In this document: positions 1 to 64,000 of the stretch, one piece after another
Position numbering within the stretch: the stretch's first letter is position 1
How the letters are laid out: each line of letters starts with the position of its first letter
Source: Owenia fusiformis
Lineage: Eukaryota > Annelida > Polychaeta > Sabellida > Oweniidae
Assembly (NCBI GenBank): GCA_903813345.2
Contig: CAIIXF020000005.1
Location: 40,463,394 to 40,527,393, forward strand
DNA length: 64,000 nt
Reading direction: 5' to 3'
Made by a program: the position numbers and the translations under genes
Notes under the pieces: generated by a model
Databases searched by the model: none
What the model was told of the DNA's origin: nothing
Seen by the model: only the letters and a program-made list of their open reading frames with translations

Positions 1-1890
1 CATTTTTTACTTTAGCTCTGTAATTTACAAGGGAGAGTTGTATAGTATCACACAGAAATCAATTATATAAGGACAATGCATTCATTTTCAGTTTTATGCT
101 AAATACATACCATCTCATATGAAGTCAATCAATGTACAGTATTACATTATTGCATTATTGTGTATAATGGATCATATCTCCAGGGAGATTGTCATTATCA
201 TCACATGTGGTTGCCTAGTTACAAATGTATTATAAAACTTTCATTAAAAAGGGGATATTTCACTTATAGTTTCATATTTTCAAAAATAGATTTCTTGATA
301 TAAGACCAGAAGAGTGGTAAAATAAAATACTAGACACCTTTGAGAGGCCCCCATTAGAACCATTAATACTAAATCCTAAGCCATTATTTGTCATCTCTCC
401 GGAGTGTGAATAGAAATAATGAATTGATTGCTGATCTAATAAGAACATGTACAATCTACAGTAAATAAGCAATGTGCCGATGCGGAAGGTTGTCAAATTG
501 ATTGAGTCCTTCAAATGAAACAAATCACATATGATATTCGTATTAAGTTACCATTATTCAAGAATTAAGTAATTTAAGACTACCATTATATATTTGAGTA
601 GAGAATCAATAAAACAGAACTTTACATTTTGTTACATTTGTTTATTTTTATTGTCTATTATGGCAATGATTTCAGATCTACATCAAGTTGTTCTGCCTAA
701 TAAGGTAATATTCAATTTGGGATTAGACCCAATATTAATGCCTATATATGGCCAAGAAGCCATTACATTGTAAGTGAAGTATTTGTTAATCTGGCACATT
801 CATTAAAGGCATTAGGCTATTTATCTAAGTGTGGCCATTTTCAGCCTCAATTAGTCAGGCCGATAATGCTCCACTTCACTACACAATGAAATCTATTCCT
901 AACACCTTGCCGATTGTCTCTTTATTCCAAATTTAAGGAGATTACTCCATTAGAAGTATAAGCTCATCTATACTCATTAGTCTTTTAGCACCAAAAATGT
1001 AGCTTTATGTAAGTAGTTTATGCCTTTGAGGTTTTCCAAAGGAAGTGAGCTTTCAAACGCCATCTCACATTAGGATTACACATTATACAATGACACATTA
1101 ACATTATAATATGAAGTATTAGAATTACACAATGATACAATGATACATTAGGATTACACAATAATATATCAGAATTATATTATGACATATTAGAATTATG
1201 CAATGACACATTAGGATTATGACACATTAGGTTTACATAATGACACATTAAGATTATACAATGAAATATCAGAATTATATTATGACATAACCGGATCATA
1301 TATGACACAATGGGATTGAAAGGTGATATCATGATTATGACACATTAAGTTTACAGGATGACACATTAGGTTAACGTGCAAACACATGGCAAATAGACAC
1401 ATTAGATAGACATATATTGACAAAGCACACATCAGGTATTCATGATAACTCATCACATAAAAGTATTATAATCATCATAATTACACATGCTGTATACATA
1501 CATGTATGTCACTGGACTGAAACACGCCACATAAGAACATAGCATATTACATCCAAACAACAGATTAGAATGAATTGAAGCTTCATATAACGAAATTATA
1601 TAAATCATCCATTAATGTTATAAAAGACTCTACAAGAGTAGTACAAAACAGAAAGCACTAATGGTATTACTGCTAATTCCCGAAGCACCATATAATAACA
1701 GGTAATGATTGTCCTCTATCTCTGTTATACAAACAGTTCAACATTTCTCAAATTGAACGATATTTGCTTCCACAAATTAATGTCAACAAAGAAGCATGCC
1801 CATATTTGAAATTGGTTCAATCGCCATCAAATAGTATACAAAACCTTGTCATGGTAATAAATTAGGTCGTGTATGTATATTTAGAACTTA
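1..1890. other. AT-rich non-coding DNA with a degenerate short tandem repeat
   Basis: No coding exon with convincing splice sites or domain content was found on either strand. From about 1060 to 1440 there is a degenerate minisatellite built on a unit like gacacattaggattacac, with copies spaced roughly 20-26 bases apart and many indels. The rest is plain AT-rich sequence. The short open frames here are not supported by composition or motifs. Confidence 0.6.
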
Positions 1891-2282
1891 ATTGAAAGGA
1901 TGATTCTCGGTTCGGAGAACGAAGTTCATCAATCTAAATGAGCATTATCCCTGCTTCGGACAAATTTGATTTTTTTTACATAATATAGATTTGAATGTCT
2001 TTTTTTGAATAGTCATAATTTAATTTGGGTAATATTTCTAGATTTTTCGCAAAAAAATATTAGCGCAGTACACTGATGAACTTCTTTCCCCAAATCGAGA
2101 CTTGTATTTTATTGAATCGGTCTAATTGAGCTTCAGACCAATTTGTTATTTTTACATCTTGTAGATTTAAATGTCCTCTTTTGAATATTTGTAGGTTAAT
2201 TTGGGTAATATTTCTATATTTTTCATGGAAAAAATTATTAGCCCAGGAGACTGTTCTCCAAACCGAGAATCGTCCTTTCAAT
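1891..2282. mobile_element. Small foldback (MITE-like) element
   Basis: The first 30 bases (starting attgaaagga) and the last 30 (ending cctttcaat) are near-perfect inverted copies, differing at two positions. Between them lie two diverged tandem halves of about 185 bp, both containing the phrase taatttgggtaatatttct. There is no coding capacity. No clear target duplication was seen. It abuts the left target duplication of the larger element that begins at 2291. Confidence 0.6.
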
Positions 2283-2635
2283 ATATTTGATAGCCTTGCC
2301 CAAGTCGGTCTCTTTTACTATCTGATTTCTATTATGACCGCCTTGTACAAAAGAGAAAGCCACGTGCTTTACCGACTCAATGTTTATGTCGGTAAAATTT
2401 GACCAATCAACGACGGCCCTGCAGCGTTAGCTCATTATTATGCACGGTCAAAAACAAGTACACTTTTCGTCGGGACTTTTCACGAACAAATCTTGCATGA
2501 ATTCATCATGAAAATACAAATATTTTATCAGATAAATATCAATCAGAGTTAAGTGAATGCTAGACATCGATCGGTAACCGGAGGTTAGAAGATTTCAACA
2601 ATAAACGTTGAAACGATCATGTAGGCTGAGATTCA

Positions 2636-4941
2636 CCCTTATAAAAAATTCAACCTTGAAAGTCCGAATTTAAACCGTTGCACAATCATTGTACAATCAT
2701 TGATCCGATCATTTATCCAACCATGCCAACCGTTACAATGCAACCATTACAGTTTTGATTGAATTTCTTGCAACCGTTTCAATCGAATGCAACCCTTTAA
2801 ACCTATATGGCAATATTATCTCAATACAACATAAAATAATTATATTGCTCTTTAAAATATATTTTTCAAATGTATGTATTTCATGCATACATGTCAGAAT
2901 TTTAATTTTTTTCATCAAAAAGATATTTAAAGTATTGAAATAGTTTAGTAAACTTGTCTTGTGAATGAAAATATATTGAACCAATTTCCATCTAACCTTG
3001 AAGGATGGTGATTGTCCCACTCACATGTATATTATCTAGATAACAGCAATGCTAAGGCATAGCAAATCCCCTCGCTGTCATGACAATCATTTTTACAAAA
3101 TCCCTTCACTACTTTTTAAGTTATTGCAAAAACATTTGAAATAATTTTGATTGGGTCAAGTCTTGAATTTTACAAATTCAGACACTTATACTTCACTTGA
3201 GTAATTATCACAATTATAAAGGAGGGAAGATCTGTCTGGAAGGAAGAAATCCTTCAATCAGAAAATAATCTGTTAATTGATTTGATATTTTTGATTTGAT
3301 AGAGAAAATGCAATCAGACATTACAGGATGTGTTTTAAATAATTAAGTCAATAAGCATAACTTAAAAAATTCTGATTACAGAAAGACTCAGTCTCTTTAG
3401 TTTGATTAGAGTCTGCTTTGAAGGATGTTTCTAAAGAGACTTTATTAATCCATTAATCCATAAACAAAACAAAAATAATTCGACAAGGCAAAACAAACCT
3501 TATAACAGAGAAACTCTCAGTTTGATTAGAGTCTGCTATAAAGGAAGCATCCTATGTAATTTAATTATTCCATACAAAGAACTTGATAAATAATTTGCTA
3601 AAGAAAATTTCCCATATTTTCCTCCAGATTTTTTCAAGTTGAGAGTTTTGAAAAATAAGCCTATTTTTTGTGTTTTTTTTAATCATTGACACATATTATT
3701 TAAACTGAAAACAAGTTTCAGTACAAATGCTATGCCCTAGTGAATACAGTAAAGCCATGAACTTTCAATTTATTAAATGCCCATGGTAAAAAAAAACTAA
3801 ATAAAAATGAAATAAAAATTCTGAAAATAGTATTTGCAGTTTCATATACTTGCTATTTGAGATTTCTCAGCACTTAATAAAGTAATTGAATAAAGAAATA
3901 AACCCTCAAAAATCTGAAAACACTTTTCAAATTTTTACCTCCCCCCCTCTGCATGAAATAGATAATAAAAAAAAATATATATAGTATAACACAATATGAA
4001 AATAAATATAACAGAAACTAGGAATATGGACCCTATTTCTGGTCAAGCATTTTAATTAGCTGTTCAACCGTTTTAATTAGCTGTTCAACCGTTTTAATTA
4101 GCTGTTCAACCGTTTTAATTGGCTGTTCAAGCATTCTGATTTGCCAAATCCCATGAGAATATCAATATGTAGTAGGTATTGTTTGATCATCAGTCTGATC
4201 ATGAACAAAAACCATTGTGTCTCATCTTGTGGTTTTGTTAAGTTTAAAGGAAATCTTAAGATGTACCTTGGTCAATTTCTTAACCAAATTGGAATTTTGC
4301 TCAATTCTTTTCATAATTAACATCATTTTGGCAATATCTGATAAAGGGAAATAAACACTAAATATGGTACTTTTAATTTGTGTAAATAATGTAAATGACA
4401 GAGAACATAAATTATCATATGCCATTGAGTGGAAAACTAGTCTGGTATTGCATTCCTAAACTCGTACTTGAGAAAGAAACATATTAACATGAATTAAGTT
4501 ATTTACTATAATAAACATGCATGTATGCTTGCAGAAAAAATATCCTAATATACTATTGTTTAATAGAGGTAGATTCAAATCCTTACTTAAAGATAATTTT
4601 AATTCAGGTAAAATGATAATTTTTTGGAACGATACTAATTCAGGATGGTTGCAGGGGTTGAACTATGTAATCATTGAACAAAACAAATTGCAACCATTTA
4701 CATTTCAATGTGAAATGGTTGCAGTTTACAATGGTTTCAGATTACAATGATTGTATAGAAACGGTTGCGCATTCGTTGAAAAAGAGTTGACTTCGCTTGG
4801 TTGAACACAATGGTTGCACAATGATTGCTGATCATCGTACAATGGTTTTTCCTTTGATCTTGGTAGTTGAAACAATCATTATTCAATGATTGGTGGAAAC
4901 GGTTTAAATTCGGACTTTCAAGGTTGAATTTTTTATAAGGG
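2636..4941. mobile_element. Nested TIR DNA transposon, non-autonomous
   Basis: Terminal inverted repeats of about 44 bp begin CCCTTATAAAAAATTCAACC and end with the complement at 4941. Both subterminal zones are crowded with CAACC(A/G)TT and CAATCATTG motifs in both orientations, the usual look of transposase-binding subterminal repeats. A 21-bp direct repeat (unit ttttaattagctgttcaaccg) occurs about four times at 4049-4135. No transposase remains. The flanking target duplication is not clear. Confidence 0.7.
4049..4135. repeat. 21-bp minisatellite, about four copies
   Basis: The unit ttttaattagctgttcaaccg is repeated head to tail; the last copy is diverged (ttggctgttcaagc). It lies inside the nested transposon at 2636-4941. 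Confidence 0.85.
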
Positions 4942-5466
4942 AAATCACTGATCGACGACTACATGACCCGCTACATTGGACTAGGTCTTGCATTTTCATC
5001 GCGAGATCAGTTTTAAATCTATTGCATGATTTAATTTATATTAATGACTCTTACATTCCCTATGTACATTTAATTACATAATATATTGTAACTCTAAAGA
5101 AACGATCGATCAGATCATTGAATTTCAAGTCGTAGACGGGAAGATTGCTTTGCTGTGCAGCTCAACCTGATAACGTTTTGATTGGTCAATCAGCCTGAAG
5201 TCACACGTCGTGTCCACGCGTATATCTGTTAATCAATAAGGTTTCGCGATACCCCTGATAGCGTAGGTATTATGGAAATCTCGAAACCGTTGAATATCTC
5301 AGCATAATAGCAGCGGAGATGTATTGGATTGTACAAGGCGGTAATAATTCAAGATCGGATAAGTAAAAAATACCGACTTGGGCAAGGCTATATATTTGAG
5401 ATCAACCTCTGTTCTGAGTTTAACATACTCCTTTATTCTCCTTCATGTGAATTTAAAGACTTAAAT

Positions 5467-5650
5467 ACAATAAAACCTGTCTAGGTGAAACACCTTTGGT
5501 ACCTCTAAAAAGTGTTCCACTTTGGATGTGTCCTACTTATAGACGTTCATTTAACATTAGGTCAGTTGGTCTTAGAACTATGAAAAGTGTTCCACTAGCA
5601 GAGTTGCTCTACTTTTAGAGGTGTTCCACTTAACACGTTTCAATGTAAAA
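5467..5650. mobile_element. Degenerate pogo/Tigger-type MITE
   Basis: The stretch starts like the CAGTAAAACCTG termini of the Tigger relative at 11955-14612 (here caataaaacctgtc) and has several copies of AGTGTTCCACT in both orientations. It sits about 110 bases downstream of the stop codon of the F-box/WD40 gene, so it may lie in that gene's 3' untranslated region. The right end is eroded, so the boundary is approximate. Confidence 0.45.
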
Positions 5651-5761
5651 CAGAAAACAATAAAACATAACAGTCTTATCTATAGGTACCTTTAAATAGG
5701 TGGGAAGGCACTCGCTTGATTCAAAAGCCACTGGTATTCATATAAGCACCATAGTTATCTT

Positions 5762-8700
5762 TCAGCAGCAGCTAAAGTCCCATAATTTGACACATTTATC
5801 GTAAGACCCTGATACTATGATACTATCATTGAACTGTAGACATGTTACACCGTCGGAATGGTTACGAAGAGTTACGAGACGCTGGCCAGTTTCTAAACTC
5901 CACACCTGAAGCAGATACAAGCAAAGTGAGAAACATATTCAACACATTTCTATGTACATATTTTGAAAGAAGGAGGGACAGTTAAACCCTTTGGACCATT
6001 CTGATATGCAAATTGCATTTCCTTTCTTACAAAAGACCAGTACTAGGATGCACTGAGACCATCTCAAATTGATATATTTCGATCGTAAGGAGTGTGAAAT
6101 TGATTAAAAAATGGCGTGGTATTCATATAATGATCAACCACAGAAAAGTTTATTTAATTCTTGAATGCAGATGAATTACAAAGGCCTGCAGTTATTTCAA
6201 CCAGTAAGGAAAACAAAATATCTCATACATGTATATATTCAGTTATCATAACGCACATGTCTGATTGAGATTTTTTACATATCGCAGAGAGCAATAGTAA
6301 AATATCTCCTAGGAAACAAAGGCACATAATGTGAATGAAATTACACAACCAAGTAGGCAATAACCATGAAAAACATGCGTGTAAAAGTTCATCTCACCTT
6401 AATGGTACGATCATCTGAGGCGCTGACAACCCTCCATGTGTCTGACTGTAAACATCTCACCACGCCTGTGTGACCCTCACTGGCTTTCCAATCTATTGTG
6501 TTGACACAATCACCCGTTGAAATGTCCCAGAACTTCAATGTACAGTCAAGAGAGCCACTGATTATCCTGGTAGAGTCAAACTGTAGACATGTCACCCCTG
6601 CATGATGACCTCCTAGCACCATCAGACACTGCCCAGTAAAACTCCACACCTAGAAATATGGAAACACATGTAAAAGAAGAAAGACAAGACACAAAAAAAT
6701 GTAAAACACATGTCTACTGCCAGGAAAAAAACTTCACACACAACAAAAAGTTGGAAAAATCTACTGTGTGCCAACAAAATATGTAAATGTTGTTTAAATG
6801 AGATGGATGTACTTTTGTGTTGTGTTGTGTATTATGTTTTATTAATATATTTTTTCATTATAGCTGAAGGATTATTAATGATTTTCCAGTGGTGAAATAA
6901 GGGCTTTTATAACTTGAAAATCTCACTATGGAAAACAAGTGTCTCCATCTAATTGTATATAATGTCTCTGTGGGATGGGAAGTATACACTGTTTCTGGTA
7001 TTTAAGAATTGTTAGATCATTATTATTTGGCTTTTGACGATTCGTTTCCTTAAAACAAGTGTAACTCTTTAATCATGTTCCTTTAATAACTGTACTTAAT
7101 ACTTTTGGTCTTTGACCTTCTGTGTGCTTAAAATATAACTACTACAGCACATGTAGAGATTTGATTAGAACATATAGGAATAGTTTACCTTGATTGTCTT
7201 ATCCCCAGAGCCAGAGACAATTTTTGTAGCATCAAACTGAACACACAAAACAGGACCTGTGTGACCCCTGAAAAATGTGCCATATTAATGTGTATTGTTT
7301 GCATAATGGCAAGAACATAACGAACTGTCTACACCTGGTTGCAATCGTAGGTGCTGATACACTGTCATAAAATATGGTGTCTAAAAGACAAATGGCATAC
7401 TTCTAGGTAATGCACTAAACTGGCACAAAACAACTTCATTCTTAGCCTTAAGGGGGTACATGATCATGATATCTTGTCCACCAAGTAATCACATACCTCA
7501 GAGTCATTCTGCAAACCCCAGTCCTTATATCCCATATCTTCAGTGTCAGATCATAGGAGCCACTTATAACCTTTTCGTCATCAACTTGTAGACAGCGGAC
7601 TGTGTCTGTGTGTCCCATCATGGTTGTCTTGCATGCAATACTTGACCAACTTTGTTGTGTTGATAAATCCCAGACCTAAAATGCAGCAAGTCATCAAATG
7701 TATTATAAAGCAGAAATTCACTCCATTATAAACCATTTGATAGACACCATGTTAATGTTACAGATGCCAACTGCCAAACACCATCCACAAAAAAATTAGA
7801 GACTATAACAACATGTCACCACTAATGGGGGTGACAAAAAAAGTGGTGTTCCAATCACAATCATGATCACGCCGCAAGTTGAAGAATAGAAATGATCATA
7901 ATATTCCATCAATTAAATTACAAGTACAAAGATATATAATTAAGTTAATATTGGATAACTGGAGCTAGCCCAAGACAGGTCTCTTACTTTAATGGTGTGA
8001 TCAGTTGAGCCACTGACCAGTCTGTTTCCCTCTAAGTGCAGACACCTTACTGTTCCAGAATGACCCACCAGAGTCTGTACAAGCCATGGTGTATTGGTAC
8101 GGATGTTCCAAACCTGAAAAATAAAGCTGGAGCTTAAGCATACGAGCCTCCACACATAACCATTATTGATGGACTTGAGAAATAGCACTAACAGACAGCA
8201 AATGTGATTTCTCACTAGCACAATCATTGATGTAAGAAAAGTCTATCACCATTTCATGCATTTAACACGCTATCAACATAAAAAACATCAAGAAGATGCA
8301 CTTACAAAAATGCACAAAAAATTGTAAATACAGTGAAACCTCTAAATAGCGAACACATATGGAGCCACAAAAAGTGTTCACTGTAGAAAGGTGTTCACTA
8401 CAGAGAGGATTTTATACAAGAGTCAATGTAAAATGTGCTGAAGTGGGGGTTCATTAGAGAGAGTGGTGTTCACTAAAACAGGTTTTACTGTACACACATA
8501 CTGAAATTAAACTAAAATTTGTAATACCTTGATGGTTTTATCTGATGATCCACTGACTATCCTTGTATCATCAAACTGAACACATGATATACCTGTGAGA
8601 GAGACAATTCAAAATGAATATATTAGATCATGTATATGCAAGAAAGGGAGACAATTCAAAATGAATATATTTCATGTATATGGGTTCCACTATGAGGGTT

Positions 8701-11700
8701 GTAGTAAGGATATGATAAGACATATATCTGACAGAAGGATTGGTTATTTAAGAGATGATTGCAAATAACTCTTATTAAGTACATACTGAGGGTCTTACAC
8801 TTAAAATACTTTGGGAAGATTAATTTAACTAATTATTCATGATTAGTTAACAAGCCCTACCCTGGGTGTGTCCTTCAAAGGTTCGGATGTGACATCTGCC
8901 AAGGAGCCAGTTGTTGCGGAGACGGTATCTCTCAGCAAACACACGTTTCCACTGGAAATAGAGCATATATGTCACAGGATAAATAGAGGAGTTTTAATAG
9001 ATTTGCATATTAAACCTCTAATGACAAGCCTTTCTTTCTTTTTAATAGCATGTTTAAATTCAGTGAAAAGTTATCCACAATTATAGCTTTGATTTATACA
9101 GTTATGTTATTTTTCAACTTTTCTAAGAAAATGTGGGCTGAAACTTCCAATGATGGAATGTTTAATATTTAAAACGTTGGTTTCTTCATTTGACAAACAA
9201 AATTTTCATGATCAATCACAATATGTACATTAACAGGGTCATAGTATGCCATTTAAGTTGTAGTTTCATCCAACACTTCTTGATAAATAAAGAAATTAGA
9301 GTTTTAAACAAAAAACAAATAAGTGGTGACATCTATCTATTCAGCTTTATTCAGCTATATCGCAATTCCCTTGTTGTACAGTGATAATTTGGGAAATGTT
9401 CGTCATTTATAGAAGTGAGGGAGTATGAGACAGGCAGATATTTGTTACGTGAATATGTCAAATTATTCATGGTAAAGTAGCAATATTAATTGAAAACCAA
9501 TTGTAGGTTTACTATCATATAGAAACTTACATGTATTTTCCCATTAGGTAGAAGGTGATTAATGAGTTGTTTTTGTTCTCCTGTACGGGACAAATGCCAC
9601 TCAGGTAGACAACACAGGTGACACCAGATTTTGGGCTCTGACGCCAGGTTGTACCATGTCTTACAAACCATTGAGGCTTGGCATAAACTCACTGGAAAAC
9701 AAGTTGACAGATGATATATTAACATGATACCAGTTTTTGGCACTGATGCCAGATTATACCATGTCTTACACACCACTGAGGCTTGGCATAAGTCACTGGA
9801 AAGCAAATACATTATTAAGATGACACCAGATTCAGCCGTTTGTAACAGATGCTGAGCCAAAAATGCAATGTAATATATAACCATTTCTTAGTGGTGACAT
9901 TAAACATTTTATGTATTTTTTATTCTGAGCTCATAAATACAGTTTGTCCAAAAAATCATAAATCATCATAACATGAAGACATAGAGGTTCTTATATGAGT
10001 ACCTGTGCAAGATCGTCCATTCTTGATGAGCTTTGATAATTCTTCTTTATCGAGTAGAAGACGAGATAAAGAAACATTATCAAAGCGAGTCAAGAATGGA
10101 CGATATTGCACAGGTACGAGTACAAGAAAGTTTTTCTCATATGACTCTGTATTATGCCATATTTTCACCATTTTATCATAAAACTGAGTGAAAAATAGCT
10201 TCAAATTAATTGAACTTCATCTTTCAATTGTTATGACGCCATAACAATATTGAAGAAAATACATAGATACATGTGGCAACAAAGCTCCATTGTTATGACG
10301 TCACAGCTTAGTTTTGTAGAATTGGCATGGATACTCATAGCAACGGTGAGTCCGTTGTCATGTTGTTGATGTTTATAGACCAGTGATGTCACAAGTAAAT
10401 CTCATCTTGCACATGTGACTTTTTAGGATGAAAGATGGCAATATCTTGCATGGGGTAAATATGGCTGTATCTTTGTTAGTCATATGAGAAAATACAGTCT
10501 TTGTTGGGCGATGTTGTTTAGACGTTACCGTGGATAGTGTAGTCAAAGATTTTAAATAATATCCTGTAATTTATTTAAATTTTTATCTTGATTAGGCAAG
10601 AAAATAAGCACAATATGCAAAACCTCTAAGAATACTGACGAATATAAACTTATATCAAACCTGGGTCTAACATTCCCATAATTTTGGTTGATAGTTGCTG
10701 TGGTAACCAAGTGATAATGTCAGAACAGTTGGGTGGACAGCCATCATGAAGGCAGGACTCCATCTTGAGAGACAATAGATGTACCTGTGGCAGCTCACAG
10801 TGCTCCTGGAATTAAATTGCCAGCCAATTATGAACCATTTATGGTCTTCAAATGACGTCCCTTGCATTTTCTCATGCACTTTTATATTTTATATTTTATC
10901 AGTCTTGATACACGAGTAAGATGCAGACTGAAGACGATAAACTAAGATTTGACCATGATATACTGAACACTGTATTTTGTCACACCTATCATAACTTTGA
11001 ATCAAGCACCTGCCCAATACTATTCACTATGTTGATGCAAAATATTGGGTTGATTTCAATAGATAACTGGGGATGGGGCAGTGTAAAAGACTTAAATATA
11101 TCTAAGAAATATAGGATGTTCCAAAAGTATCAGGACTGAGTGATTCTGCTACATGTATTTTGTTTGAAATGATTTTAAACTGTAACTTGATGGAAAATGT
11201 ACCTTGAAGGTGTAAAATTTATGTGAAAATTAAAACAAGATTGGTGTGGCAATATGGAAATTACAGCATCAGTCCTGATACTTTTGGGACACCATGTACT
11301 TAATAACAGAATTTGTGCCTGAAAAGGTCATTCATCCTTGATGGAACAATAGCAGATGATTAAGAACTAGCAATGATGAATCTGACTTTCTATTGATGAA
11401 TCTGACTTTCTCATAAGAATCTCATTAGATCTCATGTTCCATCTAATCAGGGAGCATGTGTTTCGTAAGTTCAATTTCATTAACATCTCAATTTGTAAAA
11501 AATTCAAGAATCAGAGTGGTTTGTAATAGATTAAGAACTAAACTACATTGACAACATGTACTGAATATTTTTTGTGAACTATAGTGTTCTCCACAAGGCA
11601 ATACTGAGCTGTGATGCCACAACACTGATAGAATTTTGCCAACTCTTTTGATGAGCCCCATCTACTTTTATAGCAATCACCACAACTTTACCACTGTTTT

Positions 11701-14700
11701 TAATAGCAGCACCACTTATTTTGAACAGATATGTAAAAATGAGGTGGGCTCAGAGAACAAGAGTAAAACGAGTATAAATCTTTTATTTGCAGATAACTTA
11801 CCAGTAGAGCTGAAAGAATCAAGTTTTTCTGAGCATCATCAAATTCAGTGAACCAGTCAGTGATCACCTAAATCAAAGAAAATAAAAATTACAATTTAAA
11901 GTAAAACATAAATTGGGCAATAAATGATTGAATTGAGATATCCTAAATGAGGTACAGTAAAACCTGTCTAATCCGAACACCCATGGGACCAGCCAAAAGC
12001 GTTCAAATTGGCAGGTGTTCAAATTTCGAGGATATTGTTGGTCGGGGGGGGGGGATTTTCATTGTTCAGTTCACTATATTGAACACTTAATACTTAGTCA
12101 GAAAACAATACATGTTGTTGATATACATGAATATACATGTAGGCCTATAGCCTACATGTATATGCTATGTTTTATTTACATTTTGAACAATTTCATTATT
12201 TTTGGAAAGATAACTCTTTAATTTTGGCAAAAACTTTGTAATACACTGAATAAGTATATGATAGTCTTGTACAAAATCTCATGCTTATTAAATGACTTAT
12301 CTCATATTGTGGTTACAGAGCACTGCTTTACCTGAGCTTGAAAAAGTCATTCATTGTTGTTTGTTTCTTGGCACTTTTAGCATTAGCAATATTTGAGTAG
12401 ATACCCTCTTCAATTAAAAAGAATTTTTCATGAGTGATCATTCGAGATGATGCATAATCTTTCAAAATATCAAGGGCATTCAGGATGTCAGATGTATGCC
12501 TTTTAGGAGACATTTTAGTGATAGGATATTACGAAGTTGACTTTTTTCTTTTTCTCGTGATATAATCTTGTCTGCAAATGTGTCTGTGTTGTCTTTGTGA
12601 TATTAAAACATTTACTGATTGAATCCTAGCTATCATAACAGACCCATGGGATATAAAACAGTTAAGACTTGTTCATAATCCAAATCAAAAACATCCAGTT
12701 AATTTAAAATAAGGATAAACCAATTATCTCCCAGATTCTCACCTTTCTCTTAATCCAAATCAAAAACATCCAGGTAATTTCTAATAATGATAAAACAATT
12801 ATAATCTTGTCTGCAAATGTGTCTGTGTTGTCTCTGTGATTAAACAAGACACACAGTGATAAATATCGCACTTTGAAGAGCAAACTGGCCACCATGCAAT
12901 TTACCCAGCATGGCCAAAACCTAATCAGACCTTGGCACTAGTCTGCTCTTGCATCTGTAAACATTTCAAGTTGACAAGGTTAGCGGTTTTCCTGCAATTT
13001 TGATGACAAGAATTTATTTGTAGTCTTGAACTTTGGGAAAATTTAGATAACATTGTTTGTGACCTAATTTGATGACCTTCGACCTTGAAAATTTCACTTT
13101 TTCAGACCTCAGTAGGTGTTTCGTAATTAAGCTGACCTAAATTTAAATCCAAAATATCAATTTAGAAAATCAAATTTTTGACCTTTTCAAAGTCACTGAA
13201 GGTCAACGAAAGGTCAAATCTGAAATATAAGGTCAGATTTGAACTTCTGAGAACTTGTAGATGTTTTTTAAAAAAAGATTTGGTCAATTTGGAGCAAATT
13301 GAAAAATTCAAAATGGCCGCCAAATTGAAAATTCAAAATGGCCACCATGTAATTCAGCCAGCATACCCAAAACCTAATCAGATCTTGGCAATAGTCTGCT
13401 CTTGCATCTGTAAAAATTTCAAGTTGAACGGATAAGTGGTTTTCCTGGAATTTTGATGACAAGATTTGTTGAAAAATTCAAAATGGCCGCCACATAGTTT
13501 ACCCAGCATGCCCTAAATCTAATCAGATCTTGGCACTAGTCTGCTATTGCATGTGTAATAATTTCAAGTTGAACAGGTTAGCGGTTTTCTTGGAATTTTG
13601 ATGACAAGAATTGATTTGTAGTCACAAACTTTGAGAAACTTGGATAACATCATTTGTGACCTAGTTTAATGACCTTGACCTTTGACCTTGAAAATTTAAC
13701 TTTTTCAGACCTCAGTAGGTGTTTCGTAATTAAGCTGACCTAAATTTAAATCCAAAATATCAATTTAGAAAATCAACTTTTTTTACCTTTTAAAGGTCAC
13801 TGAAGGTCAACGAAAGGTCAAATCTGAAATCTAAGGTCAGATTTGAACTTTTGAGAACTTGTAGATGTTTTTTAAAAAAAAAATTTGGTCAATTTGGAGC
13901 AAGTTGAAAAATTCAAAATGGCCGCCAAATTGAAAAATTCAAAATGGCCACCATGTAATTCAGCCAGCATACCCAAAACCTAATCAGATCTTGGCAATAG
14001 TCTGCTCTTGCATCTGTAAAAATTTCAAGTTGAACGGATAAGTGGTTTTCCTGGAATTTTGATGACAAGATTTGTTGAAAAATTCAAAATGGCCGCCACA
14101 TAGTTTACCCAGCATGCCCTTAACCTAATCAGATCTTGGTACTAGTCTGCTCTTGCATCTGTAAAAATTTCAAGTTGAACAGGTAAGCAGTTATCCTGGA
14201 AATTTGATGACAAGATTTGGTTTAGCACGCCCGCACGCCCGCCCGCCCGCCCGCTCACACCTTTTTTGTTGTTTTCCACAATTAGGGATGTCATTGAGAC
14301 TTAAATAAGTTAATTAATTAACAATATTGGTTCTTTGATTACATTGCATATGTAAAGATAATAAGAACTATAACATTGACTCAATATGTGGCTATTATTG
14401 AAATGTCCAGACATTTGATTTCTGATAAAATGTTCAGATTAGACAGGTCAGTTTTTCAAATCTGGTTGTTCACTGTTCAGATTAGGAGGTGTTCAGATTT
14501 CAAGGTTTTTTTAACATGGGAGTCAATGGGAGGAAAAAATGGGACCGAAAAAAAGTGTTCAAATTGGAAGGTGTTCGGATTAGCCAGGTGTTCAGATATA
14601 CAGGTTTTACTGTACTGTATTTGAATCTTGTTTTGAGAATATAAATACCTATATCCTCAAGTGCAATAATTTTTGTAAAATGGAAGAAATCACTCTAAAT

Positions 14701-15906
14701 GATACATACGCTGTAATTTTTCCCACATATTGATATTATGATATTGATATTGACACTTTCTCCAATTTTTGATGAAAGTTCTTGCTTTAAAAACAGTCAA
14801 CAAAGAATTAATATTAGAGTATGAAACCTTACCTTTTTACGTGTTTTGAATTCTTCAGGTAGTATGGTATTAGCAATGGATGGTTTATTTACATTTTCAG
14901 TATCACTAATTTCACAGCGTTCATCATTCTCAGCATCATGGGCAGGGGGAGATTCACAGTGACACCTATTGGTGATGTAGGGTGTCCGAACAGTACTTGA
15001 TGGATAGTTAGTAAGATGGGGTCTCACTGGGAGATGACACTTTGCACATAAGTTCCTAGTTTTAGAGCGATAGTAACTTGGAAGGCTGTTTGATTTGAAC
15101 TGATTTAACACATGATATGAGGTTGGACTATTCATTGAATTCAGCTCATTATGCTTAATGGTTGAGGTTGAGGCATTTGAGTTAAGATCCAGGTTTTGAG
15201 GTATTTGGTTTCCTCGCGATTGTTCCACATTAAAATTAGTGCGCAAAAAATTCAGATTCAGATCAGACATTGAAATGCTTCTGCGTATCCAATGTGTTGC
15301 ACATTTATCACATGACTCGTTATGCTGAAAATCACAGCATTTATCTTTGCTGCTTTCATCCAAACTATCGAAATCATAAATACAAAATGACTTTGACATG
15401 TCAACAAGTTCCAGGGATTTTGGTCTTGGAGCCCTTGGTGACTCCTTATGAATGGCTTTTTTCTTACGTTTGCTCCAGTTTGGTCTTGAACCTTCAGATT
15501 TATTGTATTCTAATTGGTGGAACAATGTTTTAGTTTGACTCGGTTTGATGCAATTTTTCTCATCAATTTCACTATTAGGGAAATCTCTTGACCTCCTGAT
15601 CTTTGTCTCGCTGTCATTACAGTCACTCTCACTGGACGATCCGAATTCCCATTCTGACCAATTGACAGGACTCATGGGTGACACATCCGGATTAGTATGA
15701 CTATGAGTGGGGGAAAAATCTGCATTAACATCTTCCAGTTCTGTAGTCGTTGTGTCAATAGAATTTTCCCGACTGTTTCTTGATTTTTTACTGAACCACT
15801 TTTTCCATTCCTTTGATTTAGATTTAGGTCTGGAGATTTTGTCATCATTTTCTTTAATATTTGTTCCGCCACTCTCGTCATCACCCCCTACAGCTCCAGG
15901 CTCCAT
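5762..15906 (-). CDS. F-box/WD40-repeat protein (FBXW7/Cdc4-like SCF substrate receptor), complete, 11 exons
   Basis: Exons in coding order: 15906-14833, 11867-11802, 10805-10661, 9691-9531, 8951-8861, 8592-8528, 8113-7988, 7675-7497, 7267-7189, 6649-6398, 5905-5762. All junctions are GT-AG, all phases agree, and the total of 2382 nt gives 793 residues. The ATG is directly preceded by an in-frame TAG, which fixes the start. Residues 1-358 (exon 1) are polar, Ser/Asn-rich, with basic patches and scattered Cys pairs. A short helical lead-in (WFTEFDDAQKNL, then EHCELPQVHLL) precedes the F-box (about residues 405-445: ITWLPQQLSTKI, then VSLCQASMVCKTW). Seven WD40 repeats follow, each with a VSGS-type strand and a closing WD or WS pair; the protein ends KLWDFSCC. 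By family knowledge the F-box binds Skp1 in an SCF E3 ligase and the propeller binds the substrate. Assignment as an FBXW-type receptor is firm; one-to-one orthology with FBXW7 is not claimed. Confidence 0.9.
8331..8490. mobile_element. 160-bp pogo/Tigger-type MITE with TA duplication
   Basis: The ends CAGTGAAACCTC and GGTTTTACTG are inverted repeats and are flanked by TA on both sides. The interior repeats a gtgttcact phrase in both orientations. It lies in the intron between exons 6 and 7 of the F-box/WD40 gene. The termini match those of the larger element at 11955-14612, suggesting mobilisation by the same transposase family. Confidence 0.8.
9723..9795 (-). pseudogene. Duplicated, decayed copy of the F-box exon
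   Basis: About 100 bases upstream (in gene orientation) of exon 4 lies a second copy of its acceptor and first 70 bases. The preceding TTTCCAG and the reading LCQASVVCKTWYNLAS are clearly shared. Compared with the true exon (9691-9531) it lacks one base in the first codons, so joining it to exon 3 would shift the frame, and it has no matching donor. It is best read as a tandem partial exon duplication that is now a pseudoexon. Confidence 0.8.
9990..10500. mobile_element. Foldback element with a strong central hairpin
   Basis: The core at about 10001-10119 is an imperfect palindrome: gtacctgtgcaagatcgtcc on the left faces its complement on the right, with arms of about 55 bp and a short loop. 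Weaker outer matches (ttctcatatgact near 10134 against agtcatatgagaaaa near 10477) suggest a larger foldback element. It is intronic in the F-box/WD40 gene and has no coding content. Confidence 0.6.
11114..11296. mobile_element. Mariner-like MITE, about 183 bp
   Basis: The ends share an inverted repeat of about 25 bp with the core CCAAAAGTATCAGGACTGA and are flanked by TA on both sides. The size, TA duplication and AAAAGTA-type terminus fit the Tc1/mariner group. No transposase is present. It is intronic in the F-box/WD40 gene. Confidence 0.7.
12328..12513 (-). pseudogene. C-terminal fragment of a Tigger/pogo-like transposase
   Basis: The 61-residue frame contains SDILNALDILKDYASSR, then EEGIYSNIANAKS, and ends KKQTTMNDFFKLR. 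Tigger/Jerky transposases commonly end with a helical segment followed by a short T-x-x-D-F/Y-F tail, and the flanking TA-bounded inverted repeats are of the matching class. The catalytic DDE region and the CENP-B-type DNA-binding domain are absent, so it cannot be functional. The assignment is by motif resemblance only. Confidence 0.6.
12845..14262 (-). mobile_element. Helitron2-like non-autonomous element, family H2, copy 1 (5' end truncated)
   Basis: On the minus strand this reads like the copy at 40217-42268. It contains two units of about 605 bp with the phrases tcaaaatggccgcca and ggtcagatttgaactt. The 3' end carries the inverted terminal partner ttcaaagtgcgat followed by a tail ending CTTG before T. 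Near the 5' side is a (GGGC)n microsatellite, but the 5' hairpin seen in the other copy is missing. It is nested in the Tigger relic and is in sense with the host gene. Confidence 0.7.
14833..15906 (-). CDS. Exon 1 of the F-box/WD40 gene: long disordered N-terminus
   Basis: The single exon encodes 358 residues, opening MEPGAVGGDDESGG, and ends at a GTAAGG donor after TRKK. It is acidic at the start, then alternates Ser/Thr-rich and Lys/Arg-rich patches. Basic clusters near residues 28-45 (RPKSKSKEWKKW) and 145-165 (SKRKKKAIHK) could act as nuclear signals. Cys groups occur late (CCDF, CDKCATHW, LCAKC, RCHCES), but the spacing does not match a zinc finger I recognise. Cdc4-type proteins often carry a long disordered N-terminus, but the sequence here is not one I can match. 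Confidence 0.9.
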
Positions 15907-16833
15907 CTACACTATAACCCTACTAGGGAGAACCTCCCATCTGCTGAAACATATAATACAGTAGAATTAATAACCAGCATGCATTTTAGGAGAAAACCTG
16001 GAATATATCTATTCGAAGGATGCATCCAATATTTCCCACAGGCTCTATCTGCATAGGGTGTGGTTTACAATCGTATTGCACAGCTTGATGCCAACAGAAA
16101 GAAACAGTCAACTCAGTCAAGCCTAACCATTAGCTAAAGTGCAAAACTGCACATAGTCTCTTTGCATTTCTTATTTATCGTGCAAGGTTAAAGTTGATTT
16201 GGATAGGGAACTCAACTGAGTGAAGTGTTTGTGTTTTGTGGTGGAGGCAAACAATAACAAATATAAGACTCAAGACTTACATTTGTTTGTCTACTTATTT
16301 CATTGTTTACAAATAAATAGTTTTTTCTTCAGACCTAACACATCTGCACATGCATTGTGAGAAACTGTGAGCATTCTGAAACACATTTTGATATATTGCC
16401 CATTTTACTAATTGAGTACAACTTCTACAATGGGTATTGGCATTATACACTGGCATGTAGCGGCCCTGATATCGATAAATTCTACACGCAATATAACCCG
16501 ATACTACATGCTTGGTTAAAACTTTACACGAAAAAGCTTCGATATCCGGGCATTTACTCTTACACTGAACTGAAAATAGCATCGTCTAAACGTGTATGTG
16601 TTGGCTTCCGGGTAAGTTTATCAACATTTATACTCAATTGAAAGAGCAGTCGTGCTTATATCGTGTACCAGTTTGATTTATTTATATGTGTGTGTATTTA
16701 TAACATGATAGCCTAGTAATACCGTGTCGTTAGAACAACTGCTAGATATCGAACTGATGACCTGAAATTACATTATTGGACTGATCGCGCATCTGATATT
16801 AAATGATTACTTTGCATTGAATCTGATATTAAC
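15907..16833. other. Upstream flank of the F-box/WD40 gene; no gene recognised
   Basis: The region just upstream of the minus-strand start codon should contain the promoter and 5' untranslated sequence of the F-box/WD40 gene. I see no convincing TATA box or initiator. Overlapping open frames at 16307-16641 on both strands have no recognisable domain. Confidence 0.4.
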
Positions 16834-17094
16834 TTGCAACCCAATACCATGGCTTTACATTTGAATGATAACACGGCCTCATATTCTAATCCATTATACG
16901 TCCATTGCAGGCCAAAAATGTTTCAATGTGGATATTGTAATGCACACGAGAATACATTCGATTCGTATATTGATCATACATCAATTGAACATGGAGATTT
17001 TCCTGTACACTTCTCCCAAACCTGTGGAATAGACAAGATGCGAGTAGAAATTATCTTGATTTACGTCATCAAATATTCAAAATTCATTTTGTGA
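16834..17094 (+). CDS. Possible C2H2-like zinc-finger fragment
   Basis: The frame holds MFQCGYCNAHENTFDSY followed by IDHTSIEH, that is C-x2-C then spaced His residues, close to a single C2H2 or BED-type finger. A plausible acceptor (ccattgcag) precedes GCCAAAAATG at about 16911, so only the part from there may be an exon. No partner exon was found. It could be a remnant of a transposase or of an isolated zinc-finger gene. Confidence is low. Confidence 0.3.
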   Translation: MQPNTMALHLNDNTASYSNPLYVHCRPKMFQCGYCNAHENTFDSYIDHTSIEHGDFPVHFSQTCGIDKMRVEIILIYVIKYSKFIL

Positions 17095-17359
17095 AAAAAT
17101 TCGAAACCATCGAATATCACTTTTTAAGACGTGATATTCGATAGTTTAAAAGTGATATTCGATGGTTTGTCAATTGTTTACTAAAATATGATATCTTGGT
17201 CACATATCAAATATATCATCATGTGATATTCGATCTATATCATTGCAACCATGGGATATAGAGAATATCCTATGATTTATGAGAGATTTGATTTTTATCC
17301 ACGAATGAATATGATATCTTAAGTATGTTTCCCACATGCTCTGGTGTGTAACTTGCGAA

Positions 17360-17745
17360 ATATGTTATCATTTTCAAAAAAAATTCAAAATTTTTCCAAA
17401 TTTGTTTTCAAATTTTTTCAAAAATGAAAAAGAAAATTTCCAAAATTTTTTTCCCAAATTTTTTTTCAAATTTTTTGTCCAAAATTTTTTTTCAAGATTC
17501 TTTTTCACATTTTTTTGTATAATTTTTTCAAATTCTTTTTCCCAAATTTTTTTTCAAATTTTTTCAAATTTTTTCCCCACATTTTTTCACAATTTTTTTC
17601 ACCTTTTTACGGCATACTTTTTTTCAAGTTTTTTTCAAAACTTTTTTTTCAATTTTTTTCAAAATTTTTTTACATAATTTTTTTTCCACAATTTTTTTTT
17701 TCAATTTTTTTTTCCGAATTTATTTTGAACATTTTTTTGAGCGGG
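17360..17745. repeat. T-rich low-complexity tract
   Basis: Runs of 5-9 T separated by caaa, cccaaa or cacaa continue for almost 400 bases. The Phe-rich open frames across it are artefacts of this composition. Confidence 0.9.
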
Positions 17746-19000
17746 ACATACGATTTATATGTCCCGGAGCTCCGTCGGAGCGGGACATACGAAAAATATT
17801 TGCCGGATATGGAATATATTCCCGGTTGATATGCCCCTGAAACCTCATCAGGTATGGAATACATAAGGGTTATGTACAGGGAGGTCTTGGATATGGGGTT
17901 TATCCAGAGGGAGATGCATATTTACCTAAGGGACCGTAGGGACCGAAGGTAGATGTACATATCTCACGAGGGATGAACCCCATATCTAAGCCGACCGAAC
18001 ATAACCGCTTTATCCTATACCAAGTAGAGTTTTCAAGGGCATATGGCCATTTCAATAGTACAAGATGTAAAAATAAACAAATCATTCATATACAAAGTCA
18101 TTTTATTGCATTACCGAAAGCGGGAAGATATGCACCGGAAGCGGGAAGATATGCACCGAAGCGGGAGATATGGAGGTTCTGGATATGGAAACCTCAAAAT
18201 CAGGATACGGGATATATCTTACCTTAGTTAATCTGAAAACATAGGATCAAATCCTATGCTAAGGGCTGATGTGAAAAAGACACTCCACCCTGGTGGGAAT
18301 CGAACCCACAACCTCTACTTGGCATATGATAAATATAGGTTATTTACTGGGAGAGATTGAATATGGGTTTTATTCCGAGGGGCAATATGATATTGACTGA
18401 AGGGTAATATAATATTGACCGAGAGCGCAGCGACCGAGTGTCAATATCATATTGCCCAAGGTCAATATCATATTTTCCGAGGAATAAAACCCATATTCAA
18501 TCCTGACCAGAAATAACCTATTTATTCCATAATACATCCCTCTAGAATGTTACATTTGGATAATGCAAACGTTATATTAATAAATGCACATTGATTGAAA
18601 AATAAAATAAATAAATAAAATAACCGGGAAACTAAAAAATAGGTCAATACGCTCCAATACGATTTTTCACGGGGACAATACGATTTTTTCATGTAATACG
18701 CTCAAATACGATTTTTTCCCGGGGACAATACGATTATTTCATGTAATACGATTCAATACGATTTTAATTCCTTCATATTTCCCTGGGAAAACAGTAGTAT
18801 TATGGAATAAAATATATTTTCCCTCGGGACATGCGGCCCTCGGACAGATATATTATATTTGCCTCGGGGTAATCCCAATATCCTGAACCTCATATAGGAT
18901 AATCTCTATATCTACCTGATGGACCATAGGGACCGAAGGTAGACGTGCATATCTCACGAGGGATAAACCCCATATCCAAACCGACCGCACATATCTGCTT
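17745..19000. repeat. Cluster of foldback and palindromic repeats
   Basis: Several short palindromes recur, for example gggacatacg flanking ggagctccgtcggagc near 17750-17790. Two diverged copies of a block beginning catatctcacgagggat occur at about 17959 and 18948. A long imperfect hairpin spans 18355-18515, with gaatatgggttttattcc opposed by its complement and the loop flank gagagcgcagcgaccgag. No coding sequence is seen. The layout suggests several small foldback elements inserted into one another. Confidence 0.65.
18278..18312 (-). other. tRNA-type T-arm / pol III B-box remnant
   Basis: On the minus strand the sequence GGTGGG is offset from a perfect B-box GGTTCGATTCC with flanking pairs that would form a T-arm (GTGGG with CCCAC). 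There is no acceptor stem, D-arm or anticodon arm at the right spacing, so this is not an intact tRNA gene. A tRNA-derived SINE fragment or a decayed tRNA are the likely explanations. Confidence 0.45.
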
Positions 19001-19811
19001 TATCATATACCAAGTAGTTTTCTAAAAAATTAATCTTATTTCCTTTTTTGAATTTTTTTAATTTTTTATTTTTATTCTCTACTCTACTTGTCAAAGGATA
19101 ATAGACAATAAATATATATATATAGTTTAGCATGATATGTACTTCTTTCTGTAACTGGAATACGATTCTAATATACAAGCAACACATACGTATTCCCGGG
19201 GAACCATAAATATTTTGTGTAGGGTGTGGACATTTTTCTTTTCATTTCTCTAAAATCAGATTATTTTCATAAAATCCATACAAAGTTGGGCCTAAGCCTC
19301 TATTTTCGTATTCTGCATGCTAAGATATTTATAATGTAAAACCTAAGAGATAAATTCAATGTCTTCAGTTGAGAATAAGTATAAGGTAAATGTGTGAATT
19401 CTGCTTGTTGATGCACTATTTTTATAATAAACAAGGTTCGATACGCAACACTGAATAGACTGCAGTCATAGCTTAGTTGTAAAGAAAACAAAAGAAGTTG
19501 GGACGTGGTCATGCTTGATTATGTTTCTTTTATATATCACCGTTTGCATTCGTTGAAATCGGCCTGCATTGATTTCAAGAGGTGGTCGGTGTACAAGGTC
19601 ATATGTTTGAGTTATTGGTTTAATGATAAGTGTGACCCTTGAATGCGTTAGGCTTTATGTATGCGTGAAACAAATACTCCAATGGCCTAATCTCAATTTG
19701 CCTACAAACAATATAACATTGAAATGATGGTCATCTGCATATTAACTTCCGCACCACACGTCTAACTTCGACACAATTCAGTAAAGTATCCAGTATCGCT
19801 TAAATCGCTAC
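19001..19811. other. Upstream flank and possible 5' leader of the LINE
   Basis: No gene was recognised. The last few hundred bases before 19812 may be the 5' untranslated region of the LINE, but no target-site duplication or promoter was found to fix its 5' boundary. Confidence 0.4.
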
Positions 19812-22547
19812 ATGCCAGTGATTATAGCTTGGAGAGCACGTATTGGCCTCTTTAGTGGCAACTTAGGGTCACATAATAAATCAAACCATGTAACACCAAT
19901 GCCATCTATTTTTAATATGCATAACTATGTACATGGTTGTATAAGGATATTCCTTATTTGTCTTTTTGTCTTAATTCTCTTATCCACAGAGCTGCATTAT
20001 TTTATGTACATGTCGATCTTGTATGGATGTACATGTTTTTCTATACTGATATGGTATGGTTACGTTTTTACATCAATTTTGACATTTGTTCACCATAAAC
20101 ATAAATGTTATGGTACATTTTACATTCTGAAAATGTCACTCAGCACACTGATACTTGTGCTTATGGTATCATTTATATCATACACTCCGAACATTATACA
20201 AGCATTGCTTCGTCTTAGCAATGATGTCCATTTAAATCCAGGTCCCCAATTATCCACAAATCTTACTAATTTTGTCTTTTCAAACATTAATGGGATACGA
20301 GCTAATTATAATTCTAGATTTATAGCATTAAAGGATAGAATCCATGTCAATAAAAGCAAAATTGTAGGACTGTGTGAAGTTGGTAACCTTACCAAAAATA
20401 ATGTTTTAGAAAGTTATTCCATCAGTGGCTTTCATCCTCCAATATACTTGAATAAAAACCGTGGCTTAATAGTGTATGTTCAAGATGAGATCCCTTTTAA
20501 ATTAAGACCTGACTTAATGAATGATTTTGGTGATGCCATCTGGATTGAACTTAACATCAACAATAAATCTATCATTTATGGCATTTTTTATCGATCCCCA
20601 TCACAAAGCATGGAAGAATCAAACAATTTCTTTACAAGATTTTCAACATCGTGTGCCAATGCAATGAGTGCAAATAATGACTTAGTCTTAATTAACGGAG
20701 ATTTTAACGCAAGATGCAAAAAATGGTGGCAAGATGATCATGAAAACTCTGCAGGCCAAAAATTGTTTGATAACATTGAGGCTTTAGGACTTTTTCAAAT
20801 GATAGACGAGCCAACTCGTGTTACTCGTACTAGTAGGTCATGCATTGATCTGCTCCTTTCCAATAACCAAGATCTGATTTCTAATTTTTCTATTACCCCT
20901 CCTATTGGTAACACAGATCACTGCACTCTGTCAACTAACTGTTTCTTTGGCACTATAAAAGATGCTCCATACTCACGTAGATTATGGCATTATTCAAAAG
21001 CTGATATTACATTATTAAATGATGCCATTAGGAGAGCTCAATTTGATGACCTCATTGAATCTTCAAACAACATTGATGTTCTTGTTGATAATTTTAGCGA
21101 CAAGCTATTTGACATTTTTTTGGACCAAATTCCAAATACTATCGTAAATGTAAAAAGCTCAGATAAATCCTGGTTTAATCATAATATTAAGACTATGATT
21201 AACAAGAGAAACAAACTTCATTCCAAATATCGAAAATCTCACAATTTGACATACTTAAACAAATATAATGAGCAATGTACACTCGTAAATCAAGCAATAA
21301 ATGAGGCTAAAGATGCCTTTGACTCAAACATGCGGAAGAAATTAACAACTTTTAAATATGGCAGTATGTCATACTGGGCCATAATATCCAAACTTCTTGG
21401 CAAATCAAAAAATTCGAAAATACCGCTACTTTTTGACCAACATGGGAAATACATTGTTAAAGGCCATGACAAGGCAAATTTATTATTGTCTCATTTCATC
21501 AAAAATTTCCATCGTAACGATGATTTAGTGAACATCCAATTAGACCAAAGGACTGAAAACACTCTTAATATTTTATCTACTCACGAGGATGAAGTTTTTG
21601 AATTGTTACTTTCTCTTAATATAAACAAAGCCACAGGCCCTGATCAAATAAGTAACAGAATTTTAAAAATGGCAGCGCCAGCTCTTTCTGCATCCTTATC
21701 AAAATTAATTAACAAGATCTTTACCCTTAATTCATTTCCACAAAAATGGAAACTTGGTCACATTTTGCCTATTCATAAAAAAGGTGATAAAACTGATGTC
21801 AAAAACTATCGTCCAATTACTCTTCTTTGTTGTTTATCAAAAATAGCTGAACGCATTATTTTCAAAAGAATATTTGACCATCTCATCAGAAATGATCTGT
21901 TTTACAGCCTCCAAAGCGGTTTTCTTCCTGGTCATAGTACCCAATCTCAATTACTAAGCATAATAGATTATATCACTAATGAAATTGAAACAGGGGGGTG
22001 TGTGAGGGGTATTTATTTAGATATTTCAGCCGCTTTTGACACTTTACCACATTCATTACTATTAAAAAAGCTAGAATCATATGGTATTGGCCCTTCCATC
22101 CTATCCCTTTTAAAGTCATACCTCACAAATCGACGTGTCAAAGTAGTGCTTGATGGACAAGAATCGAACCTCTCAGATATGAATTATATCAACTCAGGCG
22201 TCCCTCAAGGATCAATCCTTGGTCCTTTACTGTTCCTAGTTTACATAAATGATCTTCCTGAGAACTTACACAGTAAATGTTACATATACGCAGACGACAC
22301 TTCTCTTTACCAGTCATTTAACCATGATAATTTACTTGAAAAAAATAATATTTTACAAAATGATTTGAATTCAATTTTCAACTGGTCAAACTTATGGAAA
22401 TTGAATTTCAAAGCTGAAAAAAGTAAGGACATTTTATTCTCAAACCCTCGTAAAGTAGTTTTACAAGTACCAGATCTAACTATTGGAAATAACTCTCTAC
22501 CTCGTGTTGACTATCACAAACATCTCGGCTTAGCAACATATAAATGA
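19812..22547 (+). CDS. LINE polyprotein: 2A-like motif, AP endonuclease and reverse transcriptase (broken near the C-terminus)
   Basis: The first 135 residues are strongly hydrophobic with several possible membrane segments. Residues 138-145 read DVHLNPGP, which keeps the NPGP core of 2A ribosome-skipping motifs but has His where the consensus has Glu. The endonuclease follows with SNINGI (about 157-162), CEV (188-190), INGDFNA and a TDHC motif carrying the catalytic His. The reverse transcriptase has the segments NKATGPD, LDISAAFDTLPH, SGVPQGS (795-801) and YADD (826-829). The frame ends early because sequence is missing after HLGL. The start chosen is the first ATG in the frame; initiation further in is possible. 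Confidence 0.92.
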   Translation: MPVIIAWRARIGLFSGNLGSHNKSNHVTPMPSIFNMHNYVHGCIRIFLICLFVLILLSTELHYFMYMSILYGCTCFSILIWYGYVFTSILTFVHHKHKCYGTFYILKMSLSTLILVLMVSFISYTPNIIQALLRLSNDVHLNPGPQLSTNLTNFVFSNINGIRANYNSRFIALKDRIHVNKSKIVGLCEVGNLTKNNVLESYSISGFHPPIYLNKNRGLIVYVQDEIPFKLRPDLMNDFGDAIWIELNINNKSIIYGIFYRSPSQSMEESNNFFTRFSTSCANAMSANNDLVLINGDFNARCKKWWQDDHENSAGQKLFDNIEALGLFQMIDEPTRVTRTSRSCIDLLLSNNQDLISNFSITPPIGNTDHCTLSTNCFFGTIKDAPYSRRLWHYSKADITLLNDAIRRAQFDDLIESSNNIDVLVDNFSDKLFDIFLDQIPNTIVNVKSSDKSWFNHNIKTMINKRNKLHSKYRKSHNLTYLNKYNEQCTLVNQAINEAKDAFDSNMRKKLTTFKYGSMSYWAIISKLLGKSKNSKIPLLFDQHGKYIVKGHDKANLLLSHFIKNFHRNDDLVNIQLDQRTENTLNILSTHEDEVFELLLSLNINKATGPDQISNRILKMAAPALSASLSKLINKIFTLNSFPQKWKLGHILPIHKKGDKTDVKNYRPITLLCCLSKIAERIIFKRIFDHLIRNDLFYSLQSGFLPGHSTQSQLLSIIDYITNEIETGGCVRGIYLDISAAFDTLPHSLLLKKLESYGIGPSILSLLKSYLTNRRVKVVLDGQESNLSDMNYINSGVPQGSILGPLLFLVYINDLPENLHSKCYIYADDTSLYQSFNHDNLLEKNNILQNDLNSIFNWSNLWKLNFKAEKSKDILFSNPRKVVLQVPDLTIGNNSLPRVDYHKHLGLATYK

Positions 22548-23457
22548 ACTATACAAAAAAGTTGAAAAGCACTTAAACCCACTCAGATCACTCCAAAAGA
22601 AATTAGGAGGTAGACACTTGGAACTAATTTTCAAGTCATTTGTTCTCCCGATTTTTGACTATTGTGATATCCTCTACTCATGCGCAAACTTATCAAAATT
22701 AAAATTAATTGATCAGCTTTATTATAAGGCAGCCTGCATATGCTCTGGAGTCATTCATGGTACATCATGTACTAAAGTTTTGAACTGTTTAAATTGGACA
22801 TCATTAGCAGAAAGACGCAAATATCACCGCAATATTCTTGTATTTAGATCGCAGAATAATTTGTTACCATCATATGTTTCAAGTATTTTCCAAAGATTTC
22901 GTAGACATCATACAGTTAATGTTCGACGAATTGCTCCTTTCCAAATCCCAACAAAAATTACATCATTTTCACATCGATCCTGTATTTTACAAGCTATGAT
23001 AGATTGGAATACCCTTTCAAAGCCCCTCACAGAAGCTGAAAATTTAAGTATATTTAAGTCAAGGGCAAAGAAAGAGTTATCTAATTCAATTATTCGATCC
23101 TCTGAACTTAATATTTCAAGAAATCAAGAAATTATACTTAACAAGGTTCGTTGTGACTTAATTTTTAAGTCCCATCTATACTCTCATAATTTTACAAACG
23201 TTACTTCACCTGCATGTTCTTGTGGCCATGCAAATGAAACAACAATTCATGTCATTTTTTCCTGTATTCTCCGTGCTCCATTCTTAGAAGAGTTGGAAAA
23301 CAATTTAGCTTTTCTTAATTTTGGTTATTCTCAATTCAAACACAAGAGGGACAAAGTAGAATTATTTCTTTATGGGGATTCAAACTTAACTAAATCCACT
23401 AATTTGAAAATTCTCAAGCTCACTGCATCATTTTTAGAAAAATGTGCAAATGTGTAG
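22548..23457 (+). pseudogene. Detached C-terminal part of the LINE polyprotein
   Basis: From about 22550 the sequence resumes in another frame with NELYKKVEKHLNPL and later CSCGHANETTIHVIFSC, a Cys/His cluster common at the end of such polyproteins. About ten to fifteen residues that normally join the two parts appear to be deleted near 22540, which shifts the frame. This makes the copy non-autonomous as read. Confidence 0.85.
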
Positions 23458-23829
23458 GTTTCCCTGCCACCACTCACTTCACTCTTGAGTCCATATTTAA
23501 ATTTTTCTTTTTTCTTCACCCTGCAATTATAAATCAAGTGGCTGATAATGCCTTCAGCAAAGCCACTACAAGTGTATAATGTTTATGTACTTTATGTATT
23601 TGTAAAATAAATTCTATGAATAAAAAAAAAAAAAAAAAAGAAAAGAAACAGTGAACCCTGGCTTCCTGAACCCGGGTTTAGTGGATAATTGCCTATCATG
23701 CCTTTGATTCTTTCTCCCTCAATGGGCCTCATACAGTTGTTGTATGGAACATGTGGCCAGTCTTAAGATCTAATTTTAAAAATATCGAGTATGGTTAAGC
23801 ATTGACCCCATTAATTGACCGAATCTGGT

Positions 23830-25510
23830 GGCTACCTCAGAGCTCAGTAGTTATATCTTGTAGGGTGGTTCTTCCATAATTTCCCCAGTCTGTTCTTGAA
23901 GAGATTGATGTCTTGGGCTTCTACAACTTCTTGGGGGAGGGAATTCCAACTGTTCACTATTCTCTGGGTGAAAAATCCCTGTCTCAGTATTGTCTTATTT
24001 TGTTTCTTTGAAACTCTCATATTGTTGCCACAGGTTCTACCAATGTTCTGGGAGAGGGGAAGGATATTGCTTATTGGTATGTCATACTTTTCATTCAAGA
24101 TTTTCCATGTTTCGATCATATCGCCTGCTAGACGTCTAAATACAAGTGTTGGTAATTTAAACTCTTTCAGTCTTTGGGGATAGTCCTTATCTTTCAGGCT
24201 TGGTATACATCTTGTGTCTCTTCTTTGTACAGCTTCAACCCCTTCAATGTCCTAGATTAAATATGGGGACCAAACTGTATTTCCATACTCTAGATGGGGT
24301 CGTACCATTGCCTTGTAAAGTATCAAATATTGGAGGAATCTATAAATTGGAAGGTCCTCCTTTTTAATCCCAGAATTTGATTAGCTTTTTTGACTACCAT
24401 CTGTACATGTGTGCTACTTTTCAAATTCTTGGTAACCATTACTCCCAGGTCCTTCTCACCTTCTGTTTCTTGAAAAGCTGTGTTGCCCATGCTATAGTTT
24501 ATATTCTGGGGGGATCTTCCTATTTTCAATACATAAAATTTTTACTATTGAACTGTAGTTACCATTCTTGAGTCCAGTTCATTGATTATATCTTGTTGTA
24601 GTTTGTTACAGTCCTCTAGATTATTCACTTCTCTATAGAGTTTTGTATCATCGGCAACCATAATTAAAGGCTGTTCACTGTCTATGGTAAATCATTTACG
24701 AATATCAGGAACATTAAGAGTCGAAGGACTGTCCCCTTGGGTATGACGTTACATCGGCCCATGATGACGATTCTCCATTAATGATTACTCTCTGCTTCCT
24801 ACGTTGGCCTTGATTACAGTTGTTGCGGTTTTCTGATGAATCACATTTCTCCGGGATTACTCGAGTCTCTAGCTTACAGCTAGACGAAACTTCATTGATT
24901 TCGTATGTACTGTGCTACACGCACCTACACGCACCTAGAACTCATTTTTAATAAATTTTATAAATATTTTTAAGAATATTAATCATATTTAGGATGAAGC
25001 GTTGCTTGTCTGGATTTAGATATTTCAAAATTTCATTTCGGAGTTTTGACACATGGTGAAATTTTCTCGCTGTAGCTAAAAATGGCTTCCGGTTCTGGAC
25101 GTGAATAACATTTGAAATTATTCTCGCTTAAAGAAATCAAATATAACATTAGATTCAGACGGGGATGTGAGCTGATGTTCTTCAAATCTATACATAAAGG
25201 TATATTTCATATTATTATGCCATATTTACTGTGCGTGTGAAACAATGATTTACAATATTTATAATACTAAGGCAGCTCAATCTTCCTCCTCAAAGCCGGA
25301 ATATAGAGAAGGCTTTGGACCGAAGTAACTCCGGGACATCATATTCGTTTCCACATTCCGCACCAAAGAAAGCTTTCAGTCACTGGAGAGCTGTACCCAC
25401 AATTCCTAAGTTTTGTATTTTTCTAATCAGTCGTTCATGCGGAACTTTGTCAAAGGCTTTCTTGAAGTCGAGATAGACTGTGTCAATGTTGAGCCTACTA
25501 CCAATAGGGG
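23830..25510 (-). pseudogene. Older non-LTR reverse transcriptase relic, opposite strand
   Basis: Minus-strand fragments in coding order: VYLDFKKAFDKVPHERL (about 25500-25400), PKGTVL and LIFVNDLP (about 24750-24690), a DDTKLYREVNNLEDC stretch (about 24650-24600), GEKDLGVMV (24450), VRPHLEYGNTVWSPYL (24300) and FTQRIVNSWNSLP (about 23950). These are successive reverse-transcriptase and post-RT motifs, in different frames and with stops. Unrelated sequence interrupts it between about 24850 and 25300. It belongs to a different, older lineage than the LINE to its left. Confidence 0.85.
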
Positions 25511-26635
25511 CTGGATCTGGCTGAGGATCTGTGGCCTGCAGCATCATCATGATGTAGGGCTAAGCCTAATTTGAATCTGATTTCATCATGATCATCATCG
25601 AAAAAAATTCTGCTCACTGACTGTGAAATCAATCATATAGATCTCTTCTAGACTAGATCCATTCGTTTATCCACATATTATTTAATCCACGTTATTCATT
25701 ATCTAATTCTAAATTATATCAAACACACTACTTACCAAGATTTACAAGGTAAATTGTTCCAAAATGAAAATCTAAAAGTGAAAATGTTTTCTTGAAGTTC
25801 TTTGCGCATGCGCGTAATCGTTCACTTCCTTTGGCCTGGAAAATGCTGACGGGTAAACTTTGAAAAGTTTCACAGGTTGTTTATTCTAACCTGAGACCAC
25901 CATAAATCAACCTTACGAATTCGGTAAGTGTATATCAAATGAAGAAATATACTGTGTTTCATATTAGCATCCCTTTGCAGATCACAGATGACTCATATTT
26001 GTTCCTGCACCCCGGGATTCACAGGCTGAGAGGAAGAGTCAATTATTGTAATTTTTCAACCTCGAAGTCGCACTTCGGTAGACTAGTCTAGCGATGATAT
26101 AATATATCTGGCTTACAAAGTGGAGACTAAGCTAAACTATTAATATATATCCAAGTAAAACTCTCTCTCCATTGTCAAAGCTTTGGGCATAGCAGGGGGC
26201 ATTGCAAAGGAACCAGGTGCCCCATTGTTGTAGGGGTTTTCTTCTTAGATTCAGGCCCACCCCTCAATTATTTTATTTCAAATATATTACCCGAGGATCG
26301 TGGTGTGATCGATTACTCACAACAGACCAAGCACACCCTTTAGAACGTCCAACTGTATCAGATATTTTATACGTTCACACAAAAGAATAACATAAGTTGA
26401 TGTAATAGGCACTTTATTTATTTATAAAAAGAAATGATAAATTAAACAAAACGTATTTTATTTCTGATCTCTTCTTGTAAATATTTCACATTAGTAACAC
26501 ATGTAATTCACATCAATGGTGCAGATCTCGATTGATTGATTCGACTCTCTAGGTTGTGATCGCGATCGACAAATATTTATAATCTTCCGAAAATAAAGCA
26601 TTTAAATGTATCCATTGAGAAAATAATCCATTAAA
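25511..26635. other. No gene recognised
   Basis: This is AT-rich intergenic sequence. Open frames such as 26202-26390 lack motifs or splice context. No clear repeat boundary was seen. Confidence 0.5.
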
Positions 26636-27129
26636 GATTCTAACTCCCACACTTCTTAACTTCCCGAAAACGCGCTCCCCCAAAATTTTATAAGTCAAAA
26701 TCTGTTTCCCGTTATTCCCTTGTATTGTGCCCTCAAGGTCCGTTCCCAATTCTCCGTTCTCCGTTCCCCCGATTCAAACTAAACTTCCATTTATATACCC
26801 ATAAAAGATGCTATTCTTAGCCATGAGTTGCGTGATGTATGAGATTTATAAATATCTAGGAATGAATCATAATTGGAAATGATTCTAACTCCCACACTTC
26901 TTAACTTCCCGAAAACGCGCTCCCCCAAAATTTTATAAGTCAAAATCTGTTTCCCGTTATTCCCTTGTATTGTGCCCTCAAGGTCCGTTCCCAATTCTCC
27001 GTTCTCCGTTCCCCCGATTCAAACTAAACTTCCATTTATATACCCATAAAAGATGCTATTCTTAGCCATGAGTTGCGTGATGTATGAGATTTATAAATAT
27101 CTAGGAATGAATCATAATTGGAAATGATT
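26636..27129. repeat. Tandem duplication, two copies of 245 bp
   Basis: The block starting gattctaactcccacac at 26636 is repeated from 26881, apparently without differences over the full unit. The identical short peptides encoded on the minus strand by both copies are a consequence of this. Near identity points to a very recent event or to an assembly duplication. Confidence 0.9.
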
Positions 27130-27401
27130 CATCTTATGGTAAATATCAGAGAGGATGCCCTATGTAAAATTGGCGGTAAATTTGAATTAAATGAATATTC
27201 AAAGATTTGAGTTTTTAAGTTACAACACCTTCACGTCATTGGTACATGTACACTACAGTAATGCAGTCTAGCCTACATCATCAGAGCTAAGGTAAGAGCA
27301 CAGAGAAGTAGATTTCAATGGACTTGAGTCAACGTTTCACTTGTCGTACAGGCCCGTAAGACGTACTTTTCCCCAAGGGAGTGCGCCGGGGGGGGGGGGG
27401 G

Positions 27402-27797
27402 GGGGTTCACTCTAAATAATTTGGGTAGGCATGTGCAGCAGGGGCAATTTTGGCTTAGGCCAGGGCATAAACCATGGAAGTTGGCCAATCTGAGAGGAAA
27501 AAAAACATGGAAAATTTGTCGAAGAGAGAGCCTTTTTTGAGAAATCGTTAAAGGTAATAATTGTCGGTAAAATCAGTTGGCGAGGTCTTGGATAAATCAC
27601 CTAAAAAGTGGATTATTATTATAGTTATACACCAATATTTCAGGAAATTTAGTCCCTTTTATAAGTCTGAGAGGAAGTATACATGGAAACTTTCAATCTT
27701 GAGAGGAAATTGACATGGAAAAAATGTTCAAAAAGGGGGTCTTTGGCGCGGCACATAGGTATTAAGAGGTACATGTACGTATATTGGAGTGAACCCC
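27402..27797. mobile_element. Possible MITE with GGGGTTCACTC termini
   Basis: The left end GGGGTTCACTCTAAATA is opposed by TATATTGGAGTGAACCCC on the right. A run of about 17 G precedes the left end. The interior repeats the phrases ctgagaggaa and acatggaaa but shows no coding capacity. No target duplication could be confirmed because of the G run. Confidence 0.5.
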
Positions 27798-27949
27798 TTG
27801 GGGAGTGCGGTTTCTACTAATATAAAGAGAATATAAAATTGTCAATTTTTGCTGCGTAAATCAAATTGTGTAAGTCAGATGTGGGGGGTGTTTGGTAACT
27901 CCCTTAAGTGGGGCCACTCAGCCTATTGTCTTAATGGGCTTGGTTTTAG

Positions 27950-29130
27950 AATAAATATTGTATGAGCAATTTGGAGAAATATTAGAATAGGGGGAGGGTG
28001 TGCTAGAAGGGCATAAATGACAAATTTATGATGCTGTCTGGTTAATTCTGAGCACTTTTAATGTGTTAGAGTAAATGAATGCTTAAGATTTTTGGGTTAG
28101 GGTGCCAGAAATTTTTATAATTTCATTATGTGACTTGGTGAATTCTGGGCACTTAAAGTGTTTAAATTAACAAATGCAACTTCCAAACTTTTCAATTGTT
28201 TTTTTTTTTGGGGGGGGGGGTATGAGGAGTGGCCCATTCCCCCTAGAAGAAAATTTTACACTTTTGAGATGCTATTTGGTGCTTTCTGGGCACTTTCAAA
28301 GTGTATGAGTAAATAAAATGAATTGAAAGAAATCACAAATTTGAGGGTTGTCAAAGGGGAATGCCAGAGCGGGAGGTGGGATGTGGGTGCCAGAGGGGGA
28401 GCAAGTGTTTATCCCCCATAAACACTGACCATATCAAGGTGCTATTTGATGATGTCTGGGTACTTCAGATTTTTTCATTTGTTATGCATTATTAATTGTG
28501 TGAGAGGTGGCCCACTCACCCTAGAAAATTTGACAATTTTAAGATGCTATTTGATGATTCCTGGGCACTTTCAGAGTGTATGAGTCAATGAAAAGAAATT
28601 GAATAAAAACACAAATTTTTTCAATTTTATTTTTTTGGGGAGGGAGGGGGTGTCAAAGGGGAATGCCAGAGGGGGAGGTAGGGTGGGGGTGCTAGAGGGA
28701 GAGCGTTTGTCGGGAGTGTTTGTCCCCCAGAAACATTGACCATATCAAGGTACCATTTGATGATGTCTGGGCACTTTAAAAGTGTCAAAGACAATACATA
28801 AAATAAATTCAGATATTTTCCATTGGTTCGTTGGGGGTGTGAGGGTTGGCTTACTCTCCCTAGAAAATCCCCCAAAAATTTAAAATGCTATTTTGTGCTT
28901 TCTGGGCATTTTAAAAGTGTATGAGTCAATAAAAATTGAAACAATCACATTTTTCTTTTTTTTGGGGGGGGGGATGTCAAAGGGGGTGCCAGAGGGGGAG
29001 GTGGGGTGGTGGTGCCAGATGGATGCAAGTGTTTGTCCCCCAGAAACAATTACCATATCAAGGTGCTATTTGATGATGTCTAGGGACTTTAAAAATGTCT
29101 GAGACAATACAATACCAAAATGGATTTGCC
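27950..29130. repeat. G-rich tandem array, unit about 310 bp
   Basis: Phrases such as gatgtctgggcactt, atgccagaggggga and gtgtttgtcccccag return at about 28438, 28748 and 29060, giving a unit near 310 bp. Each unit holds runs of 7-12 G that could form G-quadruplexes. Short open frames here are artefacts. Confidence 0.75.
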
Positions 29131-29385
29131 TACATACCCCTGAGACTCTTATCTGATAGATAGAATGCACAAATAAAACAAAAGTTTTGCTTTAACAGGC
29201 AGAAGGTCACATGACCAACTGTTCATAAGCAGGCATCATTGGAAAACTCTTGGAAAACATGTGCTTGTGATTGATCATGTGACTTGTTATTTGATTGGAC
29301 ATCGTATAGACTGATGTACATGATTCTGATTACGTCATCCAGCTGGGGTAGTTATCAGCAAAATGAGCACTATCAATCATAATTA

Positions 29386-30583
29386 TCCCAACGAACGAAG
29401 TTCGGTAGGGATATAGTGAAGCCCTCCGTCCGTCCGTCAGTCCGTCAGTCAATCAGTCCGTCCGTCCGGAAGATAACTCAAATATTAGTTGACGGATTTT
29501 CTTCATTGTAGGCAAAAAAAATTTTTTCAAGATGGCTGCCGCTTTAAAAATGACGGGACTTTTTCGCAAAAATCATAAATTTTTCATTCTAAACCAAAGT
29601 AATCAATATTATTGTTTGAAATTTTGGAAGTATATTCGCAACATCTATCTATTTCACATATATTCCGTGTTTTTCATCCTGACCCCCAGGGGCTGTGTAT
29701 GGGGGGTCAGGAAAACAGAAATTTTCGCTAATTTTTAGATCTTTCTGAAGTATAGCTTTATTATACTCAAATGAAAGGCAATTAAGAGTAGATTGCAAAT
29801 ATTGTATCTTTTTTCTGATTCCAGCCTCGTAAAATTCAAAATGGCCGTCTAATGTACGATTTCGCAATACTTTTTCGATCCCTTCAAAGTATCGCTATAT
29901 AATACTCAAATTGAAGGAATTTTGGAGTAGATCACAATTATGGTAATATTTTTCAGATTTGTACCTCAGAAAATTCAAAATGGATTTTTTCAAGATGGCC
30001 GCCGCTTTAAAAATGACGGGACTTTTTCGCAAAAATCATAAATTTTTCATTCTAAACCAAAGTAATTAATATTATTGTTTGAAATTTTGGTAGTATATTC
30101 GCAACATCTATCTATTTCACATATATTCAGTGTTTTTCATCCTGACCCCCAGTGGCCGTGTATGGGGGGTCAGGAAAACAGAAATTTCCGCTAATTTTTA
30201 GATCTTTCTGAAGTAAAGCTTTATCATACTCAAATGAAAGGCAATTAAGAGTAGATTGCAAATATCGTATCTTTTTTCTGATTCGAGCCTCGTAAAATTC
30301 AAAATGGCAGTCTAATGTACGATTTTGCAATAATTTTTCGATCCCTTCAACATATGGCTATATAATACTCAAATTGAAGGAATTTTGGAGTAGATCACAA
30401 TTATGGTATTATTTTTCAGATTTGTACCTCAGAAAATTCAAAATGGCTGCTTTGCAGGAATTCGCAATTCTAAAATCTAAATTTTTCAATTTTAACCAAA
30501 GTAATGAGTATAGTTGATTGGAATTCGGTAATTGATATTTTGTTCGTTGGGATTTGCTACTCCGCGGAGTTGCCATCATCTAG
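29386..30583 (+). mobile_element. Helitron2-like non-autonomous element, family H1, copy 1
   Basis: It starts A|TCCCAACGAACGAAGTTCG, where CGAAC-GAA-GTTCG can form a hairpin, followed by a CCGT-type microsatellite. Close to the 3' end is the inverted partner GTTCGTTGGGAT, then a second hairpin (ACTCCGCGGAGT) and the terminus CTAG|T. The interior is a tandem duplication of about 470 bp with tcaagatggccgcc and caaaatggc phrases. An inverted repeat placed about 30 nt inside the 3' end plus a 3' hairpin is the layout described for Helitron2/Helentron elements. No Rep/helicase is encoded. Confidence 0.75.
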
Positions 30584-30788
30584 TTAGTTATTAGACTGGA
30601 AGTCCGGTAATTCATTTGACTTCCAGTTTCGACTCTGAGATGTTTAAGTATTTTTTGTAGGAGTTGACAACTGGATCCGTTATAGTGTGACAAAATATAG
30701 TAACGATAAATCAAAAATTGACTTAAAAAAATTGACTTGAATAAATATATATTAAAAAAAAATAAATAAATCAAAAATCTTTTTTCAG

Positions 30789-30829
30789 TGCAAAGACTAT
30801 CTTCTGATCTAAACACTACACCTGCAGAT
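30789..30829 (+). other. 5' untranslated part of receptor exon carrying the start codon
   Basis: A polypyrimidine tract and CAG precede 30789, so this looks like an internal exon and at least one non-coding exon should lie upstream. The ATG at 30830 is the first in the exon in a frame that continues through the signal peptide. Confidence 0.6.
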
Positions 30830-33800
30830 ATGCTGTCCAATGATAGGAAAGCTCTTTTTTGTGTGTCCGTTGTTACTGTTCTAGCTATACAGGTAAGTAT
30901 CAACTTGTAACCATCCCAGGACAATATTTGAAATGGGAGAATTTTGTAGACCTCTTTTATGATTTATAAGTTAGTCAGCTAGATGTATGTACAAAGCCTT
31001 GTTTTGAAAAATGGCCGGCATTTTTATGTGTGGTTTTTTATGTTTTTTACTATAACTCAAAAAGAAGTAGAGCCATTTTGTTCATATTTGATATGTGAAT
31101 ACCCATAAGGATGGCACACTGTCTTATGACACTTTGGCTAGTAGGCAGCCATTCTGAAAATTAGCCACCATTTACATATACGTGTGTGTGATTTTATTGA
31201 AATTTTATATGTGCCTACTTATATCACACTTTCTGATGACAATTTGGCTAGTGAGCGACCATTTTGAAAATGGTGGCCATTTTTATGTGTGTTATTTTAC
31301 GATTTTTGCCATAACTGGAAAAGTAGTAGCGTGATTTTGTAAAAAATGGCTGTTCGAAGGGTTTTGGAACGTTCGTCGCTTTGGCAGTGTTGTTATCTAC
31401 TTAATACTTCATTGCAAACCACGAATCAAAAAAATTCAGTTGCTCAAACCTCAGCTTTAGTTTAGTATTATAACCACCTTGGAAGTGGAAGGTGAGAATT
31501 TCCTACATTGACATACATACACCAGTCAAATAATATATCTTTTGTTCTCTCTGATGTTATTATAATGACATATCAGTCACCTTTAAATAGCGATAGCCTT
31601 CAATTTTATTCTTTTATTACTCTATTTTTATTTGTTCTAATTTTAGGGTATTCCAGCACACTTTCTGAAGTAATATTGTGCACTTCTTATTCTTTTCCTT
31701 GCAGTACCATGATTATTAATTAGTTTTGTAAACATTTTCAGCCATCCGCACAGAAGTCAGTGTCAACAACACAGCAGTCGATGTCAACAGCAGTCATCCC
31801 AACAAAATGTGTTCCCAAGATTAAACCTCCAGGAAACACAGTAAGAAATATATAATCAGTTGTCAGATCTACCATCAGGAATTTCTACACATACACACAC
31901 ATATTATACCTTCAAATGCCTTAATAGTATTAATGAAAATCACAAGTTATAGTCTTATCAATGGATCTATATGTACTGATACTGAATTCAAAATGGCTGC
32001 TTTTTTTTAAAAAAATGCTAATTTTGGTAAATACTGCAGATTGGATTATATCAAAATTAGGCGAAATCTTATCAGAATAAGTCTTCTGCTCAAAATGAGT
32101 TTCATTCATGGTTGTTCCATTCAAAATGGCTGCCACTTTTGTAAAACAAAATCATGAATGAGTTAAATGCCAGTTGTCAAATTATGTTTTATGTGCTGTC
32201 ATATAGGCATTTGACTCTGCTTGAGAAGGAATTTTCAAGGCGGTTGCTGAATACAAAAATTTCAATCATTTCTCAGGAGAAATATAATTTCATGAAATAT
32301 TCAAAATTACGAGTAATCTGAAGTATTGTCTGGTGGGATCTGCTATTCCAAGGAGTTACTGTTTCTTATTCTAGTTTTAACTTTATTTTCAGTGCAACAG
32401 AACTCAGTATTACGATGAGATGAACTTTGATTGTCGACCTTGCAGTCGATGTTGTAAGTATTCTGGAGTGGTATCAGAATGTGAAGATGGGTGCATGCCA
32501 TCTTCTCACACATGTGCAGAGGAAGACAAATGCAGAGGTAAGTAAATATTGAAGCAACATGCAACACTTTTGCTCCCTCCCAAACCTCCCTTTATTGTAA
32601 CTAGACATTTTTATTAATGCTTTGATTAGCTAGTGTTGGGATTATTTGGTTTGAATGGTCCTTTTTCCATATGGCTTTGAAATCTCGTAAAGTCTCATTT
32701 TTAATGAGATTTTAGGAGATCTGCATTTTTTACCATTAAAGACTAACGTTTTCTCCTATTTGATGGCATATTTGAATTCTATGTGTAATTTTCTATCAAA
32801 ACAATTTTGATTTGCACCATTATTTATATTTAAAATAAAAATTATATCCTACAGCCCAAACAAATCTTTTTTATCATTTGTGTTAAATTAGTATATGTTC
32901 ATGTTCTGGGGGATGCTGCCAGTCTATAAGAATTGTGTCTTTAAATTATACAAAAAAATCAAAGAACAATAAGATTCACTGTGAGAATTGAAAACATTTC
33001 TGATTATTGTGCACCCTTCATGACACAGAAATGTTACCCTGTCTTTCACTTTTCATTTTCAAGGATGTTATGACTTTTTGATTGTATTAACTAAATTTAA
33101 TGTTTTCAGTGCATTGCGGCCCACCTCCAGTTCTTGACCAACCCAATTATAAACCAAGCCTAAAAGAGTATGACGAGTATGATGTTGTGAAATATTATTG
33201 CCCACCAGGATATATGTTGTCTGAGAATGTTACATCACAATGTGTTGAACCTGGGAATTGGTACCCAGTTCCCCCATCGTGTCTTAAAGGCAAGTCTGTT
33301 ATTTAAAATTGAGTTTAATCATATTATTTATTGGCTCGTGCTGAGGCAAGAGCCATATCTCACTTGGATATAGTAGTAAGTGATAACGACAATGCACTGA
33401 GGTTTAAACGTTAGTTTACTAGTAGAAAACCTGATGGGTTAATATTTGTTGATGAAAATGAGTTAATTCCTCGAGCAAAAGTTTAATCCTAAGGTGTTAG
33501 TTTATAATAAAATTGCGTTAGAGAGGGTTTCAAACGACAATATGCACATTTTACAACAACACCATGAATTCTGCGCACTGGTTTTCGGCAATATGATATG
33601 ACAGAAATACGAGCGACTTCTTGATTTAGAATTGTGAACAATTTACAGCATTAAAAAAACTCCGAACATTTAACTATTTTATTAATATCTTCGGAGAACG
33701 AGAATCAAATTGACCCATCTTCACTTTTAGATATGTTCGGATGTTTTCTAAGAGGTCCAGGTACTCAGACCTTCACAATTTAAAGATCTTAATCAGTTCA

Positions 33801-36800
33801 AAATGTTCGTATTTTTTCTACTTTTGCTGTTCGGTAAATTACAACCGCGTTAAAAGTAAGCATCCCTATTTATCAATACAATTCATTACAACACTGCAAA
33901 CATCGCCTTCATTTTTATCCCATCGAACGAAGTTCGGAGGGATATAGGGAACGCCTCCGTCCGTCCGTACGTACGTACGTCCGTCCGTCTGTCTGTCTGT
34001 CTGTCCGTCCGTCCGGGCAATAACTCAAATACCGTTGGCCCGATTTTGTTCATATTTTGTACACATATACCCTATGGGAGTAGAAGTTCTGCTCGAAAGC
34101 TGATTTTCAAAATGGCCGCTCATTTCAAAATGGCGGCCATTTTAGTGCCGATTTTATAGTAATTTAGGTGCAATATGTAAAACTGTAATAGCAAAATGTT
34201 TTAAATGTAAAAAAATTATAAAGGACATTAATAATGCTACAAATGTAGATATTAAAGAAGCACATGGCAGCCATCTTGAAAAATGGCAGCCTTTACTCGT
34301 CATTTTATGATTTTTGCTGTAACTCAAAAAATAGTGGAGCGATTTTGCTCATATTTGGTATGTGAATACTATAAGCATTGCACACTGTCTAAAGACACTT
34401 TTGGTAGAAGGCGGCCATTTTGAAAAATGGTCGCCATTTTAACGTATTTTACTATAACTCGAAAAGTAGTGGAGCGATTTTGTTCATATTTGGTATGTGA
34501 ATACTATAAGCATGGCATACTGTCCTATGACACTTTTGGTAGAAGGCGGCCATTTTGAGAAAAATTTTGAAAAATGGCCACCATTTTAAGTATTTTATTT
34601 TAGCTCGAAAAGTAGTGGAGCGATTTTGTTCATATTTGGTATGTGAATACTATAAGCATGGCACACTGTCTATTTCTAATGACACTTTTGGTAGAAGGTG
34701 GCCATCTTGAAAATGGCCGCAATTTTAACGTATTTTACTATAACTCGAAAAGTAGTGGAGCGATTTTGTTCATATTTGATATGTGAATACTTTAAGCATG
34801 GCACATTGTCTAATAAAACTTTGGGGAGTAGTCGGCCATTTTGAAAAATGGCCACCATTTTTATGTGTGTTATTTTACAAGTACGTGTGCGATTTGATTT
34901 TTCAAAAATTTTAGAGGTGGCTACTTAAAAGCATATTATTTCTTCTGATGACAACTTGGCTAGTGAGCAACCATTTTGAAAATGGTGGCCTATCTAGTGT
35001 GTTGTTTTATGATATTTGCTATATTCGTTTGTAAAAAATGCCAGCCATTTCTGTTCGATGGGATTTGCTACGCTTTGGCGTTGCCGTTGTTCTGGTTTTA
35101 AAATGATCTCTAGTTTATCATTTATATCTGGAGCTCAGGTTGTTAATTAATTTAATACAACAATTACAATTGTATCTTTATGATTGTGGAGTGATTGGAC
35201 GTCTTCATAAAATGTGGACCCAATAGTCACTGATGTGAGAGGCACCCTCATTGGTACTGCCCTGGGGAGGTGGCTCCCTTGCCAGTCACCAACAATTCCC
35301 CTGATGCCGCCCTTACAATGCCGCAAAATTGAGATTCAATCATTTATGTAATATTATGGTTATAAGGAAATGTAGTATTGGTGGTTTCTTATCTTTTACT
35401 TGTACGGATTGGTTTTAAATTCTAGATATATTTCCTACTTATGACTCAAGAGAGTCAGTTTTTTGCATGCTGGTATTAATTAAGGTGGTCAACTCATTGT
35501 GATTTGAAAATTAAAAAATGTTGGCCATTTTGCAATTTTGTCTTTAAATTTCGTCTGATCAGTTTTTGAGAATGTATGTAAATTGGATGGTGGCGAATTT
35601 TATTTTTAGGCTTGTCCATAATCCTTTTTGTAATTTCCTGGTTACTGTCATATGGATTGATTTCATATTTCTGAGGATGCAGAACTAGCTGCAGCATTGG
35701 CAAAACAATTTACAGGTAGATTATGAAAAAACAATGCAAAAAGGATTTTATCATTCTATTATATTACAGGAATACTTTAACATGTTTTTCAGTATATCAT
35801 TGTGAACAGCCTCCTCGTGTTGACTATGCCAGCTATGTTCCTGAGAAAGACAGATACGATGTCATGGAAAATATAACATTCTCCTGTGCTGATTTTCACA
35901 AACTATCTGGCAACATGACAATATATTGTGGACCAACTGGAGAATGGTTCAAGCTTCCATCATGTGATCTTGGTAGGCCAATTAGTTCAGAAGTGAGATA
36001 GGGATATGTGAAGCCCTCCATCCGCCAATATAATTTTCTCTCTGTCTTTCAAACCAAAGCATAATTCAATATTTGCAGACTGATATTCTTCATATTTCTT
36101 AGAAAGCATAATATACCTTAATGTACGAGGGTTGTCCCAGAAGTAATGCACTATATGCTCTAACTTTCTTTACTATTCTTCGATTCAGCTGAAAATTTGT
36201 GTATATAACAATTGAAGTGTTATCTATTATATCCTGAAGTTTCAGCATCAAACATTAATATTAAGTCTTAATCTGGTTGCTATAGCAACATTGGGGTAGG
36301 GGTGGGCGGGGCAGGTACCAATTTTTCTAATTATGAAAAGATCCAAAGTGTTATTTTATTAATATTTCTTTCTTTTAAATGATCAAAATGTTTTGGAAAT
36401 TGTTTAATTTATTCAGCATGATGTTAACCAAGTACAAATAATGACATTTTACACTCTGGTGTCATAATACCACAGTTCAATAGTCACAAATTCGAATGCA
36501 GTCACTGTCAAGAAGTTTCAAAAAGGCTGCAATTATCATCTGATAACAGAAGGCCTTGCGTTTGGTGGCCTAATTTCATACTTCATTGGACTCACAGCCA
36601 CGCAAGACTTATGCTACTATGAAGAAAGTATAAAAGGAGTATATTACATAGAGAACTACAATTATGAGGTGGCAGAAGAGATTCAAAAGAGATGACTGGA
36701 TCCAAGATGACAACTCCAAACATGAGAGGTGAAAACTCCACAAGTCACAGTGGAAGAAATTGCCAAGAGTGTTTGACCTGACAGGCATCAAAAGTACATA

Positions 36801-39800
36801 ACATGCAAAGGGCAATATTTTGAGAAAATGTGAAATGGGACACTGTGCAATATACATCAATTAAATCTAGGATGTGCTCATAGTAATTTAGTATCTTAAA
36901 ATGTATTTTTGAGCATACTTCTCATAGCTACACAAAATGGTATTTGTTGATTAATTATTTCATATTTTCAATTTTTATTCCTTTTGACGTGACTGTTTAA
37001 CCTGCCCCACCCTACCCAAACTCACCAACTTGATTTTATTATAACATTAATATCGTTTTATCAGTCAACATGAAAATTTGTAGAATAATCAAAAAGTCTC
37101 AACGGAACATTTACTGAAATTTTCATGGAAAAATATCAATTATTGATAAAGTCAAAGCATATTACTTTTGGGACAACCCTCGTACTTAAATTATTAAGAT
37201 CAAAAAAGATCTCCAAAGTTTAGCTTTAATATGCACAAAGGAAAAGTATTTTAGAGTAGATTGCAGTCATTGTATATTTTACCTAAAAAAGGTAAAATAT
37301 TGTCGTCAGTTTGACAGCGGGGGGGGGGGGGGGGGGGGCGTACGGCATCTCACTTTCTTCTCATCATGATTCCAGGAAAACCAATTATTGGATTTACCTC
37401 ATATTTGCACACATGTTTCATGGTAAGAAGTTGTAGAGCTAATTAATTTTTCAGTGGCCATCTTACATTTTAGTGGCCATCTTGGAAGTTTTTAGATAAA
37501 TCTTGTCACCGCAATTCCAGGAAAACCACTTAAAGGGTGACGCATATCGTTTAGCAAATCGAACGCTCGTTTCTGGTGTTGCTCACCGTTTAGTATAAAA
37601 GGCCCGATCCCGGAATAATACTCAAGGGTTCACAGGTTCGAGGTCGTTGTGTCAACACCTCTAACTGTTATATAGCATAAGTATATTATAGATTGTCACA
37701 CATTTATAAAAGGGTGATTTTTATTTTGACAAATCAATTCCACATTTATGGGTGAAGTTTCAGGATCTTCTATTTGTGTATAATAAGGAAAAATTGGCAT
37801 CTAAATTTCCCCATAACGTAATAGCACACAGCTTGGCATATGAAATATCCTACAAATGAAACAAAGCAGTTCTAATACAAGGATTTATATTGGCTGTTGT
37901 GCATGTATTCTTTGAACGCAATCACTCTATGGATAACGTTTTCAAAATCATTATAAACGGATTACGTTATCTCAAACACAATTTCAATAAACTGGATTTT
38001 ACAGAACTCCCCTTATTTCTAAAAAATGGACTGATCCAGTTGACTCGCCTGGAGCCACCATATTGTTTTTATACGGGAAGCTTATCGGAACCCTTTAATG
38101 GATTTACTTCAAATTTTCACAAGTGTTACATGGTAAGTTCTAGAGCTGATTAACTTTTTGGCAGCCATCTTGCAATTCTGGCAGCCATTTTGCATTCTGG
38201 CATCCATTTTGGAAGTTTTTAGATAAATCTTGTCATCTCGATTCCAGGAAAACCACTTAACAGATTTTCTTCAAATTTATACACATGTTACATGGTTAGA
38301 AGTTCTAGAACTGATTAATTTTTGAATGGCCATCTTGCTTTCTGGGTCATCAAGCCCACACTATTATGTTTTAGGTACGATATTGTCCACCCTGTGCCTT
38401 GTTATCCCATCGAACGAAGTTCGAAGGGATATAGGGAACGCCTCCGTCCGTCCGTCAATACGTATGTACGTACGGACGTTCGAACATCAGTCCGTCCGGG
38501 CAATAACTCAAATACCGTTGGCCTGATTTTGTTCATATTTTGTACACATATACCCTATGGGGGTAGAAGTTCTGCTTGAAAGGCGATTTTCAAAATGGCC
38601 GCTCATTTAAAAATGGCGGCCATTTTAGTGCCCATTTTACAGTAATTTAGGTGCAATATGTTAAACTGTAATATGTTAAACTGGAATTGTAGATATTAAA
38701 GAAGCACATGGCAGCCATCTGGAAAATGGCGGCCTTTACTCGTTACTTTACGATTTTTGCTGTAACTCGAAAAGTAGTGGAGCAATTTTGTTCATATTTG
38801 GTATGTGAATACTATAAGCATGGCACACTGTCTAATGACACTATAGTTAGAAGGCAGCCATTTTTCAAAATGGCTGCCACTTTTAAAAACAGCCACCATT
38901 TTAATGTACTTTACTATAACTCGAAAAGTAGTGGAGCGATTTTGTTCATATTTGGTATGTGAATACTATAAGCGTGGCACACTGTCTAATGACACTTTTG
39001 GTAGAAGGGGGCCATTTTTCAAAATGGCTGTCATTTTAACGTATTTTACTATAACTCGAAAAGTAGTGGAGCGATTTTGTTCATATTTGGTATGTGAATA
39101 CTAAAAGCATGACACACTATCCTATGACACTTTTAGTAGAAGGCGGCCATTTTTCAAATGGCCACCATTTTAACATATTTTACTATAACTCAAAAAGTAG
39201 TGGAGCGATTTTGTTCATATTTGGTATGTGAATACTATAAGCATGGCACACTGTCTAATGACACTTTTGGTAGAAGGTGGCCATTTTGAAAAATGGCTGC
39301 AATTTTTGCAATATACTTTGTTTGTAAATATGCCAGCCATGGCTGTTTGATGGGATTTGCTACGCTTTGGCATTGCTCTTGTCTAGTATTTATTTTTGCT
39401 TCATAAAAAAACAAAAATGCCTGCCTTCAAGATTGGAAGTTTAGCTTTATTATACTTCAATTAAAGGTATCATTTAGTAGATGACAGATATTGTATTTGT
39501 TTTTTTTTAAATTGCTGCCAAAACAGGAATTCCTGTCACTTTTGAGATCTCTTCAAAGTATGGCTTCATAACTTCCAGTTATCAAATCCTCCAAGTTTGT
39601 TTTTTATTAATATGCATAGAAACTACTATGCATAGAAAAGTCCCATTTTTGTAAATATTGTAAAATTATGCTATGTAGAACTAACACAGGAAAAATCATA
39701 GCTTTATAAATATGTAACAGCTTTCGCATTTTGACAAATGTGGGATAACATATTGCCTAGATACAGAGTAAATACATTAGGATTCACTGTAGGAGCAGTG

Positions 39801-42800
39801 GTCCCTTTAAGTAATGGAATATATTTTGTCTTTCCAGATCTACATACTTGATTCCCATCTTGTCTTGAGCCATCTCAAGATGGAAGATCGTGATTATTTT
39901 TAGTAGTACAAATATTATCGAAAATGATTAATGGCCATTTTTATACACTATAATGATTAACTTACCCAGCAATCAAAATAATGTGCTCCAAAAAGAAGTG
40001 AATAGATGTATCACAGCTTGAGACATTTAATTTGAATACAACAAATGTGAGAATATTTCCGAATGATTAAAGTTGTAATGTTTTTTTTTTCATTTTAGAG
40101 GTATGGAAAGTAGTAGCAGTTTGTGTTGGCATCTTAGCAATGATAGCACTAGGGCTGGTGACATTATATTGTATACTTAAGAGTGAGTTCCATTACTTTA
40201 ACTGATTATATTTTTATCGCACTTTGAAAAAGTGCTATATTGTCGTCGTCTTGTGCTGTTGGGCGGGCGGGCGGGCGGGACATAAACCAAATCTTGTCAT
40301 CAAATTTCCAGGATAACTGCTTACCTGTACAACTTGAAATTTTTACAGATGCAAGAGCAGACTAGTACCAAGATCTGATTAGGTTAAGGGCATGCTGGGT
40401 AAACTACGTGGCGGCCATTTTGAATTTTTCAACAAATCTTGTCATCAAAATTCCAGGAAAACCACTTATCCGTTCAACTTGAAATTTTTACAGATGCAAG
40501 AGCAGACTATTGCCAAGATCTGACTATGTTTTGGGTATGCTGGCTGAATTACATGGTGGCCATTTTGAATTTTTCAATTTGGCGGCCATTTTGAATTTTT
40601 CAACTTGCTCCAAATTGGCCAAATTTTTTTTTTAAAAACATCTACAAGTTCTCAGAAGTTCAAATCTGACCTTAGATTTTAGATTTGACCTTTCATTCAC
40701 CTTCAGTGACCTTGAAAAGGTCAAAAAAGTTGATTTTCTAAATTGATATTTTGGATTTAAATTTAGGTCAGCTTAATTACAAAACACCTACTGAGGTCTG
40801 AAAAAGTGAAATTTTCAAGGTCGAAGGTCAAGGTCATTAAACTAGGTCACAAATGATGTTATCCAAGTTTCTCAAAGTTTGAGACTACAAATCAATTCTT
40901 GTCATCAAAATTCCAAGAAAACCGCTAACCTGTTCAACTTGAAATTTTTTACACATGCAATAGCAGACTAGTGCCAAGATCTGATTAGGTTAAAGGCATG
41001 CTGGGTAAACTACGTGGCGGCCATTTTGAATTTTTCAACAAATCTTGTCATCAAAATTCCAGGAAAACCACTTATCCGTTCAACTTGAAATTTTTACAGA
41101 TGCAAGAGCAGACTATTGCCAAGATCTGATTAGGTTTTGGGTATGCTGGCTGAATTACATGGTGGCCATTTTGAATTTTTCAATTTGGCGGCCATTTTGA
41201 ATTTTTCAACTTGCTCCAAATTGACCAAATTGTTTTTTTAAAAACATCTACAAGTTCTCAGAAGTTCAAATCTGACCTTAGATTTCAGATTTGACCTTTC
41301 ATTCACCTTCAGTGACCTTGAAAAGGTCAAAAAAGTTGATTTTCTAAATTGATATTTTGGATTTAAATTTAGGTCAGCTTAATTACAAAACACCTACTGA
41401 GGTCTGAAAAAGTGAAATTTTCAAGGTCGAAGGACAAGGTCATTAAACTAGGTCACAAATGATGTTATCCAAGTTTCTCAAAGTTTGAGACTACAAATCA
41501 ATTCTTGTCATCATAATTCCAAGAAAACCGCTAACCTGTTCAACTTGAAATTTTTACACATGCAATAGCAGACTAGTGCCAAGATCTGATTAGGTTAAGG
41601 GCATGCTGGGTAAACTACGTGGCGGCCATTTTGAATTTTTCAACAAATCTTGTCATCAAAATTCCAGGAAAACCACTTATCCGTTCAATTTGAAATTTTT
41701 ACAGATGCAAGAGCAGACTATTGTCAAGATCTGATTAGGTTTTGGGTATGCTGGCTGAATTACATGGTGGCCATTTTGAATTTTTCAATTTTGTGGCCAT
41801 TTTGAATTTTTCAACTTGCTCCAAATTGACCAAATTGTTTTTTTGAAAACATCTACAAGTTCTCAGAAGTTCAAATCTGACCTTAGATTTCAGATTTGAC
41901 CTTTCGTTCACCTTCAGAGACCTTGAAAAGGTCAAAAAGTTGATTTTCTAAATTGATATTTTGGATTTAAATTTAGGTCAGCTTAATTACAAAACACCTA
42001 CTGAGGTCTGAAAAAGTGAAATTTTCAAGGTCGAAGGTCATCAAATTAGGTCACAAACAATGTTATCTAAATTTTCCCAAAGTTCAAGACTACAAATAAA
42101 TTCTTGTCATCAAAATTGCAGGAAAACCGCTAACCTTGTCAACTTGAAATGTTTACAGATGCAAGAGCAGACTAGTGCCAAGGTCTGATTAGGTTTTGGC
42201 CATGCTGGGTAAATTGCATGGAGGCCAGTTTGCTCTTCAAAGTGCGATATTTATCACTGTGTGTCTTGTTTTATCACACCATTGGTGGGATATAGTCATC
42301 ATGATGAAGGCATTATCGTGATCATGATCGTCCCGCTTTTTTGTCATCACGATTCCAGGAAAACCCCTCATCAGATTTTCTCTTAATCTATACACATGAT
42401 AGAGGATATCAAGTTCTAGAACTGATTAACTTTTGGGTGGCCATCTAGTTTTCTGGCGGCCATTTTGAAGGTTTTTCGATAAACTTGTCATCGCCATTTC
42501 AGGAAAACCACGCATTAGATTATCTCTACATTCGCACACATGTTAGAGGATATAAAGTTCTAGAGCTGATTAACTTTTGGGTGGCCATCTTGTTTTCTGG
42601 CGGCTATTTTGAAGGTTTCTTGATAAATCTTATCATCATCATTTCAGGAAAACCGCCCATGGGATTTTCTCAAAATTCGCACACATGATAGAGGATATCA
42701 AGTTCTAGACCTGATTAACTTTTGGGCGGCCATCTTGTTTTAGGGCCTGATAACAAAGAGACAACATTTTATCTTCAGTGTACCAATATGATTACTATTT

Positions 42801-45800
42801 ATTACCTTCTCAAATATGTCATCTCCTAAAAGATCCTATCAAATGATGAGGTATTTCAGTGAATTCTCCCATCTGATAAATGCTGTGCCCTCAATTATAA
42901 AGAAATGAACATATAAACACTAAAATCTATAGCTGTGCTTTCTCTTTAATAAAGTATGAACAACATTCTCATCTTAATCTTCAGACAATCAGAAGTATTT
43001 TTAACTTCCATTATCTATCATATTGACACTTAAGCGGTTAGAAAATTCAAAATACAATAAGGTCATCTTCATCATTTCCACTTCAGATATCGATCTAAAG
43101 TTATACTTGTGATTTTCATTTGATGATAGATCATCATTTTTTGTGTAAAAGCTGTCTAAAAGACTTGAGAATTAAAAGATTTTCTGGTTCAGTGTCGAAA
43201 CGAAACACTTAAGTTTGAACATTTCCTTTATTCATTTTGGACTATTTTGAGAGAATATCAATTCAGTTTGGTGTGCAAAGAGACCAATGATAATCACGAT
43301 GCCCATGTCAAGCAGCGTGCCTACTAGGCACGCAGTTTGAAACTCTGACAAACTGCGCGCATATTTCAAAATGTGAGACGGGGAGGACACGACTCCCAAA
43401 AAGAGCCAAAATACGAAAAATACAAGGTTAGTCTCGTTCTAAAGATAGTACCATTCTGTGAAGATGAACTTAATTTACTCATAGTACTCAATGTTTTTCC
43501 CGATCTAAACCTAGTTATCTCAATATAAGGGTCTTAAGTAACTTCTGTGTTCAAAATTTACAGTGTAAAGTTATATCTATGTCTTTTTATCGTCATTTGC
43601 CGTTTATTCAGCCATTGTGTCTGTGTATGCTAGAATATATAGGATCACTCCATCTGATTAAAGCAGCAAAGTTTGTGTTCAAAAAGATAATACGCCATAA
43701 ACGTGATTTAAACATTTTTCTTGTCAAACTGCGCGCCTATATTCACATGTATTTCCCAAACTGCGTGCCTAATATTTCCAAACTGCTTGCCAATCCAAGC
43801 TTGTTTTTTATTATTAGAAAACATAAGCGCCATTCAAGGCACATATGTGTCTAATAGTAGAACCCCATAATTGAAACACTATGAGAGTCCATCCACCAAG
43901 ATGGTGATCTGAAAATAAAAGTTTTTTTCGTTCCCAACTTAATTGTCACTTCTATTATACATTTTGACTTTCAATATGAAAATCTCATAAAATCTGACGA
44001 TAAAGCAAAATTTCCAAAGCTACATCGAAAACACCTACACGTGCCTCTGTAGAAATTACAATGATAATATGTACTTTTAATAGTGTATGTGCACAGATTG
44101 TAATTTCTGGCTAAAATAGGCGCGCAGTTTGTGGTTTATTTCTTTTTAATCTCCTGATTATCTGTTTTATCTCGAAATATTTTGAATTATACATGATAAA
44201 TGTGTAAGGAATTAAATATAAAACGAGTCTAAAGTATTTGTCATTTATGTTTAAAGTGCTAGATCGATTTACGTATAAATTCCCGTTAAATCAGTGACGA
44301 AAATGCCATTAATCTGCTTATGTTTTAAAACTAAGATTCATTTGCACACAGTTTTTCCTAGTATTTGCAAGATTCGTATGTTCGCAACAGAATGAACGCA
44401 TTGAACAAGAAAACAATGCAGGATAAATGTCTTTAAATAACGTTTCAAAATACAGACTCCAACTTAAATGATCCAATGTTCTTAGGCACGCAGTTTGTGA
44501 TCGAAACAAACTGCGCGCCTAAGTAGGCACGCAGCTTGACATGGGCACCGTGATAATTAATCGAGAGGATGCATCGAATTATAAAATCTGCCATTTTACT
44601 GCATTGAATACTCTTTATCGCCCATTCTTTAGAAATTCAATCTTTTTCTGAATTTTTCAATAAAACTTGGTCATTCCTTAATATTTCTTGAACTTGGTGA
44701 TTCAAATTTTGAAGTGAAAAAATGGTGGATATATTGTTTTGAATTTTGTTATCATGACATGACTATGTGATAATAAGGTCATAACACCATACATGGCATA
44801 TATGTTGCACTCTCGGAGTCAATCCTCCTTGCTTGAAAGTATAAGAGTATTTTTGAAAATGCACATCTCAAATTTTTTCCAAAAAATTAAATTCTAAGAA
44901 AGTAAAGTAGATAGGCCAAAGTAGGGTTTTTAAAAGTTCAGGTGGATGATTACATATTACAAATATAAAATCAAAGTCTGTTCTTTTGCAGTGAATGTAG
45001 TTAAGTAAAACCAAAAACATCAATTTTAAAATGTTTCTAGATGATAAAAAATTGATAATATTTTGATTTTTTCTAGAAAAAAGAGAAAAGAAGCAGAGGA
45101 AACTAGTTGAGGGAAAACAGAAGGCTGAAAAGAAATTAAGAAGTAAAAACTATTTTATTTTACCCTATTCAGTAGTCAGATACAAGCTTTGCCATTAATA
45201 GTTGAACGGAAGAAAGGATTTATAAAATAGTCTAAAATTGAAGTTCATATTTTGCATATAATGATTTTATATCATATTTATGATCTTATCTATATGGGAC
45301 CAATGCAGAAGATCGATGTCAGATAATTCAATTACATTTGATAGTTAGGTGGAGGAGAGTATAAATGTATCAAATAGTTAAGTTCTGCCAACACCGATTA
45401 TTGAATTCCCGGGAATCATCATCATGGTCATTTTATCTAGTGTAGGTCCTCCATGTTGCTCAGAAAAAGAAAAAAACTTTTATCTTAAATCATATAAAAC
45501 TTTGTCAAAGAGGAATATAAAGCCAATTTACAGTAATCCTACAAAAGATTATGAAAGACTAGTGACCAAGTTTTGGAGTGACTCATTGGTAACGGGTAAG
45601 AAAAAAGCAAAATCGTCTCTTAAGCAACTGAAAGTAGTGGAGTGATTTTGTTAATTATTTGATATGTGAATACTAATGAGCATGTTTTATGGAGACACAC
45701 AACCTATTGATCCTTCCGCCGATCCTTCCGCCGAGTGGGAAGACGAATAGATGGCATTACAAAAACAAAAATAAAGTCCAATTATTGTAATTATCCCACC

Positions 45801-48466
45801 GAACGAAGTTCGAGGGGGATAAAGAAAAGCCGTCCGTCCGTTCGTCCGTCTGTTCGTGTGTCCGGGAAATAACTCAAAACCGGTTGATGGATTTCATTCA
45901 AATTTTATAGGCTTATGCCTTATGGGTGTAGGACCTCTGCTCGAGAAGGAATTTTCAATATGGCCACTAAATTAAAAATGGCAGCCTTGCTGAAGAAGAC
46001 ATTTCCAAGATGGCCGCCATATTTCAAAATGGCAGCCATTTTTCGTAAAAAAACATTATCTTTGATAACTCAAATACTATTGAATGGATTTGGATCAAAT
46101 TTTATATGCTGCTGCCTGGGTACAAAGGAGCCTTGCTCAAGAAGACATTTTCAAGATGGCCACCATATTTCAAAATGGCGTAAAAAAAATGTTATCTTTG
46201 ATAACTGGTATACCATTGAATGGATTTGTTTCAAATTTTACATGCTGATGCCTAGGGACATAGGAGCGCTGTTCAGGAAGGGATTTTCAAGATGGCAGCT
46301 AAATTTCAAAATGGCCGACATTTTTCATAAAAGAATGTAACCTTTGATAACTCAAATACCAGTTGATGGATTTGGTTCAAATTTTATATGCTGATGCCTA
46401 GAGACAAAGAGGTTGTGCTCAAGAAGACATTTTCAAGATGAAAAGAAGAAATCTAAAGATGACAGTTGAATTTCAAAATGGCAACCATGTTTCATAAAAA
46501 CACAATCTTTGATAACTCAAATACCAGTGGATGGATTTGGGTCAAATTTTATATGGCCGCTATTTATCAAAACATGTTTTGTTCGGTGGGATTTGCTACT
46601 CCGTGGAGTTGCTGTTTTTCTAGTTACATTAGCATCATCAGTGGTTGGATTTTGGTAAGTACATGAATGAAAAAGTGTATGTATAGACCAACTCTAAGAC
46701 ATGATTTGATGTGATTAAGGTGCATTTTCTTTAAAAAATTTGACCTTTTTGACCTGCCATCTGTCAAAATCCATCTGTCAAAATCAGAATGACATTTTTT
46801 GACATTTTCTATAGATGGCGTCTTCAACAGGTGAGATCTTTTGATTTTCGTGGGGAGTTTTGATTCAAACTTTTTTGACTGACAGAGGACATACTGGGGT
46901 ATGATGGAATGATAGCAAAACATGTCCACAAATCTTAGTTTTCTCTGGAAGACCGATCATTTGTATGGGAATACGCATGTTATAACAATTGGTTGGGTTA
47001 ACCCTATGTCACTTTGGCTAGAAGGTGGCCATTTTCAAAATGGCCACTAGTTTTATGTGTATTATTTTAGTTTTTTTTACTATAACTCAAAAGCTAATGG
47101 AGCAATTTTGTTCATATTTGATATGTGAATACTCATAAGCATGGCACACTGTCTAATGGCACTTTGGCTAGTAGGTGCCTATTTCTCAAAATAGCTGCCA
47201 TTTAATGTACATGTATGGTATGTGTGTGCGATTTGGTTGAAATTTTATGACAATTTGCTATCATACATGTGTATTCATTTGTTTATTTATTGTATCTTTC
47301 AGAGATTACCCAGCAAGTAAATGCTATAAAGCATTTTAAAGATTTGCCAAAGTCTGTAAGAGATGGCGTTATTTTACGATGTGAAGTTGCTGGTAAACCA
47401 TGGAAATCCTTATTCAGAAGGTTGGTCTAACATCACTTTGAGTTTTCACAATTTTCAAGTGTTAACTTTTTAGAGTGTTATGTTATATTATGTTACAGTC
47501 TTGTTATGCCACAGATTTTGATATTAATTTGTATATAAATAGTGTATGAGGTTTTATTTAATAATCTTTACCCTCCAAAGTACAAGCACTTTAGCTGAAA
47601 GAAAATACCAATGCACCACAGTACTCTAGATAAATTGCAACAAATACTTTCAATGATTTAATTTCTATGTCACAAGTGGTGACATATTGTTGTGACATAT
47701 TGTTGTCTCCAACTTTTTTGTGGATGGCAGTTGGTCTTCAGCGTTCAGTTCAGAGTTTGGTGATAGGTACCAGTAACAAATGGCATGCTGCCTGTAACAA
47801 ATGGCAGGTGGTGACATTTTGCATGTTAAGGCCTTGTACTATGAATGTGATATGAACTTGTTGAACCTAATGTTAAACTCTTCCTCTCAAGTACATATAT
47901 ATATTGAATATATCTCTCAATTATGTAGATAGAATATTTAGTATTTGAATCAATGATTTGATTTTAAAGCATCTACGACTTAGTGAAATCATCTTGTTTA
48001 TTTAGATACATGTACTGTATATATGTCTGTACGTATGCTCTTGCAATCTGAAAATTGTTGTTTGTCTTAACTTACCAAATAGAAAAATCAATTTCACACA
48101 CTGAACACTTTATTTACACAAAAAAAAACATTTGAGAAGAGTCCACAAATAAATGGAGAAAGCTGTTCCAAAAGTAGTGTTACATGTTACCCTGTATTAT
48201 ATTCCTATTGTAGGCTTGGGTTTGAGGACGAAATGCTAAGTTATTATGAAGGAAGGCAGGATCCATTTAAGGAGGGAATGGATGAACTAGCTACCCAAGG
48301 GAATGATGATATCACAGCTATTATGGAGGCAATGTTGTTGACAGTCGTACCTGAAAGCCTGGAAGATGGTTGTATTAAGGCCCTGGAATACCTCATTGAG
48401 TCCATTGATGGGGAAGATGTTGATGTGAATACCAATTCACAAGGGGATAATCTCCCACTTATATAA
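30830..48466 (+). CDS. Type I receptor: TNFR-type cysteine-rich module, two CCP/sushi domains, TM helix, death-domain-like C-terminus; complete, 10 coding exons
   Basis: Coding exons: 30830-30892, 31742-31840, 32393-32537, 33110-33289, 35793-35972, 40099-40182, 45077-45142, 45446-45595, 47303-47420, 48214-48466. Phases agree throughout; 1338 nt give 445 residues. All introns are GT-AG except intron 4, which starts GC. Residues 1-21 form a signal peptide (hydrophobic core FCVSVVTVLAI); 22-50 are a Ser/Thr/Gln linker; 55-102 are a Cys-rich module with YYD and CRPCSRCC, similar in spacing to TACI/BCMA-type TNFR modules. CCP domains occupy about 103-162 and 163-222, each with four Cys and a Trp before the last. 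A TM helix lies at about 227-248, then a Lys-rich stretch (251-273). Residues about 325-415 resemble a death domain (GKPWKSLFRRLGFEDEM). Sequons NRT, NVT, NIT and NMT lie in the ectodomain. A role in cell-surface recognition and death or NF-kB-type signalling is inferred from the domains only. Confidence 0.85.
31000..31350 (+). repeat. Solo fragment of the H1 internal tandem array
   Basis: About two and a half units with the phrases ataactcaaaaagaagtag, ttcatatttgatatgtgaa and tggcacactgtct match the interior of the H1 elements, but neither H1 terminus is present. It lies in intron 1 of the receptor gene. Confidence 0.7.
32393..32537 (+). CDS. Receptor exon 3: TNFR-like cysteine-rich module
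   Basis: The exon encodes 48 residues with nine Cys. The order is C-x4-YYD-x5-C-x2-C-x2-CC-x8-C-x3-C-x6-C-x5-C. C-x4-(Y/F)(Y/F)D-x5-C-x2-C followed by C-x3-C is the pattern of the short BCMA/TACI-type modules and of A1-type TNFR modules. One more Cys (TKC) lies just before it in exon 2. The family link is by pattern; a profile search would be needed for certainty. Confidence 0.7.
33110..33289 (+). CDS. Receptor exon 4: CCP/sushi domain 1
   Basis: The 180-nt exon runs from HCGPPP to PPSCLK, with the conserved Cys at its ends, KYYCPPGYM and SQCVEPGNWY inside, and the Trp between the third and fourth Cys. It is a symmetrical phase 1-1 exon, as usual for CCP modules. Its donor is AAAG|GCAAGT, a GC-AG type; using it keeps the frame into exon 5. 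Confidence 0.9.
33290..33917. other. Receptor intron sequence, nothing recognised
   Basis: There is a possible weak hairpin start near 33335 (ggctcgtgctgaggcaagagcc-like) but no matching terminus. No coding exon was found. Confidence 0.4.
33918..35095 (+). mobile_element. Helitron2-like element, family H1, copy 2
   Basis: It begins A|TCCCATCGAACGAAGTTCG followed by (CCGT)n/(CTGT)n. The inverted partner GTTCGATGGGAT lies 30 nt from the 3' end, then a hairpin (ACGCTTTGGCGT) and CTGG|T. The interior is a tandem array of about 135 bp per unit, containing gtagtggagcgattttgtt and aaaatggccaccatttt. It lies in receptor intron 4, in sense with the gene. Confidence 0.8.
35096..35792. other. Receptor intron sequence, nothing recognised
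   Basis: AT-rich sequence with no exon, no clear repeat terminus and no RNA gene. Confidence 0.4.
35793..35972 (+). CDS. Receptor exon 5: CCP/sushi domain 2
   Basis: Again 180 nt and phase 1-1. The module runs from HCEQPPRVDY to LPSCDL with FSCADFHKL and IYCGPTGEW inside, giving four Cys and the conserved Trp. The equal length of the two CCP exons suggests origin by exon duplication. Confidence 0.9.
36126..37182. mobile_element. Mariner-like element, 1057 bp, decayed
   Basis: The ends CGAGGGTTGTCCCAGAAGTA and the complement of CGAGGGTTGTCCCAAAAGTA are inverted repeats and TA flanks both sides (36124-36125, 37183-37184). The CGAGGGT...AGAAGTAA terminus is typical of mariner elements. I could not find transposase motifs in any frame, so the interior is degenerate or non-autonomous. 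It lies in receptor intron 5. Confidence 0.8.
37274..38350 (+). mobile_element. Helitron2-like element, family H3 (disrupted)
   Basis: The start shows a hairpin TTTTACC-taaaaa-GGTAAAA followed by ATATTGTCGTC, the same downstream motif as family H2, then a run of about 19 G. The interior repeats gattccaggaaaaccactt and agttctagagctgattaa with tggccatctt phrases. It is interrupted at about 37530-38090 by unrelated sequence. The 3' end is not resolved. It lies in receptor intron 5. Confidence 0.55.
38405..39386 (+). mobile_element. Helitron2-like element, family H1, copy 3
   Basis: It begins A|TCCCATCGAACGAAGTTCG; the inverted partner near the 3' end is GTTTGATGGGAT (one mismatch), followed by the hairpin region gctacgctttggca and CTAG|T. 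The interior array has about five units of the same 135-bp repeat as copy 2. It lies in receptor intron 5, in sense with the gene. Confidence 0.8.
40099..40182 (+). CDS. Receptor exon 6: transmembrane helix
   Basis: The 84-nt exon encodes EVWKVVAVCVGILAMIA and then LGLVTLYCILK. About 22 uncharged residues followed by Lys define one membrane-spanning helix with the basic side inside. Confidence 0.9.
40217..42268 (+). mobile_element. Helitron2-like element, family H2, copy 2
   Basis: It starts A|TCGCACTTTGAAAAAGTGC, a hairpin, followed by TATATTGTCGTCGTC and a (GGGC)n microsatellite. The inverted partner TTCAAAGTGCGAT lies about 30 nt inside the 3' end, which terminates CTTG|T. The interior has about three units of 605 bp with the phrases ggcggccattttgaatttt and aggtcagcttaattac. 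The match to 12845-14262 is inverted in the window but in the same sense relative to each host gene. It lies in receptor intron 6. Confidence 0.8.
42272..42745 (+). mobile_element. Helitron2-like fragment (family H6) with 130-bp array
   Basis: The opening ATCACACCATTGGTGGGATA has a short hairpin (CACC-ATT-GGTG) and then ATATAGTCATCATG, comparable to the ATATTGTCGTC of the other families. Three to four units with ttctggcggccattttga and aggaaaaccac follow; the same unit fills family H3. No 3' terminus was identified. Confidence 0.5.
43290..44556. mobile_element. TIR transposon with repeated GCGCAGTTTG subterminal motifs
   Basis: The ends are inverted repeats of at least 50 bp with the core GCCCATGTCAAGC(A/T)GCGTG; they extend outward to ATAATCACGATG on the left and its near complement on the right. 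About nine copies of the motif AAACTGCGCGCCTA (with small changes) occur in both orientations, clustered at both ends and also inside. A 91-residue frame at 43579-43854 has no recognisable domain. The superfamily is undetermined. It lies in receptor intron 6. Confidence 0.75.
44557..45076. other. Receptor intron sequence, nothing recognised
   Basis: AT-rich sequence leading into the polypyrimidine tract of exon 7. No repeat boundary or exon was seen. Confidence 0.4.
45077..45595 (+). CDS. Receptor exons 7 and 8: cytoplasmic linker
   Basis: Exon 7 (45077-45142) encodes a Lys-rich segment, KKREKKQRKLVEG. Exon 8 (45446-45595) uses the acceptor gtgtag just before GTCCTCC, since the alternative four bases upstream breaks the phase. 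It encodes SPPCCSEKEKNFYLKSY and then NPTKDYERLVTKFWSD. No known motif was recognised in either. Confidence 0.75.
45794..46623 (+). mobile_element. Helitron2-like element, family H1, copy 4
   Basis: It begins A|TCCCACCGAACGAAGTTCG followed by (CCGT)n. Near the 3' end are the partner GTTCGGTGGGAT, the hairpin ACTCCGTGGAGT and CTAG|T. The interior array unit (about 180 bp) contains tcaagatggcc and ttgataactcaaatacca and differs from the unit of copies 2 and 3. It lies in receptor intron 8, in sense with the gene. Confidence 0.8.
46985..47260 (+). repeat. Solo fragment of the H1 internal array
   Basis: About two units carrying actataactcaaaagctaat, ttcatatttgatatgtgaa and tggcacactgtct. No terminus was found. 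It lies in receptor intron 8. Confidence 0.65.
47303..48466 (+). CDS. Receptor exons 9 and 10: death-domain-like region
   Basis: Exon 9 (47303-47420) and exon 10 (48214-48466) encode an acidic, helical segment. The stretch GKPWKSLFRRLGF matches the W-x2-L-x3-LG pattern of helix 2 in death domains, followed by SYYEG and a run of amphipathic helices ending KALEYLIES. The fold family is plausible but diverged; DED or CARD are less likely alternatives. The stop is at 48464-48466. Confidence 0.6.
47667..47836 (+). mobile_element. Short Helitron2-like element, family H4
   Basis: The hairpin ATGTCAC-aa-GTGGTGACAT is followed by ATTGTTGTGACATATTGTTG, then gtaacaaatggcaggtgg, and the inverted partner GGTGGTGACA. 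The 3' end is CCTTG|T. At about 170 bp it has no internal array and is the most compact member. It lies in receptor intron 9. Confidence 0.65.
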
Positions 48467-48479
48467 AACCCAAGAGTAG

Positions 48480-48485
48480 AATAAA
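48480..48485 (+). terminator. Polyadenylation signal AATAAA of the receptor gene
   Basis: AATAAA lies only 13 bases after the stop codon, followed by AT-rich sequence. This implies a very short 3' untranslated region if it is used. Confidence 0.6.
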
Positions 48486-48576
48486 GCATCTTTATGTATG
48501 GGAATATGTTAACTATGCACTTGCCACTTTGCTAGAAGGGAAAATGACACATATATTGAAGATATGAAGATCTTAA

Positions 48577-49174
48577 AGGAATATTCCTTGCCAGACCCTT
48601 TCTCTCTTGATATGGTAGCTATAATCATATATATAGTTTCCATATTTAGCAAAACATGGGAAATGTTTTAATATGGTCAATATTGATCATTTAAAAATCT
48701 AGTGCTTATTTCCAGTGAGCTGCCATCTTTTAGGATTTCTTGCAGGAAGTGATGTCATCAACTCTCAACTTCTATAACCTTGCTCATAACAGTATAGGAA
48801 AGTAGCACAAAATCACTTCTAGACAAGTGATCATTACTTTCTGTGCAAAAATATTTTCAGGGCTTGTCAATTTAGAATAAAAGAGATTTTCAGGAGGATT
48901 AAATAAGATACAAAGTTGAAAAAGAATATTTAGCTGGTTTTGTAATTCTTAATAGCTCCTCACCTAATGCTATATGCAAAGTTGAGAGTCGATGACATCA
49001 CTTCCCGTGTGAAATTTTAAAAGATGGCAGCTTACTGGAATTGAGCATCACATTTCTAAGTGATCAAATTTGACCATATCAAAACATTTTTGCGTGTTTT
49101 GCTAAACATGGCAAGCATATATATGGTTATAGCTACCATATGAGGAGAGAGATGGTTTGGCAAGGAATATTCCT
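48577..49174. mobile_element. Palindromic MITE bounded by TTAA
   Basis: Left and right halves are inverted copies over about 200 bp, starting AGGAATATTCCTTGCCA and ending with its complement, flanked by TTAA on both sides (48573-48576, 49175-49178). TTAA target sites are characteristic of piggyBac-group elements. No transposase is present. It sits just downstream of the receptor gene. Confidence 0.75.
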
Positions 49175-49178
49175 TTAA

Positions 49179-50483
49179 CAGAGTTCATCCATGGAATTTA
49201 TTAATCCGTATAATTGGGCCCCTCACAGAATGGCAAGGCTAGTATTATTGCAAAATACTTACCCCTCAAAATTTTGACATTGGGAGATGTAAAAATTTGT
49301 ATTCAGAATTAGTATTCATCCAATGATGAAAACTCATTTAGTGTCGCTTGTGTTGTGTTGAAATCCCCAAATTTAATAGTTCAAAATGTGGTATCTTTAA
49401 GACTTTCGAACTAAACTGGAATATTCCAGATCGAAAATTGGAAGATATAGATGGATACAAAGGTGGCAATAGCAATTTGGTCAGGGTAGTATATACCATT
49501 TCTCTACCAGGACAAGCTGAGAAAAGTAACTTAATATTTTCAAATAAATGAATGTTAAACTCTATGTTTAACATTCATTGTGAAACATTCATTTAACAAT
49601 GTTAAACATGATTTTTTTTCAATTGTGGCATAGTGATATGCAGTCTCTTTGATGCCAATATTCTTCATGAATTGTGATACAAATTGATATTTTTGTACTC
49701 TCTGAAGAAGGATAAGATATTGAAGTTAAATAATATGTGTGATTGAGTTGGTTTTTCAGACATTACAATTTTCAATATTTTCTAAGTCAATATCCGGACT
49801 AATTCCCGGACTCATCCTTTACAAATGAACAAGATCATTTTGTATGTATATTTTATTTTGGTTTTCCAGTTCATTTCCAAAATATATTGTTGGAGCTTTT
49901 ATAATATACTGTAGGTGTCATGTAAACAAAGTGATTTACAGGTGAATCTGTGAGACTGATCTCAATGACAATGTCTAATTGATGATGACATTTAATCAAC
50001 AGTTTTGCTTAAAGCTGTGCATGTATATAGCACTTCAGTACAATTTATATAATGATTTACAAAATGTGATAAGAATTCCCAATATAAAAAATATAGATTT
50101 ACGCTTTCATAATTGTAATGGACAGCTATTTTTGCTCACATGGTGGAATATAGAGAGTAACTTCCTTGCTCTTCATACCCTTCCATCCCTCTTTCCATAT
50201 GTCTGTCCAAATATCCATCCATCTGAACTATTAATCATAACCATTTTCTATGCTGTTAGTTGACTGACACCTTTGGTCTAGGCTCTTACTTTTGTATTGA
50301 TTTGGAGAATCTGCGTTTTTCACCAAAATATCAGATTTCTTACAATTTATGCATCATTGATAGCTTCCACTTCAGCTTGACATCTGTGATATCCAGTTTC
50401 TACCTCATGATTGTGGTCACTTTTTCTTTTTGTTAACAATAGATAAGGTCATAAAATTTTCCCTCGACATCTTTCAACTTATT
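49179..50483. other. Intergenic, no gene recognised
   Basis: Two overlapping open frames at 49338-49574 have no recognised domain. A small palindrome built on tgttaaa and tttaacattcatt lies at about 49550-49610. Otherwise this is AT-rich sequence. Confidence 0.4.
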
Positions 50484-50977
50484 ATGTCACCACCAAAAAG
50501 TGGTGACATATTGTTATGGTCTCCATTTTTTTTACGGCGGTTGGTGTTTGGCGGTCTGTAACAAATTCTTACAACTTCCAAAAACTTAACAATACTGTTG
50601 AGACTGCGACCTCAATTTTTTTCAAAATCAACTACTAGTTTTCAGAAGTTCAAATCTGACTTTATATTTAAAATTTGATCTTCAGTGACCTTTTCAAGGT
50701 AAAAAAGGTAAAAAAGGTCTTTTTGCTTTAAATTGACCAATTTTTTTTCAAAATTATCCACAAGTTCTCAGAAGTTCACATCTGACTTAAGATTTGAGAT
50801 TTCACCTTCAATGACCTTCTCAGGGTAAAAAAGGTCTTTTTTCAACTTGGTTCAAATTGACCAATTTCTTTTTTCAATATCATCTACAAGTTCTTAGAAA
50901 TTCAAAAACCGAATTCAGACTGAACTAATAATATTGTGAGCAACTAGGTGGTGGCATTTTGTCATGTTAATGCCTTG
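50484..50977 (+). mobile_element. Helitron2-like element, family H4
   Basis: It starts A|TGTCACCACCaaaaaGTGGTGACA (a hairpin), followed by TATTGTTATGGTCTCC. The inverted partner GGTGGTGGCA lies close to the 3' end, which terminates CCTTG|T. Inside are two to three repeats of caagttctcagaagttcaa with aaaaaaggtctttt. Confidence 0.7.
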
Positions 50978-51082
50978 TTATTTAATACATTCGATTGTTA
51001 AAACAGCTGCTTCTTATTTCATGGAAAAATTACAAGAGAGATAAATGGTCAAAATGTGGCTGTTTAATTGACGTAAATCACG

Positions 51083-51116
51083 CCACCATGTGAGCCCAGT
51101 ACTCATAGTACTATTA
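51083..51116 (+). mobile_element. Isolated 3' end of a family H5 element
   Basis: ACCATGTGAGC followed by the hairpin AGTACTCATAGTACT matches the 3' end of the H5 element at 57666-60055 (there AGTACCCATGGTACT). The two stems differ by paired changes that keep them complementary. Confidence 0.6.
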
Positions 51117-51640
51117 ATCGATCACTATATCAGATATTTTTATTTGAATGTTTATTTTGCATAATATATATTTGCATAATATTGGTTGTGATGGTTGTAA
51201 TTTGTTTCATTTAGATATTTTTTAAGTGTTTTGTACTTTATACACTATGCACAAATATTTTAATTGTGTTGATATGACATGTGTTAGATGATAGTGATAA
51301 AATACATTCCTTTAAAATAACATGCCATCTTGTACATACTACATTGTATTATGATAGCGTAGTGTAGTTCAGTAGATTTATTTTTTGTGCAGAGTAATAT
51401 AGTGCATGATTTAGAGTCAATAAAGACATACAGTGTAGGTATGCATATATCTGTATATTTTAAAATGGAGATAAAGTTTTTAATTAGAAGCATGTGTCAC
51501 ATGATTTTGAGTGCAGTAGTTTTTTATATCTAATATATACATGTTTGTATCATGTAAAACTGCAACATCATTGTTATTTTTATTGTTAACATTCATAGTC
51601 TATTTTCCCATTTAATGGTCATGTTTTTGCATGTAAAAAA

Positions 51641-51820
51641 TTTATAGAATACTAAGACATGACTTGCAAGCTGCAGTAAGTCTGCATGTAAACACAATGC
51701 TTTATAGAATACTAAGACATGACTTGCAAGCTGCAGTAAGTCTGCATGTAAACACAATGCTTTATAGAATACTAAGACATGACTTGCAAGCTGCAGTAAG
51801 TCTGCATGTAAACACAATGC
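51641..51820. repeat. Minisatellite, three identical 60-bp units
   Basis: The unit beginning tttatagaatactaagacat is repeated three times with no differences visible. The open frame across it on the minus strand repeats the same 20 residues and is an effect of the 60-bp period. Confidence 0.95.
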
Positions 51821-52395
51821 TTTGGTAAATGTTCAATAAATCAGATTTAACAAGTAAAGAATTATTAAACATCATATAACTTTGAACAAACTTGACAATA
51901 GTTATAATGAAGACTTTTGACATCTGTATATATGACCTAAGGGAGAGGATGCTTCCACTGATTAGAGTATAATTTAGGTCATGATCTATAGTGTTACCTT
52001 TACGTTATCATGAAGGTTTTTAATTAGCAATTGTTACATCACCACATAAAAGTGTTACTTTGCAGTACATAATATCATGCTATGATTATGAAATATCAAG
52101 TTTTGATGAACATAATCATATAAACTGTTATGAAATAGCCTGTAAAATACAGTTGTTGTTAAATATTTTAAACTCAGTTTTTGCTGCCACTAAAAAATGT
52201 AACGAATAAAAAAAATGCTTGTTGTAATATTGCTCACTCCAACAAAACTTATTAATGTTGCTTTTATTGAGAAGCATAAATTATTTTTCAAGTTATGAAA
52301 TGTCACAGTATGCAAAAGAAATAGTTAAGTGCTTTGATAGATATATTTGTCTAACGTTACACAATTAAATGGAAAACAATATATTTTATATTATT

Positions 52396-52930
52396 ATGTA
52401 ATCACCATATCGTTATAGTCTCCACAACTTTTTGTGGATGGTGTTATGAGGTCAGTGTCTGTAACAAATTCCAGTAACTTTAACAGTTTAGACTGACCTC
52501 AAATTTTTACTGTGGACATATATAAACATGTTATGAATGTCAACACATTTCTGCCAATATTTTTTACCATGGCAACAATGAGTGGACTTGTAACATTTTG
52601 TAACCATGTGCAATAATTTAAGAAGTACTATTCACATGGACTTGAAGACATGTTATGACTTTTAACATATTTTTGGCAGTTTCAGTTACCATGACAATGC
52701 ATATGTTACCATGGAAACATTATTTGTCATACTGTAACTTCAGAATCAATAGTCACATTGGTTTAAAAAGCTACAATGGCAACAAAAAGTGGACTCGTTT
52801 TATATTATAATCATTTTTATGTCACCACCACGAGAGTCTGTAACAAATGGCAGGTGGTGAGATTTTGTTAGCCATTTGCAATAACTTACAAGTTGGTGAG
52901 ATTTTGTCATGTTAATTGTTAATGATTTGT
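52396..52930 (+). mobile_element. Degenerate Helitron2-like element, family H4
   Basis: The opening ATGTAATCACCATATCGTTA and tagtctccacaactttttg match the H4 start, with the hairpin lost. Inside are gtaacaaatggcaggtgg and catggcaacaatgag phrases. The 3' end reads gatttgtt instead of gccttgtt. Confidence 0.5.
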
Positions 52931-53723
52931 TCATGTTTGACAAATAAAAAGAATTTACATGGCACATAAAAATGTTATTGTTGTTGTTGTTAGGTAGAAT
53001 GATTCATTGTTTATTTGTTTATCTAGGCCTATTATATAATGGTTGGATCTTCAACTTTTATTCATTAGGGTAGGGTGGTCACTGGTCAATATGAACTACA
53101 ATTTATGATATCTTGGAACAGTATCAATATGATGGCCTCAATATTTCATCCACACAAATATTTGAATTTCATCAAGAGGTTGAAATCTTAAGAGAAGCAT
53201 ACATTTACTTTGTGACAGTACATGTACCTTGGCCCACCACTTATGCCATCACTGATTTTTATTTTATCTAGAAAGTAATTCACAATGAATGAAACGAGAC
53301 TTTATTTGACATGTTAGATTAAAAAAACTGGTCTGCAATGTTTTGATGACACCACTAAAAGAAATTGATTATGTTTGGATCACATGAAACATTTGAGGCA
53401 GTATATACTACAGAAATATAAAGAGGTTATGTGGCAATCTGATGGCAAAACTTCTACTTTGGCTGAAGTAAGCAAACCAAAACTATATTTTATTACAAAT
53501 GGATTTTATTTGGCACATCACATATACATATTTTGCATAACCATTCATCAATAAATTACCACATAATGTCAAATATATATTATTGAGACATCACTGAGTA
53601 ATTGTTCTGAAAACATGCAGTGTGTTTAAATGAGAAAAAAAACATTTCCCACACTATTTTGATTTTTGAGAATCCAGTCTTCAGTTTTGATACAAACTAA
53701 AAGATGAGTTATTGATTTCAGAA
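52931..53723. other. Intergenic between the convergent receptor and HEAT genes
   Basis: No exon or clear repeat was recognised. The right end contains the presumed 3' untranslated region of the HEAT-repeat gene. Confidence 0.4.
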
Positions 53724-53729
53724 TTTATT
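53724..53729 (-). terminator. Polyadenylation signal AATAAA of the HEAT-repeat gene
   Basis: On the minus strand AATAAA lies about 60 bases after the stop codon at 53792, an ordinary distance for a short 3' untranslated region. Confidence 0.5.
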
Positions 53730-53791
53730 AAAAGATTTAAATGCATTACTGGGTATTTTGATTTTCCAGATAGAATACATGCTTATCTAAA

Positions 53792-56700
53792 TTATTCACC
53801 ACTTTCACTTTTTTGTTCATCATTGTTCTGATCTATTGTGTTCTCTGTAGAGAGATCATCTGTTGTTACAGAACAAACCTCAATTTTATCAACAATTTCT
53901 AATTGGTCAGTGGTAATTGCATCAGTTAAAGGAATCTCATTAGCATCTGATTTATCTACAGTATCTGGATTAATCTCATTGGTGTTATCAGCATTGTCTT
54001 CATTTGTCTTTGCATTGTTAATGGTCTGAGTGTCTTTATGATCATTAATACCATTAGATGTGCTATCTTGTGTGCTATCACTATATACAGATAGGTTGTC
54101 ATTGTGAGTGCTACGATTATTATTGTTTGTGGTATTCTGTTTGCTTGGAGGTTCATTGACTGTAGTAGGGTCTCTACTCTGAGCAAGGTTAACACCTTCT
54201 TCAAACAAGGCATCCTCATAACGTTGTAATGTATCTGGGTCCAAATTTGTCGGCCTTTCACGGGTAGGAGGTCTATAGTCTACCCTGTATGTCTGACTGG
54301 TTGAGGTATCTCTAGGATCAGGTGTTATCTCAACAACCATCTCCTTACTATCAAAATTAAACCCTGAGGGACCCTCACTGGTGTGACTCATGCGTGATCT
54401 TACACCAGTGTGGGTTGTCTCAGTTTCTGATGCCATTTCCTCTGTAATGTAACTATAACTAGACACACCTGTTTGTGGACGTGACATTGTTTGGCTCTGA
54501 TAATCTGATTGGGACATCTCAGTGGCCTCTCTGGTAAGAAGGGCAGTCAGTTCTCTGTCAGCAGTAGGTGTGAATGTTCCCTCAGACATTATAGGTGACA
54601 TCAGACGACGGGTTGCAGTCGGAGCTCTTGAGGCTGTCCTAGGTTTCTCTGTGATTTCTACTTTAGGCTCCGGCTGAAAATAGAGTGATGATACGTATAT
54701 TGATTGAAAATAAAGTAACAATTTATAAACTACATGTATTGTTAATTGCTGTTTCCATATTAGCGTACAATTTATTCTAAGACAGAAATTATAAATTTTA
54801 AACAATGTGAAAAAGAAAGATGAAATAATGAAATCAGTTTTTGGATCTGATATGCAAAATGAATTTTCATGAGGAAAATGAATTATTTCAATAAATATGT
54901 CATACATATGTACATATAATCATGATAAACAATACTAACTAAAAAAGTTTATTGTGCCAGATCTGCATGAGTAAAATGTTGAGTGATGATTAGGTTTAAA
55001 TCTCTGCAATTAGACTCTCAACCATCCGTACAATCAATCAGGTCCACCACATTAATTAAGCATATAACCCAAACTGGAGGCATTCAGATTAAGAACCAAC
55101 CCATAAGAAAACCCCATATACTTTAGAAAAGTCGATTTACCTTTTTCTTGGCAATCATCCTCTGTATGTTTTCCTTCTGTTCCACATTTTCCTCATGTTC
55201 AATGATGTGAGCACAGATATTGTCACGTGTGCACAGTTTGCGCACCTCAGACTTCACCTGGGCTACCATATCCATGTCTTGTGTGGGGCTAATGCCAAGA
55301 GCCTCAAGGGCAAACTCTATTTCCCTATAAGGATATCACAATATTGAGTTTTAAAAAATCTTGATCATCATGATATTTTTTATACTGAATTGGTGAATTT
55401 AATGGTACTATTTATGGTACTAGAAATACAGTAGTATCTCATCAACAAAAATATGAGTTTTTCAAATATACAAAAGTATTTTTCAATTTTTATTCAGTAG
55501 TTGCAATAAGATTAGGCCTATCATACCTTTTCACCACTGCACTGGTTTCAACAAGGAATCTATTCTGCAGTATTTCAATGACTTCCCTATCATGGAAGCC
55601 AATCTTGACAAGTGAGTGACATGCTTCTGCACGTACCCCAGCCTCTTCTTCATATCTCAGAGCCCAAAGGATACACTTGCGGACCTCTTCTGATTTCACG
55701 TTTATTTTACCCAGAGCTGCAACATGAATGAAGTAAATGGTGATAATTCTGTTCTCACATTTGTTGCTCCAATCTGTATTTTACATTTTATAGGATTAAT
55801 AGTAATGCAGTATATATTTTATGATAATATTATGATTCAAACTACTTCCAACTAAAAACTTGAATATTAAAAGCCTTATGATTCATGAAATATAAACACT
55901 ATATATGTCTTTTTAAATGTAGTATAAATAAAATATTGTAATTTAATATAAAATGAAATTAAATAAATTGAATTGAAATGTTTTGGGTTCACTTTCATCC
56001 CCACAACAACTACAAAATACAAGAAACAAGAAATTACAAACAATAATAACACAAACCTTGTAGAGCTAAAGCTTTAACTTTCCATATGTTGTCATAGGTT
56101 GCTAAGAAGATGAGTTTGTTCTGTATCTTCTCATCCACAATGCGCAGATTGCCACAAGTGATGCATGTCTCTATACGAACTGACACATACTGGTCATTAA
56201 AGCAAGTCAGGAAAGTGGGTAGCAGTTTAGCAGTCATTAGACCTGCAATGTCAAGAGAAATAAATATGGCAATTACATTTAATTTTTATTCATGTATAAA
56301 TTTTTATACTATTCTTGGTTTTAGCCAAAAACAATAGTTTAATATTGTATTCTCCTAATCAAACTCATCATCATCCCTTAATATATGATTCTTTTAAAAC
56401 TGATCATATTTTCTGTTGTTTCCTTTCCTCATAATTATTTCTTCATCAATCATTAGAGCCCAGTGGGGCAAAAGATGTCCATGCAGGTAATTATCAGACA
56501 AATAGCTGGACTAAATACTATTCTAGTAATTGTCTGACAATTATTTACATGGACAACATTTGCCAATATTTTCTATTTATGAAGGGTATTTTCCTCACAT
56601 ATTTTGGATTATCATCTCACCTAAGTGTCCTATCTTGCTGACAGCATCCATTCTCTCTCTCTCATTACCACTAATGATACGTTCCTTAAGGTCATCATGT

Positions 56701-59700
56701 ACATCTTTCCCGTGTCCACATTTCCCAAGAGTCTGAGCCGCAACCTTCCTGACCTCACTATGCCAGTCATTCCACATCAGGTTGGCCAGCTTCTGAGCAA
56801 GATCCTGTCAAATATACCATTTAGGATAATCAAGATGGTCTCCCGAGGATTGTCTAATATGGTTTGTGGGAGTCTTTTTACTTTTTAAAATATTACTCCT
56901 GCTTTCTGATATAAATATGAATCAAACTGTATTATTAATTATCTGACTTTAAAACTTGAGGATTTGATGCTCTTTTAAAGGGATAGAGTGAGCAAGAGAT
57001 GCTTTCTGTATTCCATCATCTTTACAAAAAGGGGTCCTTTTCATAGCTTGTAAGTGAAAATAACAGTTTGATTAAATCTAAGGAGTACATGTAACCTAAC
57101 ACAAAAACCATCAATACTGCTAAAGCTCAAGGGAACCTGTCCCCCATTGGTGTTTCACTTTCATTTTCTGCAAGACAAAGTATTCTCACCTTGTTAATCT
57201 GTCCATGCAGCTTTGGTAGTAATTTACATGCAATTATCTTGTGTCTCCAACTACTACTGTTAAGTTGCTCTGAGATCATGGAGTGAACCAAAGTCTACAA
57301 TTAGAAAGAATCTTAACATCAATTTACAAGGCATATTCCTAAGCTTATAATAAGAATCAGTGGTGAATGAAAAAATGATTTTGCAATAGAAGACATCGTC
57401 ATCATCATGTGTGTTTTTTCTCCTAAATGTAAAGAACATCAAAATAACCTACCGAATTATTACTTAGTTTTGCAAGTAGATGTGCTGCCTGTTCATGTCT
57501 TATAGCATCCTCAGAGTTCATGATTTGGGCAACTAGCTCCCCTACAACTTCAGAGTCACATACTCCATAGTAAGCGAGACACTGTGCTGCTGCCCATCTA
57601 TCTACTGATGTATCTTCTCTTAATGCTACTCTTAGGATCTCTTCAGCCTGATATAATACAAAAAAATTAGTACCATGGGTACTGGGCTCACATGGTAACA
57701 GAAAAAAACGGATATAATTTTTTGCTGATTTTTATTTCATACAACTACTCTTTACAGTGACATGGCTTTTTGCAATGCAAGACACCTGAAATTATTTGTA
57801 AAGCTAGGAAATGGGCCAAAATTGAATTTCGTGAGACAAAAATGGTGACCATTTTGAAATCAGGCAAGCTTTTGAACCAGGAGTCATAGGGGAGTTTTTT
57901 GTATTGATGTTGAACAAAAATAACTTGAAACTGGAATCCTATCGACAGAGGTTTTAAGCAAATGGTCCAAAAGAGGATTTCGCGAGACAGATGGACAAAT
58001 CAATGTTAATATTTTGTCGATTTTTTGTAACAAAATTTTTCATACAACTACCTTTTACAGTGACATGGCTTTTTATAATGCAGGACAGCTGAAATTATTT
58101 GTAAAGCTAGGAACTTGGCAAAAAGTGAATTTCGCGAAACAAGAATGGCAACCATTTTGAAAATAGGCGAGCTTTTGAACCAAGAGTCATAGGAGAGTTT
58201 TTTGTATTGATGTTGAACAAAATTAACTTAAAATGGGAATCCTATCGACAGAGGGTTTAAGGTAAATGGTCCAAAAGTGGATTTTGCGAGACAGATGGAC
58301 AAATCAATGTTAACTAAAATGGCTGAAAATAAATAAATGGATATAATTTTTCGCTGATTTTTCGTAACAAAATTATTTCATACATCTACTCTTTACATTG
58401 ACATGGATTTTTACAATGTAGGACACTTGAAATTATTTGCAAAGCTAGGAAATGGGTCAAAAGTGAATTTCGCGAGACAAAAATTCCAGCCATTTTGAAA
58501 ATAGGCGAGCTTTTGAACCAGGAGTCATAGGGGAGTTTTCTGAATTGATGTTGAACAGAAATAACTTAAAACAGGAATCCTATCGACAGAGGTTTTAAAA
58601 CGTGCCACAGAAAGTGGATTTCGCGAGTCAGATAGACAAATCAATGTTAACTAGAATGGCTGAAAATAAAAAAATGGATACAATTTTTCACTGATTTTTT
58701 GTAACAAAATAATTTCATATATCTACCCTTTACATTGACATGGATTTTTACAATGTAGGACACCTGAAATTATTTGTAAAGCTAGGAAATGGGTCAAAAG
58801 TGAATTTCGCGAGACAAAAGTGATGGCCATTTTGAAAATAGCCAAGCTTTTGAACCAATAGTCATAGGAGAGTTTTTTGTATTGATGTTGAACAAAAATA
58901 ACTTAAAATGGGAATCCTATCGACAGAGGGTTTAAGGTAAATGGTCCAAAAGTGAATTTTGCGAGACAGATGGACAAATCAATGTTAACTAAAATGGCTG
59001 AAAATAAATAAATGGGTATAATTTTTCGCTGATTTTTCGTAACAAAATTATTTCATACATCTACTCTTTACTTTGCAATGGATTTCTACAATGTAGGACA
59101 CTTGAAATTATTTGTAAAGCTAGGAAATGGGTCAAAAGTGAATTTCGCGAGACAAAAATGGCGGCCATTTTGAAAATAGGCGAGCTTTTGAACCAGGAGT
59201 CATAGGGGAGTTTTCTGAATTCATGTTGAACAGAAATAACTTAAAACAGGAATCCTATCGACAGAGGTTTTAAAACGTGCCACTGTTATTGACAGAAAGT
59301 AGATTTCGCGAGTCAGATAGACAAATCAATGTTAACTAAAATGGCTGAAAATAAAAAAATGGATACAATTTTTCGCTGATTTTTTGTAACAAAATTATTT
59401 CATATATCTAATCTTTACATTGACATGGATTTTTACAATGTAGGATACCTGAAATTATTTGTAAAGCTAGGAAATGGGCCAAAAGTGAATTTCGCGAGAC
59501 AAAAGTGACAGCCATTTTGAAAATAGGCGAGCTTTTGAACCAGGAGTCATAGGGGGGTTTTCTGTATTTTTTGTAACAAAATTATTTCATATATCTAATC
59601 TTTACATTGACATGGATTTTTACAATGTAGGATACCTGAAATTATTTGTAAAGCTAGGAAATGGGCCAAAAGTGAATTTCGCGAGACAAAAGTGACAGCC

Positions 59701-62700
59701 ATTTTGAAAATAGGCGAGCTTTTGAACCAGGAGTCATAGGGGGGTTTTATGTATTGATGTTGAACAGAAATAACTTAAAACAGGAATCCTATCGACAGAG
59801 GTTAGCTAGGAAATGGGCTAAAAGTGAATTTCACGAGACAAAAGTGACAGCCATTTTGAAAATAGGCGAGCTTTTGAACCAGGAGTCATAGGGGGGTTTT
59901 CTATATTGATGTTGAACAGAAATAACTTAAAACAGGAATCCTATCGACAGAGGTTTTAAAACGTGCCACTATTGTTGACGGACAGACGCACGGACAGACG
60001 GACGGACAGACAGACGGACAAGTGAGTGATTGCAAAAGCTCACCATGTGAGCTAAAAACAACAAATCAATGCAAAAATGTATCCAATAAACAGAAAAGCC
60101 AGACACTTGAAAGGTATATATCTTCTCTTTAGACCACTCTAAGTATCTCCCCAGCTTAGCATAACACATATAATATAGAATTATCAAATTTCAAAAGACT
60201 TCAGAGGTTAAGTCATTATGACATACCATGAAATCCCAATTTTTCTCAGTCATTGGATGTTTTTAGTGAAACAGAAGGATGTGGTGATCATATCAGAATG
60301 AGTTTAACTGACAAAGTTGCACATTTTTTATATTCTTCCTTCAAAAAGAAATAGCTACTAATTTCCCACATTTTCATATCATGATCATAGGTGTGGACTT
60401 CCAATATACAAGATATGAACAAATTGCAATTTATCACAGTGACACACTCAGTATACTGAACACTTTCAAATGAAGAACTGCAGTTAATTTCCATTCAAAT
60501 AAACAGTACTGAACTCCTTATCAAACAGCATGTATTTACTCGCGAACATACAGTATATTCTAACATTCATATAGTCCTCACCTCTGGTGTTGGTTTTTCC
60601 AAGGTGTACAAACAGATAGCAGCTGCTCTCTTTACTTGCTCTACCTCATCTTCTAGCAGGCATTCCAGGCACAGAAAGATCTCCTCTGGTAGGAGGCTGA
60701 TCTGGCTGATTTGTCTTTGAGAAGGGTTCAGCTCTATACCTGTTATACACATAATGTGAAATATTTGATTTTGAGAAGGGTTCAGCACTATACCTGTTAT
60801 ACACATAATGTGAAATATTTGTCTTTGAGAAGGGTTCAGCACTATACCTGTTATACACATAATGTGAAATATTTGTCTTTGAGAAGGGTTCAGCACTATA
60901 CCTGTTATACACATAATGTGAAATATTTGTCTTTGAGAAGGGTTCAGCACTATACCTGTTATACACATAATGTGAAATATTTGTCTTTGAGAAGGGTTCA
61001 GCTCTATACCTGTTATACACATAATGTGAAATATTTGTCTTTGAGAAGGGTTCAGCTCTATACCTGTTATACACATAATGTGAAATATTTGATTTTGAGA
61101 AGGGTTCAGCACTATACCTGTTATACACATAATGTGAAATATTTGTCTTTGAGAAGGGTTCAGCACTATACCTGTTATACACATAATGTGAAATATTTGT
61201 CTTTGAGAAGGGTTCAGCACTATACCTGTTATACACATAATGTGAAATATTTGTCTTTGAGAAGGGTTCAGCTCTATACCTGTTATACACATAATGTGAA
61301 ATATTTGTCTTTGAGAAGGGTTCAGCTCTATACCTGTTATACACATAATGTGAAATATTTGATTTTGAGAAGGGTTCAGCACTATACCTGTTATACACAT
61401 AATGTGAAATATTTGTCTTTGAGAAGGGTTCAGCACTATACCTGTTATACACATAATGTGAAATATTTGTCTTTGAGAAGGGTTCAGCACTATACCTGTT
61501 ATACACATAATGTGAAATATTTGTCTTTGAGAAGGGTTCAGCACTATACCTGTTATACACATAATGTGAAATATTTGTCTTTGAGAAGGGTTCAGCACTA
61601 TACCTGTTATACACATAATGTGAAATATTTGTCTTTGAGAAGGGTTCAGCTCTATACCTGTTATACACATAATGTGAAATATTTGATTTTGAGAAGGGTT
61701 CAGCACTATACCTGTTATACACATAATGTGAAATATTTGTCTTTGAGAAGGGTTCAGCACTATACCTGTTATACACATAATGTGAAATATTTGTCTTTGA
61801 GAAGGGTTCAGCACTATACCTGTTATACACATAATGTGAAATATTTGTCTTTGAGAAGGGTTCAGCACTATACCTGTTATACACATAATGTGAAATATTT
61901 GTCTTTGAGAAGGGTTCAGCACTATACCTGTTATACACATAATGTGAAATATTTGTGACATGAATACAAGGGGCGATCCATATATTCTGATAAAAATGCT
62001 CTCATTTTGTGATTTTTTCACATATCCCTCTCATTTTTTCAGAAAATGTAGATTATGTAATTACACATACAACGCTAAAATATTATAGCTATATCTTAAA
62101 TTATCAATGAGATAAGGTTGCCATGGTAACCTGTATTAAGGTTAGGCAGGTCAATTAAATTATAACATATAAATATCATAATAACTTGTTATTTTGATTA
62201 TTTTAAAGCATGCTGAAATCATGCATTTTTTCTAAAAAAGTTTGGTATTGTTACTCGTTGTTTGTTGCTAAACAAATGTTTATATGTGCTCACTATAACA
62301 TCACAACAAATCACAATAGCATTGTAGGACAGAATGGGCCAATTGACATTACATGTTATGAGACACCAAAAATTGTCAGATGAGGTTAATGTGGCTGAGG
62401 CAGAGTATGACATTAACGGATACATTAGGGAATACTAGAAGATTTTCTTTTCTTTCAAGAATAAGTAAGAGGACACTGTCAGAGACATACATGGACTCAT
62501 TAAGTGCATGGACAAGATGTTATATCTGCATAAAGAATCTATAGGTAGTATTGTAAAGAGGAAGGCATGGTCACTGTTAAAGATCATCCACAATCTGGTT
62601 GCAAGAAGAGCTTGGGGACAGAGAATAACACTACGATAAATTGAGATGTTACTCATGAAAAGATAGCTATCCAACTGTATAAATTATCAAACAAGGGCAA

Positions 62701-63798
62701 CAGGGGTATGGAACAGATCAATGAATAGTTGGCAATGACTGAAAGATGCGTTTGATCTGCTTAAAATAGGTACCGAGGAATGATTAAATTAACATATTTA
62801 TCTATTTTAGACGTTATAATTTAACTGACCTGCCTACCCTAAATACAGGTTACCATGGCAACCTTATTCACAGATACTAGTTTTCTGCATGAAAAAAAAT
62901 TCTGCAAAAAATTCTGCAAGAAAAAAAGCAAATTCTGCAAGGAGAAAATTGAAATTCTGCACATATTTTCAAAAAAAGTCCAAATTCTGCAATCTTTTAA
63001 AACGATGAAAAACGGAAACGGAAGTCAGCTACTTTCTAGGTAAGAACTGCGCGTCATTAGCGAACTCGCTTTAGCGAATTTAAACGTGATAGAATGTTGA
63101 ATTTCACGGTGAAATCGTACTTGTACTCAATAATGATTGATTGTTGTACATAAACAGACACTCTTCAAATACCCCGCAAAGGTAGGAGATCGTAAAATAT
63201 CTAATTTCTGGAAATTCTGGTAATTCCGCGGGATTTTCATGAAAATCAGGTATTCTGCAAAAAATTGAAGTTTTGTCAAATTCCGTCCACGCCGCGGAAT
63301 TACGGAATACTAGTATCTATGCTTATTTCAAAATTAATTTAAGATATAGCTAAAATATTTTAGCATCGTATGTGTAATTACATAATCTACATGTTCTGAA
63401 AAAATGAAAGGGATATGTGAAAAAATCACAAAATGAGAACATTTTTATCAGAATATATGGATCGCCCCTTGTATATATTATGTTAACATTAAAATCCAAA
63501 TGTTTATTATCAAAACTTGAATGTTCAAACCCCAATGAAACATTTCATTCATACTTTCTATCATTTCAAATAAGAGGAATCGAACAATCAACAAACAACA
63601 AGATTAATAAAACAACCCATTAAAGATCAAGAAACCTACCTAGCTCTCTAGGGGGTCTATAATCAGCTGCCCTGGAGCATGTTGCGATTGCCTTGAGCCG
63701 TATATGTGGGTGTATGTCAGCCATGTCATGGATGAGATCATTTGCTTTACTGTCAGCATAACGGGAATTCAGGTGCCACTTGCTCTGCCAGTCTTCAA
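53792..63798 (-). CDS. HEAT-repeat protein (possibly HEATR4), 3' part, nine exons; 5' end outside the window
   Basis: Exons in coding order: 63798-63640, 60739-60582, 57647-57453, 57294-57190, 56804-56621, 56242-56057, 55716-55527, 55324-55141, 54673-53792. All are GT-AG and in phase; they give 746 complete codons before the stop. The first seven exons encode paired amphipathic helices typical of HEAT/Armadillo repeats, for example EDEVEQVKRAAAICLYTL, SVDRWAAAQCLAYYG and EVRKVAAQTLGKCG. Exon 8 has a basic KVKSEVRKL-like helix and ends MIAKKK. The last exon encodes 293 residues that are Ser/Thr/Asn/Asp-rich and disordered, ending QKSESGE. HEAT proteins of this kind act as scaffolds. The HEATR4 suggestion rests on general resemblance and is unproven. 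The phase at the first exon needs one more base from upstream. Confidence 0.85.
57666..60055 (-). mobile_element. Helitron2-like element, family H5, with 340-bp array
   Basis: On the minus strand it starts AGCTCACATGGTGAGCT (a hairpin), then a (GTCC/GTCT)n microsatellite. The interior has about six units of 335-340 bp plus two shortened ones, each with gtgaatttcgcgagacaaaa, a gccattttgaaaa phrase and aatcctatcgacagagg. At the 3' side is the partner ACCATGTGAGC and the hairpin AGTACCCATGGTACT. It lies in an intron of the HEAT gene, in sense with it. Confidence 0.75.
60582..60739 (-). CDS. HEAT gene exon whose acceptor lies in a 54-bp tandem array
   Basis: The exon starts after ...ATAACAG with GTATAGAGCTG and reads GIELNPSQRQISQISLLPEE and onward, ending at a GTGAGG donor. 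The phase matches the previous exon (63640). The sequence around its start, about 20 bases of intron plus 30 of exon, is the last unit of the array at 60712-61955, so identical acceptors exist upstream every 54 bases. Use of an upstream acceptor would add n x 18 residues in frame, since each unit is open. Confidence 0.8.
60712..61955 (-). repeat. 54-bp tandem array, about 23 copies, duplicating a splice acceptor
   Basis: The unit (minus strand) holds TTATGTGTATAACAG then GTATAGTGCTGAACCC and TTCTCAAAGACAAATA. Units differ mainly at two sites: GTATAGAGC versus GTATAGTGC, and AAAGACAAA versus AAAATCAAA. These variants recur in a regular order, which indicates duplication of multi-unit blocks. 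Because 54 is divisible by three and no stop arises, open frames run through the array in three frames on two strands; only the minus-strand frame linked to the HEAT exon is meaningful. Confidence 0.97.
61967..63471. mobile_element. TA-flanked foldback transposon with an interrupted right arm
   Basis: The ends CAAGGGGCGATCCATATATT and its complement are flanked by TA (61965-61966, 63472-63473). The inverted arms run for about 190 bases: 61967-62160 matches 63310-63471 and 62805-62870. The right arm is split by about 440 bases (62870-63310) that are rich in attctgca phrases. TA duplication and long arms suggest a Tc1/mariner-type non-autonomous element. It lies immediately beside the 54-bp array in the HEAT gene intron. 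Confidence 0.75.
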
Positions 63799-63835
63799 CT
63801 AGAAACATACAGTAGAACCATGATGACAATGTCAT

Positions 63836-64000
63836 ATATTTTGAGACATGAATAGGGTAGGCCCAGAAAAGATTTTTAGGGCCCTAAAAACTTTATGGAC
63901 CCAAAAATATGTAGGGCCTCATAAAATGGGCTTTTTTGGACCTTTTTAGGCCATATTATCAAAAATTGGGATTAAGATTTCCAAAATTTGGGCCCAATTT
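63836..64000. other. Intron of the HEAT gene at the window edge
   Basis: AT-rich sequence with repeated phrases such as tagggcc and ttttaggcc, probably the edge of another repeat. No exon was seen. Confidence 0.4.

Follow-up and report, generated by a model that had tools for sequence, protein, structure and literature searches.

We identified, in a 64,000-nucleotide stretch of the Owenia fusiformis genome (498 Mb, 525 contigs) that we call the window (C5:40463394-40527393), a gene for a membrane receptor that appears to be a variant of the TNF receptor (TNFR) superfamily. Its sequence supports an order of domains within one protein that runs from a signal peptide through a cysteine-rich domain (CRD), two CCP/sushi domains, a transmembrane (TM) helix and a basic stretch to a tail resembling a death domain (DD). 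The reading frame is open, the CRD and CCP domains are homologous to known ones, and paralogs in the same genome carry the same joins. A TNF-type ligand probably clusters the receptor, which probably signals through death-domain adaptors.

Rebuilt exon by exon, the gene forms a single open frame from an ATG at 30830 to a TAA at 48466 across nine phase-matched exons, all on the forward (+) strand. Exon 1 (30830-30892) provides the start codon and a signal-peptide-like core of 21 residues, and was placed by its ATG, its hydrophobic stretch and a GTAAGT donor in phase 0; exon 2 (31742-31840) is a Thr/Ser-rich spacer ending in TKCVPKIKPPGNT; and exon 3 (32393-32537; 145 nt, phase 0>1) encodes the CRD, with nine cysteines and a Y-[YW]-D-x-M motif. 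Two CCP exons follow (33110-33289 and 35793-35972, the latter matched by Pfam at residues 166-220), both of phase 1>1 and both recognized with the Pfam Sushi model. Exon 6 (40099-40182, phase 1>1) has about 22 hydrophobic residues and then KKKREKK, from which we assign the TM helix and stop-transfer signal, and exon 7 (45077-45142, phase 1>1) is a short, basic juxtamembrane stretch. The death-domain-like region is divided between exon 8 (47303-47420; 118 nt, phase 1>2), which holds putative helices 1-2, and exon 9 (48214-48466), which holds the remainder, the C-terminus and the TAA stop. The phases of the eight introns are 0, 0, then 1 five times, and finally 2 within the death-like region; all eight acceptors are AG and seven of the donors are GT, among them two weak ones (gtaaaa and gttggt), the eighth being a GC donor (gcaagt) after the first CCP exon. 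Introns of 4.1, 4.9 and 2.2 kb set apart the second CCP, the TM helix, the basic exon and the tail. By reading of the sequence, the signal-like N-terminus and the one hydrophobic exon with basic residues after it would suit a type I single-pass protein. Exon 7 is the least certain of the nine exons; it had no counterpart among the matches listed for the paralogs.

The earlier note on this DNA had described ten exons with matching phases and a complete protein of 445 residues. Nine of those exons hold in an open, phase-matched frame, but the tenth, at 45446-45595 (+), is a fragment of a dispersed repeat and probably non-coding, and was rejected. The stretch at 45440-45620 aligns with six further genomic sites at 73-80% DNA identity (two on C1 and one each on C3, C4, C8 and C10). 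Five of these alignments extend past the putative donor, and the five protein-level copies listed (C2, C3, C4, C8 and C10) each contain at least one in-frame stop. Being of phase 1-1, the segment can be dropped from the gene model, and given that it is a repeat fragment we take the protein to be 395 residues long. Shorter variants with an acceptor at 45464 fall within the same repeat and were likewise set aside. The segment at 45446-45595 may be an exonised repeat.

Several other elements were recorded in the window. A LINE-type retrotransposon occupies 19812-23457 (+), with endonuclease and reverse transcriptase in one ORF (19812-22547; RVT_1 E 3.2e-33) and a second ORF after it (22618-23457). 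Large repeats of several hundred bases are visible by eye at 40290-42250, in the intron that follows exon 6, and at 60567-62021 there is a repetitive stretch in which three overlapping ORFs are open, on both strands (QIFHIMCITGIVLNPSQR and others). The left flank has an ORF at 9486-9884 (-) that matches the F-box model in two stretches (E 2.9e-12) as well as a WD40 ORF, and together these are perhaps one F-box/WD40 gene; the right flank has HEAT-like ORFs with HEAT_2 matches at E 4.3e-6 and 0.0011, both below the Pfam cut-off.

Two paralogous loci lie on the same chromosome as the window. Locus A (C5:2.737-2.739 Mb) reads as one stop-free frame of 451 residues with seven phase-matched junctions in about 3 kb, in the order CRD1, CCP1, a short Cys exon, CRD2, CCP2, TM helix, linker and then the first part of a death domain. 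The short Cys exon (TDCVKKPKPPGFQ) precedes CRD2 and is equivalent to exon 2 of the window gene, and both CRD exons of locus A share with the window the length of 145 nt and the phase 0>1. The death domain of locus A is incomplete in the assembly, where it runs into a stretch of N; the piece that is present is 62% identical over 37 residues to a death domain (Pfam E 4.2e-6) at a further locus described below, locus C, and on this resemblance we regard it as of another type than the window tail. Locus B (C5:8.282 Mb) comprises, within about 4 kb, a CRD exon (0>1), a TM exon (1>1), a charged cytosolic exon (1>1), a first death-like exon (1>2) and a last exon (2>stop); no match to a CCP was found between its CRD and its TM helix. 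The first death-like exon has 118 nt and phase 1>2 in both the window and locus B, and the tail is split at the same place in both. When the locus B protein was searched against the genome at E <= 10, eight places were returned, namely four in locus B itself, one in the window, two in locus A and one weak match on C1.

The extracellular module is supported as TNFR-type by profile comparison. Protein searches with the CRD exon found three further copies, of which locus A contributes two (55% and 49% identical) and locus B one (32%). A profile built from the window CRD and these three copies matched 11 PDB sequences at E <= 10; the top 10 are all BCMA (TNFRSF17), with a best E of 1.8e-5. As a control, the columns of the profile were permuted three times while those with cysteine in at least three of the four copies were kept fixed; these permutations returned 2, 1 and 0 PDB matches, with a best E of 0.13 and BCMA in none, which argues that the match to BCMA does not come from cysteine spacing alone. 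The pattern of TNFR cysteines by which an extracellular CRD is assigned to the superfamily is thus found with the four-copy profile, and the single sequence falls below the Pfam cut-off: on its own the window CRD matched BCMA in the PDB at E 0.43 and Pfam TNFR_c6 at E 0.0045-0.0064. Of the four CRDs, two matched Pfam BCMA-Tall_bind (best E 9.9e-5), that of the window not among them, and a prediction of the single CRD exon gave no usable structural model (pLDDT 49.8). Across the genome, Pfam TNFR_c6 matched 13 places at E <= 0.1, none of them on C5 and hence neither the window nor loci A and B, which indicates that this model misses CRDs of the window type. The TNFR-type module proposed in the earlier note is therefore upheld, and on the profile evidence can be named more narrowly as BCMA-like.

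The conserved hairpin of this domain provides a lead to the ligand. In the motif Y-x-D-x-M, the D and the M are invariant in all four CRDs. According to the available part of PMC8024323, the tip of a hairpin with an Asp-x-Leu type motif is the main ligand contact in Fn14, BCMA and TACI, and the available part of PMC5865128 places the DXL motif of TACI in a pocket of BAFF. As far as these sources describe it, the invariant D and M of the window CRD family fall at the position of the D-x-L ligand-contact motif of BCMA and TACI. Since the hairpin residues that contact the ligand in BCMA and TACI are conserved here in related form, we consider a TNF-type ligand likelier than the complement-style recognition that, in the earlier note, could be linked to death or NF-kB-type signalling.

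With moderate confidence we favour a reading in which this one gene encodes a 395-residue type I membrane receptor that takes a TNF-type ligand on its CRD, carries that CRD on a CCP stalk, and recruits a death-domain adaptor through clustered tails. A trimeric TNF-family ligand would dock on the hairpin of the one CRD, at the N-terminus. The pair of CCPs, serving as a stiff stalk or a second binding surface, would keep that CRD at a distance from the membrane. The ligand would gather three receptors into a cluster, and the clustered tails would recruit a death-domain adaptor, leading to caspase or NF-kB/JNK-type signalling. We infer the ligand, the clustering, the adaptor and the output. Candidate partners are encoded in the genome, so that such a pathway could exist: TNF ligands were found at 14 places over the cut-off (two of which, on C92, score identically), DED at 12 places, 10 of them over the cut-off, and death domains at 99 places at E <= 0.1. 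One DED (C7:19783407(-)) is separated by about 1 kb from the top-ranked death domain (C7:19782252(-)) in a FADD-like arrangement (C7:19782252-19783601).

A separate observation concerns C2, where places matching TNFR_c6 and TNF ligands are intermixed in three regions (17.16-17.19, 20.14-20.21 and 29.28-29.30 Mb), often on opposite strands and a few kb apart. Ligand and receptor genes thus appear to be interleaved there; six of the seven TNFR places in these regions are below the Pfam cut-off.

Both CCP domains of the earlier note are confirmed. Two stretches score above the Pfam Sushi cut-off, with an E of 1e-13 for the whole protein, and the four cysteines and one tryptophan that define the domain are invariant in all five aligned CCPs. 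The GC donor of the first CCP exon is shared with both CCP exons of locus A; in two further loci, C and D, the CCP exons carry GT donors. Locus C (C5:37.29-37.32 Mb) contains, in order over about 26 kb, an Ig-like exon, a CCP, a TM helix and two death domains over the Pfam cut-off; the linkage of these exons is putative, and no CRD was found in the stretch read. Locus D (C4:8735900-8742900 (-)) is a CCP-TM receptor gene, again with putative exon linkage, that is present as a tandem duplicate at C4:8.738 and 8.743 Mb; the CCP, TM and linker are 100% identical between the two copies, the CCP matches lying 4,704 bases apart. An Ig-like fragment (I-set 22.9 bits, against a Pfam cut-off of 23.7) is found upstream of one copy and a 12-residue piece of the same upstream of the other, and no death domain was seen in the stretch read. 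The genome-wide Sushi search scored 150 of 976 candidates, and the absence of a locus from it carries no meaning.

The main rival to a mechanism driven by a TNF ligand gives these CCPs the leading role. The same protein would then be a pattern receptor with death-domain output, in which complement-like opsonins or microbial surfaces are recognized by the CCPs, with the CRD confined to pre-assembling the chains. It possesses two full CCPs, and similar CCPs accompany a CRD in locus A and Ig-like exons in loci C and D, a distribution that suggests that the CCP is more than a spacer. Paralog B, however, has no CCP that we could find between CRD and TM helix, from which we take the CCP to be dispensable in this receptor family, and the CRD retains its ligand-contact hairpin residues; we therefore consider a CCP-based sensor unlikely, and a ligand-clustered receptor is retained as the preferred reading.

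The tail is divergent, and here the death fold is only partly established. The earlier note had called it death-domain-like. The Pfam Death model matched exons 8 and 9 at E 0.049 (14.2 bits), below its cut-off of 22.6, and had no match at all to the tail of paralog B. Searched alone against the PDB, the window tail returned seven sequences at E <= 10, of which p75NTR took the fifth and sixth places (E 0.40 and 0.43) after unrelated proteins; a profile of the window and B tails returned five, led by the unrelated Glr2806 (E 0.00099, with no stretch passing alone) and followed by three entries of TNFR1 (E 0.59 to 0.87). We used hhalign against 22 other death domains of the same genome, comprising 20 places from the genome-wide search and two from locus C, and obtained probabilities of 80 for the window tail alone, 72.5 for the window and B tails together and 25.5 for the B tail alone, whereas the highest values among 200 residue shuffles of the window tail and 200 column shuffles of the pair were 7.9 and 3.3, respectively. 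The aligned part covers no more than 22-26 columns, around helices 2-3 with the W..L...LG core. Modelled by itself, the last exon was predicted to form three helices (mean pLDDT 61.2) but gave no usable structure, and Foldseek with that prediction returned one match, at E 3.9. Judged by these comparisons, the death-domain reading of the tail stands above chance, exceeding all 200 of its shuffles, yet is incomplete, with a score under the Pfam Death cut-off.

One may postulate that such a tail has lost death-domain signalling and that the receptor is a decoy or a regulator. The distance of the tail from canonical death domains and its sub-threshold Pfam score are in keeping with this, as is the absence of a tryptophan that, by eye, is found in the fourth helix of most other death domains of the genome. 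The tail is nevertheless conserved with that of paralog B, at 42% identity overall and 41% over 71 columns between exon 9 and its B counterpart, including a W-K-x-L-F-x-x-L-G core. Such conservation argues for a retained function, and we regard a decoy or regulatory role as improbable beside a signalling receptor.

The paralogs also bear on whether the exons belong together. Locus A links the CRD to CCPs and locus B links the CRD to the same kind of tail, which supports both the domain order and the single gene that the earlier note had read. That two neighbouring genes were joined in error, one for a CRD-CCP-CCP-TM receptor ending near 40182 and the other for a cytosolic death-fold protein (45077-48466), is very improbable, for while the 4.9-kb intron contains repeats, exon 7 is short and basic, and the window gene was read from genomic DNA alone, some 4 kb of paralog B include both the homologous CRD and the homologous tail, some 3 kb of paralog A include CRD-CCP together with a death-domain start, and the phases match in both.

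Tentatively, the loci may reflect a wider process, one that we hold to be possible rather than probable, in which this lineage assembled a family of death-domain receptors from phase 1-1 modules through exon shuffling, placing BCMA-like or Ig-like domains with CCPs on at least two types of death domain. If such a shuffled family is real, a TNF-type signal and complement-type recognition could be integrated in one chain. Death domains at C10:33328303 and C87:29482 resemble the second death domain of locus C; beside them, no CCP or CRD was found among the matches listed save a 14-residue CCP piece at chance level on C10 (E 0.023). Contig C44 begins inside a death domain that also resembles the second of locus C.

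Among known receptors, BCMA (TNFRSF17) and TACI, which bind through a single CRD, are the closest in their extracellular part. Like the window receptor they have a small CRD with the pattern C-x4-Y-x-D-x-[LM]...C-x-P-C, and BCMA is the best PDB match of the profile. BCMA has the architecture CRD-TM-TRAF-binding tail, and neither BCMA nor TACI is known to have a CCP or a death domain; the window receptor differs in having a CRD exon with nine cysteines that is followed by two CCPs, and its two CCPs and death-domain-like tail rule it out as a BCMA orthologue. With TNFR1 and p75NTR (TNFRSF1A and TNFRSF16) it would share a TM helix and a cytosolic domain of the death type, and these are the closest receptor matches of its tail, though weak ones (E 0.59 and 0.40). 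TNFR1 and p75NTR have several stacked CRDs and a canonical death domain, and are not known to carry CCPs.

Invertebrate receptors offer further parallels. Drosophila Grindelwald is, like the window receptor, a single-CRD invertebrate TNFR with an X2-type hairpin, but the domain structure described in the available part of PMC8024323 includes neither a death domain nor a CCP, and the hairpin lacks the Asp-x-Leu motif; Grindelwald was not among the 11 PDB matches of the CRD profile. The amphioxus TNFR-caspase hybrids likewise join a TNFR ectodomain to an unusual module through domain shuffling, but their intracellular module is a caspase and not a death domain, according to the available part of PMC2575513, whose main text mentions neither CCP nor sushi. 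Locus C of the same genome resembles the window receptor in having a CCP of the same kind, a TM helix and two downstream death domains over the Pfam cut-off, and differs in its Ig-like exon, its other types of death domain and, within the stretch read, the lack of any CRD found. Among the matches listed in the open literature, we found no description of a TNFR-type module, CCPs and a death domain in one receptor, and the available parts of PMC2575513, PMC11797021, PMC11788884, PMC4979521, PMC4346834, PMC9334734 and PMC8024323 contain none. Since shuffling of immune-receptor modules is already known in an invertebrate, the amphioxus, from what is available of PMC2575513, the surprise is moderate. 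If real as a protein, the window receptor would nonetheless widen the known architectures of the TNFR superfamily, by placing a BCMA-like CRD in an animal receptor that also bears CCPs and a death-like tail, and it would provide a natural test of whether CCP stalks alter the ligand range or the clustering of death receptors.
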